The notes under the pieces: model-generated
What the model saw: only the letters and a program-made list of their open reading frames with translations
What the model was told of the DNA's origin: nothing
Databases searched by the model: none
Origin: Gemmatimonadota bacterium
GTDB taxonomy: Bacteria; 4572-55; J002
Assembly: GCA_003697105.1 (NCBI GenBank)
Contig: RFFQ01000075.1
Location: forward strand, 1 to 62,316
Reading direction: 5' to 3'
Length of the DNA: 62,316 nt
Program-made: the position numbers and the translations under genes
In this document: positions 1 to 62,316 of the stretch, in pieces
Position numbering within the stretch: the stretch's first letter is position 1
How the letters are laid out: the number at the start of each line of letters is the position of its first letter

Positions 1-160
1 GCGTAACATATTATAAATAAATAGGTTACTATTCACAAAGCCGCGTCCCGTAAAATTGGGTCTGAAGCCTACTGGGTATATTTGATCTCACAAAATGGAT
101 CCGTTTGTGTGTTGGTTTAAGCACAATACCGCATAGCATTGATGATAACTCACTTTTCTG

Positions 161-189
161 TTGACAAATATGGGCAATCCTGAGATAAT
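161..189 (+). promoter_or_regulatory. Sigma70-type promoter of the first gene
   Basis: A perfect -35 hexamer TTGACA (161-166) is followed by a 17-base spacer and GATAAT (184-189), five of six matches to the -10 consensus. Transcription would start near 196, giving a leader of about 45 bases before the ATG at 241. Bases 1-160 show no gene or other clear signal. Confidence 0.65.
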
Positions 190-240
190 ACAAAATCAAG
201 TGAGATATATCTTAATTATATTGTTCGTGGAGAAGGGCTT

Positions 241-1551
241 ATGAAACACATACGGAACGCGATGATAATTTGGGGATGTATTTGGGGATTCTTTGTGAGT
301 GCGAGTCTGGCTCAGCCGGTAAACACACCGAAAACCGGAACGCTTTTCCAGAAAACCGCCAGTATTCTGGAAACTATCCAGACCATGCAAGATTCGACAC
401 TCACCGGAGACATACCGATTGAGGTGGTTTCCAGTATAGAGATGTACCCCGCCAAAGCCCGATTTGTCCTTTCTCACGTCCTACCGGAAGGCTTGCCGGA
501 AGAAGGCCGTCTCTTGAAAAAGCTTGGCGCTATTCCTCAAGAGTATAACTACGAACAAGGCATGGTTGAACTGTATTTAGAACCTTTGGAAGCCTATTAC
601 CATTACCAGCAAGGTGTCCTCTATGTCCCGAACTGGAAAACCCCGATTGAACAAGAATTTGCCATCTCCCGCAGTGCAGGTGTCGCCGTCCAAGATCAGG
701 TCATCCAGCTGGAAAACTATCTGAAGCCCAGTACGACGCCAAATGCGGATTTGGGTCTCGCACGAAGCGCGGTCATCAATGGTAAAGCAATGGGGTTTGC
801 CATTAGCTACCAGATGGGTGGCGAAGGGCGGACATTTGTGGATATACCTAGCGTGTTTAATACCGCCCGCGAAATGTTGCTAGAACCTCGCCTAGAAACC
901 CTTGAATTCCAAAATGCACCTCCTTTTGTTCAGGAGGTCTATTTGTTCCCTTACACGTATGGCACGGTATTTCTCAGCCACATTGCCAACCGGATCGGTT
1001 GGGAAAATCTGGACATCGTCTATGTGGAACCCCCCGCATCGACGGAACACATTCTTCACCCGAATACCTACTTAGATTTGACAAATTTGGCGTACCGGGA
1101 TGAACCGGATTCCATCTTTATACCAAACCTCACCGCTGATTTATTGCGTTCTTGGTCACTTGTTCATTCCATGGTGATGGGTGAATTTCGCACATTCCTG
1201 CTATTAAATCAATATGATCGAGCAAAAGCCCGCGCCGCCGCCGAAGGTTGGGAAGGCGACCGGGTGATGCTCTATCAAAATCCTTACAATGACGAATTGC
1301 TGATTTATCTTTCCAAATGGGAAAGTCATCTGGATACCCGCCAATTTTACTATGCCTACCGCAACGTGATCGAAGCAAAATACCCTGATGCCGAATTGGT
1401 GGAATCCACGGCGACCTCGCTCACATGGCAAAAAGAGGGTCTATACATCTATTTAATGCGATATAAATTTTACGTGCTAATTCTGGAAGGTGTACCGGAA
1501 AACTTATTGAAGCCAGTGTCTTCGGAAGTCATGCCGGTTAAATTTCGATAA
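241..1551 (+). CDS. Secreted protein of unknown function
   Basis: A 436-residue protein with an N-terminal signal peptide (hydrophobic residues about 8-22, cleavage likely after SLA). The ATG has a GGAGAAGGG ribosome site just upstream. The middle holds a YGTVFLSHIANRIGW stretch and a PPASTEHILHP motif near residue 260. I associate that motif with uncharacterised secreted proteins in which an acidic EGxA segment precedes it. Here the equivalent segment reads NGKAMGFA and no HExxH motif is present, so if it derives from a metallopeptidase-like family it is probably not an active one. It has no C-terminal sorting domain, unlike the subtilisin gene that starts 15 bases downstream and is probably co-transcribed. 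Function not recognised. Confidence 0.75.
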   Translation: MKHIRNAMIIWGCIWGFFVSASLAQPVNTPKTGTLFQKTASILETIQTMQDSTLTGDIPIEVVSSIEMYPAKARFVLSHVLPEGLPEEGRLLKKLGAIPQEYNYEQGMVELYLEPLEAYYHYQQGVLYVPNWKTPIEQEFAISRSAGVAVQDQVIQLENYLKPSTTPNADLGLARSAVINGKAMGFAISYQMGGEGRTFVDIPSVFNTAREMLLEPRLETLEFQNAPPFVQEVYLFPYTYGTVFLSHIANRIGWENLDIVYVEPPASTEHILHPNTYLDLTNLAYRDEPDSIFIPNLTADLLRSWSLVHSMVMGEFRTFLLLNQYDRAKARAAAEGWEGDRVMLYQNPYNDELLIYLSKWESHLDTRQFYYAYRNVIEAKYPDAELVESTATSLTWQKEGLYIYLMRYKFYVLILEGVPENLLKPVSSEVMPVKFR

Positions 1552-1566
1552 ACGATGGAGGTTTTC

Positions 1567-4446
1567 ATGCGTATGTTCTTATATGTGTCGGTTTTGATGA
1601 TGTTGGCCACTGTTACCGTGCCCCTATGGGGGGGTGAACTGGAAGATACCCTGCAACAGGTGTTGCAAAAGACGGCGCCGGATGAAACCGTCCCTGTCTT
1701 GGTTAAAATGAGCCAACAACTGGATGTGGAAGCCCTCAAAGCAGAAATGGACGCGGCGCGCATCTATTCCCGCCGGGATCGCCATCAGATTGTGGTCGAA
1801 GCGGCACAGTCATTAGCACAGCAAACTCAACCGCAAATCCTTGATCAGCTTAACCGGCTCCAACAAACCGGGCAGGTGACCGCATATCATGCCTTCTGGA
1901 TTAGTAACATGATTTATGTGCAAGCAAAACCCAGCGCCATTCAGGAACTCGCCCAACGTGCGGATGTGGGAATCATTTATATGAATCGCCGGGCAGAACT
2001 CCGTACGGGATCGCCCGGCAACGTAATCAACAAACGAAAACCCGTTGGAAGCTTGCGCGACCTCCGCGATGGCTTGGTGGTCATCAATGCACCCCAAGTC
2101 TGGGAGATGGGCTACACCGGACAAAACCGCTTAGTGTGCACCTTTGATGGTGGCTGTGATGGTAATCATGAAGCTTTTACCGACCGGTGGCGTGGCAATC
2201 GCCCTGAAGTACAGTGGTGGGAAGCCTGGCGCGACCCCTATGGCGATTCGCAATTCCCCTACGAAGCGGCAAATACGGTGAGTCATGGTACTCATGTGAT
2301 GGGAATCTTAACCGGTAATCCACCAGATGCGGACCCGATTGGGGTTGCATACGAAGCCGAATGGATCGCCGCCGGTGTCCAATTGGGACAGCAATATAAC
2401 GCCAACCTGATTATCGACTGCTATGAATGGGCGGCAGACCCAGATGGTGACCCCACCACCATCGATGATGTCCCAGATGTCATTAATAACAGTTGGGGCA
2501 CCTCCGAAGATTGTGCGGACACATTTTGGGAGGCGATTGATGTGGTCGAAGCAGCCGGCATCGTCAACATTATTGCAGTTGATAATGCCGGACCCAGTCC
2601 CGGCAGTGTCAATTCCCCAGAAAGTCGGGCGGAAACCCCCACCAAAAATTTTGCCGTCGGGAATGTGAATCCCCATAATCCCGAACTGCCTATTGCCAGT
2701 AATAGTGGACGGGGTCCCAGCCCCTGCGATGGCACGTCCATTAAACCCGAAGTCACTGCCCCCGGCCAACAAATTTATTCCTGCCTAACCGGAAACCGGT
2801 ACGGTACAAAGTCCGGCGCATCAATGGCGGCACCGCATGTGTCGGGAGTCGTCGCCCTACTACGACAGGTCAATCCCGATCTAACCCCGGATCAAATCAA
2901 AGAAATTTTGATGACCACGGCCTATGACCGGGGTGATGCCGGTGAAGATAACACTTACGGCTGGGGAGTAATTGACGCCCAAGCCGCAGTCAATTATGTG
3001 CTGGCTTATTTTGCCTCAATTCATGGTCAAGTGGTGGATAGCGAAACCACAGAAGGGATTCCGCAAGCACAAATTGAAGTGGCGGGGTCTAATCAACTCG
3101 AATTTGCTGATAATGAAGGTTATTATAGCCTTAGCCTGCCCGCCGGCAACTGGACTCTAACCGCCACGGCTTACGGTTATCATCCCAGTGACACCGTCGC
3201 CTTTCAACTGGACGCAGCAGAAATCGTGGAATTCGATTTCCTTCTCACTCCGATGGGCGAAGGTGGCTTGCAAGGTCAGGTTACCAATCGAGACGCGATG
3301 CCTATCCGTGACGTTCGCCTCCAATTCCCCGGCACCCCCTTACCGGACGTGTTCACCGACTCCTTAGGGATGTTTGAAGTGGACGGGATTCAGGAAGGTC
3401 TGATCACGGTGGACTTTTTTCATCCATTTTACCAATCCCAGCAGGTACAAACTGAAATTGAAGCAGGAGCGGTCACCGAACTAAACGTCACCTTGAATGA
3501 CCTTCCGCAAGTGCTCATCTGGGAACCCGACGGCGATCCGGGTAGTGGCGCCGAAATTCAAGCGGCACTTGCCGCAAACGGTATCTCCAGCACGCATCTA
3601 CAGGATGAAGATTTGCTCTATTACCCTGACCTGAACTATTTCCGGGCGATCTTTGTCTGTTTGGGTATGTACGATGACAACTTTGTCATCGCCAATAACA
3701 GCCCAATCGGGCTGGCTCTGGCAAATTATATCGAAGCGGGGGGGATGGTTTACTTGGAAGGCGGTGATTGTTGGTATTGGGACCCCGGTCATGGTGGGTA
3801 TGACTTTAACAGCTTATTCGGAATTTCATCCAACTCCGATGGCTCCGGTACGGATGAAATTCGGACTCAAATTGGTAGCAACGGCGAATTTGCCGAGGGA
3901 TTCCGTTTTGAGTACAACGGTGCGTTTGAGTGGGTCGACCACCTCCAGCCAACCGGTAGCGGCTTTGGGGTCATCTACAATGAAAATCCATTTTTTTATA
4001 CGATGGTCGGTAACCAGACCTTCCAGTACCGCACCGTAGGCGCTTCACTCGAATTTGGAGGGTTGATCGATAGCGGCGAAAATACCAAAGCGGCATTGAT
4101 GGACTCCATCATCACCTTTTTACTGCTTGAGGATTTGACCGATGTAGAAACCCCGGATACCCAACTCCTGACACCTAAATCCTACGTCTTGTATCCAAAC
4201 TATCCCAACCCGTTCAATCCCAAGACGACGATCCGGTTCGATCTGCCCCATGCGGACAACCTCAGCCTGAATATCTACGATCTCAATGGCAAATTGGTAC
4301 AGCGCCTCATCACGAATCAACCCTATCCCGCGGGATCGCACACGGTGGAGTGGGACGCCGCAGGTGTACCCTCGGGAGTGTATCTCTACCAACTGGAAAC
4401 CCCCAAGTTTAAATCCAAAATCCAACGTGCCGTGGTGCTGAAATAG
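1567..4446 (+). CDS. Secreted subtilisin-like (S8) protease with type IX sorting domain
   Basis: An extracellular serine endopeptidase. I chose the ATG at 1567 over the in-frame ATG at 1555 because the earlier codon overlaps the GGAGG ribosome site. In order: signal peptide; I9-like propeptide (about 30-140); S8 domain with Asp near 194 (FDGG), His near 240 (HGTHVMG), Ser near 419 (GASMAAPH); two carboxypeptidase-regulatory-like beta domains (about 480-640); a GATase-like domain beginning VLIWEPDGDPG; and a FlgD-like C-terminal domain with NYPNPFNP. In Bacteroidota-type secretion such a tail directs export by the type IX system and is then removed. The propeptide and catalytic domain resemble the second subtilisin at 21662. 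The GATase-like domain is shared with the 13570 protein. Confidence 0.93.
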   Translation: MRMFLYVSVLMMLATVTVPLWGGELEDTLQQVLQKTAPDETVPVLVKMSQQLDVEALKAEMDAARIYSRRDRHQIVVEAAQSLAQQTQPQILDQLNRLQQTGQVTAYHAFWISNMIYVQAKPSAIQELAQRADVGIIYMNRRAELRTGSPGNVINKRKPVGSLRDLRDGLVVINAPQVWEMGYTGQNRLVCTFDGGCDGNHEAFTDRWRGNRPEVQWWEAWRDPYGDSQFPYEAANTVSHGTHVMGILTGNPPDADPIGVAYEAEWIAAGVQLGQQYNANLIIDCYEWAADPDGDPTTIDDVPDVINNSWGTSEDCADTFWEAIDVVEAAGIVNIIAVDNAGPSPGSVNSPESRAETPTKNFAVGNVNPHNPELPIASNSGRGPSPCDGTSIKPEVTAPGQQIYSCLTGNRYGTKSGASMAAPHVSGVVALLRQVNPDLTPDQIKEILMTTAYDRGDAGEDNTYGWGVIDAQAAVNYVLAYFASIHGQVVDSETTEGIPQAQIEVAGSNQLEFADNEGYYSLSLPAGNWTLTATAYGYHPSDTVAFQLDAAEIVEFDFLLTPMGEGGLQGQVTNRDAMPIRDVRLQFPGTPLPDVFTDSLGMFEVDGIQEGLITVDFFHPFYQSQQVQTEIEAGAVTELNVTLNDLPQVLIWEPDGDPGSGAEIQAALAANGISSTHLQDEDLLYYPDLNYFRAIFVCLGMYDDNFVIANNSPIGLALANYIEAGGMVYLEGGDCWYWDPGHGGYDFNSLFGISSNSDGSGTDEIRTQIGSNGEFAEGFRFEYNGAFEWVDHLQPTGSGFGVIYNENPFFYTMVGNQTFQYRTVGASLEFGGLIDSGENTKAALMDSIITFLLLEDLTDVETPDTQLLTPKSYVLYPNYPNPFNPKTTIRFDLPHADNLSLNIYDLNGKLVQRLITNQPYPAGSHTVEWDAAGVPSGVYLYQLETPKFKSKIQRAVVLK

Positions 4447-4474
4447 TCCCTGAGAAAAAGCAAGCCGCTGATGC

Positions 4475-6217
4475 TTAAATCCCCGCAATAATTTTGGCGA
4501 CTTCTTCCACAGTCGTCACCCCGTCAAGCAATTTACGCAGGGCATTCTGTCGCATAGACACCATGCCCTCTTTTATTGCCTGTTTGCGGATGTGCACGGT
4601 AGAGGCATTCTCTTTGGTCAAATTCCGTAAGGATTCAGACATTGCCATAACTTCGTAAATTCCGCTTCGTCCAAAATAGCCTGTCTCCCGGCAATCGAGG
4701 CACGGGTACCCTTTCTCCTTTACACCTTTGCCGTAATACAAAGTCACAATCCGGTTGCTCTGGATTTCCAGATTCAGCGGCTTCAAATCTTCGGATGTGG
4801 CACGATAGGACGTTTTACAGTGATCACAGATTTTCCGCACCAACCGCTGTGCCACCGAACCCCGCATGGTGGATGCGATCAAAAACGGCGGCACGCCCAT
4901 ATCGATTAAACGGGTGATGGCGGAGGGAGCATCATTGGTGTGCAGGGTACTCAGCACAAGGTGACCGGTCAGGGCGGCTTGGATGGCATAGGTCGCGGTC
5001 TCTTTGTCCCGAATTTCCCCCACCATAATCACATCTGGGTCTTGCCGTAACATCGTGCGGAGTACGTTGGCAAAGGTGACATCAATCTCTGGGCGAACCG
5101 CCACCTGATTGAGCGGCTCATAGACCAGTTCAATGGGGTCTTCGATGGTACAGATATTGATCTCTGGAGTGTAGATTTCCCGCAAGGCAGAATAGAGCGT
5201 TGTGGTTTTGCCGCTACCGGTTGGACCCGTGACCAAAACCATGCCATTGGTGGCGTGGATAAACTCATTGAACATCTTCAGGTCTCGTGAACCAAAACCG
5301 AGACTCCCCAAATCTTGCAGCAAAATATCGGGGTCAAAAATACGAAGCACCAGTTTTTCACCAAATGCCGTTGCCACCGTTGAGACCCGCAGTTCTACCT
5401 CCTGCCCCTTATAGACGATCTTAATGCGTCCATCCTGAGGACGGCGTTTTTCGGCAATATTCATCCCCGCCATCACTTTGATCCGGGAAACAATCGCCCG
5501 GTACACCAGCCGGTTGATATAGTAAACCGAATGCAACACACCATCGATCCGGAAACGAACAATACATTCTTCCCGCTTGGGTTCCAGATGAATATCACTG
5601 GCACGCTGTTCAAAAGCGTAAAACAGCAAATGATTCACGGCTGTGATAATCGGCTGGCTATTCGGGTCTTTGCCCTGTTCGACCTCCTTACCAAACAGGT
5701 TTTCCAAACTGTCATAATCGCGGGTACTAATGTTCCGTTTTTTAAGATTTTTCTCTGCCGCCGTAATAGAGGATCCCAAACCGTAAGACATGTTGATAAT
5801 CTGGTCGATGAAGCGGCGGGAGCTCAGCACTAAATCCACTTCTGCACCGGTTGCATTTTCAATATCTGCGAGAGGGTAATCTTCAAAAGGGCTGGGTACG
5901 GCAATGGTAACGTTGCGACCCGAATGATCGACCACAACCACATGGTGCATCCGGGCAAATTTAGCGGAGAGATATTTCGCCGTCAGGGAGGTATCCAACT
6001 CCATCGGGTTGAGTTGGACATAGGGGATATTGAGGTACTCACCGAGGACGCGTAACAGGTCATCTTCGGAAAGAATATCGAGGGAGGTTAGCGCTTCTTC
6101 CACATTGAGCGCCGTGGCGTACCGGTGCTGTTCCACATCGATCACTTGCTCTTCCGTAATCAATCGCTGTTCGCGCAAAATATCGTAAATTTGATCGCGG
6201 CTGATTTTGTTATACAT
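4475..6217 (-). CDS. pilB: Type IV pilus assembly ATPase PilB (GspE family)
   Basis: The cytoplasmic hexameric motor that powers pilus extension (or type II secretion, which the sequence alone does not exclude). The N-terminal 150 residues form an MshEN-type domain, which in related ATPases can bind cyclic-di-GMP. The ATPase core has Walker A GPTGSGKTTT near 329, Walker B-like IMVGEIRD near 393 and a LVLSTLHTNDA stretch. A zinc-binding tetracysteine (CDHC near 462, CLDC near 503) matches PilB/GspE. Length 580 is usual. It is last in a minus-strand operon behind the diguanylate cyclase and pilT, with a 20-base gap. PilT next door makes the pilus assignment more likely than secretion. Confidence 0.92.
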   Translation of the reverse strand: MYNKISRDQIYDILREQRLITEEQVIDVEQHRYATALNVEEALTSLDILSEDDLLRVLGEYLNIPYVQLNPMELDTSLTAKYLSAKFARMHHVVVVDHSGRNVTIAVPSPFEDYPLADIENATGAEVDLVLSSRRFIDQIINMSYGLGSSITAAEKNLKKRNISTRDYDSLENLFGKEVEQGKDPNSQPIITAVNHLLFYAFEQRASDIHLEPKREECIVRFRIDGVLHSVYYINRLVYRAIVSRIKVMAGMNIAEKRRPQDGRIKIVYKGQEVELRVSTVATAFGEKLVLRIFDPDILLQDLGSLGFGSRDLKMFNEFIHATNGMVLVTGPTGSGKTTTLYSALREIYTPEINICTIEDPIELVYEPLNQVAVRPEIDVTFANVLRTMLRQDPDVIMVGEIRDKETATYAIQAALTGHLVLSTLHTNDAPSAITRLIDMGVPPFLIASTMRGSVAQRLVRKICDHCKTSYRATSEDLKPLNLEIQSNRIVTLYYGKGVKEKGYPCLDCRETGYFGRSGIYEVMAMSESLRNLTKENASTVHIRKQAIKEGMVSMRQNALRKLLDGVTTVEEVAKIIAGI

Positions 6218-6237
6218 GCGACTTCATTAGCAGAAGC

Positions 6238-7425
6238 TCATGAGGTTCGATCCCGGACACACTTGATCAATGCCGCCCGGTCACTGGGATCAATTCGAGT
6301 GAACGAAATACCAATCTCATATGGGTTCGTCCCCTTTTCGTCATATTGAACCACTCGAACCACTTTTGCTTCCGCCTGAATAACGCGTTCTTGTGGTGTT
6401 AGATCAATTTGTAATCGTAGATTTTGATCCAACTCTAGCGGTTGATCGGTGTAAAATAGAATCCCCCCGCCGCTAATATTTTTGGAATGGGTGCGCCGGT
6501 CATGGGAGTTATCCATCAACTGGTAGCTGACCGGATATATCGCGTCCACCCGGACAAAAATGCGCCGTTCTTGAAAGAAAAGGCAAACCCGGTTCTTACC
6601 ATCTTTTTTAGCACGATACATGGCTAAATCCGCCTTTTCCACCAGTTCTCCGGGGAATTGAGCGTCAATGGGGAAAGAGGCAATACCAATACTGACTGTG
6701 ACTTGCTCGAGCCACGCTGGATTATCACCGTTACATTCTTCGTAATGCTGGGCAATCGCCCGGCGAATACGTTCTGCCACATAGACAGCTTCTTGACCGC
6801 TAGTTTCCGGCAAGATCACCGCGAATTCTTCTCCCCCGTAACGCACGGGAATGTCCGCTTCCCGCAGACTTTTACGGATCAATTCCCCGACATCGGTCAA
6901 GAGTTGGTCACCCACGCTGTGCCCGTAGGTGTCATTGTATTTTTTGAAGTTATCCACATCCAGAAAGAGCAAGCTGGTATTGAGGTCGTACCGTTTGGCG
7001 CGGTGAATCTCCCGAAACAAAACTTCTTCAAAATAGCGCCGGTTGTAAAGTCCGGTCAGAGCATCGGTCAGAGCAGACCGTTGGGTTTCTTCAAAAATGG
7101 CGATTTCAATTATTTTAGGGTTTTCTATTTTTTTATTTATATTTATAAAATAATCGAGCATCGCCACGCGCAACCCCACATTCCGTTGCAAGGTTTGGGT
7201 AATCTCTTGGTGATGCTGCAGGATGGTGTTCCAGTGCATTTCGGCTTCTTCCGGTTCAAATTCCAGATGGGTCAAAAATTTGAGTACATCACTGTAAACC
7301 TCGCGCGGGTCCCGGTGTTGGAGGTCTCTACTGGCACGGATCAACTCAATGATTTTACTCACATTTTTGTCGTCTTCACCCAGTGTATCAACAACGGTTT
7401 GAATCAATTTATCATGTAGTAACAT
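6238..7425 (-). CDS. GGDEF diguanylate cyclase with C-terminal PilZ domain
   Basis: Predicted to make cyclic-di-GMP from two GTP. An N-terminal helical region of about 120 residues is followed by a GGDEF domain with active-site GGEEF near 197. An RxxD inhibitory site (READ) lies five residues before it, so product feedback is expected. Residues about 285-390 look like a PilZ domain, with a DRRTHSKNISGGG-type nucleotide-binding loop, so the same protein can both make and sense the messenger. Its place between pilT and pilB points to control of the pilus motors. No membrane segment or phosphoacceptor domain is evident, so the input signal is unknown. Confidence 0.9.
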   Translation of the reverse strand: MLLHDKLIQTVVDTLGEDDKNVSKIIELIRASRDLQHRDPREVYSDVLKFLTHLEFEPEEAEMHWNTILQHHQEITQTLQRNVGLRVAMLDYFININKKIENPKIIEIAIFEETQRSALTDALTGLYNRRYFEEVLFREIHRAKRYDLNTSLLFLDVDNFKKYNDTYGHSVGDQLLTDVGELIRKSLREADIPVRYGGEEFAVILPETSGQEAVYVAERIRRAIAQHYEECNGDNPAWLEQVTVSIGIASFPIDAQFPGELVEKADLAMYRAKKDGKNRVCLFFQERRIFVRVDAIYPVSYQLMDNSHDRRTHSKNISGGGILFYTDQPLELDQNLRLQIDLTPQERVIQAEAKVVRVVQYDEKGTNPYEIGISFTRIDPSDRAALIKCVRDRTS

Positions 7426-7445
7426 AGCGTCCTCAGCTTATCTCT

Positions 7446-8519
7446 TTATTGAAACATTAATGCGCGTTGAAAATCTGCCGGACTGGCGGCAGCGGCCACA
7501 GCGGTTTCCAATGTAATATCGTTATTACGGTACAGTTCGGTCAAATGTTGATCGAAGGATTGCATGCCGTATTGCATCTTCCCATTTTCGATGGCATCTT
7601 TGATTTTCATCGTTTTATCGGGGTCAATAATATACTCTTTGATGAGTTCGGTACAAACCATCACTTCGACCGCAGCGATACGACCGCGCCCATCACTCCG
7701 GGGCAACAGCCGTTGGGAAATCACACCTTTCAGCGTGGATGCCAACTGATAACGAATTTGCCCTTGCTGGTGCGGTGGGAAGGAATCAATAATCCGGTTC
7801 ACGGTTTCGGTCGCGTCCAAGGTGTGCAACGTACTAAAAACGAGGTGACCCGTTTCTGCCGCTTTAATCGCGATGGAAATGGTCTCCACATCTCGCATTT
7901 CCCCTACCAGAATCACATCGGGGTCTTGGCGCAATGCTGCCCGAAGTGAAGTTGCAAAGGATTCGGTATCCAGCCCTACTTCCCGTTGGTTGATCGCCGC
8001 CATATTATCTGAATAGAGAAATTCAATGGGGTCTTCAATGGTTAAAATATGGACGCGTTTGTGCTGATTGATATGGTTGATCATTCCGGCAAGTGTTGAG
8101 GATTTCCCACTCCCCGTGACCCCGGTAACCAAAACCATGCCACGTTCTTCCATGGCTAATTTTTTGATGGTCTCTGGCATACCCAGCTTATCGAGTGTGG
8201 GAACTTCTAAGGGGATTTTACGCAGAACGACACCCAAAGTACCCCGTTGCCGGAAAAGATTTACCCGAAACCGCGCCACACCGGGTACGCTGTATGCGGT
8301 ATCAAAGTCGCGCAATTCATCAAATTTTTCGCGTACATTTTCATTGACTAAACTCAGCGCAATATCACGCGTATTTTGGGGGGTCAGTTTTTGGAACTTC
8401 GCCGGACGCAACTCTCCGTTGATGCGTAACAGTGGCGGACTTCCCACTTTAAAGTGGAGGTCGGATACCCCATCGATTCGTACTAATTGTGCCAAAAAGT
8501 CATTAATATTCATAGGCAT
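7446..8519 (-). CDS. pilT: Twitching motility ATPase PilT
   Basis: The hexameric ATPase that depolymerises type IV pili and drives retraction. Walker A GVTGSGKSS lies near 132, an Asp box in LTIEDPIEF, Walker B DPDVILVGEMRD and a His box in FSTLHT. At 357 residues it has PilT length and lacks the N-terminal domain and zinc motif of PilB. AAGGAG stands 8 bases before the ATG. It follows the barrel gene by 12 bases and precedes the cyclase by 20. PilU is a close paralogue and cannot be excluded. The C-terminal AIRNLIR motif of classic PilT is not obvious here. Confidence 0.9.
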   Translation of the reverse strand: MPMNINDFLAQLVRIDGVSDLHFKVGSPPLLRINGELRPAKFQKLTPQNTRDIALSLVNENVREKFDELRDFDTAYSVPGVARFRVNLFRQRGTLGVVLRKIPLEVPTLDKLGMPETIKKLAMEERGMVLVTGVTGSGKSSTLAGMINHINQHKRVHILTIEDPIEFLYSDNMAAINQREVGLDTESFATSLRAALRQDPDVILVGEMRDVETISIAIKAAETGHLVFSTLHTLDATETVNRIIDSFPPHQQGQIRYQLASTLKGVISQRLLPRSDGRGRIAAVEVMVCTELIKEYIIDPDKTMKIKDAIENGKMQYGMQSFDQHLTELYRNNDITLETAVAAAASPADFQRALMFQ

Positions 8520-8531
8520 TGGTTATTCTCC

Positions 8532-10256
8532 TTACCATTGAAACGTCAAGCCGGCAGTGATTTGAGCCGTCGGTTCTTCATAATTTAACCAGTGCTGGTA
8601 GGTTTCATCAAGCAAATTTATCACATTCAGATGGGCTTCCAAATGGGGTATAATCTGTTTTTGTGCCTGCAAATTAACCAACCAGTAATCCCCCAGCGTC
8701 GTCTCCCCGGTAATATCCGCATATTGTTGACCGGCATACTGCGCACTCAGTTCCAAGTTATATTCATTTGGAATCGTCCAGCGCAATTTGCCGATCAACT
8801 CCAGTTGGGGATGGTACGGTACTTTGCTATCCCCAACCACCAATGCACCCCACTGTTTGCTATCCCGAAATCCAATGGTTTTGCTCTTGACGCCCATCCC
8901 CACGGTCAAGCGGGCGTTCATTTGGTAATCAACACCTCCGGTGAACTGGTGCTCCGTGACATCACCGTTGGCGGGTATCCATCGACCCGGACGGTCACCA
9001 TACCAAAACAGATAATCATCAATTTGAATGTAATGGTATCCCCAATTGAACCGAAATTTTGAGAGGACATAATCACCCCCGACGCGGTAGCTGAACTGCC
9101 GTTTTTGGGGTACAATTCGCGCTTCTGGACTAAGATACGGATTTTCGGCAACCATTTCCGCAAGTGTGCGATAGCTCAAGCCGGGGTCAACGGTCATAAA
9201 GATAGTCCCATCCCCCCACAGCCAATAGGGCTTTGCAATAAAACGCAAATAGGGAGAGAACATCGCCTTAGATGTTCCTTGAGGGTTCATCGTATAGCCA
9301 TCCAATTCAAAGCCAATTTCCAGCCCTAACTGGCTAATATAGTCATTGGGTTCAAATCCAAAATACGTCCGTCCTTGAACCGCATAAAACAGATAATCAA
9401 GGGTCTCTTCCTGTTGGGACGGTTCCAGCGAGATACCGCGCCATTCCCCTCCAAACGAAAATAGTCGCCCATTCCAGATTTTGTTCAAGCCTAAATTAAA
9501 ACGAAATTGATTTTCTGCAAGAGTGTCATCGGTGGTGGTATCCGGGTATGTATGGGATAACGTTGTGCGGGACGCTTGGGCTTCGGAGGTTAAATGAAGC
9601 GTAGTAAATGGAAAGATTTTCAGGAGTGCATCTACATTCAAATGATTGTACAGGGCGTCTGTTCCGGTGATGTCATGCCCCATCAGCCCATAACCGTGGT
9701 TATCCCATGCCCCTTTGAGCGTCACCTGCGAACCTTGCGGGAAAAGATAGATGAGACCACTTTCAATCCCTTGTTGGCGGCGGTCAGAGTTACCCCCTAC
9801 GCGGTCACTGGAGTAATGAACCGCTTCCCCAAAATAACGGAGATTGTTACGGCGGTCACCATAAAATAGATTCCCGGTGAGGGTATTGAGATTACCATAG
9901 CCAAACCCCAAACGAATCACGCGAGACCGCTCCGATCCGGATTGCACCAATAATTGATGTCCTTTATCTGAACGGAACATACCCGATACATCTTTTTGCC
10001 CGATCAAGGTGGGTGCTTGTGGCGAAAAGGTGTCTCCTACGTACTGACTTTCTTTTTTACTGGCGATCCGGACATGCGGGTCACCGTAAATCACCACATC
10101 CGACAAATCCAGTTCATTACCGGAGCTATCCGGCAATGTCACCGTTGGTAATATGGGAGGTAATTCTTTATCATCCTGAGCAGAGACAGAACAGAACGGT
10201 AGTATCACCAGACTGGTACAAATCCCGATCCACAACCATAACCATGTGTATTTCAT
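8532..10256 (-). CDS. Outer-membrane beta-barrel protein, TonB-receptor-like, plug not evident
   Basis: I place the start at the internal ATG 10256 because residues after it form a proper signal peptide (MKYTWLWLWIG to VSAQ). The longer frame begins with 28 residues that are not signal-like and overlap the promoter. After about 70 residues the protein is a run of amphipathic strands with aromatic ends. The C-terminus (NVINLLDETYQHW, ending in aromatic QW) matches TonB-dependent receptor barrels, yet I see no recognisable plug domain or TonB box. At about 574 residues it is short for a full receptor. It is first in the operon with pilT, the cyclase and pilB. A pilus- or adhesion-related role is inference only. 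Confidence 0.75.
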   Translation of the reverse strand: MKYTWLWLWIGICTSLVILPFCSVSAQDDKELPPILPTVTLPDSSGNELDLSDVVIYGDPHVRIASKKESQYVGDTFSPQAPTLIGQKDVSGMFRSDKGHQLLVQSGSERSRVIRLGFGYGNLNTLTGNLFYGDRRNNLRYFGEAVHYSSDRVGGNSDRRQQGIESGLIYLFPQGSQVTLKGAWDNHGYGLMGHDITGTDALYNHLNVDALLKIFPFTTLHLTSEAQASRTTLSHTYPDTTTDDTLAENQFRFNLGLNKIWNGRLFSFGGEWRGISLEPSQQEETLDYLFYAVQGRTYFGFEPNDYISQLGLEIGFELDGYTMNPQGTSKAMFSPYLRFIAKPYWLWGDGTIFMTVDPGLSYRTLAEMVAENPYLSPEARIVPQKRQFSYRVGGDYVLSKFRFNWGYHYIQIDDYLFWYGDRPGRWIPANGDVTEHQFTGGVDYQMNARLTVGMGVKSKTIGFRDSKQWGALVVGDSKVPYHPQLELIGKLRWTIPNEYNLELSAQYAGQQYADITGETTLGDYWLVNLQAQKQIIPHLEAHLNVINLLDETYQHWLNYEEPTAQITAGLTFQW

Positions 10257-10330
10257 GCGTAATAAACAGTGCCTTTCCTCTACAGAACACAGACATAAGT
10301 GACTGATTTCATAGTTATCTGATACATCAA

Positions 10331-10359
10331 AGATTATCATAATCCGCCCAGAATGTCAA
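10331..10359 (-). promoter_or_regulatory. Promoter of the barrel-pilT-GGDEF-pilB operon
   Basis: On the minus strand TTGACA (10359-10354) is followed after 15 or 17 bases by GATAAT or TAATCT. It lies about 75 bases upstream of the ATG at 10256. Confidence 0.5.
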
Positions 10360-10401
10360 TAAAAAGAATCTGGCAGGTCACCCACAGGAAACGGAAGGCA
10401 A

Positions 10402-10433
10402 ACAAAAAAGCGGCTTCTATAAAGAAGCCGCTT
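10402..10433 (-). terminator. Intrinsic terminator after tRNA-Ser(GCU)
   Basis: An 11-bp perfect stem (AAGCGGCTTCT with its complement) and 4-base loop, followed on the minus strand by a run of T. It lies 9 bases past the CCA of the tRNA and would insulate the pil operon from tRNA transcription. Confidence 0.85.
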
Positions 10434-10439
10434 GGACGT

Positions 10440-10533
<94 letters not shown>

Positions 10534-10558
10534 TATTCCTATAAAGTTTCTATCGTTT

Positions 10559-10648
10559 TGGCGGTGGGAGTAGGATTCGAACCTACGGTCGGCTCTCACC
10601 GACAACGGTTTTCAAGACCGCCGCAATAAACCACTCTGCCATCCCACC
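10559..10648 (-). tRNA. tRNA-Ser (anticodon UGA)
   Basis: A 90-base class II tRNA on the minus strand. GGTGGGA pairs with TCCCACC, CCA is encoded, and the anticodon loop CTTGAAA holds TGA, which reads UCN serine codons. It has a long variable arm. The second serine tRNA follows 25 bases downstream, so the two are one transcript. Confidence 0.95.
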
Positions 10649-10678
10649 AAATTGGGTATGAACGGGTCTGGATTGGGC

Positions 10679-10707
10679 AATATAGCCCCTGAAGTGAATC
10701 TAGTCAA
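10679..10707 (-). promoter_or_regulatory. Promoter of the two tRNA-Ser genes
   Basis: TTGACT (10707-10702), a 17-base spacer and TATATT (10684-10679) on the minus strand, about 30 bases before the first mature tRNA base. Confidence 0.65.
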
Positions 10708-10760
10708 CAAAAAAATGGAACGGAGTTGACGGCGTATCCCGGCCCAAACGATAGAGAACA

Positions 10761-13313
10761 TTACCGGATCAGGATCATTTTTCGGGTCTGGTAGAAGTCA
10801 CCGGTATGCAACTGGTACACATACATTCCACTTTGTACTGCCTGACCCGCTTGATCCGTACCATCCCAAGGGATGGTGTACGATCCGGAGCTTTGCAACG
10901 GCTGGTACCACTGCCGGATCAACCGCCCCGCCAGATCATAAATGGATAACGTCACGTTTGCCACTCGGGGTAAATCGTACCGGATCGTCGTGTTTGGATT
11001 AAACGGATTGGGCACATTTTGATATAGCTCAAATTGCGACGGGGTCGTAACGGTGGTAAGCTGGGGTTCCACATCCACATACAACTCGCTACCATAAATC
11101 GCAAAATTATCAATGAACCATCCCCATAGCATCCGATTTGTACTAGAGAAGCGAAAGCGGATCATAATGCGCTGAAATGCATAGGGTAGCAGGTCAAAAT
11201 AATCCCGCCGCCAACCGTTACTATCGCCGGTAAATCCGGGACGACCGCCAAGCGCCACCACGGATGCATCCGGATACCCCCCTACCGGATGAAGGATCGT
11301 CCATGTTTCGCCATTATCTACCGAAATTTGCACGTTACCGCCATCCCACCCTTCCACGGTGCTGTACCAGTGGTAAAAAGCAATCCCAAAACGTCCGCTA
11401 CCATCCGAAGTCATATTGTATTCAGGGGTGTAGAGGTAGGAATTCCGGTTTGGATCGTAACGATCATCCAGATCAATACCCCAGCACATGGAACCGGAAT
11501 AGGCGTGAGTGGGACCACCCGAGGGTAACGGTACTCCCCATTCCCATTCTGAACGGGTTTCGGTACCAAAATCACCGTCATCGGCTTCAAAATCAAAGAC
11601 CGGAACCACCCAGTATTCCACGTAGAGCGTTTCACCGGCAGTAATTGTCACCGTATCTTGCACCGAATCAAAACCGGAAGCAAACGCTTCTAACAGATAT
11701 TCCCCCGCAACCATATGTTCGACCTCAAAATAGCCGATTTCAGCATAGAGGGTATCCGGCGTCATTTCGGGATGGTGGAGCACAACCGTCACCGCCTCGA
11801 TAAAGGGAAAGTCACCACCCGCAACATTGAATACCCACCCTTCAAGGGACCCTCGCCCCAGCGGGCGTAAGGGGAGGTCAACGGGTGTAGGCACATCTTC
11901 ATGGATAGTCACGGTGAAGGTGGTATCCGCATAGCCAAAAGCGGAAACGGTTACGGTGTAATCCCCCGGGGAGAGCAACCGGTCATAGCGTCCAAATTGG
12001 GCATCGGTTACGCGGGGGGCAAACGTTTCCGGGAGTTCAATCTCTGCCACCTCAACTTCGGCGACGACCGGATCACCGGTTTCGGCGTCCGTGACATGCA
12101 ATTCCAGTTTCGACCGTAACGCCCGATCCATAAAATAAGTGGTGATCGGAAAACTCTCATCAATCCAACTTTGAATTTCGGAACCCGGCGGGATAAACTG
12201 GTTACACATCTCTACCGTATAGGAGAGCGTCCCCAGTTGGGAATACGCCCAATCCGTAAGATCACCATGTGTCGGATAAAGTTCGTACCCTTGCTGGGGT
12301 TGGTACCCGTTAATCGCCGCCATCGCGTAAGCCAGTTCGGTTAAAACATCTTCATCCGGAGCCGGATATTGCACCGAACTATACGGGTAGAGAATTAATT
12401 CCCCATGAGTATGAAATGTAATCAGTGAAACGGGACGTTGTTCAAGGCACAAATCCCGAATCGCCTGATTTTCCGGCTCAGAGAACGGCGCTTCCCCATG
12501 ATAGACCGGGTCGGCGGGGTCGGTTTCGCCATTTTCCCAACTATAACTATAATTCCGGTTGGGGTCCACCCCATCATAATCATCAATATATTCATTGTTA
12601 TTATTGTCATGGACATTTTTACGCCACCAGACATCAAAATCCGTCACCACCAAATGATGCCCATCGGGATTTAAGATAGGTATGAGCCAAATTTCGCTGT
12701 TATCCACGTATCGTTGAACCGCTTCGTTTTCGGCATACTCATCGGCAAGATACGTCAGGATTTCCATCACCATATTGACGGTGATCGGCTCTCGGGCATG
12801 ATGTAACCCACAAAACAGGACGGCGGGCTCATCTTCCTCGACTTCCACATTGTCAGAAATTTTTACCGCCCAAATATCATGAGGTAGATAATCGTTATCA
12901 TTCGGTCGATTGACCTTCGCCCACGAATCCCCAATATCATAAACCTTGAAAATATCGGGATAGAGGTTTTCGTAAAGTTGGATGGTCTCGACCACTTCGT
13001 CATAGCTGTCGTACTCGGAATCAATGGTAATATCACCCAAAGAGTCAATCAACACGGAATAGGAATACCCGGCACGAGTCAAAGCGGCGGCTTGCTCCGG
13101 TGTTACGATCACTTCCATGTATTCATTGGGACGGAGGGCACCATCTCCGGCTAAATCCAAATTGAAATCCCACAATCGCTGGTATTGTTCCGGGTCGGTG
13201 GTTTCAATTTTGATCAGCATGTGTTCCGGTTCGCTCGCCCAGAGTGTTACCGGATGCAACCCCCCACAGCACAGCATCAAAATTAAGAACATAAATGATA
13301 AATTCATACGCAT
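10761..13313 (-). CDS. Secreted M14 zinc carboxypeptidase with type IX sorting domain
   Basis: A secreted metallocarboxypeptidase of the carboxypeptidase T/A family. The ATG follows GGAGG by 7 bases. After a signal peptide (to WAS) and an N-terminal pro-region, the M14 domain spans about 100-400. It shows the zinc motif GLHHARE near 168-172, a second zinc histidine in FHTHGE, and the catalytic glutamate in SYTVEMC. Two carboxypeptidase-regulatory-like domains follow, then an immune-inhibitor-A/MAM-like domain (about 590-745). A FlgD-like sorting domain with NVPNPFNP and a basic C-terminus MILIR ends the protein. Together with the two subtilisins and the metalloprotease it forms a set of exported peptidases. 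Confidence 0.93.
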   Translation of the reverse strand: MRMNLSFMFLILMLCCGGLHPVTLWASEPEHMLIKIETTDPEQYQRLWDFNLDLAGDGALRPNEYMEVIVTPEQAAALTRAGYSYSVLIDSLGDITIDSEYDSYDEVVETIQLYENLYPDIFKVYDIGDSWAKVNRPNDNDYLPHDIWAVKISDNVEVEEDEPAVLFCGLHHAREPITVNMVMEILTYLADEYAENEAVQRYVDNSEIWLIPILNPDGHHLVVTDFDVWWRKNVHDNNNNEYIDDYDGVDPNRNYSYSWENGETDPADPVYHGEAPFSEPENQAIRDLCLEQRPVSLITFHTHGELILYPYSSVQYPAPDEDVLTELAYAMAAINGYQPQQGYELYPTHGDLTDWAYSQLGTLSYTVEMCNQFIPPGSEIQSWIDESFPITTYFMDRALRSKLELHVTDAETGDPVVAEVEVAEIELPETFAPRVTDAQFGRYDRLLSPGDYTVTVSAFGYADTTFTVTIHEDVPTPVDLPLRPLGRGSLEGWVFNVAGGDFPFIEAVTVVLHHPEMTPDTLYAEIGYFEVEHMVAGEYLLEAFASGFDSVQDTVTITAGETLYVEYWVVPVFDFEADDGDFGTETRSEWEWGVPLPSGGPTHAYSGSMCWGIDLDDRYDPNRNSYLYTPEYNMTSDGSGRFGIAFYHWYSTVEGWDGGNVQISVDNGETWTILHPVGGYPDASVVALGGRPGFTGDSNGWRRDYFDLLPYAFQRIMIRFRFSSTNRMLWGWFIDNFAIYGSELYVDVEPQLTTVTTPSQFELYQNVPNPFNPNTTIRYDLPRVANVTLSIYDLAGRLIRQWYQPLQSSGSYTIPWDGTDQAGQAVQSGMYVYQLHTGDFYQTRKMILIR

Positions 13314-13471
13314 GAGTTACCTCCTGCCATATTAACAATAAGATAAAAGGAAGACGATACTACCAAACCGCATGGGGAAAATCGGCGGCGAAAATAATGC
13401 CGATGACCACAAGTAGGAAAGAGAAATGGGAGAAAACTAAATAGAGGCGTGGGGAATCTTGAAGCACGTAT

Positions 13472-13499
13472 AAAATAGTGATTCTACGAAAAAACGCAA
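13472..13499 (-). promoter_or_regulatory. Possible promoter of the M14 carboxypeptidase gene
   Basis: Minus-strand TTGCGT (13499-13494), 16 bases, then TATTTT (13477-13472), about 160 bases before the ATG. The matches are partial. Nothing else is evident in the gap 13314-13507. Confidence 0.3.
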
Positions 13500-13507
13500 G
13501 ACTAAAC

Positions 13508-13542
13508 AAAAACTCCCGACAAGGCACGTGCCGGGAGTTTTT
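13508..13542 (-). terminator. Intrinsic terminator after the 13570 gene
   Basis: An inverted repeat AAAAACTCCCG ... CGGGAGTTTTT with T-rich sequence on the minus-strand 3' side, 28 bases past the stop codon of the upstream gene. Confidence 0.8.
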
Positions 13543-13569
13543 CAACCCATTAAAATTCAAATGTTTTGA

Positions 13570-14874
13570 TTATCTGAGTAAGACCATTTGACGGCTCCAT
13601 TGTCCTTGAGGGGTCGTCAAAATATACATGTAGGTGCCACTGGGAACCGCTTGACCGAATTGATCCGTACCCTGCCAATCCAAAGTATAAGTACCGGGGG
13701 CTAACCGTTGGTGAACAAGGTCGGTCAGGTGTTCGCCTTTGATGGTATAGATTGAAAGCGTTACCGGACTCGCCACCGGTAAATCGAATGAGATCGTCGT
13801 ATTCGGGTTGAACGGATTGGGGAAGTTCTGTGCCAAATGTACGTGTGGAGGAATATTGATGGATGCTACCGTGGGTTCAACATTTACATATTCTGTAATC
13901 AGAACCGGATTGGATGGCTCACTTTCCCCTAAGGTGTAGCGAGCAACCACAGTATATTCCCGATCCATAATTTCCATAACCCGGTGCGTATATTCAGTTT
14001 GACCGGCATCCACCCTATCCAACAAATAAGGTTCTGCGCCATTTTCACTCAAATATATGTGGTATTCAACTAAGGTATCCGTTGTGGCGGGTTGGGTCCA
14101 TTCCAAATCGATTTCGTAAATGGGTCCATTTTTGATGGTCAACCGTGCCCTTAAACTTTGGGGTGCCGGCAGGAAATCCCGTACCTGAAAGAACTCTAAA
14201 ATTTCCCCCATGAGTGCTCGCATTGGCGTTTCTTCTTCAGAGGTATTCTGAAAGCCTCCTAGTTCCACACTCAATCCCACCGTCCGGAAATAGTAATCCG
14301 AGCTTATTTTGGCAATTCCCACGGTAAAACGAGGCTCTTCATTCTCAAGAATCGTAAACCCTTCATTTCTGGGATAAAGTTGGTCGATATATTGATTCTC
14401 GCCCTCATACGAGAAGGTCATGCCCGCGGTAAAGGTGTTCTCAATACCTAGAACTCGGTCGATAATTGCCTCCGAATCCCCATCATTCATGGCCCCAATC
14501 CCAAACAAATCCCGTAAGGAAGCCCATTGCGGGTCATAAAACCAAATATCACCACCTTCTAAAAAGATACAGCCCCCTTCCATCAGGTACTGGGCTAATC
14601 GGGTGGATTCTGTAAATGAGAGAACATGATTATAGGGAAATACCCCTAAGGAGACAAAAATAGCGCGGTATTGGCGGAGGTCTTCGTTGGTTGGCAAATC
14701 ACCTGTGCTATATTGATGGTTGACTTGCCATTCTTCACATGTGGATGCCCAAGCAGGACCCGTCAGGGGGGTTGGATCCGGGTCCCAAATGTACACTTCG
14801 GTAATCGCCCAGCTTGTGGACACATTCAAGCTAATCGCGAGTAAAACTGAACACAAAAACAAAGAACGTTTCAT
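13570..14874 (-). CDS. Secreted GATase-like/Fn3 protein with type IX sorting domain
   Basis: An exported protein of 434 residues with no recognisable enzyme active site. A GTG at 14883 is possible, but the ATG at 14874 has AAGG 8 bases upstream and starts the signal peptide (MKRSLFLCS to SWA) directly. Residues about 22-230 resemble the penultimate domain of the 1567 subtilisin. Shared features are the opening IWDPDP/IWEPDG, RAIFVSLG/RAIFVCLG, the EGG...FLEGGDIW/YLEGGDCW core and DLFGI/SLFGI. A fibronectin III-like domain follows (about 235-330), then the FlgD-like tail with NFPNPFNPNTT. It is probably a substrate-binding or surface relative of the protease domain, without a protease. Confidence 0.85.
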   Translation of the reverse strand: MKRSLFLCSVLLAISLNVSTSWAITEVYIWDPDPTPLTGPAWASTCEEWQVNHQYSTGDLPTNEDLRQYRAIFVSLGVFPYNHVLSFTESTRLAQYLMEGGCIFLEGGDIWFYDPQWASLRDLFGIGAMNDGDSEAIIDRVLGIENTFTAGMTFSYEGENQYIDQLYPRNEGFTILENEEPRFTVGIAKISSDYYFRTVGLSVELGGFQNTSEEETPMRALMGEILEFFQVRDFLPAPQSLRARLTIKNGPIYEIDLEWTQPATTDTLVEYHIYLSENGAEPYLLDRVDAGQTEYTHRVMEIMDREYTVVARYTLGESEPSNPVLITEYVNVEPTVASINIPPHVHLAQNFPNPFNPNTTISFDLPVASPVTLSIYTIKGEHLTDLVHQRLAPGTYTLDWQGTDQFGQAVPSGTYMYILTTPQGQWSRQMVLLR

Positions 14875-14940
14875 CTCCCTCACCTTTCTTCCAGCTAGCA
14901 GGATGAGTATAGGTAGCCCTTTTTCTACCTAGTTGGATAA

Positions 14941-14970
14941 ATAATAGAACATGCGTTCCCTGTTTGTCAA
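14941..14970 (-). promoter_or_regulatory. Promoter of the 13570 gene
   Basis: Minus-strand TTGACA (14970-14965), an 18-base spacer and TATTAT (14946-14941), five of six matches. It lies about 65 bases upstream of the ATG. Confidence 0.65.
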
Positions 14971-15085
14971 CGTAAAAATGGAAAATGTCATAAAAAAAGT
15001 GACAGTTCCGCCGGTGCGAATAGGTACAGCGCGTGTTGAAGCGCATTGCACCCGTATTCACCAATAAGGTGCATCATTTTTCTGC

Positions 15086-15114
15086 TTGACACATGCGGGG
15101 TTTTCGCATAGTTT
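15086..15114 (+). promoter_or_regulatory. Possible promoter upstream of ppdK
   Basis: TTGACA (15086-15091), a 17-base spacer and a weak -10 TAGTTT (15109-15114). It would transcribe the small frame at 15169 and ppdK. The rest of the gap 14971-15168 shows nothing definite. Confidence 0.4.
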
Positions 15115-15168
15115 CACAGCCGATAAAAAGAGGTTTTAACCTTTTAACAGGAGTGTGTTACTATCATC

Positions 15169-15381
15169 ATGCGCATCTTTTTTTTAATAGTACGAGTACT
15201 CTTTCGGGCATTACGTATCCAATCGGTACGCTACCTTCGAGAACACGTGGTTCAACCTGTAAAATCAGCCATTACGAGACCATCCGTGGATCAAGGGTAT
15301 CCACCCGTGAATCCCAAACTTGCCGAAGATGCGGATTATGAAATTGTAAACACACCCGGAAAAGAGTCAGGTCACATCTGA
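15169..15381 (+). CDS. Possible small membrane protein (DUF4834-like)
   Basis: A 70-residue frame. A hydrophobic start (MRIFFLIVRVLFRALRI), a basic and proline-rich middle, and an acidic end with LAEDADYEIV resemble the small single-pass DUF4834 type known from FCB bacteria: one N-terminal helix and a short acidic tail. AGGAG lies 14 bases before the ATG, farther than ideal. It sits between the putative promoter and ppdK, on the same strand. It may equally be untranslated leader; the call rests on the resemblance alone. Confidence 0.35.
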   Translation: MRIFFLIVRVLFRALRIQSVRYLREHVVQPVKSAITRPSVDQGYPPVNPKLAEDADYEIVNTPGKESGHI

Positions 15382-15425
15382 TCCATTTTTTGTATTAATA
15401 ACTTTATCAATTTATGGAGGTTGTT

Positions 15426-18140
15426 ATGAGTCATAAGTGGGTTTATTTCTTCGGAAAAGGAAAATCCGAAGGAAATGCACAAATGGTCAATCTGCTCGGT
15501 GGCAAAGGTGCCAATCTGGCAGAAATGACAAACTTAGGCGTCCCCGTCCCGCCGGGTTTCACCATCACGACGGAGGTTTGTACAGAATTCTACAAAAATA
15601 ACCGGCAATATCCGGCAGATTTAGCCCCTCAGGTGGAAGAAAATCTGAAAAAACTAGAAGACGCCATGGGTAAAACGTTCGGCGACCCCTCAAATCCGTT
15701 GTTGGTTTCCGTGCGTTCTGGGGCACGCAAATCCATGCCGGGGATGATGGACACCGTCTTAAACTTAGGTCTAAATGATGAAACCACCGACGGCATGGCA
15801 AAACTCACCGGGAATCCACGATTTGCTTACGATAGCTATCGCCGGTTTGTCCAAATGTACGGCGATGTGGTGCTCGGTTTACAACCGGAAAATAAGGATG
15901 AAATCGACCCGTTTGAAGCCATCATCGAAAAGAAAAAAGAAGCACGCGGCATTCAACTCGATACCGAATTAACCACAGATGATTTGAAAGAGTTGGTTGC
16001 CGAATTTAAAGCCGCGATTAAAGAGCGCACCGGTCATGACTTCCCCACCGACCCCATGGAGCAACTGTGGGGCGCTATCGGAGCGGTGTTTGGTTCGTGG
16101 AACAATGAACGGGCGATTCAATACCGGAAGATGAACGGTTTCTCCGATGATTGGGGGACAGCGGTCAACGTCCAAGCGATGGTGTTTGGCAATATGGGCG
16201 ATGATTGCGCTACCGGCGTGGCGTTCACCCGAGACCCCGCCACCGGTGAAAAGCATTTTTACGGGGAATTCCTCGTCAATGCCCAGGGTGAAGACGTGGT
16301 TGCCGGAATCCGTACCCCGCAACCCATCGCCCAGATGGCAGAGATGATGCCCGAAATTTACCAGCAATTGGATGACATCCGGGACCGGCTGGAAAAACAC
16401 TACCGCGATATGCAAGACGTGGAATTCACGGTGGAAAAAGGGAAGTTATGGATGCTCCAAACCCGTGTTGGAAAGCGCACCGGTTTCGCCGCCTTCCGGA
16501 TCGCCGTCGATCTGGTGGAAGAAGGGATGATTACCAAAGAAGAAGCCCTGATGCGAGTAGAACCTGACCAACTGAATCAGTTGTTGCAACCGGTGTTCGA
16601 TTTCGACAGCAAGCGTCTGGCTGAAACAGAAGGGCACTTAATCGCCAAGGGGCTACCCGCCGGTCCAGGAGCGGCGTCTGGTAAGATTTATTTCAATGCG
16701 GAAGACGCCGAAGAAGCCGCTCTCAAACGGAATGAAGCTGTCATTCTCGTCCGTCTGGAGACCTCCCCGGAAGATATTCGGGGCATGGCGGCTGCAAAGG
16801 GTATTCTGACCGCACGCGGCGGAATGACCAGCCACGCGGCATTGGTAGGGCGTCAGATGGGCAAGGTCTGTGTGGTCGGTTGCGGCGCCCTGAACATTGA
16901 TTACACCAAACGGCAATTCTCTGTCGGAGATGTCGTGTGTAAAGAAGGCGATTATGTCTCCATTGATGGATTCACCGGAGAAGTGTTTGCGGGGCAAATC
17001 CAAACCAAGGATTCGGAAGTGATCGAAGTGCTGATCCAGAAGAGCCTGAAACCGGAAGATGCGCCGGTTTATCACACCTACGAAAAGATGATGCAATGGG
17101 CAGACGAAGTCCGCAAGTTGGGGGTGCGTACCAATGCCGATCAGCCCGATCAGTGTGAAAATGCAATTGCCTTCGGTGCGGAAGGTATCGGATTAACCCG
17201 TACGGAACACATGTTCTTTGAAGGAGATCGGATTACCGCCGTCCGGGAAATGATCGTCGCGGAAGATGAAGCCGGTCGCCGTAAAGCCTTGAATAAACTT
17301 CTCCCCATGCAAAAAGGTGACTTCAAAGGCATCTTCAAAGTAATGACCGGCAAGCCGTGCACCATCCGGTTGCTAGACCCACCCTTGCATGAGTTCCTGC
17401 CTCATAATGAAGCGGAGATCAAGGAGCTTGCTGCCACACTAGGTGTTGATTTTGAACATCTGAACGCCATCATTACCAGTCTGGAGGAATCCAACCCAAT
17501 GCTGGGTCACCGCGGTTGCCGTCTGGGCAATACCTATCCCGAAATCACGGAAATGCAAGTCCGTGCCATCATGGAAGCCGCTTGTGAAGTGAAAAAGGAA
17601 GGTTTTGATCCCCATCCAGAAATCATGGTACCGTTGATCAGCAGTAAAGAAGAATTAGCCATGCAGCGTCAAATCGCCCAAAAGGTGATTGATGAGGTCT
17701 TGGCAGAAAACGACATGGAAGTACCCTACCTGATCGGGACGATGATCGAAATTCCGCGCGCCGCGCTCACTGCGGATGAAGTCGCGGAAGTCGCGGATTT
17801 CTTCAGCTTTGGCACCAATGACTTGACCCAAACCGGTTTTGGTATTAGCCGCGACGATTCCAATAAATTCATGCCCCATTACCTTGAAAAAGGCTTGTTC
17901 GAGCATGATCCATTTCAGAAACTCGATCAAAAAGGGATTGGCAAATTGGTCGCGTGGGCAACGGAAAACGGCCGTAAAACCCGCCCGGATTTGAAGGTTG
18001 GAATTTGCGGTGAACATGGCGGTGAACCCAGTTCTGTGGAATTTTGCCACCGCATCGGCTTGAATTATGTCAGTTGTAGCCCGTTCCGGGTACCCATTGC
18101 GCGTTTGGCAGCGGCTCAAGCGGCACTGCGCGATAATTAA
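15426..18140 (+). CDS. ppdK: Pyruvate, phosphate dikinase
   Basis: Interconverts pyruvate, ATP and phosphate with phosphoenolpyruvate, AMP and pyrophosphate in the cytoplasm, serving glycolysis or gluconeogenesis. I start it at ATG 15426 because the in-frame ATG at 15414 precedes and overlaps the GGAGG ribosome site. The N-terminal ATP-grasp domain begins with [10 protein letters not shown]. The phosphohistidine swivel domain has [15 protein letters not shown] with the catalytic His. The C-terminal barrel carries GTNDLTQ and the CGEHGGEP motif, and ends with [16 protein letters not shown] containing the catalytic Cys. At 904 residues it is near full family length. A strong terminator follows. 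Confidence 0.97.
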
Positions 18141-18167
18141 CCACGTGTGTTTAATCCTGTAAGAAAC

Positions 18168-18204
18168 AAAAAACCCTGCTGGATGGCGTCTAGCAGGGTT
18201 TTTT
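18168..18204 (+). terminator. Intrinsic terminator after ppdK
   Basis: An AAAACCCTGCT / AGCAGGGTTTTTT stem with an 11-base loop, 28 bases after the ppdK stop and followed by T residues. Confidence 0.85.
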
Positions 18205-18255
18205 ATGGGCGGTGTGCCTAAAAAATTTCGATAGCGATGTCCACTGTTTTTGCCC

Positions 18256-18283
18256 TTGACAAACGGTGGTTCAGGTCTAAATT
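18256..18283 (+). promoter_or_regulatory. Promoter of the metalloprotease gene
   Basis: TTGACA (18256-18261), a 16-base spacer and TAAATT (18278-18283), about 55 bases before the ATG at 18339. This supports the shorter start of that gene. Confidence 0.5.
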
Positions 18284-18338
18284 GAGAAGCACTTCGCCAT
18301 CCATCTCATTTTTACATTCTGTTTGTCAGGAGTTTTGC

Positions 18339-21300
18339 ATGTTGATGTTGCGTTTGTGTTGTGTTTTAATCGGCATTACTGCCGGAATAAGTTCCGGCGG
18401 GGCAGTCACCATTGATTTGGCTCAAGCGATAGATGCCAGCCAACCCCGTAATACGGTCTCCACCTTAAAATTGAGTGAGGGAGAACGGGATCAACTCATT
18501 GTGGGGCAAGCGGTGACCCTCCAACATTTTCAACTGGACCAAGATCATGCCGTCAATCTCACCTTACGGGTGTTCCAGCCGTGGACGGAAACCAGCCGGT
18601 TTGTGGTCGGCACGCCAGAAGGCGACCAACCCATTTCGCCCCCAACGATCCGGCTATTGCGCGGATCGTTGGAAAACGACCCGCAAGCCCAAGTCTTTTT
18701 AACCGTTGATGGCGCTGGTATTGGGCGAGGATGGGTTTACACCGGTACGAACTATTACCCCATTTTACCCGACGCCGACCGTGTTGCCGCCCAAACCCGT
18801 GCGGTAGAGTCGTTCACCCCGCAAACCTACTGCGCTACCCCCTCACCTGATGAAGACCCCGAAATTCTGCTGAATAACCTCCGCCCGGAAGCCAACTTAC
18901 GCGAACAAATTCTAAATTGTGATGTTGCCCTCGATTGTGATTATGATTACTACCTGCAACACAACGCTTCCGTGGAAGATGCTCAAAATTACGCCGCCAT
19001 GCTGGTGGGTGCCGTCAGCTTGATCTACGAACGGGATGTCCAAACCCATCTTAATATTTCCTATATGCGCGTGTGGGATACCCCCGACGACCCGTATGAT
19101 GAAGGGGATCTGAGCGGGCAGTTAAGCCAATTTCGCTCCTACTGGAATACCTACATGGGGCACGTGGATCGGGATGTGGCGCACTTGTTTACCAGCCGGA
19201 ACATCGGCGGTGGAATCGCTTACTTGCGAAATTTAGGAACATCCAGTGCCTATGCGGTCATCGGGGCAATGGATGGCACCATGCGCATCCCTTTTGAAGA
19301 AGGTCCCAACACGTGGGATGGTAGCACCTTTGCCCATGAACTCGGGCATAACTTTGCCTCCAGCCATACCCACTGCTACAACCCACCCATTGATTCCTGC
19401 TACAATGGTGAAGGCAACTGGGGATGCTACGCCGGGCAAGTCGTTGAAAGCCGGGGAACGATTATGAGCTATTGCCATCTGGTGGGCAGTGGTCAGGCAA
19501 ATGTGGATTTGAATTTTCACCCGCGGGTCCAAACTGTGATGTGGAATTACGCTCGTACCCGCTTGCCCGTCGTCCAGATGGCAAATGCCAATTTTGAGGT
19601 CGATGTGCGAGAAGGAGAACCCCCATTTGAAGCCATTTTTATCGATCATTCCAACGGCAACCCCGACATCACCAGTTGGCAATGGGATTTTAACAATGAT
19701 GGGGTGATCGATTCCGAAGAACCCGAACCCTCACCCCTGCTAGAACCGGGACATTATGATGTTAAATTGGTTGTCTCCAACGGGGTGGATACCGACTCCT
19801 TGATGTACACCAACTATTTGTGGGTCTATCAATTCACAACCTATGAAGGCGGCTCGATTGTGGAAGATGGCGGACGCTCCTTCGGCAGTGCATGGGCAGA
19901 TTACGATCAAGATGGTGATATGGATGCGTTTATCTCCAATATGTCCAATCAAGATAATTTCCTGTACCAAAACAATGGAGATGGTTCTTTTACCAAAATT
20001 ACCGAAGGCGAGATTGTCAACGACGGGGGTGCCTCTATGGGTGCGAGTTGGGGAGACTACAACAATGATGGTTACCCCGATCTGTTTGTGGCAAACACCG
20101 TCAATCAACCCAATTTTTTGTACCGAAATAACGGCGACGGTACATTTACCAAGATTACCGAAGGGGAAATCGTGACCGAAACCTCCAATTCATCCGGTGG
20201 CAGTTGGGGCGATTTTGATAACGATGGTTACCTCGATCTATTTGTCGCTAACAATGGTGTCAATTTTCTCTATCACAATAACGGTGACGAGACGTTCAGC
20301 CGCATCACCGAAGGCGAAATCGTTACAGATACCTTTAATTCCTTTGGGGGGAATTGGGCGGATGTGGATAATGATGGCGACCTCGACCTGTTTGTCGCAA
20401 ATAACGGCAATAATGCCCTGTATCTCAATCAGGGAGACGGTACATTTATCCCGTTAGCAGATGATCCGGTAGTGCAAGACGGTGCGAGTTCCAAAAATGG
20501 GAGTTGGGGCGATTATGATAATGATGGCGACCTCGACTTGTTCGTAACTAATGCTACGGATAATGCACTCTACACCAATAACGGGGATGGCACATTTGAA
20601 TTACAGTCGGAAAGTATCGTCTCTTCCAATGGTGGTATCTCTCAAAGCAGTAACTGGATGGACTTTGATAATGATGGCGACCTCGATCTATTTGTAACCA
20701 ATTCCAGCCAGACCAGCTTTTTCTATGAAAATCAAGGAGATGGTACGTTTATCGCCTTAAATGAACCGGTTATCCGGCTCAATGGTACGGCGATGGTCTG
20801 TAGCTGGATCGATTACAATCAGGATGGTGACCTAGACCTGTTTGTAGGGATGTACGGGCAGAATAATGCGATTGCCAATAACTACGGCAACACCAACCAT
20901 TGGCTGGCCCTCAAACTGACCGGTGTGGAATCCAACACCAGTGCCATTGGCGCTAAAGTGCGCCTCAAAGCGACGGTTGGAGGAGAACCGGTCTGGCAAA
21001 TGCGTGAAATTTCCGGACAGCACGGCTTCAACAGTCAAAATGGGTTTCTGGCACATTTTGGCGTGGGTGATGCCACCCAAATTGATTCTGTGGTGGTGGA
21101 ATGGACAACCGGCGCCGTGCAAGTCTTGACTGAAGTGGCAGTAGATCAAGTGCTAACTATCGTGGAAACGGGACAAACATCAACCGGAGCAATGGTCACC
21201 ACCGTTTACATTCCCACCACCTACCGGTTGTACCAAAATCACCCCAACCCATTTAACCCGCGCACAACAATCCGGTATGATCTGCCTCAAGCGGGGCATG

Positions 21301-21494
21301 TTAGTCTGCGCATTTATGATGTCACCGGGCAGTTGCTCAAAACGTTGGTGAATACAAACCAACCTGCCGGCGTCTATCAGGTAGAGTGGAACGGACGAGA
21401 TGAACACCAACAACCGGTCTCCAGTGGTATTTATTTTTATACCCTTCGCGTAGGCGAACACCGCCAAACCCGGCGGATGGTGGTGCTACAATAA
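18339..21494 (+). CDS. Secreted metzincin-like metalloprotease with PKD, FG-GAP and type IX sorting domains
   Basis: A large exported protein. The ATG 18339 has CAGGAG 7 bases upstream and is followed by a signal peptide. The longer frame from 18237 runs through the promoter and is rejected. The peptidase domain carries HELGHNFASSH (about 333-343), an HExxHxxxxxH zinc motif with Ala where metzincins usually have Gly, and an IMSYC Met-turn some 36 residues later. A PKD-like domain follows (about 420-500). Then come six or seven FG-GAP/VCBS repeats with calcium-loop cores such as DYDNDGDLDLFV, an ASPIC/UnbV-like segment (about 850-945), and a FlgD-like tail with NHPNPFNPRTT. Likely calcium-dependent; the substrate is unknown. 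Confidence 0.9.
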   Translation: MLMLRLCCVLIGITAGISSGGAVTIDLAQAIDASQPRNTVSTLKLSEGERDQLIVGQAVTLQHFQLDQDHAVNLTLRVFQPWTETSRFVVGTPEGDQPISPPTIRLLRGSLENDPQAQVFLTVDGAGIGRGWVYTGTNYYPILPDADRVAAQTRAVESFTPQTYCATPSPDEDPEILLNNLRPEANLREQILNCDVALDCDYDYYLQHNASVEDAQNYAAMLVGAVSLIYERDVQTHLNISYMRVWDTPDDPYDEGDLSGQLSQFRSYWNTYMGHVDRDVAHLFTSRNIGGGIAYLRNLGTSSAYAVIGAMDGTMRIPFEEGPNTWDGSTFAHELGHNFASSHTHCYNPPIDSCYNGEGNWGCYAGQVVESRGTIMSYCHLVGSGQANVDLNFHPRVQTVMWNYARTRLPVVQMANANFEVDVREGEPPFEAIFIDHSNGNPDITSWQWDFNNDGVIDSEEPEPSPLLEPGHYDVKLVVSNGVDTDSLMYTNYLWVYQFTTYEGGSIVEDGGRSFGSAWADYDQDGDMDAFISNMSNQDNFLYQNNGDGSFTKITEGEIVNDGGASMGASWGDYNNDGYPDLFVANTVNQPNFLYRNNGDGTFTKITEGEIVTETSNSSGGSWGDFDNDGYLDLFVANNGVNFLYHNNGDETFSRITEGEIVTDTFNSFGGNWADVDNDGDLDLFVANNGNNALYLNQGDGTFIPLADDPVVQDGASSKNGSWGDYDNDGDLDLFVTNATDNALYTNNGDGTFELQSESIVSSNGGISQSSNWMDFDNDGDLDLFVTNSSQTSFFYENQGDGTFIALNEPVIRLNGTAMVCSWIDYNQDGDLDLFVGMYGQNNAIANNYGNTNHWLALKLTGVESNTSAIGAKVRLKATVGGEPVWQMREISGQHGFNSQNGFLAHFGVGDATQIDSVVVEWTTGAVQVLTEVAVDQVLTIVETGQTSTGAMVTTVYIPTTYRLYQNHPNPFNPRTTIRYDLPQAGHVSLRIYDVTGQLLKTLVNTNQPAGVYQVEWNGRDEHQQPVSSGIYFYTLRVGEHRQTRRMVVLQ

Positions 21495-21523
21495 CGATCT
21501 CTTTCAAATATGGGAGTACCTAT

Positions 21524-21573
21524 GGGGGTCACCGGGCGACGTGGGTTATAAGTGCGTCGCCGGTGTTACCCCC
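21524..21573 (+). promoter_or_regulatory. Strong hairpin between the metalloprotease and subtilisin genes
   Basis: Arms at about 21524-21541 and 21555-21573 (GGGGT...CACCGG...CGACG and its complement, with small bulges) can form a stem of about 17 bp with a 13-base loop. No T-run follows, so it is not a standard intrinsic terminator. It may stabilise the upstream mRNA 3' end or act in the next gene's leader. Confidence 0.45.
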
Positions 21574-21603
21574 TGAAACCGGTACAACCCCCTACCCTCT
21601 TTC

Positions 21604-21634
21604 AATTCACGGAGAATCTGAGATTCTCTGAATT
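21604..21634. promoter_or_regulatory. Near-perfect palindrome before the second subtilisin
   Basis: AATTC, 3 bases, GAGAATCT, one central base, AGATTCTC, one base, GAATT: thirteen paired positions. It ends 19 bases before the ribosome site of the 21662 gene. It could be an operator for a dimeric regulator or a leader hairpin. Confidence 0.45.
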
Positions 21635-21661
21635 CATTAATTCATTATAGGAGTGAGTCCC

Positions 21662-24409
21662 ATGCGACTTTTTACAACGAGTTTAATTGGATTCCTGATG
21701 CTGAGTCTGCTGAGTTCCGTTGCCGTTGCTGGAGTGGTTACCCCACATCTGCGCGAACTGCTGGAATCTACAGATGAAAGTACCTACGTTCCGATCATCA
21801 TCGAATTGGTGGATCAGGTTGACGTAGAAGCCCTCAAAGCCGAGTTAGATGCTGAAGGGGTTTTTACGTTAGATGAGCGGCGGGTTCGGATTGTATCTGC
21901 TTTGCAAGAGATGGCAGAGTCCACCCAACCGGCGTTTATGCCTGCCGTCGCAGCAGAAGAAGCCAATGGCACTGTACGCGGTGTTTACCAAATGTGGTTG
22001 TACAATACCGTTAATATGGAAGCCCAACCCGGCGCGATTGAGCGGCTTTCCACGCACCCTTCTGTTGCCTTTATTTATTACGATGAACCCTTGGAACTCA
22101 TTAAGCCAGTACACGGTGAGCCCGCCCCACCCATTCCCGACGGGACGGAACCCGGTTTGCGGGCAATCAAAGCAGACCGGGTGTGGTATGAACTGGGCAT
22201 TACGGGTGAAGGCACGATTGTCGGTGGGATTGACAGCGGTGTTGATGGCGAACATCCGGCACTTACCGAAAGTTGGTACGGTAATGTGCCCGGCGTACCA
22301 TGGAACCAAGCATGGAACGGTCCCGGCACCTTTCCCCATGAGGAAAATAATGGTGACGGCTACGGTCACGGCACCCACACAATGGGTATCATGTGCGGGG
22401 TCGATCCGGCAACCCATGATACCATCGGAGTTGCCCCCGGCGCCATGTGGATTGCCGGTGATATGGCTCTGAATGGAGACCCAGATGGCCAACCGGGCTA
22501 CCTCATTATGCAATGGATGGCAGGGCTTAATAATCCGCCGGATGTGTGTAATAACTCGTACGGGGGTGGCAGTTGCCAAACCATCTACTATCCGTATATT
22601 GATAACTGTGAAAATGTCGGTATTGTTCATATTACCTCTGCCGGAAACGATGGTCCCAATCCCAGTACCGTGAGTTCTTGGGCAGACCGCACCACCAGCC
22701 CATTAAATGCCTTCTCCGTCGGAGCAACCTCTGCCTTCCCGCCTTATGGAATTGCTGCGTTTAGCTCGCGGGGACCCTCGATGTGCCAGCCAAACCCGAA
22801 CTCGATCAAACCGGAAGTTTCCGCGCCCGGGGTACAGATTCGTTCCGCCTTTCCGGGGGGAAGTTATGTCCGCTATGATGGCACTTCCATGTCCGGTCCC
22901 CATGTTGCCGGTACGGTGGCATTGATGCGCCAAGCAAACCCGAATATGACGGTGACCCAGATTAAGCAAGCGCTGATCAATTCGTGTATTGATTTAGGCG
23001 ATCCGGGTGAAGATAATGATTACGGGCACGGATTTATTGATGCGTTTGTTGCCACTGCCCGGTATGCCATGGGTTTGCCTAACTTGATCTTGTTAGAATA
23101 CACTTTAGACGATTCCGACGGGAATGGCAACGGTCGCCCCGAACCGGGAGAAACCGTTGAATTAGTGGTTTCCGTATTCAATGTATGGGAAGGAGACGCG
23201 ATCAATCCACTTGCCGAACTTATTATCAATGACGAGTTCATCACCATCGATAACGGTCTGGTGGAATATGACGATATTGAAGGCGATAACTTTGGAGATA
23301 ATGCAGCGGATCCCTTCGTATTTACGGTCAGTGAAGATAGCCCCGGTGGAACCATTCCCATTACCATCCATATAACCACTGATGAGAATCCGCTCGATTA
23401 TGATTTAGATTTTGAAATTGTCGTCGGCTACCCGCAAATTCTGCTAGTGGATGATGACGAAGGCGCCGACTATGAAACCTACTATCGTTCCGCAATGGAT
23501 GCCACCGATTTGCGGTACGAGGTGTGGAGCACCATTACCCAAGGGGTACCCGGTGAGGAACAGTTTCAACATGAGATCGTCGTCTGGTTTACCGGTGACG
23601 AAGGCAACTCCCTTGATGCGGATGAACGCCAATTTTTGATGGATTTCATGGATCAAGGCGGCGCGGTCTTTATTACCGGTCAGGATATTGAACTGGTCTT
23701 AGAGGATGGTGGCGAAGATTTCTATCATGATTATCTGAAAGCCAATTTGGTTGAAGCAGACCGTACCGGATTGGTGGTATTGCAACCAACAGATACCGAA
23801 GATTGTTTATCCGGTGAATGGGGCTTTTTAGTGGCGCAAGGTACAGGAGGACCCAACAACCAATCGAGTCCAGCAGTGATTGAACCAGTGAGCAATAGCG
23901 GCGCAATTGACATCCTGAAATATCGCCACCCCTCACTAATCGAAATCGGAGGAATCAAATATTTTGGAGATTACAACCTGATTTACCTCTCCTTCGGGTT
24001 TGAAGCAATCTATGAAACCCCGACTGGAGAACGCCCAGAAGATTTAATGGCACAATTTATTGATTGGTTAGCCGACCCGTGCGATACTACATCGAGTGTC
24101 GCTGTGGAACAAACGAGCGTCAATGTTCCCGCACAACTCTCGCTGGAACAAAATTATCCGAACCCATTTAACCCGATGACTCGTATCCATTTTGATCTGC
24201 CAGTGGACCAGCATATCTCACTCAAGATTTACGATACCTCTGGCCAGTTGGTCAAAACCTTGGTCGATGCGCCTCATCGTGCCGGCCGTTACACCCTGAC
24301 GTGGAATGGTGTCGATGAAATGAACCAACCGGTCAATAGTGGGGTGTACTTCTACACCTTGCAAGCTGGTGAGGAGGTTCAGACCCGCCAGATGGTATTG
24401 CTCAAGTAA
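21662..24409 (+). CDS. Second secreted subtilisin-like (S8) protease with type IX sorting domain
   Basis: An extracellular serine protease. A GTG at 21653 is in frame, but the ATG at 21662 lies 8 bases after AGGAG and begins the signal peptide (MRLFTTSLIG to AVA). An I9-like propeptide (about 30-140) resembles that of the 1567 protease. The S8 domain carries Asp in GGIDSGVDGEHP, His in GHGTHTMG, Asn in ITSAGNDGP and Ser in GTSMSGPHVAG. A beta domain, a GATase-like domain opening ILLVDDDEGADY, and a FlgD-like tail with NYPNPFNPMT follow. At 915 residues it has the same overall plan as the first subtilisin except for the CarboxypepD-like repeats. Confidence 0.94.
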   Translation: MRLFTTSLIGFLMLSLLSSVAVAGVVTPHLRELLESTDESTYVPIIIELVDQVDVEALKAELDAEGVFTLDERRVRIVSALQEMAESTQPAFMPAVAAEEANGTVRGVYQMWLYNTVNMEAQPGAIERLSTHPSVAFIYYDEPLELIKPVHGEPAPPIPDGTEPGLRAIKADRVWYELGITGEGTIVGGIDSGVDGEHPALTESWYGNVPGVPWNQAWNGPGTFPHEENNGDGYGHGTHTMGIMCGVDPATHDTIGVAPGAMWIAGDMALNGDPDGQPGYLIMQWMAGLNNPPDVCNNSYGGGSCQTIYYPYIDNCENVGIVHITSAGNDGPNPSTVSSWADRTTSPLNAFSVGATSAFPPYGIAAFSSRGPSMCQPNPNSIKPEVSAPGVQIRSAFPGGSYVRYDGTSMSGPHVAGTVALMRQANPNMTVTQIKQALINSCIDLGDPGEDNDYGHGFIDAFVATARYAMGLPNLILLEYTLDDSDGNGNGRPEPGETVELVVSVFNVWEGDAINPLAELIINDEFITIDNGLVEYDDIEGDNFGDNAADPFVFTVSEDSPGGTIPITIHITTDENPLDYDLDFEIVVGYPQILLVDDDEGADYETYYRSAMDATDLRYEVWSTITQGVPGEEQFQHEIVVWFTGDEGNSLDADERQFLMDFMDQGGAVFITGQDIELVLEDGGEDFYHDYLKANLVEADRTGLVVLQPTDTEDCLSGEWGFLVAQGTGGPNNQSSPAVIEPVSNSGAIDILKYRHPSLIEIGGIKYFGDYNLIYLSFGFEAIYETPTGERPEDLMAQFIDWLADPCDTTSSVAVEQTSVNVPAQLSLEQNYPNPFNPMTRIHFDLPVDQHISLKIYDTSGQLVKTLVDAPHRAGRYTLTWNGVDEMNQPVNSGVYFYTLQAGEEVQTRQMVLLK

Positions 24410-24431
24410 ACAGCGATGCCATCCGTCTGAA

Positions 24432-24466
24432 AAAAAAGCTCGATCCAAAATGGATCGAGCTTTTTT
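24432..24466. terminator. Bidirectional intrinsic terminator
   Basis: AAAAAAGCTCGATCC, a 5-base loop, then GGATCGAGCTTTTTT. It stands between converging genes and has A/T tracts on both sides, so it can stop transcription both ways. It overlaps the last bases of the methyltransferase gene. Confidence 0.85.
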
Positions 24467-25163
24467 AGTTGGTATCCACCACCTTTTTCATGATGAATAG
24501 ATAATTAAACCCGCGCAAGTAGTAGTTTCCTTTCACAGCTTCGGAATGCCACCGTTTACGTTTTAGTTTTTGGTTGTATCGCACCACGGAGATAATGTCA
24601 ACGGGCTTAAAATAACGTTCTAAGATGGAAAACAAGCGAAATCCAATCGGCACAAACCCCTTTTTCTTCTGAAATGAATCCGAGACATAGAGTGCCATAT
24701 AGCGCCGGTTACGCATCACACGGAAAATCTCTTGAATCACGGCATCCATGGCACTAAAATATGCCGCACCGGAAGCATCCAATTTGCCAATGCAATTCGG
24801 GTCATCGGAATAATCAATGTGTGTGGAATAGGGGGGGTCAATAAAAACAAAATCGGCTTTTCCATCTTCTAGGGGCAATTGACGGGCATCCGCGCGAAAA
24901 ATATCCGGGCGATAGGGGACAAGGTCGTAACCTAACACTCGCCGGTTCAGGTCACGGCAAACATCAATAGTAGTGCCACTCCCGCACATCGGATCGACAA
25001 CCAAATCCTTTTCACGGGTATAGCGCATCAAAAGATTCCAAATTACGTAGGAGGGCGTAGCACCTTTGTAATTTTGATCCCCTTGTATCTCCTTCCCATA
25101 GTGCTGCGAGGGATATTCCCATAAGGTTGTGGTCTGGATTTCCAATGGAGGCTTTTTGTACAT
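24465..25163 (-). CDS. Orphan DNA methyltransferase (N6-adenine/N4-cytosine type)
   Basis: A 232-residue SAM-dependent amino-methyltransferase. Motif I (DPMCGSGTT, about 62-70) binds SAM. The catalytic motif IV is DPPYSTH (near 110). Having I before IV rules out the beta order. No restriction gene is adjacent, so an epigenetic or maintenance role is more likely than restriction. The target base and site cannot be read from sequence. RNA methylation is a less likely alternative, because DPPY with this spacing is typical of DNA enzymes. It lies just downstream of a G-rich tandem repeat and the AsmA-like gene, with only a weak ribosome site. Confidence 0.8.
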   Translation of the reverse strand: MYKKPPLEIQTTTLWEYPSQHYGKEIQGDQNYKGATPSYVIWNLLMRYTREKDLVVDPMCGSGTTIDVCRDLNRRVLGYDLVPYRPDIFRADARQLPLEDGKADFVFIDPPYSTHIDYSDDPNCIGKLDASGAAYFSAMDAVIQEIFRVMRNRRYMALYVSDSFQKKKGFVPIGFRLFSILERYFKPVDIISVVRYNQKLKRKRWHSEAVKGNYYLRGFNYLFIMKKVVDTN

Positions 25164-25203
25164 AACGATTATCTCTCTTTCTCAATAATGAACAGTGAGC
25201 AAA

Positions 25204-25277
25204 AACTCCCCAACTCCCGAACTCCTAAACTCCCGAACTCGTCAAACTCCCCAACTCCCCAACTCCCGAACTCGTCA
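25204..25277. repeat. Tandem octamer/nonamer repeat (AACTCCCN family)
   Basis: Nine consecutive units of 8-9 bases, each beginning AACTC, in the order CCC, CCG, CTA, CCG, GTCA, CCC, CCC, CCG, GTCA after that pentamer. A 22-base block recurs exactly 33 bases apart (25228 and 25261), a higher-order period. The minus strand reads GAGTTNGG repeatedly and is G-rich. It fills most of the gap between the AsmA-like stop and the methyltransferase start. Confidence 0.85.
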
Positions 25278-25284
25278 AACTCAC

Positions 25285-28200
25285 TTATTCCACAACTTCC
25301 ATTTGTTGAATCAACTGTCCGACGGAAAGACCGGTTACCGGGATGGGATTCGGTAAGTGTAAGCGGAAAAGGGGTGTTCGGAGCCAAAACGGCGGGCGCA
25401 AATAAACGGACACGTTCAAAATACCCAAATTTACCCGCGAGGTAAATCGCTCAATCTTATAACCGGATTTCATCAAAGTACGGACACCCGCCAAGCTGGG
25501 GTCTTTCTGATCCGGGTCGAGAAAGAGCAGCAGGCGGTCTGCCACATGTTCCCCGATTTCTGTAATATCAAACTCACCGGACAAATCAAAATCGTGCTCA
25601 AAATCCAGCCCTTTGCCTTGGAATGCAAAATTAGTGGTCAGTAGCACTTGTTCCTTTTGCAACGAGGTGCGACCCACCAGCGCATCAAAATCCACGTTGG
25701 TGAGTTCGCCATAGGCACGATAGTGCATCTCCGGCAAGATGCCATTGGCGGTATCAAAATACATCGAACCCCATAGCTGCCCCCCATAAAGCGTCAATTC
25801 AATTTCATCCAGATAGATTACGTTATCCTCAAACCGCGCGACGACCTGAACATCATCGGCATGATAACGACCCCAGCGGATGCTGTCAATTGTTACATGG
25901 GAGCGCTCATTTTCCGGTAATTGATCGTAATACGGGGCTAAAAACCAGTAATCTGCTTCCTTCAGCTTTTGCTGGTGTGTTGCTTGCGGATAGGCGACGC
26001 GGGACAGGGGGGATTTTCTCCCTTGTACCACATCGACATCCACCACATAATGAAACGGCACGTAACCCGTTGTTTGGTGGATTGCCAGTGCCGGTGCTTG
26101 CTGAAAATAAACGGCATCCAAGCCCAAACTCCCCTCCACTTGAAACTGATTCGGCAAATTATCCCCCAGCACCTGCGGAAAATACCGGCTAAGCGTTAAT
26201 TGTAGGGCAACATTCCCCCCCAATTGCGAATCCAAAGGTAAATGTAACGGGTCATCCGCACGAGCCAGAGAAAACCGGCATAATACATCAGGATAGACCT
26301 GCTCTAAAAGCTGTTGATTGGCTGCGGAAACCCGTTCCGAGCGAGGTAGGGTCGTATCTGACAACGTCTGTAAATATCGGTCTATATTGACATTATAAAT
26401 GGTGCCCTGTAGGGAGGCATTCACCTGTTCCCGCGGAATCAAAAGTTGCCAATCGCGCAAATCGAGCAGATCACCCGGTTCTAATGCCATTGTGGCACGG
26501 AATTCTACCAGACCGGTATCTTCCAGATCACCTGCCGGCAATAGTCCGTGGATATTTTTTATCTGCGTTTCCCAGCGCAATTGTTTCTGACCCGGTTGCC
26601 AATCGAGATGAATTGAGCCGGAGATGTCTTGACACTCTACGGCGAATGTTGGATCCGCTTGCCGAACGGGTATGTGTTCCAGCTTAGCATACACCGGGTT
26701 CAGACCCAGCGTTGCCTTTAACTGGTGTGGAAGTTCCGTTAGCCCTTTTTCCGGCGTACTGCTATCAAATTGACCCTGAAATATCCATTCGGATTGGAGT
26801 TGTCCCTGAGCTGTTACCCGTAAGCCGGCAGATTCCGGTGTATGGGGCACTAAATAACGCAATTCCATTTGTGGCGTCGTACCCTGTAAGTGTAAATTTA
26901 GGTTGAATCCCGGATCGGTTTTTGAGGGGAAATGAGCGTCCACATCCCCGTATAGCTGGGTCTCCCCGTCAAACGTTTCGTAAACTGCCAACAAAGGCAA
27001 CCGGTCTGCCAGTGATAGATGATGTACCGTTAGGCTATCTATGTATAAATGTGCCTTCTCGTGCCCCCATTGATGGAGGTCTCCGGTCGCCCGCAGTTCA
27101 AGCGGTTCGGAAGCCACATTTAAATATGTTAGGTCAAGGTCGCCCCGCCATAAATTCCCTTTGATGCGGCTATTCAAGGTTACCGGCACATCTGTAAAAT
27201 CTACAACTAACGAATCTTCTTGAACCCAGGTAAAATCTGTTAAATCGGCATTTAGGTCAAGTGTGGTTTGGCGCAACAAACCCGCCAGAGATACGTCTGC
27301 ATTTAGAATACCGGTGCATTGCCGTAACGGTGAATTCAACAGGGCAACATCAAACCCCGACAAGTGAAACGTCCCATTTGCTGCCGCACGTGTGGAGTCG
27401 GCAATGTCGGTTACGGTCAATTTATCAGCGGTAAACCGCAGACCCCGCGCCCGGGCATCAAATAGGCTGAGCGATAGCATTTGCGGTTGGTAATCTGGGG
27501 TTAGGTGGATATCCACAATACCATACGCCGCCGCCGAAAATGGCGGTACTCCGGTGGTGCCCCATGACATATCATGGACCCAGAGCGAATCTAAAAACAC
27601 GGAAATATCCGTTGCATTGTGTTTAATATCGGCAAACAGATCGGCACGATAGCCGCCGATGGTGTGGCGCGTCTCTGGGGAAATAATGGTTACCGGATCA
27701 CCCTTGATCTGGGCAAACAGATCGATGTTTTCACGCGGAGACTGGAACGTCTCCCCCACCATGGTACTGACTTCCAGCGTTAGCGTGCCGGGAGTGATGG
27801 TCTGTTGCGGAGTACGAATTTCGTCGAGAGTTAGCATCGAATAAAACCACCAATTCCGCCCCCGGAACGGAAGCGCCGGGTTGGTAGAATCGACGATAAC
27901 CTGCGCGTTCAATTGCGAATCTAGGGTAATCGTGGAGACGCCGGTTTGGGTGCTCAGATGACGAAATTTCCCTTCCAAAAGCTGGCTATTGAGGGTTATC
28001 TCGAGAGGTTCATCTTCCGTTAATTGCCCTTTCATGCCGGAATCCCACACAATCAGGTCGCCCGCGAGTTCGACTGTGGGTGGAAAAAGTGCTGGGGCAA
28101 GGTGTTTTAGAGACGCCAAATTTAGTTGGCACGTTGTGACGTTCAATTCATAATGAGGAAAAGCACTGTACATCTCGCTCCATTCACCGCTCATCTGCAA

Positions 28201-29157
28201 CTGCAAATCATCCGGCACCGTCACCAATGCGTGTTCCAGCCGGATATACCCCGCGTCAAAATTCATGTGCGTGGTCACGTTGGCGCGAGCGGTCTCCAGA
28301 AAAAGCGGTATCCATGAGAGCGAATCTTGAGCGACCCGGATGCGGGGATGATCGAGATCAAGCGTGGCAGAAATATGATAATCAAGCCAGTGTTCCCGGA
28401 TCGTCACATTCGCTTCCAAAACCGCCCGGCTTTGCAGATCGATCCCGTCTTTTTGATAATAATGTAGATTCGGTGCCGTACTGGTGATGGTCAATGGAAA
28501 CGTTAATTGATCGAAATCCAGCGGAGACCACGCCTCGGAAACGGCAGAAGCACCCGCGATATGCCAGCTCATCAGGGTATCCGGTGGGGTGGGCAACCCT
28601 TGCAGAAAAAGGGTATCAAACAGTGTTTGGGCGTAGTGTAGATTATCAATTTGTACCCGCTCCACTGCCAATTGGATAAACGTTTCTTCGGGAGGAGGTG
28701 ACGGCTCAGGTAACGCTGAATCCGGCGAGATAAAATCACTGAAATTGGTATAGGTAACACCAAATTGTTTAAAATGAAAATATGGGTCGATCAACCTGAC
28801 CTGATGCACCACAATCCGGCGCCGCCACACCGCACGCAGGTTGTAGCTCAGGCGGATTTCCTTACAGGTGAAAAGGGGATCATCACCGTATTGGGGGAGA
28901 TCATCAATGCGAACCCGTTTTAAATGAAGATAACGGAGATTTATCCTTGCCTCATCGATCTGCACGGTACGTCCATTCAACGTTTGAGAGAGGAGTGATT
29001 CCCCGGCGGCAACCAGCTTTTCCTGCGGAAAAAACCAAATGAGGACGATAGAAATGATCAGCAGAAATAAAAAAACACCCAAACCCACGATCAACAGCCA
29101 CTTAGCGGCTACTTTAAGTCGTCGTTTGAGCGTTATTAAAAAGGAGCGTTCAGCCAT
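25285..29157 (-). CDS. AsmA/TamB-like large envelope protein
   Basis: A protein of about 1290 residues with one N-terminal membrane helix (LLIVGLGVFLFLLIISIVLIWF) and a very long beta-rich periplasmic part. The opening after the helix (NGRTVQIDEARINLRYLHLKRVRIDD) and the C-terminal AsmA-like segment (FDLSGEFDITEIGEH, with LLLFLDPDQKDPS) fit the AsmA-like/DUF748 superfamily. Its members are thought to form lipid-conducting bridges between inner and outer membranes. I prefer ATG 29157; a TTG at 29172 would overlap dapF but has no better ribosome site. It follows dapF by 7 bases, so co-transcription is likely. Confidence 0.75.
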   Translation of the reverse strand: MAERSFLITLKRRLKVAAKWLLIVGLGVFLFLLIISIVLIWFFPQEKLVAAGESLLSQTLNGRTVQIDEARINLRYLHLKRVRIDDLPQYGDDPLFTCKEIRLSYNLRAVWRRRIVVHQVRLIDPYFHFKQFGVTYTNFSDFISPDSALPEPSPPPEETFIQLAVERVQIDNLHYAQTLFDTLFLQGLPTPPDTLMSWHIAGASAVSEAWSPLDFDQLTFPLTITSTAPNLHYYQKDGIDLQSRAVLEANVTIREHWLDYHISATLDLDHPRIRVAQDSLSWIPLFLETARANVTTHMNFDAGYIRLEHALVTVPDDLQLQMSGEWSEMYSAFPHYELNVTTCQLNLASLKHLAPALFPPTVELAGDLIVWDSGMKGQLTEDEPLEITLNSQLLEGKFRHLSTQTGVSTITLDSQLNAQVIVDSTNPALPFRGRNWWFYSMLTLDEIRTPQQTITPGTLTLEVSTMVGETFQSPRENIDLFAQIKGDPVTIISPETRHTIGGYRADLFADIKHNATDISVFLDSLWVHDMSWGTTGVPPFSAAAYGIVDIHLTPDYQPQMLSLSLFDARARGLRFTADKLTVTDIADSTRAAANGTFHLSGFDVALLNSPLRQCTGILNADVSLAGLLRQTTLDLNADLTDFTWVQEDSLVVDFTDVPVTLNSRIKGNLWRGDLDLTYLNVASEPLELRATGDLHQWGHEKAHLYIDSLTVHHLSLADRLPLLAVYETFDGETQLYGDVDAHFPSKTDPGFNLNLHLQGTTPQMELRYLVPHTPESAGLRVTAQGQLQSEWIFQGQFDSSTPEKGLTELPHQLKATLGLNPVYAKLEHIPVRQADPTFAVECQDISGSIHLDWQPGQKQLRWETQIKNIHGLLPAGDLEDTGLVEFRATMALEPGDLLDLRDWQLLIPREQVNASLQGTIYNVNIDRYLQTLSDTTLPRSERVSAANQQLLEQVYPDVLCRFSLARADDPLHLPLDSQLGGNVALQLTLSRYFPQVLGDNLPNQFQVEGSLGLDAVYFQQAPALAIHQTTGYVPFHYVVDVDVVQGRKSPLSRVAYPQATHQQKLKEADYWFLAPYYDQLPENERSHVTIDSIRWGRYHADDVQVVARFEDNVIYLDEIELTLYGGQLWGSMYFDTANGILPEMHYRAYGELTNVDFDALVGRTSLQKEQVLLTTNFAFQGKGLDFEHDFDLSGEFDITEIGEHVADRLLLFLDPDQKDPSLAGVRTLMKSGYKIERFTSRVNLGILNVSVYLRPPFWLRTPLFRLHLPNPIPVTGLSVGQLIQQMEVVE

Positions 29158-29164
29158 TACATTT

Positions 29165-29977
29165 TTACTCAAATAGGTATTCTGCCTGATACACTACGCG
29201 AGCTTCCCCTTGCAGGAACACATCACGAATCTCTTGATCGTGCAAATGATAATGAATCACCAAAGGAATGCCACTGCGGGTAATAACCGTTGTAGGCGAT
29301 TTCACGTTGCCGAGCATTCCCGCGATAATTGCCGCGGCGGTTGCTCCCGTGCCGCAGGCGAGGGTTTCATCTTCCACTCCGCGTTCGTAGGTGCGTAATT
29401 TCAGCGTGTGAGTATCCATCACCTGAACATAATTTGCATTTGTACCCGCCGGCTGAAACATCTGATGGTAGCGGATCGGACGTCCCACGCCAACCATATC
29501 CACCCGGTCGATATCTTCCGTGAATAAAACCACGTGCGGTACACCCGTGTTCAAAAAATGCGCTATCAGTTGGCGCTGGTTGATGTCAAGTGGGAATTCT
29601 AGCTGCAAACCATGTGGGGGTGTCATTTCTACTTTGACTTCCTCGCCGATGATCTCGGCACGATGCCTGCCTGCCATGCTTTCAAATGTCATGGTTGGCC
29701 CAGCGGCACCGTTCAGGAAGGCAAATCGAGCGATGCAGCGGGCACCATTACCGCACATCTCCACCTCGCCGCCATCCGCATTGTAATAACGCATCCGAAA
29801 ATCGGCGTCTGGGTGATTTTCGAGCAGAAGTACCCCATCTGCCCCGATGGAAATTCGCCGGGTACACGCCGTCTTTACAAATTCGGTGAGGTCACCGTGA
29901 AGCTTGTCGTCCCGGTTGTCAATCACAATAAAATCATTGCCCGCACCGGACATTTTGGTAAAAGGTATTTTGGTCAT
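29165..29977 (-). CDS. dapF: Diaminopimelate epimerase
   Basis: Converts LL- to meso-diaminopimelate for lysine and peptidoglycan synthesis in the cytoplasm, without a cofactor. The two catalytic cysteines are visible: C75 in EMCGNGARC and C208 in LACGTGATAA. The N-terminal MSGAGNDFIVID motif is intact. At 270 residues it is full length. It lies between an outer-membrane barrel gene (7-base gap) and the AsmA-like gene, consistent with a cell-envelope operon. Presence of meso-DAP synthesis fits a Gram-negative wall. Confidence 0.97.
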   Translation of the reverse strand: MTKIPFTKMSGAGNDFIVIDNRDDKLHGDLTEFVKTACTRRISIGADGVLLLENHPDADFRMRYYNADGGEVEMCGNGARCIARFAFLNGAAGPTMTFESMAGRHRAEIIGEEVKVEMTPPHGLQLEFPLDINQRQLIAHFLNTGVPHVVLFTEDIDRVDMVGVGRPIRYHQMFQPAGTNANYVQVMDTHTLKLRTYERGVEDETLACGTGATAAAIIAGMLGNVKSPTTVITRSGIPLVIHYHLHDQEIRDVFLQGEARVVYQAEYLFE

Positions 29978-29984
29978 TTTTCGC

Positions 29985-31517
29985 TCATAAACTTAAAAAT
30001 TGATAAGATACGGTGATTCCAAATTGATGTTGTTGAAAGCCGGTCCGATCCCCGGGATGGGGTTGGGCGGCAGACACCCCAATTCCCTTTGTCTGGTGAT
30101 CGGTTTGGTGATAGAACACCTGCCCCGTCGTTCTGGATGTAAGGTTGTAAGTCAATTCTACACGAATACGCGACACCTGATCCGTGCGCCCGTGATGGAG
30201 TACGTCTTTGGCAACATCGCTTTCAAAATCGATTTGTGAAAACTGGTAATCCAGCCGGTAGTGCAAGCGTTGCCATTGCCGTTGCAACCCGACTCCAACA
30301 TCCAAACCACGATGGCTGACATCGGTCTGATCATCCGGCGTCGTTGCCGGAGCAAGTCGGTAACTTCCACCCAGTACCACCTGCCAACCGTGCCAAAGTG
30401 GACCCGTGAAAAATTGAGCGCCTGCCTGATATGCCCGGTAGCTCCGGTTCTGAAAAGGTGCATCATAGCGGGTCCAATGGTTACCCAAATATAACGCCAC
30501 CTGCCCTTGAGAGCGCCACTGCCGCTGATAATTAACGCTCAAATCAGCCATCCAGCGGTGTGCCGTGCGGTACTGAGACACCGCGTCTTCCGTATAGAGT
30601 AAATTTCGCGCCAAGTGGGGAAATTCCGTCTGGCAGGCGATGGAAACCCGACTTTTGCTGCCCCACTGGCGATGATATTGAACCTCCGTGATAAATCGAT
30701 TCAACGAACCATTCGTGGCATACCAAACGCCAGCAAGTCCGGCAATCCAGCGCGGTTTATCCGGCTCCATACCCCACTGGACATGGAGGGACGGCATGGT
30801 AATAACATCATTGAGCGATGTCAAATCATCCCAGCGCGGTGCGGGAGTATTGGCTAAAAACTGGTCTCGTCCAGTGGAATTTAATTGTAAGATATTATCA
30901 TCATAAAAGGTACGCACCCCAACTTTTAATTGAAGCCGCTCCACCAGACGGGTTACTGGTGTCTTCATTAGGGGCATTTGGTGGTGTGGGGTCACAATTT
31001 CTTGGGATCGTTCTGGGCGGGGGGCAAACTCAAAATATCCTTTTGCGGAAAGGTCGTCACCCCCCATCAAACGGACTTCTAGCAGATGCTCTCCCACCGG
31101 AACGGTAATTGTTTTTTCTATCAGTTGGCTTGGCAACAGTCCCAATCCAGTTTTGCCCGCTAATGTGCGGTAATAACTCTGGGGATCGGGTCGTGCTTCG
31201 AGTTCATAGCGGTTTGCCAGCCGCCCATCAACGTAAATACCCAACTGGAAAGGGTAGGCACGAGGGGGCATGTGTTCGGTGTAGTCCAAACACACATATC
31301 CGCGGAAATCGCCGGGACCCTTGACCCGCATCAAGACGGGTTGGTGCCGCGTGAAGGTATAGACCTGCCGCACGCCGCTTGGATGGTGGAGTTGAATCTG
31401 TTCCAGACTATCAAGGGGGGTCAAAATCTGCCATTCGGGCACCACGTTCTGCTGGGCAAAGCTGGGGTGCCCCCAGAGCAGGATCAGCATGACGAGAACT
31501 CGGAAATTAGCCCTCAT
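29985..31517 (-). CDS. Exported protein: N-terminal beta domain fused to outer-membrane barrel
   Basis: About 510 residues. The ATG 31517 (AAAGAG upstream) is preferred to GTG 31523, and starts a signal peptide ending SFAQ. Residues about 25-165 form a beta domain (VYTFTRHQPVLMRVKGPGDF, then VPVGEHLLEVRLMGG) patterned like each half of the 41572 protein. From about 185 a barrel begins with VGVRTFYDDNILQL and runs to an aromatic end QFLSL. The same opening idea (ITYDSNVF) starts the barrel at 40488. So a domain and barrel that are separate neighbouring genes there seem to be one polypeptide here. The start overlaps the acyltransferase stop. Function unknown; a surface or export role is inferred. 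Confidence 0.7.
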   Translation of the reverse strand: MRANFRVLVMLILLWGHPSFAQQNVVPEWQILTPLDSLEQIQLHHPSGVRQVYTFTRHQPVLMRVKGPGDFRGYVCLDYTEHMPPRAYPFQLGIYVDGRLANRYELEARPDPQSYYRTLAGKTGLGLLPSQLIEKTITVPVGEHLLEVRLMGGDDLSAKGYFEFAPRPERSQEIVTPHHQMPLMKTPVTRLVERLQLKVGVRTFYDDNILQLNSTGRDQFLANTPAPRWDDLTSLNDVITMPSLHVQWGMEPDKPRWIAGLAGVWYATNGSLNRFITEVQYHRQWGSKSRVSIACQTEFPHLARNLLYTEDAVSQYRTAHRWMADLSVNYQRQWRSQGQVALYLGNHWTRYDAPFQNRSYRAYQAGAQFFTGPLWHGWQVVLGGSYRLAPATTPDDQTDVSHRGLDVGVGLQRQWQRLHYRLDYQFSQIDFESDVAKDVLHHGRTDQVSRIRVELTYNLTSRTTGQVFYHQTDHQTKGIGVSAAQPHPGDRTGFQQHQFGITVSYQFLSL

Positions 31518-32433
31518 GTTCACTCTTTTTAGGCTGGCGTTTCCAGCGATGATGCATCCAAAACCACTGTTCGGGATACTGCCGGATATAGCGTTCGATC
31601 ACTTGGGTAAACTGTTGCGTGATCTGGAACACGTCCTGCTCCCGGTTACCGCTGGGGGTGTATTCAATTTCGGGTTCGACATAAACGATGTGCCGGTTGT
31701 CCGCTTGGCGCACAATCAATACCGGCAAGATGGGCGCCTTCGTTTTCAAGCTCAAGGTTGCCGCGCCGGCTGGAGTTGCCGCCGGCAACCCTAAAAAGTT
31801 GACGAAAACCGTACTTTTACGAGAATCTTGGTCTGAGAGCAAGGCTAAAATTCGTCCGCGGCGCAACGCACGCATAAAATCCCGGATGGATTGGTGAGTT
31901 TGAATCACCTCACAACCATATTTAGTGCGCATCGCCGTAATCAAGGCATCCACTTTGCGGTTGTGCATCCGGTCTGCGACAACGGAAGCAGGTAGCCCAT
32001 GGGCGGCAGCAGAAGCGGCGAGCATTTCCCACGATCCAAAATGCCCGGTGACGACAATGACGCCGTGTCCGGCATTCACAGCGGCTTTCAATCGCTCCAG
32101 ATGGTCCCATTTTACTCGCTGGTGAAGTTCCGTCACGGACATTTCTGAGAGCAACGCAAATTCGATCATCGATTTGCAAAAATTTTGATAGGCACGTAAG
32201 CCGATCCGGTTGAGTTCTGCGGGGGATTTATCGCCCTCAAACACACGATTCAGGCTGAAGAGTACCCATTTCCGGCGGATGCGCAACACTGAGAATCCTA
32301 ACCAACCCAAAAAATCACCCCAACCGAGCGCCCATGTTCGCGGCACCCGGAAGAGTACAAACGAAGCCACGCGCACGGCAAGATATTCCACCTCGTGGCT
32401 GATTTTTTTAAGGTGTGGATTCTGGAACCCCAT
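31507..32433 (-). CDS. LpxL/HtrB-like lipid A acyltransferase
   Basis: An inner-membrane enzyme predicted to add a secondary acyl chain to lipid A or a related phospholipid acceptor. The family HX4D/E catalytic motif is present as HFGSWE (H131, E136). A hydrophobic N-terminal segment anchors it, and at 308 residues it has the family length. The C-terminal YPEQWFWMHHRWK motif is typical of LpxL/LpxM-type enzymes. The start lies immediately after the pta stop, and the stop overlaps the next barrel gene, so it belongs to the pta-lpxL-barrel-dapF-AsmA chain. Which acyl position it uses cannot be told. Confidence 0.9.
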   Translation of the reverse strand: MGFQNPHLKKISHEVEYLAVRVASFVLFRVPRTWALGWGDFLGWLGFSVLRIRRKWVLFSLNRVFEGDKSPAELNRIGLRAYQNFCKSMIEFALLSEMSVTELHQRVKWDHLERLKAAVNAGHGVIVVTGHFGSWEMLAASAAAHGLPASVVADRMHNRKVDALITAMRTKYGCEVIQTHQSIRDFMRALRRGRILALLSDQDSRKSTVFVNFLGLPAATPAGAATLSLKTKAPILPVLIVRQADNRHIVYVEPEIEYTPSGNREQDVFQITQQFTQVIERYIRQYPEQWFWMHHRWKRQPKKSEHEG

Positions 32434-32434
32434 G

Positions 32435-33436
32435 TTATGCCTGTGCTTGTGAAATCACAGCGGCAACCGCCACCGTGTTGACAATATCTTCGGTACTACA
32501 TCCGCGTGAAAGGTCGTTAAAAGACCGGTTCAAACCTTGTACAAAGGGTCCGATAGCTTCTGCTTTCCCAAATCGCTGGGTGATTTTGTAGGCGATATTT
32601 CCGGCATCCAAGTCTGGGAAGATCAGCACGTTCGCATGTCCGGCAACGGGGCTGCCGGGGGACTTCCGTTCGCCAATTGAGGGGATCACGGCGGCATCAA
32701 ATTGCAATTCACCATCGACATTAAGGTCGGGTCGCCGCGCGTGGATAAGTTGGGTTGCTTCGATCACTTTGTCCACATCCGGGTGCGTTGCACTGCCTTT
32801 GGTAGAGAAAGAGAGCATTGCTACATTGGGGTCTGTCCCGACGAGTGCTTTCCAATTGTCCGCTGTGGCAATGGCAATATCCGCCAATTGACTCGCATCC
32901 GGGTTGGGAACGAGGGCGGCATCCGCAAAAAAGTACGGTACGTGGTGCTCTCCCCTAAATTCCGGTAGAATCATCATAAAAAAGCTAGAAACGGTCTTAA
33001 AACCTTCTGCCACACCGACGCACTGAATGCCGGCACGCATCACATGCGCCGTGGTATTCGCCGCACCGGAAACCGCACCGTGAGCAATGCCGTTGCGCAC
33101 CATCATTGCCGCAAAAAAGACGGTATCTTTCATAACCTCTAATGCCTCTTTTCGGGTCATGCCTTTATGTTGCCGCAGTTGAACATATTCATCAACATAG
33201 GTTTCGTATGCCGCCGAGGTTACCGGTTCGACAATTTCGATACCATCAAGAGTAAATCCTAATGTTTTCGCCTGAGCATTCAGCTTATCTGGTTGGCCCA
33301 GTAAAATGATCTCTGCAATTTGCCCATCGGTGAGAATGCGCGCGGCACGGAGCGTACGCTCATCACTGCCTTCTGGCAGGGCGATCCGCATCCGGCGTGC
33401 TTTCGCTTTAGCTATAATATCGCTCATTAATGACAT
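32435..33436 (-). CDS. pta: Phosphate acetyltransferase
   Basis: Interconverts acetyl-CoA and acetyl phosphate, the first step of acetate formation or the second of acetate activation. I use ATG 33436, with GGAGG 9 bases upstream; the longer frame from 33514 begins with 26 unsupported residues. The fold signature is seen in MRIALPEGSDERTL, GMTRKEALEVMKD, GAANTTAHVMRAG and VAGHANVLIFPDLDAGNIAYK. At about 333 residues it is the short form without the N-terminal regulatory domain. No acetate kinase gene is adjacent. Phosphate butyryltransferase is a related alternative, less likely given these motifs. Confidence 0.93.
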   Translation of the reverse strand: MSLMSDIIAKAKARRMRIALPEGSDERTLRAARILTDGQIAEIILLGQPDKLNAQAKTLGFTLDGIEIVEPVTSAAYETYVDEYVQLRQHKGMTRKEALEVMKDTVFFAAMMVRNGIAHGAVSGAANTTAHVMRAGIQCVGVAEGFKTVSSFFMMILPEFRGEHHVPYFFADAALVPNPDASQLADIAIATADNWKALVGTDPNVAMLSFSTKGSATHPDVDKVIEATQLIHARRPDLNVDGELQFDAAVIPSIGERKSPGSPVAGHANVLIFPDLDAGNIAYKITQRFGKAEAIGPFVQGLNRSFNDLSRGCSTEDIVNTVAVAAVISQAQA

Positions 33437-33538
33437 TATGATGTGCCTCCATAAAAAAGGTAAAGTATAAATGTGAAACAGGAGCACAGCCCGAATGACT
33501 ATGCCCCTGTTCATACAGTAACGGGTAATGCTATTTTT

Positions 33539-36007
33539 TTAACGAATCAAGTCTGCTTTTTCAAGCTCATCAAGTGGGCTTTTGACCCTAAAGGTAAGGT
33601 GATCATCTTTCCGGTCTACAACAATGGTATCCCCGGCTTCAAAATCTCCTCTGAGCATCTCTTCTGAGAGCGGGTCTTCCAATTCTTTCTGGATAGCCCG
33701 CTTTAAGGGGCGGGCTCCAAAATTGGGGTCATATCCTTTTTCGACCAGCAATTCTTTGGCGGCATCGGTCAGTTCAATGATAATCTGCTTATCTGCAAGG
33801 CGCTCTCGCACTTCGATCATCAGAATATCAATAATTTTAATGATGTCCTGTTTCGAGAGGGCACGGAACACGATCACTTCATCAATACGGTTCAAAAATT
33901 CGGGGTTGAATGCCTTTTTGACCTCTTCTTGGACATTGGCTTTCATTTCGTTGTAGTAGGTTTCTTCATCATCCTGTTGGCGGGTATTAAATCCCATCAC
34001 GGCATCTTTTCCGATACGCCGGGCGCCAAGGTTGGAAGTCATAATCAACACCGTATTACGGAAATCGACCCGGCGACCAAAGTTATCGGTCAAGACCCCT
34101 TCATCGAGTACTTGGAGCAAAATGTTGAAAATATCCGGGTGGGCTTTTTCGATTTCGTCCAGCAGAACCACCGAATACGGTTTTCGTCGGATTTTCTCAG
34201 TCAGTTGTCCCCCTTCCTGATACCCCACATAGCCCGGAGGTGCGCCGATCAGGCGAGAGAGCGAGAATTTTTCCATATATTCGGACATATCGACTCGCAC
34301 GAGTGCATCTTTATCTTCAAACATAAATTCTGCCAGAGTTCGGGCAAGCTCGGTTTTCCCCACGCCCGTGGGACCTAAAAAGATGAAGGTTCCAATTGGG
34401 CGATTCGGGTCTTTTAGTCCGGCGCGTGCCCGGCGTAATGCTTGAGAGACCTTTTTGAGCGCGTCATCCTGACCCACCACCCGGCGTCGAAGTTCGGCTT
34501 CCATTTGGAGGAGTCGTTCGGATTCACTTTTTTCCAAACGATTCAGCGGGATACCGGTCATCATGGAAATCGTACGGCTGATGTCTTCCACGGTGACGGT
34601 GGGAATGTTGGTCAGGGTGGCTTCTCGCCATTTGGTACGTTCTTCTTCCAATTGCTTGCGCAGGGTTTTTTCCTGATCCCGGTAGCGTGCCGCAATTTCA
34701 AACTCCTGATTGGTCACCGCCGCGGCTTTTTCTCTCGAGATCTCTTGCAATTGCTCCTCCAAATGGCGCAAGTCGGGTGGTGTACTGGTATTATCCAGAC
34801 GGACTCGCGCGCCCGCTTCATCGATCACATCGATCGCTTTATCCGGCAAAAACCGGTCATTGATATAGCGGTCTGACATCTTTACGGCAGATTCAATTGA
34901 GTCCGGTGAAAATTGGACGCGGTGATGTTCTTCATATTTTTCTTTCAAACCGGTTAGGATCAAAATCGTCTCTTCTAGGTTGGGTGGATCGACAATAACG
35001 GATTGGAAACGGCGTTCCAAGGCGCCATCTTTTTCGATGTATTTCCGGTATTCATCCAACGTGGTTGCGCCGATACACTGCAATTCCCCGCGTGAAAGCG
35101 CCGGTTTGAGGATATTGGAGGCGTCTAGTGCGCCTTCGGCACCACCTGCACCCACCAAGGTGTGTAGCTCATCAATAAAAATAATAATATCTTTGTTTTG
35201 ACGAATTTCATTCATGATCGCTTTCAGCCGTTCTTCAAACTGGCCGCGATATTTCGTGCCGGCAACAATTCCGGGCAAGTCGATCACTAACAGGCGCTTA
35301 TCCATCAAAATTTCCGGGCAATTCCCACTGGCTATTTTCTGGGCTAAGCCTTCCGCAATGGCGGTCTTTCCGACGCCGGGCTCGCCAATGAGCACTGGAT
35401 TATTTTTTTTACGCCGGCTCAATATTTGGATAATCCGTTCGATCTCGCGTTCCCGACCGATCACAGGGTCAAGCTTGCCTTCCCGTGCCAATTCGGTCAA
35501 ATCTCGCGAAAAATGATCAAGAACCGGGGTTTTGCTTTTTTCACTTTCGGTTTCCGGATCGACGGGTTCCCCGTTCCCCAGTAATTTTAAGGTTTCTTCC
35601 CGAACATCCTCTAGGTCAATCCCCATCGAGATTAAGACCCGGGCGGCGACGCCTTCGCCTTCTCGAATCAAACCCAGTAGCAAATGTTCTGTACCCACAT
35701 AATTGTGCCCGAGATTTCGGGCTTCTTCTACGGCGAGTTGCAGGCTTTTTTTGGCGCGGGGGGTAAATGGAATTTCGCCAATCGTTAATGTACCACCACT
35801 CGAACCCACCATATCTTCAATAGATTGCCGGATAACATCCAAATCTACACCCAGTTGTGAGAGAATGGCGGCGGCAATACCTTTACCTTCCCGGACGAGC
35901 CCCAACAGCAGGTGTTCTGTGCCGATGTAGTCATGCTGAAGACGGGCGGCTTCTTCTCGGGCAAGTTGTAATACGCGCCGGGCGCGCTGGGTAAATCCAT
36001 CATACAT
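33539..36007 (-). CDS. clpC: AAA+ unfoldase ClpC
   Basis: The ATP-driven unfoldase that feeds ClpP. Two Clp_N repeats occupy about 1-145. The first AAA+ module has GEPGVGKTA near 207. A UVR motif (about 420-455) separates it from the second module (GPTGVGKTE near 544), and a D2-small domain ends the 822-residue protein. The UVR motif and short middle domain separate it from ClpB. In firmicutes ClpC works with McsB and McsA, and both are encoded directly upstream here. Adaptor-dependent degradation of arginine-phosphorylated proteins is therefore likely. No CtsR regulator gene is seen next to them. Confidence 0.95.
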
Positions 36008-36062
36008 GCGTTATTTCCTCCGTGAGCGGGCCTATCTGAGGCCGGCTTTGAATGTGAAACAT

Positions 36063-37121
36063 CTAATTTTCACGGTCTAAATTTTCTCGAACTAATTTAG
36101 CGCGGATAACATCGCGCTCATCCACATTCAGTGGCTGTCCTTGCAACCGCTGTAGATGTGCCGGTTGGGCAAACACCAGCAATTCATTTAAGCGGGATGT
36201 ATCGGTCTCTTTAATCCAGTTTGAACTAATCCCCAACCGCACGAGGGAACATAGATTCATCATGTTATCCGAGTTAAGGATGTGTGCATACTTGAGCGTT
36301 CCATAAGCCCGCCAGATTTTATCCTCAATTTCATTCTTAGCTTCCTGAAAAACGCGGTCACGAGCGGCTTTTTCTTGTTCGATCAACTCTCGGGTGTATT
36401 TTTCCAACCGTTCTAGGGTTTCCAGTTCAGAAATACCTAGGGTTTGCTGATTCGATATCTGGAAAAAATTCCCTTTCACATCACTACCTTCACCGTACAA
36501 TCCACGCACCACAAATCCTTTTTTCGCAATTTTTTTGATGAGCGTATCGATTTCCCGGGTGATAAACAGCCCCGGTAAATGAATCAATACAGAGGCACGC
36601 ATCCCGGTGCCCACATTGGTTGGGCATGCGGTGAGATAGCCCCATTGGTCATGAAACGCATATTCCAGCCGGGATCCCAATTCATCATCTAATTGATTTA
36701 CTTTTTCGTAAGCTTCGTTCAGATTAAAACCGGAAGTGATGGCTTGGAGACGAAAATGGTCTTCTTCGTTGATCATCACGCTTAACGTTTCCCCGGGAGT
36801 CACCACCAAACCTCGATTGTGGTATAGCTCTACCATCTGGTTACTGATTAAGTGGCGTTCTGCCAGCACCCGCCGGTCTAGGGAATCCAATTCCCCTAAA
36901 TCCAAAATCAGAGCATCCTTCAACAGTTGGGTTTCGTGCGCCGCCTCTTTTGCTTGTAGAAAGACGGTGCGCAGTTCGTCATCATTTGCCCGATGGGAAA
37001 ACGGAATTTTTTTCAGATTTCGAGCCAGCCGAATCCGGCTGCTATAGACAATATCCGAAAATGGACCGGAGGCGTCCAGCCACTGGCTTGGATGTTGAAT
37101 CATTTCGGTAAAGGTCAGCAT
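36063..37121 (-). CDS. mcsB: Protein arginine kinase McsB
   Basis: Phosphorylates arginine residues, marking proteins for ClpCP. A member of the ATP:guanido phosphotransferase superfamily, of bacterial McsB length (352 residues, without the N-terminal domain of creatine and arginine kinases). Visible motifs: SSRIRLARNLKKIPF near the start, INEEDHFRLQAI in the middle, and CPTNVGTGMRASVLIHLPGL. It lies between clpC and mcsA in the same direction, the same three genes as the firmicute clpC operon without ctsR. Finding it in a diderm of this type is consistent with sporadic occurrence outside Firmicutes. Confidence 0.94.
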   Translation of the reverse strand: MLTFTEMIQHPSQWLDASGPFSDIVYSSRIRLARNLKKIPFSHRANDDELRTVFLQAKEAAHETQLLKDALILDLGELDSLDRRVLAERHLISNQMVELYHNRGLVVTPGETLSVMINEEDHFRLQAITSGFNLNEAYEKVNQLDDELGSRLEYAFHDQWGYLTACPTNVGTGMRASVLIHLPGLFITREIDTLIKKIAKKGFVVRGLYGEGSDVKGNFFQISNQQTLGISELETLERLEKYTRELIEQEKAARDRVFQEAKNEIEDKIWRAYGTLKYAHILNSDNMMNLCSLVRLGISSNWIKETDTSRLNELLVFAQPAHLQRLQGQPLNVDERDVIRAKLVRENLDREN

Positions 37122-37139
37122 GAAATCACTCCTCTTTCC

Positions 37140-37442
37140 TCAAGCCGCCATTTTGGCTTCAATCTCGGTGATTTCATCACGGAGACGGGCGGCATCTTCA
37201 AACCGTTCTTCTGCCACGGCTCGCTCCAAATCTCGGCGAAGTTGGGCAACCCGCCGCACATTCTGCATCTGCTTGGAGTCTGTATGAGGTGTTTTCCCTT
37301 TGTGCTGTAAACTCCCCTGAATGTTGCTAATCAGGGTTAGAATTTCAGCCGAAAAGGTTTCATAACATTCGGAGCAGCCAAAGCGTCCCCGCTTCCGAAA
37401 ATCTTCGTATGTGCTTTTACATACGGGACATGTTTTTTTCAT
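37140..37442 (-). CDS. mcsA: McsA-like UVR-domain zinc protein
   Basis: A small (100-residue) partner of McsB. I start it at ATG 37442 (MKKTCPVCK), inside the end of lolD, because the longer frame from 37493 is only lolD shadow. CPVC near residue 5 and CSEC about 21 residues later form one zinc site, followed by a linker and a UVR motif (LRRDLERAVAEERFEDAARLRDEI). Classical McsA has two zinc sites, so this is a single-finger form. The gap to mcsB is 18 bases and the overlap with lolD is 26. It is likely needed to activate McsB. Confidence 0.85.
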   Translation of the reverse strand: MKKTCPVCKSTYEDFRKRGRFGCSECYETFSAEILTLISNIQGSLQHKGKTPHTDSKQMQNVRRVAQLRRDLERAVAEERFEDAARLRDEITEIEAKMAA

Positions 37443-38160
37443 GAGTTTTGGTGCTGATTGTATTGTAGGTTTCACGAACAATTTGTCCATCAATGAGTTC
37501 TACGGTGCGATCTGCCCGCTCTGCCAAGCGAGGGTCATGCGTCACAATAATGAACGACCGCAAATCCGTACGACTTAAATCCCACAGCAAATCATGCAAT
37601 GCTTGGCTGGTATGTTGATCCAAATTTCCTGACGGTTCATCTGCCAGTACTAATTGCGGGTCATTAACCAGGGCACGTGCCACGGCGACGCGCTGTTGTT
37701 CACCGCCGGACAGTTCATTGGGACGGTGATCTTCCCGTTGCGACAGCCCTACTCGATTAAGCAAAGCCTTTGCCTGTTTTTTCAAATGGGTCCGTTCTCG
37801 CCGGGCGATCAGCCCTGGCATCATGACGTTTTCTAGGGCGCTGAACTCCGGCAACAAATGGTGGAATTGAAACACAAAACCGATATGCTGATTTCGGATT
37901 TGTGCCAATTGCAGGTCTGACAGTTGGAAGATGGGTTGTCCTGCCAGAATGACACGCCCTCTGTCAGGACGGTCAAGTGCCCCTAAAATATGCAACAAAG
38001 TGCTTTTTCCGGCACCGGACGGTCCAATGACCGCTAAAATTTCGCCTTTGGTAACGGTCAAGTCAATGCCTTTGAGAACATTCAATTGACGAGAACCTAC
38101 CGTATAGCTTTTACAAATATCCGTTGCCTGCAAGGCGTAATTATCTGATATTTCAGCCAC
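37417..38160 (-). CDS. lolD: Lipoprotein-releasing ABC transporter ATPase LolD
   Basis: Energises extraction of lipoproteins from the inner membrane for delivery to the outer membrane. Walker A GPSGAGKSTLLH near 50, ABC signature LSGGEQQRVAVARAL and Walker B LVLADEPSGNLD are intact. The GALDRPDRG stretch and FQFHHLLPEFSALENVMMPG Q-loop region are those of LolD. The C-terminus is extended and overlaps mcsA. It follows the LolC/E permease gene by 3 bases. MacB-type ATPases are close relatives, but the adjacent permease settles the Lol reading. Confidence 0.92.
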   Translation of the reverse strand: MAEISDNYALQATDICKSYTVGSRQLNVLKGIDLTVTKGEILAVIGPSGAGKSTLLHILGALDRPDRGRVILAGQPIFQLSDLQLAQIRNQHIGFVFQFHHLLPEFSALENVMMPGLIARRERTHLKKQAKALLNRVGLSQREDHRPNELSGGEQQRVAVARALVNDPQLVLADEPSGNLDQHTSQALHDLLWDLSRTDLRSFIIVTHDPRLAERADRTVELIDGQIVRETYNTISTKTHEKNMSRM

Positions 38161-38163
38161 TAA

Positions 38164-39420
38164 TTATAACCAATCATGTCGAATGGCATCTACCGGAACG
38201 AGCCGCGCCGCTCGCCACGCGGGATATAACGCGGCTAAAAACGTAATCAACACGGCAAATACAATGGTCCACACAACGTCCAACAGCCGCATTTCGATGG
38301 GTAACTGTTGGATAAAATCCAGTGTTTGGGGTACCGGTAAATGCGAGGTTTCAATGTAGAAGCAAACGCTATACCCAATAAGAGTGCCAATGAGGACCCC
38401 TAAGCCACCAATGACAAACCCTTCCAATAGAAAAATGGAGAGGATATTTTTGGCAGTTGCTCCCATCGATTTCAAAACGCCGATCTCTTTGGTTTTTTCC
38501 ATGACCACCATCATGAGGGTACTGACAATATTAAACGCCGCCACGAGAATAATCAATGTCAAAATCAAAAACATGGCGATCTTTTCGATTTTCATTGCGG
38601 CAAACAGATTTTTATTGGATTCCATCCAGGTACGAACCTCAACCCCCGGAAGGTCACTGCGCAAGGTAGCCATCAGTTGCTTTCGGATCATATCGACTTG
38701 ATAAATTTGAGCTGTCCGGCATTCAATTGTCGAAAATTGATTTTTCAGATTGAAAAGACGTTGCGCTTCGGTGCGTGGAATATAAGCATAACTATGATTA
38801 TACTCAAAATAGCCGATGTCAAAAACCCCGACTAACCGAAATTTCATCATTTTGGGGGTAATGATCGCCCGGGACGTGGAAAGTCCTTTCGGTGAAGCCA
38901 GCACAATCACATCCCCTAGAATCACTCCCAGCCGGTTCGCGAGTTCTTTACCCAGAACAATCCCCGGATAGGGTGTGGTTTCGGTGTCAATGTCCGGGTA
39001 AAACTGGGTACTGCCCCGAACAAGGATCGGCGCCAGCGTTTGGGCGAAATAGCCTTGCGGGTCAATACCCTGCACCTGAATTCCATCGATTGCCTGCTGG
39101 TGGATGATCATCGCTTTACCTTTTACAACAGGCTCCGCGGTCTCGATCAAAGGTTGTTGTTTCACATGCTCCAGAAACGCCTCATCCAGAGTCAGCGGAG
39201 CACCCTCTACCGAACGAATGGTTAGATGAGAACTTAATCCTAAAATTTTATCCCGCAGGTCGCTTTCAAAGCCGTTCATCACCGCCAGCACGATGATCAA
39301 CGCCATGACCCCCACGGCGACACCACCAATGGAAATCACGGTGATGATCGAGACAAACTTAGTCTTTCGTTTGGAACGAAGGTATCGTGCCGCAATATGC
39401 CATTCAAAGGAAGTGGTCAT
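38164..39420 (-). CDS. Lipoprotein-releasing permease (LolC/LolE family)
   Basis: The membrane subunit of the Lol exporter. I use ATG 39420, whose ATGA overlaps the stop of the LVIVD gene. The start EWHIAARYLRSKRKTKFVSIITVISIGGVAVGVMALIIVLAVMNGFE is diagnostic of LolC/E: one helix, then a periplasmic domain of about 200 residues. Three C-terminal helices follow (LILTLIILVAAFNIVSTLM, a FLLEGFVIGGLGVLIGTLIG segment, and VWTIVFAVLITFLAALYPAW). Only one permease gene is present, so the complex is probably a homodimer as in LolF-type systems. Confidence 0.92.
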   Translation of the reverse strand: MTTSFEWHIAARYLRSKRKTKFVSIITVISIGGVAVGVMALIIVLAVMNGFESDLRDKILGLSSHLTIRSVEGAPLTLDEAFLEHVKQQPLIETAEPVVKGKAMIIHQQAIDGIQVQGIDPQGYFAQTLAPILVRGSTQFYPDIDTETTPYPGIVLGKELANRLGVILGDVIVLASPKGLSTSRAIITPKMMKFRLVGVFDIGYFEYNHSYAYIPRTEAQRLFNLKNQFSTIECRTAQIYQVDMIRKQLMATLRSDLPGVEVRTWMESNKNLFAAMKIEKIAMFLILTLIILVAAFNIVSTLMMVVMEKTKEIGVLKSMGATAKNILSIFLLEGFVIGGLGVLIGTLIGYSVCFYIETSHLPVPQTLDFIQQLPIEMRLLDVVWTIVFAVLITFLAALYPAWRAARLVPVDAIRHDWL

Positions 39421-40487
39421 TCCGCCCAACGCAAAATAATGAGACCGTAGTACCAATCGGTAATGTAAATGAGATTATTTTCACCGATAGTCACCCCACT
39501 CACAAACCCGCTGGATTGATACTCAAAGGAGGCAATAATCGTCGGTTCGGTTGGATCCGAGACATCAATCGCCCGCAAGCCCGACCCCCCGTCAGCCAAA
39601 TAAACAATATTTTCTTTGACAACCAGAGAACGTGCTGAACCGGAGGTATTAATACTCCCCACGATTTTATTTTGGGTCAGATCAATCACTTGCAAGCCCA
39701 TAGGACCATCTGCCAAATAGGCATAATTTCCTTCCACAACAACATCTTCGCTTTCGCCCGGCGTATCAATATGATGCTGATAAACCCGATTATCAATATC
39801 GGTTATATCAATGAGTTCCAAGCCGGCATGGTCTCCTGCCACATAAACATAATTATTCGCCACATCCACCCCTAAGGCGTAACCCTGCGTCCGGGTAGCA
39901 CTTTCCAATTGATTGCTTGTCAACCATTGCTCTGTGCCAAAAAAGTCAATACGATACAGATACCCAACCCGCACCCCTAATGAGCGGTACGCAAATGCCA
40001 TAAAAACCGAATCATTACTGACACGGGTCATGGAAAAGTCATTGATGGTCACTCCACTACCGGTAAAGGGCTGGAAATACTGAAACGTATCACGAATTGA
40101 ATGGCGATTGGGAATTGGATACGTGTAAAAGGCTTCTGAACCATCATTGATCACAACGAGGTCAAATGTGTCCATCTCAGCAACCGCAACTGCGGTAGAT
40201 TGAAATTTAATGGTGTGATCGGCCGGTCTTTTCAGATTGGCAGGCTGTGGTTGGGTCGGGTCTGTAATGTCCAGAATTTGTAAGCCCAACTGTCCAGAAG
40301 CGATATAAGCCCGGTCGGCGGTGACTTCTACATCATAGGGGCGTCCTTCCACGGCATATTGCCCTACAACTTCAAAATGAGAGGTGGGGACAGGTTCTGT
40401 GCCGGTGACATCATCCCGACGCCCACAACCGGAGATGAGGGCACTAATCATTGTAAACCCTAGTAAAAAAAAAGCGAATTTTTCCAT
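39417..40487 (-). CDS. LVIVD-repeat beta-propeller lipoprotein
   Basis: A 356-residue lipoprotein with signal peptide and lipobox (LISGC, Cys near 21). Repeated segments such as LQILDITDPTQP, LELIDITDIDN, LQVIDLTQ and LRAIDVSDPTEP are LVIVD repeats, probably one propeller for binding at the cell surface or in the periplasm. The start ATG abuts the stop of the barrel gene with AAGGA upstream. The stop overlaps the permease start. The lipoprotein next to lolCD and a barrel suggests it is a Lol client or works with the barrel. Ligand unknown. Confidence 0.88.
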   Translation of the reverse strand: MEKFAFFLLGFTMISALISGCGRRDDVTGTEPVPTSHFEVVGQYAVEGRPYDVEVTADRAYIASGQLGLQILDITDPTQPQPANLKRPADHTIKFQSTAVAVAEMDTFDLVVINDGSEAFYTYPIPNRHSIRDTFQYFQPFTGSGVTINDFSMTRVSNDSVFMAFAYRSLGVRVGYLYRIDFFGTEQWLTSNQLESATRTQGYALGVDVANNYVYVAGDHAGLELIDITDIDNRVYQHHIDTPGESEDVVVEGNYAYLADGPMGLQVIDLTQNKIVGSINTSGSARSLVVKENIVYLADGGSGLRAIDVSDPTEPTIIASFEYQSSGFVSGVTIGENNLIYITDWYYGLIILRWAE

Positions 40488-41579
40488 TTAGTTTTTCCTT
40501 AAAATCGTCGTGTCGTAATCAAAGTTTAGGCTTAAACTGAAGATATGTTTTTGATAATTCTTGACATCGGTGATATCCGATTTAGCGGCAGAATCTACAT
40601 CTCGTTTATCAAATTCATAACCGAACACAACCGTCCAGCGTTTGAAAAAAGTATTTGCGGATTTCACAATAAATTCATGACCGGTATCTTCCCGTTCAAA
40701 ATGGAAGGAATCCCTTTTATTTTCAGTAGTATACTCCCGAAAACGGTAGGAATACTCCGTTGAAAACTGCCACGGGAACTGCCCAATACGAAACCCCTTG
40801 ATCCCTAGACGAAATATATTTTGATCGTATGAAATATCCCCGTCATCAGAAGTTCGATAATCTTCGCCGGGTTCGTCAATCGCATCGGCGATCTGTTGTT
40901 TAAACTCATAACCGGCCATGATACGCGCCTGACGGTTGATCGGTCGTGTCACTTTGAACAGAAACGAATCGGCTTCGTTGTCGTATTCTTCAAAGTAACG
41001 ATTATAATCGGTGATTTCGTATTCATAACCGATTTCAAAATCCGTGCGATTCCAATCCAAATTGAATTTAACAGAAAATAACTGGTTTTCAAAATCACAG
41101 GGTTCATAATTTCCCGTATCGGCGTCGTAAATGTGCCGGATGTGGTACTGCGGTAGATAAAAATAACCCAACTGGATATAGCCTAGAGGGTGGTAATACT
41201 GACGCAGATGAAATGCCGCACTGTAATAACTTTTTTGTGTGTTGATGGCATAATTACGCTGGCGTAGATTGATCCGCAACCGGGAGAGGTTATCGGCATT
41301 CCACCGGTAGTACACATATCCTTTCATGGATTGGGTGTAAATCAAGTCATCATACGTTGTAATTGCCGCAAATTGGCTAGCATTTTGCCGTTTGACAAAG
41401 GCATCCAAATCATCGGGAGAATATAAGAAAACGTTGCTATCATAGGTGATGTTCAATTCCGGCGAAAAGGTAAACCACAGTTCACGCGGTTTTTTCTTCG
41501 CTTCAACATCCGTTACAAACCCCAGCAAAAAGAAGCCTACGATTAAGTTTAATATGAGCACGCGGATATAATTATTCAC
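40488..41579 (-). CDS. Outer-membrane beta-barrel protein of unknown function
   Basis: Exported barrel of 363 residues starting at a GTG (41579) that overlaps the stop of the preceding gene; GGAG lies about 9 bases upstream. The signal peptide ends VEA. Mature strands begin FSPELNITYDSNVFL and alternate aromatic and polar residues to FSLSLNFDYDT near the end. The opening resembles the barrel part of the 29985 protein (VRTFYDDNIL). Tight coupling to the 41572 exported protein suggests that the two act together. A porin-like or assembly role is only inference. Confidence 0.75.
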   Translation of the reverse strand: MNNYIRVLILNLIVGFFLLGFVTDVEAKKKPRELWFTFSPELNITYDSNVFLYSPDDLDAFVKRQNASQFAAITTYDDLIYTQSMKGYVYYRWNADNLSRLRINLRQRNYAINTQKSYYSAAFHLRQYYHPLGYIQLGYFYLPQYHIRHIYDADTGNYEPCDFENQLFSVKFNLDWNRTDFEIGYEYEITDYNRYFEEYDNEADSFLFKVTRPINRQARIMAGYEFKQQIADAIDEPGEDYRTSDDGDISYDQNIFRLGIKGFRIGQFPWQFSTEYSYRFREYTTENKRDSFHFEREDTGHEFIVKSANTFFKRWTVVFGYEFDKRDVDSAAKSDITDVKNYQKHIFSLSLNFDYDTTILRKN

Positions 41580-42480
41580 CGTTTCGATCTCCGTTTTTCA
41601 CATCATCTTGAGGAATAAAAAAGCGGAAGAGTACGGAAAAATCGGATTCCATGACCCGAAATTCATAGGTATGCTTCCCTTTGGGCACTTCTAAGAAGAA
41701 GGATTCACCTTTTGCAGGCACTTTATCCGTTTTGTTAGCGTATTTGGTCACCTCCGATTTAGTGGCATTGACCTGTACGGTACGAACAACATCCCCGTTT
41801 TCGACCACTTGCACCCGATACGTTTTGTCACCTTTCATTCGGGGTTCAAATTCTAACCGGGAGAGCACCTTGATTTTGGTTGGACCATACACCTCAAGGG
41901 TTACAGGTTTGCCGGCAGCCGCGCGATAGTAGTTGAGTTCTTTTTCGCGGTAGTGGAGGGGAACCACCGCATCATAGGTCGTGGGTGTGAGCGGAACGCG
42001 CGAAACCTTCTTCTTCTTTTTCACGGGTTTGGTAAAAAAGCGGACGTAAACCGTGTTACCTTCATCAACAGAAAACGTGTAGGTATGCTTGCCAGACGGA
42101 ACCCGGAGTGTCCAATTTCGCCCGATGCCGACTCGCGCCGATTTTTTGCGGCTTAAATGAGCCTCTTTAGAAACGGATGTAGAGAAGGTTTTATCGAGTG
42201 TTTTATCCCCATCTCGCAGCAGATGGACGGTGTATTCATCGTTTTTCGAGCTAACATCAGCCTCAGAGAGGCGGCTCAAAACACGCAGTTGTTTCGGTCC
42301 CGTCACTTCAATGGTCAATGGGTTGCCGGGTGATAGCCGGTAGTAGGTCTTTTTCTTGCCTGAAACCGTAATATGAACCTCCTCAGCATCCGTTTTTGGC
42401 GAGAAGATATTCCACCCTTTTGCTTCGGCAATTTCACCGATCAGCAAAAATGCGCACGCGAAGATCAGAATGTTCTTCAA
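41572..42480 (-). CDS. Exported protein with two copies of an uncharacterised beta domain
   Basis: The start appears to be TTG (42480): AAGGAG stands 8 bases before it and the signal peptide (LKNILIFACAFLLIG to AEA) begins there, while the longer ATG frame has no ribosome site. About 302 residues. Two domains of about 120 residues repeat the same landmarks. YYRLSPGNPLTIEVTGPKQL matches YYRAAAGKPVTLEVYGPTKI. VLSRL occurs in both. VPSGKHTYTFSV matches VPKGKHTYEFRV. Each ends with a VRFF/FRFF strand. The single N-terminal domain of the 29985 protein follows the same pattern. Family not recognised; partner of the adjacent barrel by context. Confidence 0.75.
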   Translation of the reverse strand: MKNILIFACAFLLIGEIAEAKGWNIFSPKTDAEEVHITVSGKKKTYYRLSPGNPLTIEVTGPKQLRVLSRLSEADVSSKNDEYTVHLLRDGDKTLDKTFSTSVSKEAHLSRKKSARVGIGRNWTLRVPSGKHTYTFSVDEGNTVYVRFFTKPVKKKKKVSRVPLTPTTYDAVVPLHYREKELNYYRAAAGKPVTLEVYGPTKIKVLSRLEFEPRMKGDKTYRVQVVENGDVVRTVQVNATKSEVTKYANKTDKVPAKGESFFLEVPKGKHTYEFRVMESDFSVLFRFFIPQDDVKNGDRNGE

Positions 42481-42547
42481 TTTTATACTCCTTAAATTGA
42501 AAAATGGTAAGGTAGGGGTGTGGGGAGGGGACTCTCGCAGCGCAAAA

Positions 42548-42576
42548 AATCTAATAAAGCCCTGAATTTTTGGCAA
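42548..42576 (-). promoter_or_regulatory. Candidate promoter for the 42480-to-clpC gene run
   Basis: Minus-strand TTGCCA (42576-42571), a 17-base spacer and TAGATT (42553-42548), about 68 bases before the TTG start. It lies just after the rho stop codon and could drive the exported-domain, barrel, LVIVD, lol and mcsA-mcsB-clpC genes. Confidence 0.4.
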
Positions 42577-42590
42577 GTATAAAATCGGGC

Positions 42591-43850
42591 TTAGGAATTC
42601 ATGGTGCTTAGGAACTCTTCATTGCTTTTGGTACCATCCATGCGTTGCCGGAGAAATTCCATCGCTTCTACCGGACCGAGGTCATCCAAGAACCGGCGTA
42701 AGATTTTCATCCGGTTCATACGCATCTCCGGCACCAAGAGTTCAACTTTCCGGGTACCCGAACGGCTGAGGTCCATGCTGGGGAAGATCCATTTATCACT
42801 TAAGCGACGATCCAGCACCATATCCATGTTACCGGTACCTTTGAATTCCTCAAAAATAACTTCATCCATCCGGCTACCGGTTTCGATCAGTGCCGTTGCC
42901 AAAATGGTCAGACTACCGCCCTCTTCGATGTTTCGAGCGGCACCAAAAAACCGTTTCGGACGGTGAAGGGCATTCGCATCGACCCCACCAGACAGGATTT
43001 TGCCACTGTGCGGTACAACCGTATTGTACGCTCGGGCAAGGCGGGTAATACTGTCCAGCAAGATGACAACGTCATGTTTGTGTTCCACCAGACGCTTCGC
43101 CTTCTCCACCACCATTTCCGCAACTTGGACATGGCGTTGTGCTGGCTCATCAAAAGTGGAACTAATTACCTCCCCATCCACCGACCGTTGCATATCGGTG
43201 ACTTCTTCCGGGCGTTCGTCGATCAACAAGACAATCAATTTGATTTCGGGATGATTCTCCGTGATACTATTCGCAATTTTTTGGATGAGAACCGTTTTAC
43301 CCGCCCGCGGGGGTGCCACGATTAGCCCGCGTTGACCCTTGCCAATGGGTGTCATCAAATCAATAATGCGCGTACTGAGATCATTGGTCTTGCGGGACTC
43401 CAGCATCAATTTTTCGGTGGGATATAACGGGGTGAGGTTATCGAATAAAATTTTTTGTTTGGAATATTCCGGATTCTCAAAATTGACGGCTTCAATTTTC
43501 AACAGCGCAAAGAACCGCTCACCTTCTTTGGGAGGGCGAATCTGCCCGGAAATCGTGTCACCGGTACGGAGTTCAAACCGTTTAATTTGAGAGTTCGAGA
43601 CATAAATATCAGAGGGACCCGGCAAATAGTTGTAATCTGGAGAGCGCAAAAAGCCATACCCATCGGGCAAGATTTCCAGAACGCCCTCACCAAAAATCAA
43701 ACCGCTTTTTTCGGTCTGAGCCTTCAAAATTTCAAAGATAAGTTCCTGTTTGCGCATATTATGGTAACCCGATAGTTCCATTTCTTGCGCAACTTTGTAT
43801 AGATCGGGAATGGTACGCTTTTTAAGTTCAGCGATATCTAACGTGCTCAT
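42591..43850 (-). CDS. rho: Transcription termination factor Rho
   Basis: A hexameric RNA-dependent ATPase that ends transcripts. The N-terminal helix-extended Rho_N domain ([20 protein letters not shown]), cold-shock-like RNA-binding domain (about 55-130, [22 protein letters not shown]) and RecA-type core are all present. Walker A is APPRAGKTV near 177, and the Q/R-loop stretch [25 protein letters not shown] is intact. At 419 residues it is near the E. coli length, without the long N-terminal insertions of some phyla. GGAG precedes the ATG. It has a long untranslated leader (next entries). Confidence 0.97.
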
Positions 43851-44195
43851 AAGTCTCCTTTGTGTAGAGAGTCAGAAGGTTGGTAAGTGGTGTGCACACA
43901 GTGCATAAACGGATAATAAAATAAACGGGCCGGCATGAGGGGAAAGAAGCTAGAATGTTAGGTTTGGACAATATCCATTGAATTAGCGCGAAAAAAGCGC
44001 CCATCAGCAAAATGGCTTACCATAAATGTTCCCAACAGGGATTCACTAACGAAGGATGTGCTTGAGGTATCGTGTTATAAATGCGAAAATCCGATAGGGT
44101 TAGGTCAAGTGGAGTCTATTGAAAGTATGAGGATTAATGCAAGTAGGCTTATACTACTATTTTTGAAGTTTGCTGTCAACCCCTTTTTGATGAAC
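43851..44195 (-). promoter_or_regulatory. Gene-free leader region of rho
   Basis: These 345 bases hold no credible gene. If transcription begins at the promoter at 44151-44179, the rho mRNA has a leader of about 290 bases, as expected for Rho autoregulation by premature termination. Short frames inside lack ribosome sites. No classical intrinsic terminator is seen for murA. Confidence 0.45.
44151..44179 (-). promoter_or_regulatory. Promoter of rho
   Basis: Minus-strand TTGACA (44179-44174), a 17-base spacer and TAGTAT (44156-44151), four of six matches. It starts 16 bases past the murA stop. Confidence 0.55.
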
Positions 44196-45461
44196 TTAAT
44201 ACCGGTTTGAATCGGCAACCCGCTGAATGGAAGCCCCGACGGCATTTAGTTTGGTCTCAATACTCTCATAGCCGCGATCAATGTGGTAAACTCGGGAAAT
44301 GTGAGTTTCTCCTTCTGCTACCAGTCCGGCGAGTACTAAGGCGGCACTCGCACGTAGGTCACTTGCCATGACCGGCGCACCGCTAAGTTTATCAACCCCA
44401 TACACCACCGCCATGCCTTCATCCACATGAATATTAGCACCTAATCGATTCAATTCCATCGCATGATTAAAGCGGCTCTGAAAAACGGTTTCAGCGATCA
44501 TACTCGTCCCGGGGGTGACGCTCATCAATGCCATAAATTGGGCTTGCATATCGGTGGGAAATCCGGGATACGGCATGGTAGTCACATTGACGGCTTTCGG
44601 TAGGCGCGGGCAAGTGATCCGCACGGTACTTGGGGTTAGTTCCATGTTATAACCCGAACGGCGAAGTTTATTGATGACCGCTTCCGCTTGCATGGGGTCG
44701 CAATGGGTCAGTGTTAAATCGCCTTTGGTAATCGCTCCGGCAATTAAAAAGGTGCCCAGTTCGATGTAATCCGCGTAAATTGAGCATTCACACGGGTGCA
44801 ATTCAGCCACCCCTTCAATTTTGATCGTATCGGTACCCACCCCTTGAATTTTGGCGCCCATCTGCTGCAGCACTTCCCCTAAATTGATAATGTGCGGCTC
44901 CTTCGCACAGTTGTACAGCACGGTTGTACCTTCCGCCAGCACCGCAGACATCATCAAGTTGCACGTTGCCCCCACACTTGGAAAATCCAAATAAATTTCG
45001 GTGCCCTTTAGCCGGGAACACGTGGCGTGGATGTTTCCGTGTTTCAGTTCCACGGTCGCACCCAAGGTTTCCAGCCCCCGCAAATGATAATCAATGGGTC
45101 GAGGTCCAAAAGAACACCCGCCCGGCAAAGATACTTTCGCTTCACCCATTTTCGCCAACAGGGGTCCCAAAACATAAATCGAGGCGCGCATCGTTTTGAC
45201 CAGTTCGTAAGGCACTTCGTTAAAATCGTAGGTGGTGGTATCGATGGTCAACCTGTGATCCTCAAATTGGACTTTTGCCCCTAAAATACGGAGCAGATGC
45301 GCCATCGTCCGCATATCGACCAAATCCGGTACATTGTGAATCACCGTGGTCCCTTTGGTCAATAAGGTTGCCGCCATGACCGGCAGCACCGCATTTTTCG
45401 ACCCGCTGATGGGGAGTTCACCCCGCAAAGGCGAGCCGCCCGTGATGATGAATTTATCCAT
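44196..45461 (-). CDS. murA: UDP-N-acetylglucosamine 1-carboxyvinyltransferase
   Basis: Transfers enolpyruvate from PEP to UDP-GlcNAc, the first committed step of peptidoglycan synthesis, in the cytoplasm. The nucleophile is C116 in GGCSFGPRP, so the enzyme keeps the Cys targeted by fosfomycin rather than the Asp variant. SGSKNAVLPVMAA at the start and FPTDMQAQFMAL in the second half are family motifs. At 421 residues it is full length. It stands alone between rho and the DUF4340 gene with its own promoter upstream, and follows a strong terminator. Confidence 0.97.
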   Translation of the reverse strand: MDKFIITGGSPLRGELPISGSKNAVLPVMAATLLTKGTTVIHNVPDLVDMRTMAHLLRILGAKVQFEDHRLTIDTTTYDFNEVPYELVKTMRASIYVLGPLLAKMGEAKVSLPGGCSFGPRPIDYHLRGLETLGATVELKHGNIHATCSRLKGTEIYLDFPSVGATCNLMMSAVLAEGTTVLYNCAKEPHIINLGEVLQQMGAKIQGVGTDTIKIEGVAELHPCECSIYADYIELGTFLIAGAITKGDLTLTHCDPMQAEAVINKLRRSGYNMELTPSTVRITCPRLPKAVNVTTMPYPGFPTDMQAQFMALMSVTPGTSMIAETVFQSRFNHAMELNRLGANIHVDEGMAVVYGVDKLSGAPVMASDLRASAALVLAGLVAEGETHISRVYHIDRGYESIETKLNAVGASIQRVADSNRY

Positions 45462-45527
45462 ATCGCGATCCTATTGCTGAGAAGATGAAGTAATCCTGCT
45501 CCACCAGAGGCGTTTTTTTCAACGGGG

Positions 45528-45556
45528 AAAATAATACTTCCGCCGTCATTTATCAA
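45528..45556 (-). promoter_or_regulatory. Promoter of murA
   Basis: Minus-strand TTGATA (45556-45551), a 17-base spacer and TATTTT (45533-45528), about 65 bases before the ATG. Confidence 0.5.
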
Positions 45557-45619
45557 CCCACATTGGGAGGAAGCAAACCAAAATAGTAGCGTGTTCCAAA
45601 AAACAGGGCGTCCCACAAA

Positions 45620-45655
45620 AAATCCCTGCCGGTTGGGAAAACTCGGCAGGGATTT
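45620..45655 (-). terminator. Intrinsic terminator of the gliding-type ABC operon
   Basis: An AAATCCCTGCCG / CGGCAGGGATTT stem, 12-base loop, followed on the minus strand by a T-run, 26 bases past the DUF4340 stop. Confidence 0.85.
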
Positions 45656-45680
45656 CGACGATGGTTCATGTTTCAATCGA

Positions 45681-46625
45681 TTAACTTTCCGCTTCGCCTT
45701 CAGCCACCAGGTCTTTTCGGGTTTTCATCAGATTTTCCGTAAAACCCTTAGAGGTCACAAATAGAGGCAGATTGCCATCCTTACGGAGCAAATAACGGCG
45801 AGCATTGTCACCTTGGGGTACAATCTCCACGTTCGTCATCTTTCCATCACGCTGAACAATCTGAATCACTGCCGCCGGGTCATCGAACGCCGCCAGTTGA
45901 GTGCTATCGGGTTCATCGACAAAATCGATGGCATTCAAGCGAGCCAGCGCCCCCGCAAACCCACTGACAATATTCTCCTTGGTGGCATAACGGGTCGTAT
46001 CCCCATCGGGAACATAGAACCAAGCGGTATCGGCATTGACCAACTCGTATGTTTCATTGGGTAGCATTACCAGCGCTTTATCGACCTCTTCTCGTGGAAT
46101 TTTCAGCACCGATTTATCCCGCCAGTCCCGCGGGCTGCGGTTGACCAATGACTTGTAATTCCCTAACACTTGATAGATGTGATCTGAACCCGGCTTGCGG
46201 ATAAAGGTCAAGTTACCTGAAAATTTCCCGACCAAAATATCCAAAACCTGTGTTTCACCTTGATACACTTTGACCTGAATGGCTTCGTCATCCGTGATAC
46301 CAAACACCTCTTTTTTATCGGGATTATCCGAAATCAGGTCATCAAACTGGATGTTGTGAGCGGTATCTCTCAATAATCGTTCCATAAATGTCGGATTCGC
46401 CGGATAATCGACCGGATCGGTCACCCGCCATGTTTTATTTTTGAGTTCCAACACGACACTATCCGTGGGACGGGTGATCTCAAACCGGGTCACTTTGGCA
46501 GAATCCACCTCGACTATCCCCTGTTGGGTGTCCGCCACTTTCTTCACACCCTGATTTTTGCCGGTGAGTAGTACAACCACCAACAACACCACAAACACGC
46601 CCACCAGTACAATTGTCTTTTTCAT
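45681..46625 (-). CDS. DUF4340 membrane-anchored protein
   Basis: A 314-residue protein with one N-terminal membrane helix (IVLVGVFVVLLVVVLLTG) and an otherwise periplasmic beta-rich part. Repeats of the KTWRVTDPVDYPANPTFMERLL type are typical of DUF4340. The family commonly accompanies GldG-like proteins and ABC-2 transporters, exactly the neighbours here. It is last in the operon, 18 bases after the GldG-like gene and just before a terminator. Biochemical role unknown. It is probably the periplasmic partner of the transporter. Confidence 0.88.
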   Translation of the reverse strand: MKKTIVLVGVFVVLLVVVLLTGKNQGVKKVADTQQGIVEVDSAKVTRFEITRPTDSVVLELKNKTWRVTDPVDYPANPTFMERLLRDTAHNIQFDDLISDNPDKKEVFGITDDEAIQVKVYQGETQVLDILVGKFSGNLTFIRKPGSDHIYQVLGNYKSLVNRSPRDWRDKSVLKIPREEVDKALVMLPNETYELVNADTAWFYVPDGDTTRYATKENIVSGFAGALARLNAIDFVDEPDSTQLAAFDDPAAVIQIVQRDGKMTNVEIVPQGDNARRYLLRKDGNLPLFVTSKGFTENLMKTRKDLVAEGEAES

Positions 46626-46643
46626 CGGTTATCTTCTCCCCTC

Positions 46644-48230
46644 CTAGATTTCGCGTTTACGACGGCGACGTACTTGCCAGTAGAGAATACCTAAAATGAT
46701 TACTACCAACGGCATCCCGAAGAAATTCGCATATTTGATCAGCGGTTTGGTAGCATCATCAACCTCTTTTAGCGGGCGGTCGGTGACCCCTTTGGAACGA
46801 ATCGAAATCAGCCCTTCACCCTGTGTCATCCAGTCGATCATATTCATCAAAAGGACGGTACCGGTCGCATTTTGGGTAAATTCTCCGTCCCCAAAGACAA
46901 CTAACCGGTTCTCACTTTGTGATTCCGGGATAACCTCATTCACCGGTAAATCGGTGGTTGGTTGGGGATTGTCTTCATCCACCTCTGGTGTAGGTGCACC
47001 CTTATCGGCAAAATAACTGTGGAATTTCCCGCTAATCACGGCTCCCACCGGCAGATATTGATCGACATACGATTGGCGGGGGATACGGTTCATCGGGTTA
47101 ATATCAAACCGGCCGGTTTGCGTCCCGCACAACTCAGAAGTGGTCGCCAAGACTTCAATATTCAGTCCCTTTTCAGGAGCGAGGGTTGTATCAATTGTAC
47201 TCAGAAAGGGGAATACAACCGCCTCAATATCCTTGACCATCACATGGTTGTCATTAAAATTACGCACTACCGGAATAAACGGAAACGGCATTTGCGTCCG
47301 CATAATAAAACCCCGTTGTTGTTGCTGGACGGAAACAGGCTGATTTGAGGCATCAAACACCAAATCCGCGTTGACTTTGATGCCGTAGGTCGCCAACCAA
47401 TCGTCCATCTCCAGCGGTAACGCCGTTGCCATACCAGACTGCAAATCCGCCTTAATGGGATCAAGCAAAAATGCTACTTTGCCCCCTTTCATAATGTATT
47501 GATCCACGGCGTACTGCTCCCATTCTGAAAGCGGCGTTTGAGGAGCGATGATCACCAGCGCATCAACATCATCCGGGATCAGGTCACTGCCTTCCAGCGT
47601 TAAATTTTGTACATTGTAGGATTTTTCCATTTCCACCCGCAACGCTTCATTGGAAAGCATATCCGGCTCATCATGACCCTGTAAAAAGGCAACTTTCGGT
47701 TTGGCATCCGATGTAATCCGCTGAATGGCGCTGGTCATATCATATTCAAAGCCATCCAAACGCTGGATGAACGGCATCACTTCCCGTTTGTCCTCATAGG
47801 AGATCACCAACCCCATATAGACCACTTTGGATTCCATCCGATCCTTTTCGAGCACATTGATTTGCACCGGAGAAATGCCCAATTGCTGGGCTTCTTGTTT
47901 GTTCTCCTCATTTTCATCAGGATTGATAAACTCATATTGTAAATTGCCGTTAGAATACGCCCGATATTCGTCCAGTTGATCCCGAATAAAGCGCTCATTG
48001 GCATTGTATGGCGGCGGTAAATCCTTGGAAAAATAGGCTTTAATCAGCACTTTATCATCGAGATTCCGCATGATCTCTTTACTTGCTTTGGAAAGCGAAT
48101 AAACCTGGTCTTCCGTCAGGTCAACCCGCACAAAAAAGCGTTGTGCTAAGATATTCACCAGCACCACAATCCCGATAACAATTAAAATCCCAACGGTCGT
48201 GTGGATAAAGTTGATGTTGCGTTGTTCCAT
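46644..48230 (-). CDS. GldG-like ABC transporter auxiliary protein
   Basis: A 528-residue protein with an N-terminal helix (IHTTVGILIVIGIVVLVNILA) and a C-terminal helix (FFGMPLVVIILGILYW) before a basic tail RRRRKREI. The extracytoplasmic region carries RVDLTEDQVYSLSKASKEI, an ABC_transp_aux (DUF4350/GldG) signature. In Flavobacterium GldG and GldF form a membrane complex with GldA needed for gliding, but homologues are widespread in non-gliders. Order and direction (A, F, G, DUF4340) match the family's usual cluster. Confidence 0.9.
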   Translation of the reverse strand: MEQRNINFIHTTVGILIVIGIVVLVNILAQRFFVRVDLTEDQVYSLSKASKEIMRNLDDKVLIKAYFSKDLPPPYNANERFIRDQLDEYRAYSNGNLQYEFINPDENEENKQEAQQLGISPVQINVLEKDRMESKVVYMGLVISYEDKREVMPFIQRLDGFEYDMTSAIQRITSDAKPKVAFLQGHDEPDMLSNEALRVEMEKSYNVQNLTLEGSDLIPDDVDALVIIAPQTPLSEWEQYAVDQYIMKGGKVAFLLDPIKADLQSGMATALPLEMDDWLATYGIKVNADLVFDASNQPVSVQQQQRGFIMRTQMPFPFIPVVRNFNDNHVMVKDIEAVVFPFLSTIDTTLAPEKGLNIEVLATTSELCGTQTGRFDINPMNRIPRQSYVDQYLPVGAVISGKFHSYFADKGAPTPEVDEDNPQPTTDLPVNEVIPESQSENRLVVFGDGEFTQNATGTVLLMNMIDWMTQGEGLISIRSKGVTDRPLKEVDDATKPLIKYANFFGMPLVVIILGILYWQVRRRRKREI

Positions 48231-48305
48231 ATCGTCACACCTTTACGGTTTTAGATTTAACGATTGCAAAGTTAGCAGCCAGCAATAAAGAATAAACATG
48301 ATGGG

Positions 48306-49019
48306 TTAACGCCATTTCCGGCTTTCCAGCATGTAATTCGCCAGATAAAGCGAAAGAAAAATCATCGAAAAGTAGTACACCAAATCCCGTAGATCGATCA
48401 CACCCCGAGCAATATTACTAAAATGGTAATCCGCGCCCAGATATTCGATCAGGTTTGCCATAAAGGTCGGGACAAACACGATGATGTACTTATCCATCAA
48501 AAAGATAATAAACAGAATCGCAAAACTGATAATAAAAGCGACGATTTGGTTTCGGGCTAAGCTTGAGCCAAAAAGACCCACCGCCACAAAGGAGATGCCC
48601 ATCAGAATCAATCCCAAATACAGGCTAAAAATTTGCCCTAAATCCACATCTCCCAGCATCATCAACGTAATGGGATGGATCACGGTCAGCAAAATGGTGA
48701 TCGTGAGCAAGATACTGGCGGCAAAAAACTTACCCAGAATAATCTCATAATCTCGGATCGGCATGGTCACGAGCATCTCCAAAGTGCCGCTTTTGCGTTC
48801 TTCGGAAATCAGCCCCATGGTGATCGCGGGAATAAAAAAGGTAAAAACTAACGGTACCAGCGCCATTGAGGAGCGCATTTCCGCTTGACCATTCAGAAAC
48901 AACCCTGTGGAGAAAAAACCACCCACTAACAATAAAAAAACCACGATCACAATGTAGGCAATCGGTGAACTAAAGTAAGATTTGACCTCACGTTTACAAA
49001 TCGCAATGATATTTCGCAT
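48306..49019 (-). CDS. GldF-like ABC-2 permease
   Basis: A 237-residue membrane protein with six predicted helices (first FSSPIAYIVIVVFLLLVGGFF). The cytoplasmic loop GLISEERKSGTLEMLVTMPI is characteristic of ABC-2 permeases of the NosY/GldF type. It pairs with the ATPase 15 bases upstream. Substrate unknown; homologues occur in gliding and non-gliding FCB species alike. Confidence 0.92.
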   Translation of the reverse strand: MRNIIAICKREVKSYFSSPIAYIVIVVFLLLVGGFFSTGLFLNGQAEMRSSMALVPLVFTFFIPAITMGLISEERKSGTLEMLVTMPIRDYEIILGKFFAASILLTITILLTVIHPITLMMLGDVDLGQIFSLYLGLILMGISFVAVGLFGSSLARNQIVAFIISFAILFIIFLMDKYIIVFVPTFMANLIEYLGADYHFSNIARGVIDLRDLVYYFSMIFLSLYLANYMLESRKWR

Positions 49020-49033
49020 AGTTCCCTCATTCG

Positions 49034-49987
49034 CTAGTCATCCAGTGCAGGTTCAGACTGCGTTAAATTGTGGAATACACTTTCCAGACTGACTTGATCC
49101 CGGTGCATTTCCAATAAGACCCAGCCTTTGTCAACGGCGAGATGGAAGATCGACTCACGGATGTCGCTGCCTTTTTCGGCTTCGATTTCAAAAGCGGCAA
49201 CCTCAGCATTCGCATCACTAACCCACTTCACCGATTCCACCGCTTCCAGTTCTCGCAGGGCTTCAACCGCATCATCTGGGCTGGAAATTTTGGCTTCGAT
49301 TCGCACGCGTTCGGCACCTTGAGCGGCGGCTTGTAGCTCTTCCGGCGTTCCATCCGCTACTAACTGCCCGCGATTAATGATTAAAACCCGGTCACACGTC
49401 GCCTGAACTTCCGGCAGAATATGGGTGCTGAGGATCACGGTGTGCTCCCGCCCAATTTCACGGATCAAGCTCCGAATTTCAACAATCTGATTCGGGTCAA
49501 GACCAGACGTTGGTTCGTCCAAAATCAGGACATCCGGGTGATGGATCATGGCTTGTGCCAACCCCACCCGCTGGCGATACCCTTTGGAAAGTTGCCCAAT
49601 ATCTTTCTGGATCACCTCTTCCAAACCGCACACCTCAACCATCTCACGAATGCGATCCCGGCGGGCACTCCCATTAATCTGTCGAATTTCTGCCACAAAC
49701 TGAAGATAATCAACCACATTCATGTCCGGGTAAAGCGGGGCACTTTCCGGCAAATAACCCACCTTCCGGCGAGCTTCCAACGATTGTGTTACCACATCGT
49801 AACCGGCAATAGAGGCACTGCCGGAGGTCGGCGCCAAGTAGCCCGTTAAGACGCGCATCGTCGTGGTCTTACCAGCCCCATTGGGTCCTAAAAATCCCAA
49901 AATCTGCCCTTTGGGAACACTAAACGTCACATTATTCACGGCTTTTTGCGTGCCGTATGCCTTTACAAGACTTTCAACTTCAATCAT
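49034..49987 (-). CDS. GldA-like ABC transporter ATPase
   Basis: A 317-residue ATP-binding subunit. Walker A GPNGAGKTTTMRVL near 35, signature LSKGYRQRVGLAQAM, Walker B VLILDEPTSGLDPNQ and switch histidine ILSTH are intact. A C-terminal domain of about 90 residues of the DUF4162 kind follows. First gene of the four-gene transporter operon. A TATAAT at 50140-50135 on the minus strand about 150 bases upstream has no good -35 partner. The rest of the gap 49988-50271 shows nothing clear. Confidence 0.93.
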   Translation of the reverse strand: MIEVESLVKAYGTQKAVNNVTFSVPKGQILGFLGPNGAGKTTTMRVLTGYLAPTSGSASIAGYDVVTQSLEARRKVGYLPESAPLYPDMNVVDYLQFVAEIRQINGSARRDRIREMVEVCGLEEVIQKDIGQLSKGYRQRVGLAQAMIHHPDVLILDEPTSGLDPNQIVEIRSLIREIGREHTVILSTHILPEVQATCDRVLIINRGQLVADGTPEELQAAAQGAERVRIEAKISSPDDAVEALRELEAVESVKWVSDANAEVAAFEIEAEKGSDIRESIFHLAVDKGWVLLEMHRDQVSLESVFHNLTQSEPALDD

Positions 49988-50271
49988 AATTCACCCAACA
50001 ATTAATTTAAGGAATGGACAATGAAGAATGACGCGTCATCCTGTTTGGAAAATGTTGTGATTTGTTAGCAGAGAAAACATCGCGGTGCAAATTGCAAAAA
50101 CGTTACCAAGCCCATCTGACCCCGACCTACACATATTATATCTACTTATTTTTCAATAGGATGCCGTATATTACCATTTAAAAGAATGGTCTAAATTATC
50201 CGCTCCGGTAGTGTATCTCGGAGAAACAGTGTAGTTATTGGTCTGTATCGGATAGAGACAGGAAGGGTCGG

Positions 50272-50949
50272 TCACGGGAGTTCCCGGAAAAGCGAAAACC
50301 AATGCGCATCCGGGTCGGCGTGGAAGGTCATCTGCTCTTGCCGTGTCGGATGAGTCAGCGTGATAGACCGGGCATGGAGCGCCAGCGCTTTAGGAGTGGA
50401 TAAGCGACGTGTTGCCCCATAACGGAGGTCGCCCACCAGTGGATAGCCCGCGTGCTGAAATTGCACCCGAATTTGATGATGTCGCCCCGTAGCCATCTCA
50501 ATTTCCACCCAAGAGATGCCGGCGGCATACCTCAACCGGCGATAATGAAGCTCGGCAATCTTCCCTCGATTCCCCTGAACCACCTGACTGCGTACCCCGT
50601 ACCGGGCAACCCGATCCCGCAAATGCCCCTCTTCCGGCGTTTTGCCTTCCACCAGTGCCCAATATATTTTGCGGATTTGCCGCTGCCGAAATTGTTCCGA
50701 AAGCCGCGCCGCCGCTTTAGACGTTCGCCCAAATACCACCACACCGGATGTGGGACGATCTAATCGATGCACCAATGCCAAAAACACATTGCCCGGCTTA
50801 TCAAATTGAACTTTTAAAAATTGACGACCCCACTCCAACAGAGAGGGGTCGCCGGTGGAATCCCCTTGTACCAGCATGCCCGCCGGTTTGCGGAGGACCA
50901 GCAAATGATTGTCAAGATAGATAACATCAATATGATGGTGATCGGTCAC
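50272..50949 (-). CDS. RluA-family pseudouridine synthase
   Basis: Isomerises uridine in rRNA or tRNA. The catalytic motif HRLDRPTSGVVVFG carries the essential Asp. GRHHQIRVQFQHAGYPLVGD follows as in RluA/RluC/RluD. No S4 domain is present; at about 225 residues it is a minimal member, near the TruC/RluA size. I prefer GTG 50949 (AAGGAG 6 bases upstream) to the ATG at 50976, which lies upstream of that ribosome site. Target site unknown. Confidence 0.9.
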   Translation of the reverse strand: MTDHHHIDVIYLDNHLLVLRKPAGMLVQGDSTGDPSLLEWGRQFLKVQFDKPGNVFLALVHRLDRPTSGVVVFGRTSKAAARLSEQFRQRQIRKIYWALVEGKTPEEGHLRDRVARYGVRSQVVQGNRGKIAELHYRRLRYAAGISWVEIEMATGRHHQIRVQFQHAGYPLVGDLRYGATRRLSTPKALALHARSITLTHPTRQEQMTFHADPDAHWFSLFRELP

Positions 50950-51020
50950 TCGTAACTCCTTGAATACCCCCAACATGGAATAGCCGGCTCACCCCTACCA
51001 TTAGATGAAGTGAAAAGCCG

Positions 51021-52556
51021 TTAGACCCACAAGTCGCGGTCTAAACTGCGGTATTGAATCGCTTCACTGATATGGACGGGTTCGATTTGCGATGCACCAT
51101 CTAAATCCGCGATGGTACGCCCTACCTTCAAAATCCGGTTGTATGCCCGCGCACTTAACCCCAGATGATCGATGGCGTTTTTGAGCAATTTTTTGCTGGC
51201 TTCATCAATTTGACAATACCGTTCGATCAATTTCGGCGTCATGTGGGCATTGCAAAAGATGCCTTCGATCCCCTCAAACCGTTTCAGTTGGATTTGCCGC
51301 GTGCGATCGACCCGTTCCCGAATCCTAGCAGAGGTTTCGCCGGTCGCTTCTCCGCTGAGTTCCTTGTATTTGACTGCCGGAACTTCAATGTGCAAATCGA
51401 TCCGGTCTAGGAGCGGACCCGACACCCGCGAGATATACCGTTGAATTTGGGGAGGTGTACAACGGCATTTATTCGAGGAATCCCCGTAAAAGCCGCAGGG
51501 ACAGGGGTTCATTGCCGCCACGAGGGTAAATCGACTTGGAAAGGTGAGCGTCACCATTGCGCGGGAGATGGTCACTTGCCCATCTTCCAAAGGCTGGCGC
51601 ATGACCTCCAGCACATTGCGATTGAATTCGGGTAATTCGTCCAAAAACAGGACACCGTGATGAGCTAAACTGACCTCTCCCGGCGAGGGATACCGCCCGC
51701 CGCCGATCAAACCGGCACCTGAAATGGTATGGTGAGGAGACCGGAACGGACGCGTCGCGATGAGTGCCATGCCGCCCGGTAACAACCCGGACACCGAGTG
51801 AATCTTGGTCACTTCCAAAGCTTCATCTAGGCTCAATTGGGGCAAAATGGTCGGCACCCGACGGGCTAACATGGTTTTACCTGACCCCGGCGGTCCAATC
51901 ATAATCACGTTGTGCCCCCCCGCTGCCGCAACTTCCAATGCGCGCTTAACGTGTTGTTGTCCTTTCACATCTTGAAAATCCAGATGGTACACGGCTTTTT
52001 TTTCAAAAACCTCACTCAAATCCACGCGATGCGGTGCGATGCGAATCTCCCGATTGAGCAGTTGGATCGTTTCCAACAAGGTGTCCACCGGATAGACGCC
52101 AATATCGGGGACGAGCGCCGCTTCCGAGGCATTACCGGTGGGGACAATCAGCCCTTTGATGCCTTGCTCGCGAACTGCCACCGCAATGGAAAGGACCCCT
52201 TGTACTGGCTTAATACGCCCATCCAATGAGAGTTCACCAACCATGACGACTTTGTTCAGCGATGCCGTATCGACCTGACCCGTTGCGGCAAGGATGCTGA
52301 TCGCAATTGGCAGATCAAATGCCGCTCCAGATTTCCGTACATCTGCCGGCGCTAAATTGACCGTCACTTTATTGGGCGGAAACCGGTAGCCGCTGTTCTT
52401 GATCGCCGCCATAACACGATCCCGGCTCTCCTTGACCGCGGCATCCGGCAAACCCACCACGTCAAAACGCGGTATCTGGCTGGAAATGTCGGTTTCAACC
52501 TCAACCCCAAACCCATCAATTCCCCGAATTGAGGCGCTGAGTACTTTTGCAATCAT
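51021..52556 (-). CDS. comM: ComM/YifB family AAA+ ATPase (Mg-chelatase-like)
   Basis: A 511-residue AAA+ protein; ComM homologues are branch-migration helicases that help integrate DNA during natural transformation. An N-terminal Lon-protease-like fold (about 1-160, ATGQVDTASL region) is followed by the AAA+ core with GPPGSGKTMLARR near 219 and Walker B GVLFLDELPEF. A cysteine set is seen in NPCPCGFYGDSSNKCRC, and the C-terminal Mg_chelatase_C domain ends the protein. The start lies 7 bases after the S1-domain gene, so it may be read with the CRISPR operon, though no functional link is known. Confidence 0.92.
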   Translation of the reverse strand: MIAKVLSASIRGIDGFGVEVETDISSQIPRFDVVGLPDAAVKESRDRVMAAIKNSGYRFPPNKVTVNLAPADVRKSGAAFDLPIAISILAATGQVDTASLNKVVMVGELSLDGRIKPVQGVLSIAVAVREQGIKGLIVPTGNASEAALVPDIGVYPVDTLLETIQLLNREIRIAPHRVDLSEVFEKKAVYHLDFQDVKGQQHVKRALEVAAAGGHNVIMIGPPGSGKTMLARRVPTILPQLSLDEALEVTKIHSVSGLLPGGMALIATRPFRSPHHTISGAGLIGGGRYPSPGEVSLAHHGVLFLDELPEFNRNVLEVMRQPLEDGQVTISRAMVTLTFPSRFTLVAAMNPCPCGFYGDSSNKCRCTPPQIQRYISRVSGPLLDRIDLHIEVPAVKYKELSGEATGETSARIRERVDRTRQIQLKRFEGIEGIFCNAHMTPKLIERYCQIDEASKKLLKNAIDHLGLSARAYNRILKVGRTIADLDGASQIEPVHISEAIQYRSLDRDLWV

Positions 52557-52563
52557 GTTCGAC

Positions 52564-53475
52564 CTATTTTGTTTCGGATGTCATTTTCTTTTTTAATACC
52601 AAAAGGCTAGCAAAACGCGGGTCAACCGTGGGAGGAATATCATTGAGGTCACCGGAAAATTCAAGCCTTTTTTCGGGACGCTTTTTGTCCGGTGTGTGGT
52701 TTGATTGGGGGGGAGAGGATTTCCGGTCTGACGTGGAATTCATCGTAGCATCATATCGCTCATGGAATTTTTGCACCGGATTCAGGGGTTCTGGGTGAAT
52801 TCGTTCTACCGTGGAATCGCTTTGGGTCGCCATTTGAGGGGAAGGGTGCGCCAATGCCCGAATGGATAAACTCAATTTTTGCCGTTTCGGGTCCACAGCC
52901 AACACCTTCACCGTCACCCGTTCCCCGATACAAACCACCTCTGCCGGATCGTGGACGTAATCTGGGGATAATTCCGAAATGTGAATTAAACCATCCCGTT
53001 TGACGCCCACATCCACAAACACACCGTAAGAGCAGATGTTTTTCACCGTGCCCTCCAACACCATGCCGGGGACGATATTCCGCAGATGGGTCGGCTGGAT
53101 CGGATTGCCCGAGGGCATCACCATAGAACCCAACTGTCCCATCTGTTTGTAAAAGATTTCCGCACTGCCACTGCGATAATAACTGCTTAGATAGGCAACC
53201 CAATACAAGATCGAGATCAGATCATCATCCGGCCGGTGAGCAAAGGCGGTCAAACCGGTGGAGTAAACCTCAAACATCTGTTGGAAATCCCGTCCATTTT
53301 CAGCCAGCGGCTGTTCCGGTTCGCTCATCGCTTGGAGAAAGCGCAAAACAAGTTCCACGTCTGGATGGGTTTCAGCGAAATGTGCCACCTGCAAAGCCGC
53401 TTGGGGGCTGACATGGTGCCGTGCTAGCTCTTCTGCCATTTGATGTGCTTTTTGCCACGTACCGGTCGTAAACAT
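52564..53475 (-). CDS. S1 RNA-binding-domain protein coupled to the CRISPR operon
   Basis: A 303-residue protein. Residues 1-125 are helical and not recognised (aromatic-rich ILYWVAYLSSYYRSG near 89-103). An S1 domain spans about 134-208 (GMVLEGTVKNICSYGVFVDV, then KRDGLIHISEL), of the type found in Tex-like and ribosomal-S1 proteins. A low-complexity linker and a tail ending VDPRFASLLVLKKK complete it. Its ATG overlaps the stop of the preceding RAMP gene as TAATG, so it is translationally coupled to the CRISPR genes. I do not know this architecture as a standard type III component. A role in binding crRNA or target RNA is inference. A housekeeping gene caught at the operon end is the alternative. 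Confidence 0.7.
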   Translation of the reverse strand: MFTTGTWQKAHQMAEELARHHVSPQAALQVAHFAETHPDVELVLRFLQAMSEPEQPLAENGRDFQQMFEVYSTGLTAFAHRPDDDLISILYWVAYLSSYYRSGSAEIFYKQMGQLGSMVMPSGNPIQPTHLRNIVPGMVLEGTVKNICSYGVFVDVGVKRDGLIHISELSPDYVHDPAEVVCIGERVTVKVLAVDPKRQKLSLSIRALAHPSPQMATQSDSTVERIHPEPLNPVQKFHERYDATMNSTSDRKSSPPQSNHTPDKKRPEKRLEFSGDLNDIPPTVDPRFASLLVLKKKMTSETK

Positions 53476-54374
53476 TACGTATCCCCCTTGGGTACAAAGT
53501 GCCAGAGCTGTTGTAACTGCTTAAAAGCATCCTCAACAAGGTAAAGTTGCTTGGCGGCAAGCATCAGCGGGCGCGGGTCATTCATGACCCGGCGGGAAGG
53601 CGCCTCGTTCAAAAAATAGCGTTGCGGGTCCACCAACTGAATTTCAGCGGGTTCAAAGGCAATAACACCATATCCCATTGGCGGCGTGAGTTGGAAGGCA
53701 AAAAAAAGTAAGCCCACCTGCCCTTTGGTCAGATTTTCAAAACGGATGGAACACTGAAACCGTGCGCCCGGCAAACAGATTTCCGTGGGGATATTTCCGG
53801 CAGGAGTTGGCGTGTAGCGATAGAATAGCCGTCCATTAATTGCGTTTTGCTGACGTTCTGAAGGTGGTGGGGACGGGTTGGGGGGCAACTTCCGTATTCC
53901 CAGTTCCCCCTCATCCAAATACGCATCGGAAATCTCCAATTGCCCGCGGTAGCCTTTCGTGCCAAACAGTTGCTCCACCAAATCGAGTTGCCACCGGCGC
54001 GCCGGGTCATTGGGATGAAGAGGCAACATCCGGTTAGGGATATGCTGAATCTGGTGACGGGGAAATTGGCTCAACCCACAAGGCGAAATGGTTTCCAAGA
54101 TGGAGCGCAACAGCCCCTTAACCGCCGTACCGGGAAGGGCAACGCGACCATTCGCCCGGAAATGAGCCCGGTACAGGCGGGCAGGATCGTGTGTATCATC
54201 CATGTTCAACCGCCCATCACCTAGATGTATCGGTGCTTTGACGCGGAGATATAGCGTCAGCGAACCGTTCAAATAGCGGACGTTCAGCCGGTGATGACCG
54301 GCGGGTCGGTTCCGTCGCACCCCACCCGGTGGAAACGGAATCACATCATGGGAAGATGGTGTGGGGGGAGTCAT
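53475..54374 (-). CDS. Cas7-like RAMP protein, type III effector subunit
   Basis: A 299-residue RAMP protein. After a disordered N-terminus of about 30 residues, the first strand LTLYLRVKAPIHLGDG leads into an acidic loop NMDDTHDPARLY. Next come the RAMP motif LPGTAVKGLLRSILE (about 99-113) and FGTKGYRGQLEISDA. The glycine-rich turn PPMGYGVIAFEP occupies the usual RAMP G-loop place. Aspartates in the loop leave open a target-RNA cleaving role. The start overlaps the csx19-like stop as ATGA. It is the last recognisable Cas gene before the S1 gene. Confidence 0.85.
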   Translation of the reverse strand: MTPPTPSSHDVIPFPPGGVRRNRPAGHHRLNVRYLNGSLTLYLRVKAPIHLGDGRLNMDDTHDPARLYRAHFRANGRVALPGTAVKGLLRSILETISPCGLSQFPRHQIQHIPNRMLPLHPNDPARRWQLDLVEQLFGTKGYRGQLEISDAYLDEGELGIRKLPPNPSPPPSERQQNAINGRLFYRYTPTPAGNIPTEICLPGARFQCSIRFENLTKGQVGLLFFAFQLTPPMGYGVIAFEPAEIQLVDPQRYFLNEAPSRRVMNDPRPLMLAAKQLYLVEDAFKQLQQLWHFVPKGDT

Positions 54375-54913
54375 GCAATACCTTTCCAGCGTAGAAATTG
54401 GGTTGCCCCCGTGAAGGCATCACAATAACGGATAGCAGTCAGATAAACCTGCTCCGGTGCATCCTCTACCGGGTAGGTCAAAGTGTGGGGGATGCGCTCC
54501 GCCCGCCATCCCTGCCGTTCGGTATCGTAAATTCCCCACAAGGGGTAATTGGCAACCTGTGTACCGGTTTCCGGCAACCGGAAGCGATCCGACTGGTCCA
54601 CCATACCGGGCAGCCTCAATATGGTATCGAGAGTGGTTTTAGATTCAGTCAAAAATCGTAGGTCCAGCCGCTCCGAATCGACCCATCGCCAGTGCATCAG
54701 AACGGTTTCATTGAAGATTTCGCCAGTAGCGGCAGTCGGAATGAGCCGGATCGCATCCGCGGCAATATCCTGTTCCAAGGGACATGCTCCCGGTTGAAAT
54801 CGACAGACAAAAAGCATCGAGTTACCCAAAATGGATTTCAAATTGGCTTGTAAGTCTTGCCATGTTACTCCTGAGCCGGTTGCCACCCCGGCAAAGGTAG
54901 GTTTACTTCTCAT
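54371..54913 (-). CDS. csx19: Csx19-like (TIGR03984-type) type III-D protein
   Basis: A 180-residue protein started at ATG 54913, with GGAGG 6 bases upstream; the longer frame is upstream-gene shadow. No RAMP glycine loop is seen. The pattern of short strands (FNETVLMHWRW, LDLRFL, YPLWGIYD, GWRAERIPHTLTYP) and a C-terminal AIRYCDAFTGATQFLRWKGI fits my recollection of the Csx19 family, which is associated with III-D loci. Similarity is weak by eye, and position between two RAMP genes is the main support. Exact role in the complex is not known. Confidence 0.55.
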   Translation of the reverse strand: MRSKPTFAGVATGSGVTWQDLQANLKSILGNSMLFVCRFQPGACPLEQDIAADAIRLIPTAATGEIFNETVLMHWRWVDSERLDLRFLTESKTTLDTILRLPGMVDQSDRFRLPETGTQVANYPLWGIYDTERQGWRAERIPHTLTYPVEDAPEQVYLTAIRYCDAFTGATQFLRWKGIA

Positions 54914-55862
54914 TTGCGACCTCCATCCGCCAGCGCTCCACACCACATCGCCAGAGCGCCGTTTGATCAATATCATTTTGCAAAATTAGTTCTACCCCGC
55001 GCCATATATCTTCTGTATAATGTAGGTGTTCGGGCAAGGGAGTTCTATCGTCGGGTGATAAAAAATAATCCTTCGCCAAGGGGGAAAGTGCCCCCGCCCC
55101 ATATAATTGATCGGCACAGCCGATTCGCCGCCCGTTGAGCAACTCCAACTGGTCACCGTGAAGACGGCACGCCGGATACCGCAGACTGAAATGGGTGACA
55201 TCTGCCTTAATCTGCCCCAACCCGCGCGAACGCCCCGCACCTAACCGCAATTGTCCGGTTTGCAAATCGCGCAATACAATCGCCAGCAAGCCGAATTGAC
55301 CCAAGGTGAAATTTTTGAGTGTTAGCACGGTTTCAAACGAGCCTGCCATGATCACTTCAAACGCGCTTTTCGATGCTGGGATCGCCTCCCCCAACACCCG
55401 GTCGATGGCAACCGTGTGCCGATTTTCGGTAATTACCTCGGCGTTCGGATACGCATCCGCAATGCTTATCCGGCTGGCCAAATAACGATTGCCAAACAAG
55501 CGACAGGTGGTACAGGACTCGCGATAAATCTCCGTAGCAGGGGGAACCGGCGTTCCTTTGGATTTGAAAAAGGCGTTACAACTGTAGCGAGTCCCATCAC
55601 CGGTATTCCGTTCGGAGCGGTCACCCAGCGGGTTACAACTCCAGACAGCCCCTTCCAGTGTGCGGTTAATTCGTTCCACGTGTTGGCGTAACATCCCCCG
55701 CAAGCTCGTGCCGGGCAAGTAAACCACACCGCCGGTACGGACACATTGAATTTCCGGGCGGGTGGGGTCACTGCCAAATTCATTTTGTCCGCGGATCAAG
55801 AGGGGTTGCACGACCGAGATCGTTAGATCAAGCCGAAGTTCGTTCACCAGTTGGTTATGCAT
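54903..55862 (-). CDS. Csx7/Csm3-like RAMP protein with acidic catalytic loop
   Basis: A 319-residue Cas7-type backbone subunit. It opens ISVVQPLLIRGQNEFGSDPTRPE, with D32 in the loop where Csm3 carries the target-RNA cleaving Asp. The RAMP motif YLPGTSLRGMLRQ follows. Four cysteines (C76, C95, and CTTC at 117-120, then RLFGNRYLASRI) probably bind zinc, as in the Csx7 type. A GAGRSRGLGQIK glycine loop ends the core. The start overlaps the preceding csm3-like stop by 8 bases. Likely the subunit able to cut target RNA. Confidence 0.85.
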   Translation of the reverse strand: MHNQLVNELRLDLTISVVQPLLIRGQNEFGSDPTRPEIQCVRTGGVVYLPGTSLRGMLRQHVERINRTLEGAVWSCNPLGDRSERNTGDGTRYSCNAFFKSKGTPVPPATEIYRESCTTCRLFGNRYLASRISIADAYPNAEVITENRHTVAIDRVLGEAIPASKSAFEVIMAGSFETVLTLKNFTLGQFGLLAIVLRDLQTGQLRLGAGRSRGLGQIKADVTHFSLRYPACRLHGDQLELLNGRRIGCADQLYGAGALSPLAKDYFLSPDDRTPLPEHLHYTEDIWRGVELILQNDIDQTALWRCGVERWRMEVANEK

Positions 55863-56574
55863 CGTTTCTTCTTCTCCTTGCCACTCCGGCGATTTCCGTG
55901 TGAAAAGCGGCTAACCAGCGTTGTTCAATTTCGGCGGGAATCTCATCTGCCGGAGACCCATGTTGTAAAAAATGGAGTAGCGTCTGTGGCTGACCATCGT
56001 ATTCAAACCAGCGCCGGTCGGTCACATCCAATTTGACCCGTCCCAGCCCCCGATTTTTGAATCCGCCCAACGTTAGCTCACCTCGTTTTAGGGCATGGAG
56101 TCCCACCAGCAACAGTCCGAACTGTGCATCTTTCAGATTTTCCGCCACCAACCGGAAGCTAAACACCGTTTCCGGGGGTACTATCTCGTATTGATAACGG
56201 CTGTTCGGGATCATCGTTCGCGTATGCCGGTGAACTGAGAGACCTTGTCGCAAATGAATGCCGGCAGTGCCGGTTTCGGTCACCAGCGGCAGGTCATCAA
56301 TTTGAACACGTCCGGCAAGGTGACGGGCGCCAAACACCGGCTCAAGCCATGATGCGGTCTCATCCGTACCAAGTAAGGTCTCCAGAATGGCTGCCAGATG
56401 GGCACGCAAGGCACCTTTGACGGTTGACCCGGGGATGAACGGCTGACCGAGGGCATTGCGCAGGAGTGGCGCACCGTTGTGTAATGCCACCATTTGTGCC
56501 GAACCAATGCGAATCGCGGTCACGGTTCGTAACGTACCTTCCAGCCAGAGTTGGTTTTGCAGGGTGTCGCTCAT
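55855..56574 (-). CDS. Csm3-like RAMP protein lacking the catalytic aspartate
   Basis: A 239-residue Cas7 backbone subunit. Motifs: FIPGSTVKGALRAHLAAI (46-63), VFGARHLAGRVQIDD, a conserved GLSVHRHTRT stretch, and GGFKNRGLGRVKL. The loop before IPGS reads VALHNGAPLLRN, with Asn or Gly at the position where Csm3 has its cleaving Asp and no acidic residue nearby. It may be a structural copy only. The ATGA overlap with the small-subunit stop shows coupling. Confidence 0.88.
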   Translation of the reverse strand: MSDTLQNQLWLEGTLRTVTAIRIGSAQMVALHNGAPLLRNALGQPFIPGSTVKGALRAHLAAILETLLGTDETASWLEPVFGARHLAGRVQIDDLPLVTETGTAGIHLRQGLSVHRHTRTMIPNSRYQYEIVPPETVFSFRLVAENLKDAQFGLLLVGLHALKRGELTLGGFKNRGLGRVKLDVTDRRWFEYDGQPQTLLHFLQHGSPADEIPAEIEQRWLAAFHTEIAGVARRRRNDA

Positions 56575-57104
56575 CTGGGATGACCTTCCGCCGATTTTTT
56601 CCGGTGCCGAGACCGCCGCTTACCAGAGGCAAAGACCAGATTATCCCAATCCTGAGTGGTATGCCCGTACACAAAACAGCGGTAAACATAACCTAGATAG
56701 AGCTGGGTAAGACGCAAATGCAGTTCACGCCGGTAGAGCGACAGATTCGCACCCGCAAGATGTTGGCGGGCATACGCCAGCACGCCCTCTACGGCTTGAA
56801 ATACAGCGCCCTCACGATGTTCCACATCATAAATGATCCACTCGCCAAAACTGTTGTGACGCCACCCACGATGACCCACTGCTTGCCCGATGTAATAACG
56901 CACATTGTTAGTAATCGCCTCGATACTGGAGGTAGTTTGCGCCACGTTCAGCAATTGTTGGAGATGTTCCGGTTGGATAATGTGGTCATCCCGCAACTTT
57001 TTGGCACAGCGCCCTGCCGCCTGAATGATCGCGTCCAATTGAGCATCAATACCGCGCTGAAAAATAAGTTCTCGTCTGAGGCGACGTTCCTGATCCGTTT
57101 GCAT
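56571..57104 (-). CDS. Putative type III small subunit (Csm2/Cas11-like)
   Basis: A 177-residue, mostly helical protein. The ATG 57104 has GGAGG 6 bases upstream and lies 59 bases inside the end of csx10. A middle segment QLLNVAQTTSSIEAITNNVRYYIG recalls the TSQIR region of Csm2-type small subunits. The C-terminus is strongly basic (GKRRSRHRKKS), suitable for nucleic-acid contact. The position between csx10 and csm3-like genes is where III-D operons carry the small subunit. No other gene of the operon is a candidate for that role. Identification is by context and helical character rather than clear motif. Confidence 0.55.
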   Translation of the reverse strand: MQTDQERRLRRELIFQRGIDAQLDAIIQAAGRCAKKLRDDHIIQPEHLQQLLNVAQTTSSIEAITNNVRYYIGQAVGHRGWRHNSFGEWIIYDVEHREGAVFQAVEGVLAYARQHLAGANLSLYRRELHLRLTQLYLGYVYRCFVYGHTTQDWDNLVFASGKRRSRHRKKSAEGHPR

Positions 57105-58089
57105 GGTTTTCCTCCGGCTCCGCGAATACGTGCATCTCGGAGCAGATTTTAATCTGACCAAACCCTTCTGCAGTGCGTTCCCCCAACCCGTCCCGTTCAA
57201 TAGCCGTTAAGACCGGGATCAGCGTTGCCGGGTCACTGGCGGTACGGCAGAGATAACAACTCCCCATCTGGGCAATCACCGTGGTCGGGCGTGGTAATCC
57301 CCACGCGCCGTTCCATCCACCTTGATAACCGTGCTGTACTTCCGCCCAAACGACCGTTACGCGCCCCTCACCCCAAATTCGATTTAATTCGGTTTGAGGA
57401 TTGAGCGTGGGGCACCGATCGGGGGTTTGAAAAATGGCATTTGATTGCAGATCAAGGGTAAAATAAACATCATGAGAATCCGATTTGAATCGATCCGGTA
57501 AATGCCGGTTGAATTGCTCCAATCGATCCGCAACATCCATTTGGGGAGGGGGATCAACCGCTTCGATAGTTACCTGACCAAAACCGCGTGTTTTCCCCGC
57601 TCCGACTGTGGTGATCTTTTGGAGCCATTCCGAGACCGGCAACTCGGACGAAATCGCGGTAAAAAAGGTTGTGGGCTGGAATTGCTGGTCTTGCCACTGG
57701 ACTTCCGAGATCACCGGCCGGCCGAGATAACGGGTATCCACAAAAACCGGAATCAATTGCTCTTGCTGGAGATACCCATAGCGGGTCAAGGGCGGTGCAT
57801 TTCTCCCGTTCGCAAAAGGAGTTTGCGGATCATAACCCCGCGAGATTCGGGGTCTCACCGGTAATGGAATAACCTCACTCCAGTGCGACCGGTGCGCTAG
57901 ATAGGCATTGCGGAAAATCACCGGCGATTCCGTGCCACACAACGCCTGAAATAGCGGGTCATCGGCAGAGATGCCCTCCTCGTGCAACAAATGATACGCC
58001 AAAGCGCCTCGCAAAACCGCTCCAGGGATATAGTCCGGATCGACCGCTACGGGAGATAACGCCGTAATGCGGTAAAAATGCGTGATCAT
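57046..58089 (-). CDS. csx10: Csx10 (Cas5-like RAMP of type III-D)
   Basis: A 347-residue RAMP protein, predicted to cap the crRNA 5' handle end of the complex as Cas5/Csm4 does. It starts at ATG 58089 (GGAGG just upstream, ATGA overlap with the previous stop). YIPGAVLRGALAYHLL near 20-35 and two glycine loops, TVGAGKTRGFGQVTIE and GLGERTAEGFGQIKI, mark two RAMP domains. A LCGTESPVIFRNAYL segment matches the insertion after the first helix. Csx10 is the signature of subtype III-D, so this gene fixes the subtype call. Confidence 0.8.
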   Translation of the reverse strand: MITHFYRITALSPVAVDPDYIPGAVLRGALAYHLLHEEGISADDPLFQALCGTESPVIFRNAYLAHRSHWSEVIPLPVRPRISRGYDPQTPFANGRNAPPLTRYGYLQQEQLIPVFVDTRYLGRPVISEVQWQDQQFQPTTFFTAISSELPVSEWLQKITTVGAGKTRGFGQVTIEAVDPPPQMDVADRLEQFNRHLPDRFKSDSHDVYFTLDLQSNAIFQTPDRCPTLNPQTELNRIWGEGRVTVVWAEVQHGYQGGWNGAWGLPRPTTVIAQMGSCYLCRTASDPATLIPVLTAIERDGLGERTAEGFGQIKICSEMHVFAEPEENHANGSGTSPQTRTYFSARY

Positions 58090-58628
58090 GGCACCTCCAC
58101 TTGTGGATTGGCAGGCATACCATCCATAAAAGCATGTGCTTGAACCGTTACCCGTCCTACCCCGCGCGAACGGCTTCCGCCGAGATGATGAATGTGGCGC
58201 AAACTCAACAACAACCATGCTAAATCCTGTTCCGCGGATGATGCCGGTAGATACCCTTCAATGGCACGAGGATGCGCCGCCACACCGCCGGGCGCATCCA
58301 GCACCGGGATGGCAAAGAATCCTGACGGCAAAGGAGTGCCCGTCTGCCGGTCTAGCGCCAAACCGAAACGCGGCTGAACCTCCCCTGCATTCACGATCAT
58401 ATCATGATACCGCAAGTGACACGGTGCTTTCGCCGATCCCACGAGCCGGCAAATCACCCCCTGACCGGTACCGGAAATCGTCTGCAAAATACGGGTTAGA
58501 TGGTACCGGACCTGCCGTTTTAAGAGTGCACCGGGCACAATCACTTGTCCCCGTCCATTACGCGCCGTTGGCGGGAGTGCCAGCGCATGCTCAATCTGGA
58601 GCGTCACGTCAATATGAATAGAGCGCAT
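58086..58628 (-). CDS. Small Cas7-like RAMP protein
   Basis: A 180-residue RAMP subunit, short for Cas7. AAGGAG lies 6 bases before the ATG. IVPGALLKRQVRYHLTRI (30-47) is the RAMP helix motif and GGSRSRGVGRVTV the glycine loop. The segment before the motif (ALPPTARNGRGQV) has no acidic residue, so RNA cleavage by this copy is unlikely. It sits between cas10 (83-base gap) and csx10. Confidence 0.82.
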   Translation of the reverse strand: MRSIHIDVTLQIEHALALPPTARNGRGQVIVPGALLKRQVRYHLTRILQTISGTGQGVICRLVGSAKAPCHLRYHDMIVNAGEVQPRFGLALDRQTGTPLPSGFFAIPVLDAPGGVAAHPRAIEGYLPASSAEQDLAWLLLSLRHIHHLGGSRSRGVGRVTVQAHAFMDGMPANPQVEVP

Positions 58629-58711
58629 CCGTCTCTCCTTAGTTTCAGATGGATCGGGTTGAACATATTTCTGTCTCCGCTATATTAACATATTCGGATG
58701 CCCTTTTCACA

Positions 58712-60850
58712 TTAACCATACACCGCCACCGCACGGTGGTCTTCCAGAGACAGCAACTCCATGACATCCGCTAAGGGGGTATAGTAATGCTCATCATCGC
58801 TGTTGAGCCACGGGGGCGTCAGAAAATCCCATTGATGCTCAAAAGCGTCTCCCCACACTGCCGGTAGCAAAGGTTGTTCGGCGGATTTTGCGGTACGCCA
58901 GGTTAAATACGCCAGAATTGCCGGCAAAAATCCCTGTTTTAGACTGGCTTGCAACTGGTATATTTCTGGTGCAGAGCATCCAATCTGTTGGAATCCGCGC
59001 AGGGCGTGCAACAGCCCTTCCAGCTCCGCTACGGTGTACGGTGCGCCGGTTAGATGGTACGTGCAGGTATCCGTTTCAGGATGGACGGTACGTTCGATGT
59101 CTCGCCAGTGGGTCAACTGGTGTGTTAGGGGAGTACCCGGTGACCTGAATACACGAAAATCGATCACACTAAGGCAATACCCCCCTTTCCGATACAATGT
59201 TGCCTGATAATTTGCCGCGGAATACGTCAATTGATCCAGTTGGTGGCGGATGATCGGGGGGGGTGTTTTTAACGACGTGAACAGAACGCCGGCATTTAGG
59301 GTAACTGCCGGTAGCGTTCGGTGGTCACAACGCGCCGGTAGATAGCGCTGAACCGGCATACTCACTGGATTTTCCACCTCGTATTGAAAGGCGGCTTCCA
59401 GATGTTCTGTAAAGGCGTGGGTTATACTCAAGGCGTGAACCGCTGGTAACATCAACAGGATTTCATCTTGGTTTAACACCAACACTTCAAACGGATGAAC
59501 CTCCCCCACCGGATGAAGATAACGGACGATACTTTGAAAGACAGCTTCTTGGACAGCAGATTGTACCTGCGCGGCACCGCACGGTATTGCTACCAAGGAT
59601 TCCGCCGGTAGGTCAACCTGAATTTTGGCACGGACAAATCCCACTAGAGATGTGCCCAGTTCTGCCGGTGTCGCTAAAAATCGGAGACTATCGAGAGGCA
59701 CATCGCCCACATACTGTTTTTGCGCCGCCGAATGCGTCTGCAAAAACGTCACAAACTCGGTCTGCCATGACGGGGTAAATGGAGGATGCCAATTGAGCGT
59801 GGGTTGCCATTTTGCCGGGTAGTCCAAATATGCCTGCTGGCGAGCACATACTTCGCACAAGTGCTGGTGCCGGTAGGACACAAGGGAAGGGCGCAAGTTG
59901 CACACCTCACAGCGCTGAACGTAAGGAAAAAGTTCAAAATGCGGCACCGGACGATCCCAAGCATCGGGGCGGTGCCGGAGCCGCTCTAAATGCGTAATCA
60001 CATAAGAAAACCCGCCGGGTATGCGGGTCGAATGCGGTTCTGCTTTGTGCCATACTTCCGTTAATGAGAATGGCGCGGCGGTAATGATGTAAGGCAGGGT
60101 CAGCGTCTCTGCCAAGATCGATGTTTCAATTTGAGAGGGCAAACTGGCCAGTTGGGAGACCGGTAAAAGGGCAATTTGGGTTATTCCACTGGAGATCACA
60201 CATTCTGGACAGGCGGAAAACCGAGCCTGAACGTGTTGGAACGCACTATCCAACATTCGGGACGCCCCGCAAATGGAGGCAACGGACGTACCCTCAAAAC
60301 GGAAATCCTCAGGATATTGAAAACTGCCATACATCACCCCAATTCGGGCATTTATCGCCTGCGGAAATGCGGGGTCCAAAAGCGCCCCGTGTACCGTTAA
60401 TAAAGGTCGGGCAAAGGGCTCTACTTGGGTGAAAAACTCGTCAAGCGACTGCCCCGCCGTTAGAACACCGCTATGTTGCTGTTCTAAAAGGGCATGTACA
60501 TACTGGAGCCGGGTGAATTGCGCAGGGGATAAGACCCGCTCTGAAAGCAAATGGCGAGTGCGGGACGGTAGCCCGTAGCTCAACGCCGCAAACCGCAGCA
60601 ATGGCAATTCTACCGGTTCGAGCAAATCATACCCTAAACAATACGTGAGTGCCGAAAAGCAACAAAGCCGGCTTGCGACAACTTGGGCATGGGAATCGTG
60701 TGAGGGAAGTGTTCGATATAATGAGATAAGACGATGGCAAACATCGGAAAGATGAAAGGGTTGCTCTGGTTCAATCAGACCAACGTGTATTTGGCGCAAT
60801 TCAGATAAAAAATGTAAGCCAGCCCCGCCCGGAAAATGATCCGCTGACAT
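58712..60850 (-). CDS. cas10: Cas10-family large subunit with degenerate palm
   Basis: The large type III subunit, 712 residues from ATG 60850. AGAGG precedes that ATG by 7 bases and a promoter lies just upstream; ATG 60904 is in frame but falls between the -35 and -10. No HD nuclease signature is seen in the N-terminal 290 residues. A zinc finger CEVC...CEVC (about 312-333) is as in Csm1. The second palm reads VLVLNQDEILLMLPAVHAL near 455-473, with NQDE (459-462) replacing GGDD. The first metal-binding strand reads FVRAKIQVDLP instead of the usual aspartates. Cyclic oligoadenylate synthesis is therefore unlikely. It heads the CRISPR operon. Confidence 0.82.
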   Translation of the reverse strand: MSADHFPGGAGLHFLSELRQIHVGLIEPEQPFHLSDVCHRLISLYRTLPSHDSHAQVVASRLCCFSALTYCLGYDLLEPVELPLLRFAALSYGLPSRTRHLLSERVLSPAQFTRLQYVHALLEQQHSGVLTAGQSLDEFFTQVEPFARPLLTVHGALLDPAFPQAINARIGVMYGSFQYPEDFRFEGTSVASICGASRMLDSAFQHVQARFSACPECVISSGITQIALLPVSQLASLPSQIETSILAETLTLPYIITAAPFSLTEVWHKAEPHSTRIPGGFSYVITHLERLRHRPDAWDRPVPHFELFPYVQRCEVCNLRPSLVSYRHQHLCEVCARQQAYLDYPAKWQPTLNWHPPFTPSWQTEFVTFLQTHSAAQKQYVGDVPLDSLRFLATPAELGTSLVGFVRAKIQVDLPAESLVAIPCGAAQVQSAVQEAVFQSIVRYLHPVGEVHPFEVLVLNQDEILLMLPAVHALSITHAFTEHLEAAFQYEVENPVSMPVQRYLPARCDHRTLPAVTLNAGVLFTSLKTPPPIIRHQLDQLTYSAANYQATLYRKGGYCLSVIDFRVFRSPGTPLTHQLTHWRDIERTVHPETDTCTYHLTGAPYTVAELEGLLHALRGFQQIGCSAPEIYQLQASLKQGFLPAILAYLTWRTAKSAEQPLLPAVWGDAFEHQWDFLTPPWLNSDDEHYYTPLADVMELLSLEDHRAVAVYG

Positions 60851-60894
60851 CCGCCGTCCTCTTAATGACTTAAGGGTTTGATCGATAGATTTGT

Positions 60895-60923
60895 ACTCTA
60901 TCATAGCCCTCAGCAAAAGTCAA
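60895..60923 (-). promoter_or_regulatory. Promoter of the cas10 operon
   Basis: Minus-strand TTGACT (60923-60918), 17 bases, TAGAGT (60900-60895). Transcription would start near 60888, leaving a leader of about 38 bases before the ATG at 60850. Confidence 0.5.
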
Positions 60924-60934
60924 TCACTTTTTTC

Positions 60935-60944
60935 CGGTGCACCG
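60935..60944. promoter_or_regulatory. Perfect palindrome CGGTGCACCG upstream of the cas10 promoter
   Basis: A 10-bp perfect inverted repeat 11 bases upstream of the cas10 -35 box; GGTGC occurs again 5 bases on. A possible operator. Confidence 0.35.
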
Positions 60945-60996
60945 TGGTGCTGAAATACGTCTATTATTATTAAGACAGATGGAGGGTAAAATTGGG

Positions 60997-61025
60997 TTTA
61001 CACCTCAATAAAAATATGATATAGT
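60997..61025 (+). promoter_or_regulatory. Promoter of the restriction-modification gene
   Basis: TTTACA (60997-61002), a 17-base spacer and TATAGT (61020-61025), each five of six matches. The leader to the ATG is about 120 bases. Confidence 0.6.
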
Positions 61026-61153
61026 TAGGTCTGTCATGGGTGAAGCGTTTGCGTCGAACGGCGACGGGTAGCCAATACTAAAGACGAGGCGGTTTACCGA
61101 TTTAAGCACTATAGACGATGTAATTATGAGAGTACAGCATAGAGTGGGGCAAA

Positions 61154-62316
61154 ATGGACAACCGTAGCATCATAAAGCCTTTAATTGAGGGGTTCAGCTC
61201 AGAGAGATTGAGCAACCTCCTGCGCCGGATCGCCCCTGCTTTCCGGCCGGATACCAAGCTATTAGACGATTTTATCCAGGATGATTGGCCTTTTGATTCC
61301 GCACAAAAGCTAGGCGTCATCGAACTTCCGGGGTCTCAAACTATCCTGGTGGGCGTTGTTCATGTGGCGCGCGAACTGACTTCCCGCTCCAGCAAGAAGA
61401 CGCAGTACGAATTAGGCAAGCGCATCCTCAAGGCTTACAACAGTAACGGCGGCATCTTCGCTTTCTACGATGACAATGGACGCTTCCGTCTTTCCCTCAT
61501 CACCGTCACCTACTCCGGCACCCGCCGACAGTTCAGCACCTTCCGGCGCTACACCTTTTTCGTTGAGCCGGAGCTGCCCAACAAGACGTTTATCAACCAG
61601 ATCGGCCGGGCGGATTTTTCCAGCCTGGAGCAGATTCTGGAAGCCTTCTCCCTGGAAGTGGTCTCCGACGCCTTTTATCAGGAGTTTAAGCCCAAATTCG
61701 ATGCCATTGCCGCGGCAGTACAAGGAGCGAATGACGCAGCTTTGCAACAAGATTTCGCCTTGTTGTTTGCCATCCGGGTCATCTTCCTGGGATTTGTCCA
61801 AAAGAAAGGCTGGCTGGGGGACAACCCGAGCTTTTTACAAGACTTCTGGCAGGAATATCAGAATAGCAACCCGTCCGCAAATACCTTCTACAAGGATTGG
61901 CTGGAGCCGCTCTTCTTTGAAGCCCTCAACTCCCCACCCGGACGCAAGGTGGCTTATGGTAACGCACCCTTCTGCCAGAAGACCCAGACTGCCCTGCAAA
62001 TGGCACCTTATCTCAACGGCGAACTCTTCAAGCACAAGCAAGGCGTCGATGACCAGAGCCTATGGCTTCCCGATGACCTGATCGGCGACTTTTTCGACTT
62101 TCTCTTCCAGTACAACTTCACCGTGGAAGAAAACGAACTCTACGACGAGGAACTGGAACTCAATCCCGAATTCCTGGGCATCATCTTCGAGCGGCTGACC
62201 AATATGGACCAGGGTGCAGTTTACACCCCGCGCGTGGAAGTGGACTTGATGTGCCGTCTGGCTCTGGTGCAGTGGCTGGCGCAAAGCACCGACATTGATA
62301 AGCGCGACCTGTACCA
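61154..62316 (+). CDS. Type IIG (Eco57I-like) restriction-modification enzyme, 5' part
   Basis: An open frame from ATG 61154 continues without a stop to the window end (387 codons visible). The N-terminal 330 residues look like the region that precedes the methylase in large single-chain R-M proteins. LGFVQKKGWLGDNPSFLQ near 215-235 is one family landmark. ELNPEFLGIIFERLTN near 333-348, then GAVYTPRVEVDLMCRLAL, is the segment just before the SAM-binding motif in Eco57I-type enzymes. The SAM and NPPY motifs would lie beyond the edge. It prefers C- or G-ending codons more than its neighbours, suggesting recent transfer. A BREX PglX-like methylase is an alternative. Confidence 0.8.
   Translation, partial: MDNRSIIKPLIEGFSSERLSNLLRRIAPAFRPDTKLLDDFIQDDWPFDSAQKLGVIELPGSQTILVGVVHVARELTSRSSKKTQYELGKRILKAYNSNGGIFAFYDDNGRFRLSLITVTYSGTRRQFSTFRRYTFFVEPELPNKTFINQIGRADFSSLEQILEAFSLEVVSDAFYQEFKPKFDAIAAAVQGANDAALQQDFALLFAIRVIFLGFVQKKGWLGDNPSFLQDFWQEYQNSNPSANTFYKDWLEPLFFEALNSPPGRKVAYGNAPFCQKTQTALQMAPYLNGELFKHKQGVDDQSLWLPDDLIGDFFDFLFQYNFTVEENELYDEELELNPEFLGIIFERLTNMDQGAVYTPRVEVDLMCRLALVQWLAQSTDIDKRDLY

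What the first reader, a model, noticed from the sequence alone, without database searches (positions are those of the whole stretch)
52564..60923. Compact III-D-like CRISPR effector operon that ends in a novel S1-domain subunit
Nine genes run in one direction from one promoter: cas10, small RAMP, csx10, putative small subunit, csm3-like, csx7-like, csx19-like, RAMP and S1 protein. From csx10 to the S1 gene every junction overlaps (ATGA, TAATG or longer). Csx10 and a Csx19-like gene point to subtype III-D. The window has no cas6, cas1/cas2, array, CARF nuclease or other known signalling effector. The combination of a degenerate Cas10 with a coupled S1 protein is not a standard composition I know.
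Basis: partly seen in the sequence, partly recalled or inferred. Interest (0 to 1): 0.85.

Follow-up and report, generated by a model that had tools for sequence, protein, structure and literature searches.

The report
Signalling-dead CRISPR complex with S1-type subunit
This is a bacterial type III-D CRISPR immune operon whose alarm-signal enzyme and two of three RNA-cutting subunits look disabled, while its last gene turns out to be an S1-domain version of a conserved but unstudied subunit (Csx21), which suggests that Csx21 proteins are RNA-binding parts of these complexes.

Summary
The nine-gene operon is real and intact, on the minus strand from 60916 to 52564. It has the core gene order of one branch of type III-D: cas10, cas7, csx10/cas5, cas11, cas7, cas7, csx19, cas7, csx21. 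Eighty related loci from Cyanobacteria, Poribacteria and Chloroflexota showed this.

The S1 protein is not a new subunit. It is Csx21 in its usual place, downstream of the fourth Cas7; Csx21 is in 75 of 77 testable loci. In most members the Csx21 C-terminal domain is a diverged OB/S1 fold (AlphaFold2 plus Foldseek). It is a clear S1 domain in this window and in one Poribacterium, and a cold-shock domain in one Anaerolineae genome.

What is unusual is the loss of catalysis. Cas10 has NQDE instead of GGDD, found in all 68 relatives with that region. Its ADGNN metal motif is deleted, and I found no HD domain. Two of three candidate catalytic Cas7 aspartates are gone; one remains.

Cas6, cas4-cas1, cas2 and an array lie on another contig. 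A CARF-HEPN Csx1 lies beside cmr1 on a third.

Best reading: a signalling-dead III-D complex that binds RNA and cuts at no more than one site, with Csx21-S1 helping hold RNA. The function is inferred. New variant of a known kind.

The parts
58712..60916 (-). cas10 (large subunit), 734 aa from TTG 60916 or about 730 aa from ATG 60904; palm motif NQDE instead of GGDD; ADGNN motif deleted; no recognisable HD domain
   Evidence: PADLOC Cas10 6e-11; leave-one-out HMM E=6e-46; motif columns
58086..58628 (-). small Cas7-type RAMP ('cas7a', counterpart of the Cas7 part of III-Dv Cas7-Cas5-Cas11 by gene order); glycine-rich loop carrying the candidate catalytic Asp deleted
   Evidence: Pfam RAMPs 8e-5; leave-one-out HMM 6e-11; alignment
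57046..58089 (-). csx10 (Cas5 of III-D)
   Evidence: TIGR02674 140 bits, below its cut-off of 177; leave-one-out HMM 5e-51
56571..57104 (-). cas11 (Csm2-type small subunit)
   Evidence: PADLOC Csm2 5e-23; leave-one-out HMM 1e-24
55855..56574 (-). Cas7 of the Csx7 family (counterpart of Cas7-2x.1); candidate catalytic Asp replaced by Gly34
   Evidence: NCBIfam Csx7 9e-31; aligned to 8s9t_D, where D33 falls on G34; family alignment
54903..55862 (-). Cas7, Csm3-like (counterpart of Cas7-2x.2); candidate catalytic Asp32 in GxDPTxP retained
   Evidence: leave-one-out HMM 1e-76; Asp32 conserved in the family
54371..54976 (-). csx19
   Evidence: PADLOC Csx19 2e-9; leave-one-out HMM only 7e-4; position
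53475..54374 (-). Cas7 related to TIGR03986 / Cas7-insertion, without the large insertion
   Evidence: TIGR03986 1e-16, below cut-off; leave-one-out HMM 1e-39
52564..53475 (-). Csx21 with S1 domain: helical N-terminal domain (residues 4-116), S1 domain (about 137-206), predicted disordered tail (214-284) and C-terminal helix
   Evidence: S1 2.5e-19; PADLOC Csx21 0.0019; 31.6% identity over 250 aa to the Csx21 of L006, 8e-35; AlphaFold2/Foldseek; locus position

Best explanation
The operon encodes a complete multi-subunit type III-D effector complex that has lost second-messenger signalling. crRNA is probably supplied in trans by the genome's separate array, Cas6 and Cas4-Cas1/Cas2 module. Cas10, which has no recognisable HD domain and lacks both metal-binding motifs, remains as a structural subunit. 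Of the three Cas7 sites that cut target RNA in the related III-Dv complex, one counterpart keeps its aspartate, so target RNA is bound and cut at no more than one position. The last gene is Csx21, a conserved subunit or close partner of this III-D branch, whose C-terminal OB-type domain is here a canonical S1 RNA-binding domain. Most likely it docks through its helical N-terminal domain and uses S1 to hold single-stranded RNA (nascent target transcript or exposed crRNA end), raising capture when the complex has no signalling amplifier. Shown by computation: gene identities, order, motif losses, Csx21 family link, S1 fold. Inferred: dead cyclase activity, single-site cutting, docking, RNA capture, crRNA supply in trans.
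For: Core gene order shared with 80 related loci. Leave-one-out HMMs recover eight of the nine proteins and Csx19 weakly. GGDD in 68 of 68 relatives with that region against NQDE here, and ADGNN deleted; NQDE is not among the motif variants accepted as probably active in PMC11229360, and HD domains occur in only 3% of III-D Cas10s in that survey. III-Dv cuts at Cas7 D26, D33 and D246 (PMC11026444); the window lacks the first two counterparts and keeps the third. S1 protein to Csx21: best match is L006 Csx21 (8e-35 overall, 1.4e-5 for the N-domain alone), and L006 scores 1.6e-35 against a Csx21 model built without S1 members. Csx21 lies in 75 of 77 testable loci. AlphaFold2 models of cyanobacterial and window Csx21 show the same architecture, and both C-terminal domains match S1 domains. 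Array, cas6, cas4-cas1 and cas2 on C156. No frameshift or stop in any of the nine genes.
Against: The direct link of the window protein to Csx21 is modest without the L006 bridge (E=0.0017, though top-ranked of about 5,000 ORFs that are not called Csx21). A cyanobacteria-only Csx21 profile does not find S1 domains by sequence; that part rests on the fold (best E 2.5e-3). Cutting-site assignments are from alignment: the D32/D246 match is off by one in a weak alignment, and for cas7a the only PDB match was to a Csm3. No proof that the C156 array serves this operon: the genome also has Cmr-type systems. No complex, RNA binding or cutting was tested.
Confidence: 0.6

Rival explanations
1. The operon is a decaying III-D locus. 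Cas10, cas7a and csx7 are losing function and nothing replaces the lost activities; the S1 domain is incidental.
For: Two Cas7 aspartates and the Cas10 motifs are lost; cas7a keeps only 18 of 65 family-conserved columns; no ancillary or adaptation genes beside it.
Against: All nine frames are open with tight overlapping junctions although the proteins tested sit on long branches, so drift has had time to break them. r317 keeps 68 of 96 conserved columns including Asp32. S1 keeps the residues expected for RNA binding.
Confidence: 0.2
2. The complex is a non-cutting, RNA-guided binder that silences or marks transcripts by binding alone, with S1 adding affinity or recruiting a host RNase or the ribosome.
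For: Most catalytic centres are lost and an RNA-binding domain of ribosomal S1 type is present (closest PDB matches are bS1 domains).
Against: The r317 Cas7 keeps the aspartate and flanking motif conserved throughout the family.
Confidence: 0.12
3. The complex still signals, through a non-canonical Cas10 activity or by feeding the genome's Csx1 in trans.
For: A CARF-HEPN Csx1 is encoded on contig C13 next to cmr1.
Against: Both palm metal motifs are gone, and Csx1 sits with Cmr genes, pointing to a III-B Cas10 as its partner.
Confidence: 0.05
4. The S1 gene is an unrelated RNA-binding protein that happens to sit at the end of the operon, not Csx21.
For: Weak direct profile scores (PADLOC 0.0019; S1-free HMM 0.0017).
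Against: Same locus position, same predicted helical N-domain, 31.6% identity to L006 Csx21 with an N-domain match by itself, and top rank of about 5,000 ORFs.
Confidence: 0.05

Closest known systems
Multi-gene type III-D (III-D1-like) loci of Cyanobacteria, Poribacteria and Chloroflexota, e.g. Allocoleopsis plasmid pMIC7113.03
   Same: Same genes in the same order from cas10 to csx21
   Different: They have GGDD Cas10, mostly three candidate Cas7 aspartates, often CARF and PD-(D/E)xK genes inside the operon; nearly all have diverged Csx21 C-terminal domains
Synechocystis type III-Dv complex (PMC11026444; PDB 8s9t)
   Same: The same subunits in the same order, but there fused (Cas7-Cas5-Cas11, Cas7-2x, Csx19, Cas7-insertion); no functional HD
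   Different: Genes here are unfused, the last Cas7 has no large insertion, Csx21 is present, and cOA synthesis and two of three cutting sites appear lost
Csx21 family (PADLOC: III-A/III-D associated, function unknown)
   Same: Locus position, helical N-domain, C-terminal OB-type domain
   Different: A canonical S1 domain plus a long disordered tail instead of a diverged OB domain
Reductive type III variants III-C, III-F, III-G, III-H, III-I, III-E (PMC12669027, PMC11229360)
   Same: Inactive or lost Cas10 polymerase; III-E and III-I derive from III-D
   Different: Here the full multi-subunit III-D set remains, and there is no HD nuclease as in III-G/III-H

Membership tests
CRISPR type III-D | csx10 as Cas5-type subunit | tested here: met
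   TIGR02674 140 bits, below the 177 cut-off; PADLOC Cas5_IIId 2e-41; leave-one-out HMM 5e-51
CRISPR type III-D | csx19 usually present | tested here: met
   PADLOC 2e-9; weak in own HMM, 7e-4; correct position
CRISPR type III-D | Cas10 present, normally without HD and with active GGDD cyclase | tested here: not met
   Cas10 present and no HD domain recognised, but NQDE and ADGNN deleted. The cyclase is typical of III-D, not its signature, so this marks a variant rather than excluding III-D
CRISPR type III-D | Core gene order of the III-D branch | tested here: met
CRISPR type III-D | crRNA-guided binding and cleavage of target RNA | not testable with these tools
   Needs biochemistry
Csx21 | Helical N-terminal domain matching the family | tested here: met
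   Weak directly, firm through L006; same helices predicted
Csx21 | Gene follows the TIGR03986-type Cas7 at the end of the operon | tested here: met
   72 of 77 within 1 kb, 75 of 77 in locus; window adjacent, TAATG
S1 domain | Pfam S1 above curated cut-off and S1 fold | tested here: met
   69.9 bits against 22; Foldseek 2e-6; PDB sequence matches to bS1
III-Dv | Fused Cas7-Cas5-Cas11 and Cas7-2x, Cas7 with large insertion | tested here: not met
   Genes separate; last Cas7 299 aa
III-E / III-I | Single multidomain Cas7-11 effector | tested here: not met
   Separate Cas7 genes
III-C, III-G, III-H | Inactive palm with subtype-specific gene set | tested here: not met
   Palm motifs lost, but gene set is III-D

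The most novel reading that the evidence does not exclude
Csx21 is a general RNA-binding subunit of one III-D branch, with a conserved docking domain and an exchangeable OB-type head (diverged S1-like, canonical S1, cold-shock). In this lineage the head has become a strong RNA binder in a complex that gave up signalling and keeps a single RNA-cutting site: a signalling-free, multi-subunit III-D defence or RNA-silencing system.
Probability: 0.4. Interest if true: 0.75.

Novelty: new variant of a known kind. Interest (0 to 1): 0.55.

Why it matters
III-D has been described as working mainly through cOA signalling because so few of its Cas10s have HD (PMC11229360). A III-D locus with neither a recognisable HD nor a cyclase motif lets one ask whether target-RNA binding or cutting alone is enough. 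Independently, Csx21 is a conserved gene that I found mentioned in no paper of the library searched (open-licence papers only); recognising its C-terminal domain as an OB/S1-type module, with S1 and cold-shock versions, gives a testable idea of what it does. The unfused operon also matches, subunit for subunit, the III-Dv complex of known structure, so predictions can be placed on a known map.

Tried and rejected
Novel, unrelated S1 subunit: rejected once L006 and locus position linked it to Csx21. Csx21 N-domain as a Cas11 relative: hhalign against Csm2 gave 1% probability, and no fold match for the N-domain stood out among the top 50 Foldseek hits. S1 identity of cyanobacterial Csx21 by sequence: a first profile hit S1 domains, but this came from including L006; the cyanobacteria-only profile does not, so I rely on the fold only. 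S1 and dead Cas10 as a linked pair: rejected, since L006 has S1 with GGDD. Dead Cas10 unique in III-D: rejected, since more distant loci L137, L144 and L145 also lack one or both motifs. Csx21 as a replacement for the Cas7 insertion: L004 and L139 have a long last Cas7 and no Csx21, but L138, L141 and L146 have neither, so not supported. Close relatives by class or phylum: only one other genome held, without the operon. Viral contigs: none. Cas6 by PF01881: missed, found with PF10040.

Full report
Observation. The nine ORFs are present and intact on the minus strand. Family scans identify Cas10, four Cas7-type RAMPs, Csx10, Csm2/Cas11, Csx19 and an S1 protein. Junctions overlap from the small RAMP onwards; cas10 is separated from it by 83 nt, with a ribosome-binding site before the small RAMP. 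The contig ends at 62316, shortly after the start of a partial, divergently transcribed type IIG restriction-modification gene, so upstream context is missing.

Relatives. A scan of GTDB genome contigs with the most conserved Cas7 returned 80 loci: mostly Cyanobacteria, eight Poribacteria, four Chloroflexota. ORF calling and iterated HMMs showed one conserved order, cas10-cas7a-csx10-cas11-csx7-r317-csx19-r368-csx21, often with CARF and PD-(D/E)xK genes inserted; L006 is rearranged. HMMs built without the window recover eight of the window proteins and Csx19 weakly. A further search of 386 genomes gave twelve other genomes with a match, some of more distant III-D type, which mostly lack Csx21. 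Trees put the window on long branches; its place is unsure (r317 groups it weakly with L006 and Chloroflexota, csx10 with Cyanobacteria).

The S1 gene is Csx21. PADLOC gives Csx21 at E=0.0019 for residues 3-106, and in Allocoleopsis Csx21 holds exactly this position. Across loci with room to see it, Csx21 follows the last Cas7 within 1 kb in 72 of 77 and lies in the locus in 75. The bridge is L006 (Poribacteria): its Csx21 scores 1.6e-35 against a Csx21 model without S1 members, carries an S1 domain, and is 31.6% identical to the window protein over 250 residues; the N-domain alone matches at 1.4e-5 in a small database. Against the S1-free model the window protein ranks first among about 5,000 ORFs not called Csx21, at E=0.0017.

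Csx21 carries an OB-type head. AlphaFold2 predicts helices then a five-strand barrel for cyanobacterial Csx21 (mean pLDDT 86) and the same plan for the window protein (71, with a disordered tail). Foldseek matches both barrels to S1 domains of ribosomal S1, PNPase and GSP13, and the cyanobacterial one also to exosome subunits: best E 2e-6 for the window, 2.5e-3 for the cyanobacterial one. Pfam finds S1 in the window and L006 and a cold-shock domain at 4.9e-15 in one member, assigned to L020 from its sequence; the cyanobacterial member listed first in that scan matches no Pfam family. Sequence alone does not link cyanobacterial Csx21 to S1. The window S1 keeps aromatic (Tyr150, Phe153), His165 and Asp195 positions that, from general knowledge of S1 domains, bind RNA; the cyanobacterial versions lack the aromatic and His set.

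Loss of catalysis. Sixty-eight of 68 relatives with the region carry GGDD; the window has NQDE, and the ADGNN motif is deleted in frame. NQDE is not among the variants treated as likely active in PMC11229360. Two separate in-frame changes make a sequencing error unlikely. III-Dv cuts RNA at three Cas7 aspartates (PMC11026444). By alignment the window has lost two counterparts (loop deleted in cas7a; Gly34 in csx7) and keeps Asp32 in r317. Other dead or partly deleted Cas10s exist in more distant III-D loci (L137, L144, L145), so inactivation is not unique to this genome, only within this branch as sampled.

Rest of the genome. A 3.7-kb contig (C156) has three copies of a 36-nt repeat with 38-43-nt spacers at its edge, cas2, a cas4-cas1 fusion and cas6; the repeat was found nowhere else in the genome. 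RAMP genes elsewhere form parts of Cmr systems: C13 (WYL regulator, CARF-HEPN Csx1, cmr1 at the contig edge), C153 (cmr6 at the edge) and C48 (cmr1, cmr6, cmr4, cmr5). So crRNA supply in trans is possible, and the CARF effector sits with Cmr genes.

Mechanism. Most likely the operon makes a III-D complex that finds RNA by crRNA, cannot signal, and can cut at no more than one site, with Csx21-S1 adding RNA hold. Decay of the locus is the main rival. Intact, tightly coupled frames on long branches argue against it but do not exclude it.

Verdict. New variant of a known kind. The general point that may outlast this locus is that Csx21 is an OB-domain, probably RNA-binding, component of a III-D branch.

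Noticed in passing
L103 (own genome C48:8001-28000), 8533-11938 minus strand: cmr1, cmr6, cmr4 and cmr5 (III-C-like Cmr5 match) with no cas10 or cmr3 recognised among the neighbouring ORFs scanned.
   Followed up: partly
L104 (own genome C13) 216-3120: WYL regulator, CARF-HEPN Csx1 and the start of cmr1 at a contig edge: probably a III-B system split by assembly (cmr6 at the edge of C153).
   Followed up: partly
L003 (Allocoleopsis plasmid) 3058-7809: TniQ, an ATP-binding protein (TnsC-like by position) and a TnsA-type gene directly beside a complete III-D operon.
   Followed up: no
L006 3162-4586: A 475-aa gene with a SIR2-like N-terminal motif (LILGAGAS) lies between the last Cas7 and the S1-bearing csx21 of a Poribacterium; motif seen by eye only.
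   Followed up: no
L020 10961-11560: Csx21 of an Anaerolineae genome ends in a cold-shock-like domain (Pfam CSD 4.9e-15 in one of 53 members scanned) instead of S1.
   Followed up: partly
L137, L144, L145: Distant III-D loci whose Cas10 lacks GGDD (L137) or both palm motifs (L144, L145).
   Followed up: partly
window 61154-62314: Start of a type IIG restriction-modification gene, cut by the contig end, divergent from cas10.
   Followed up: no
window 25204-25297: Short tandem array of about 8 nt units (AACTCCCC).
   Followed up: no
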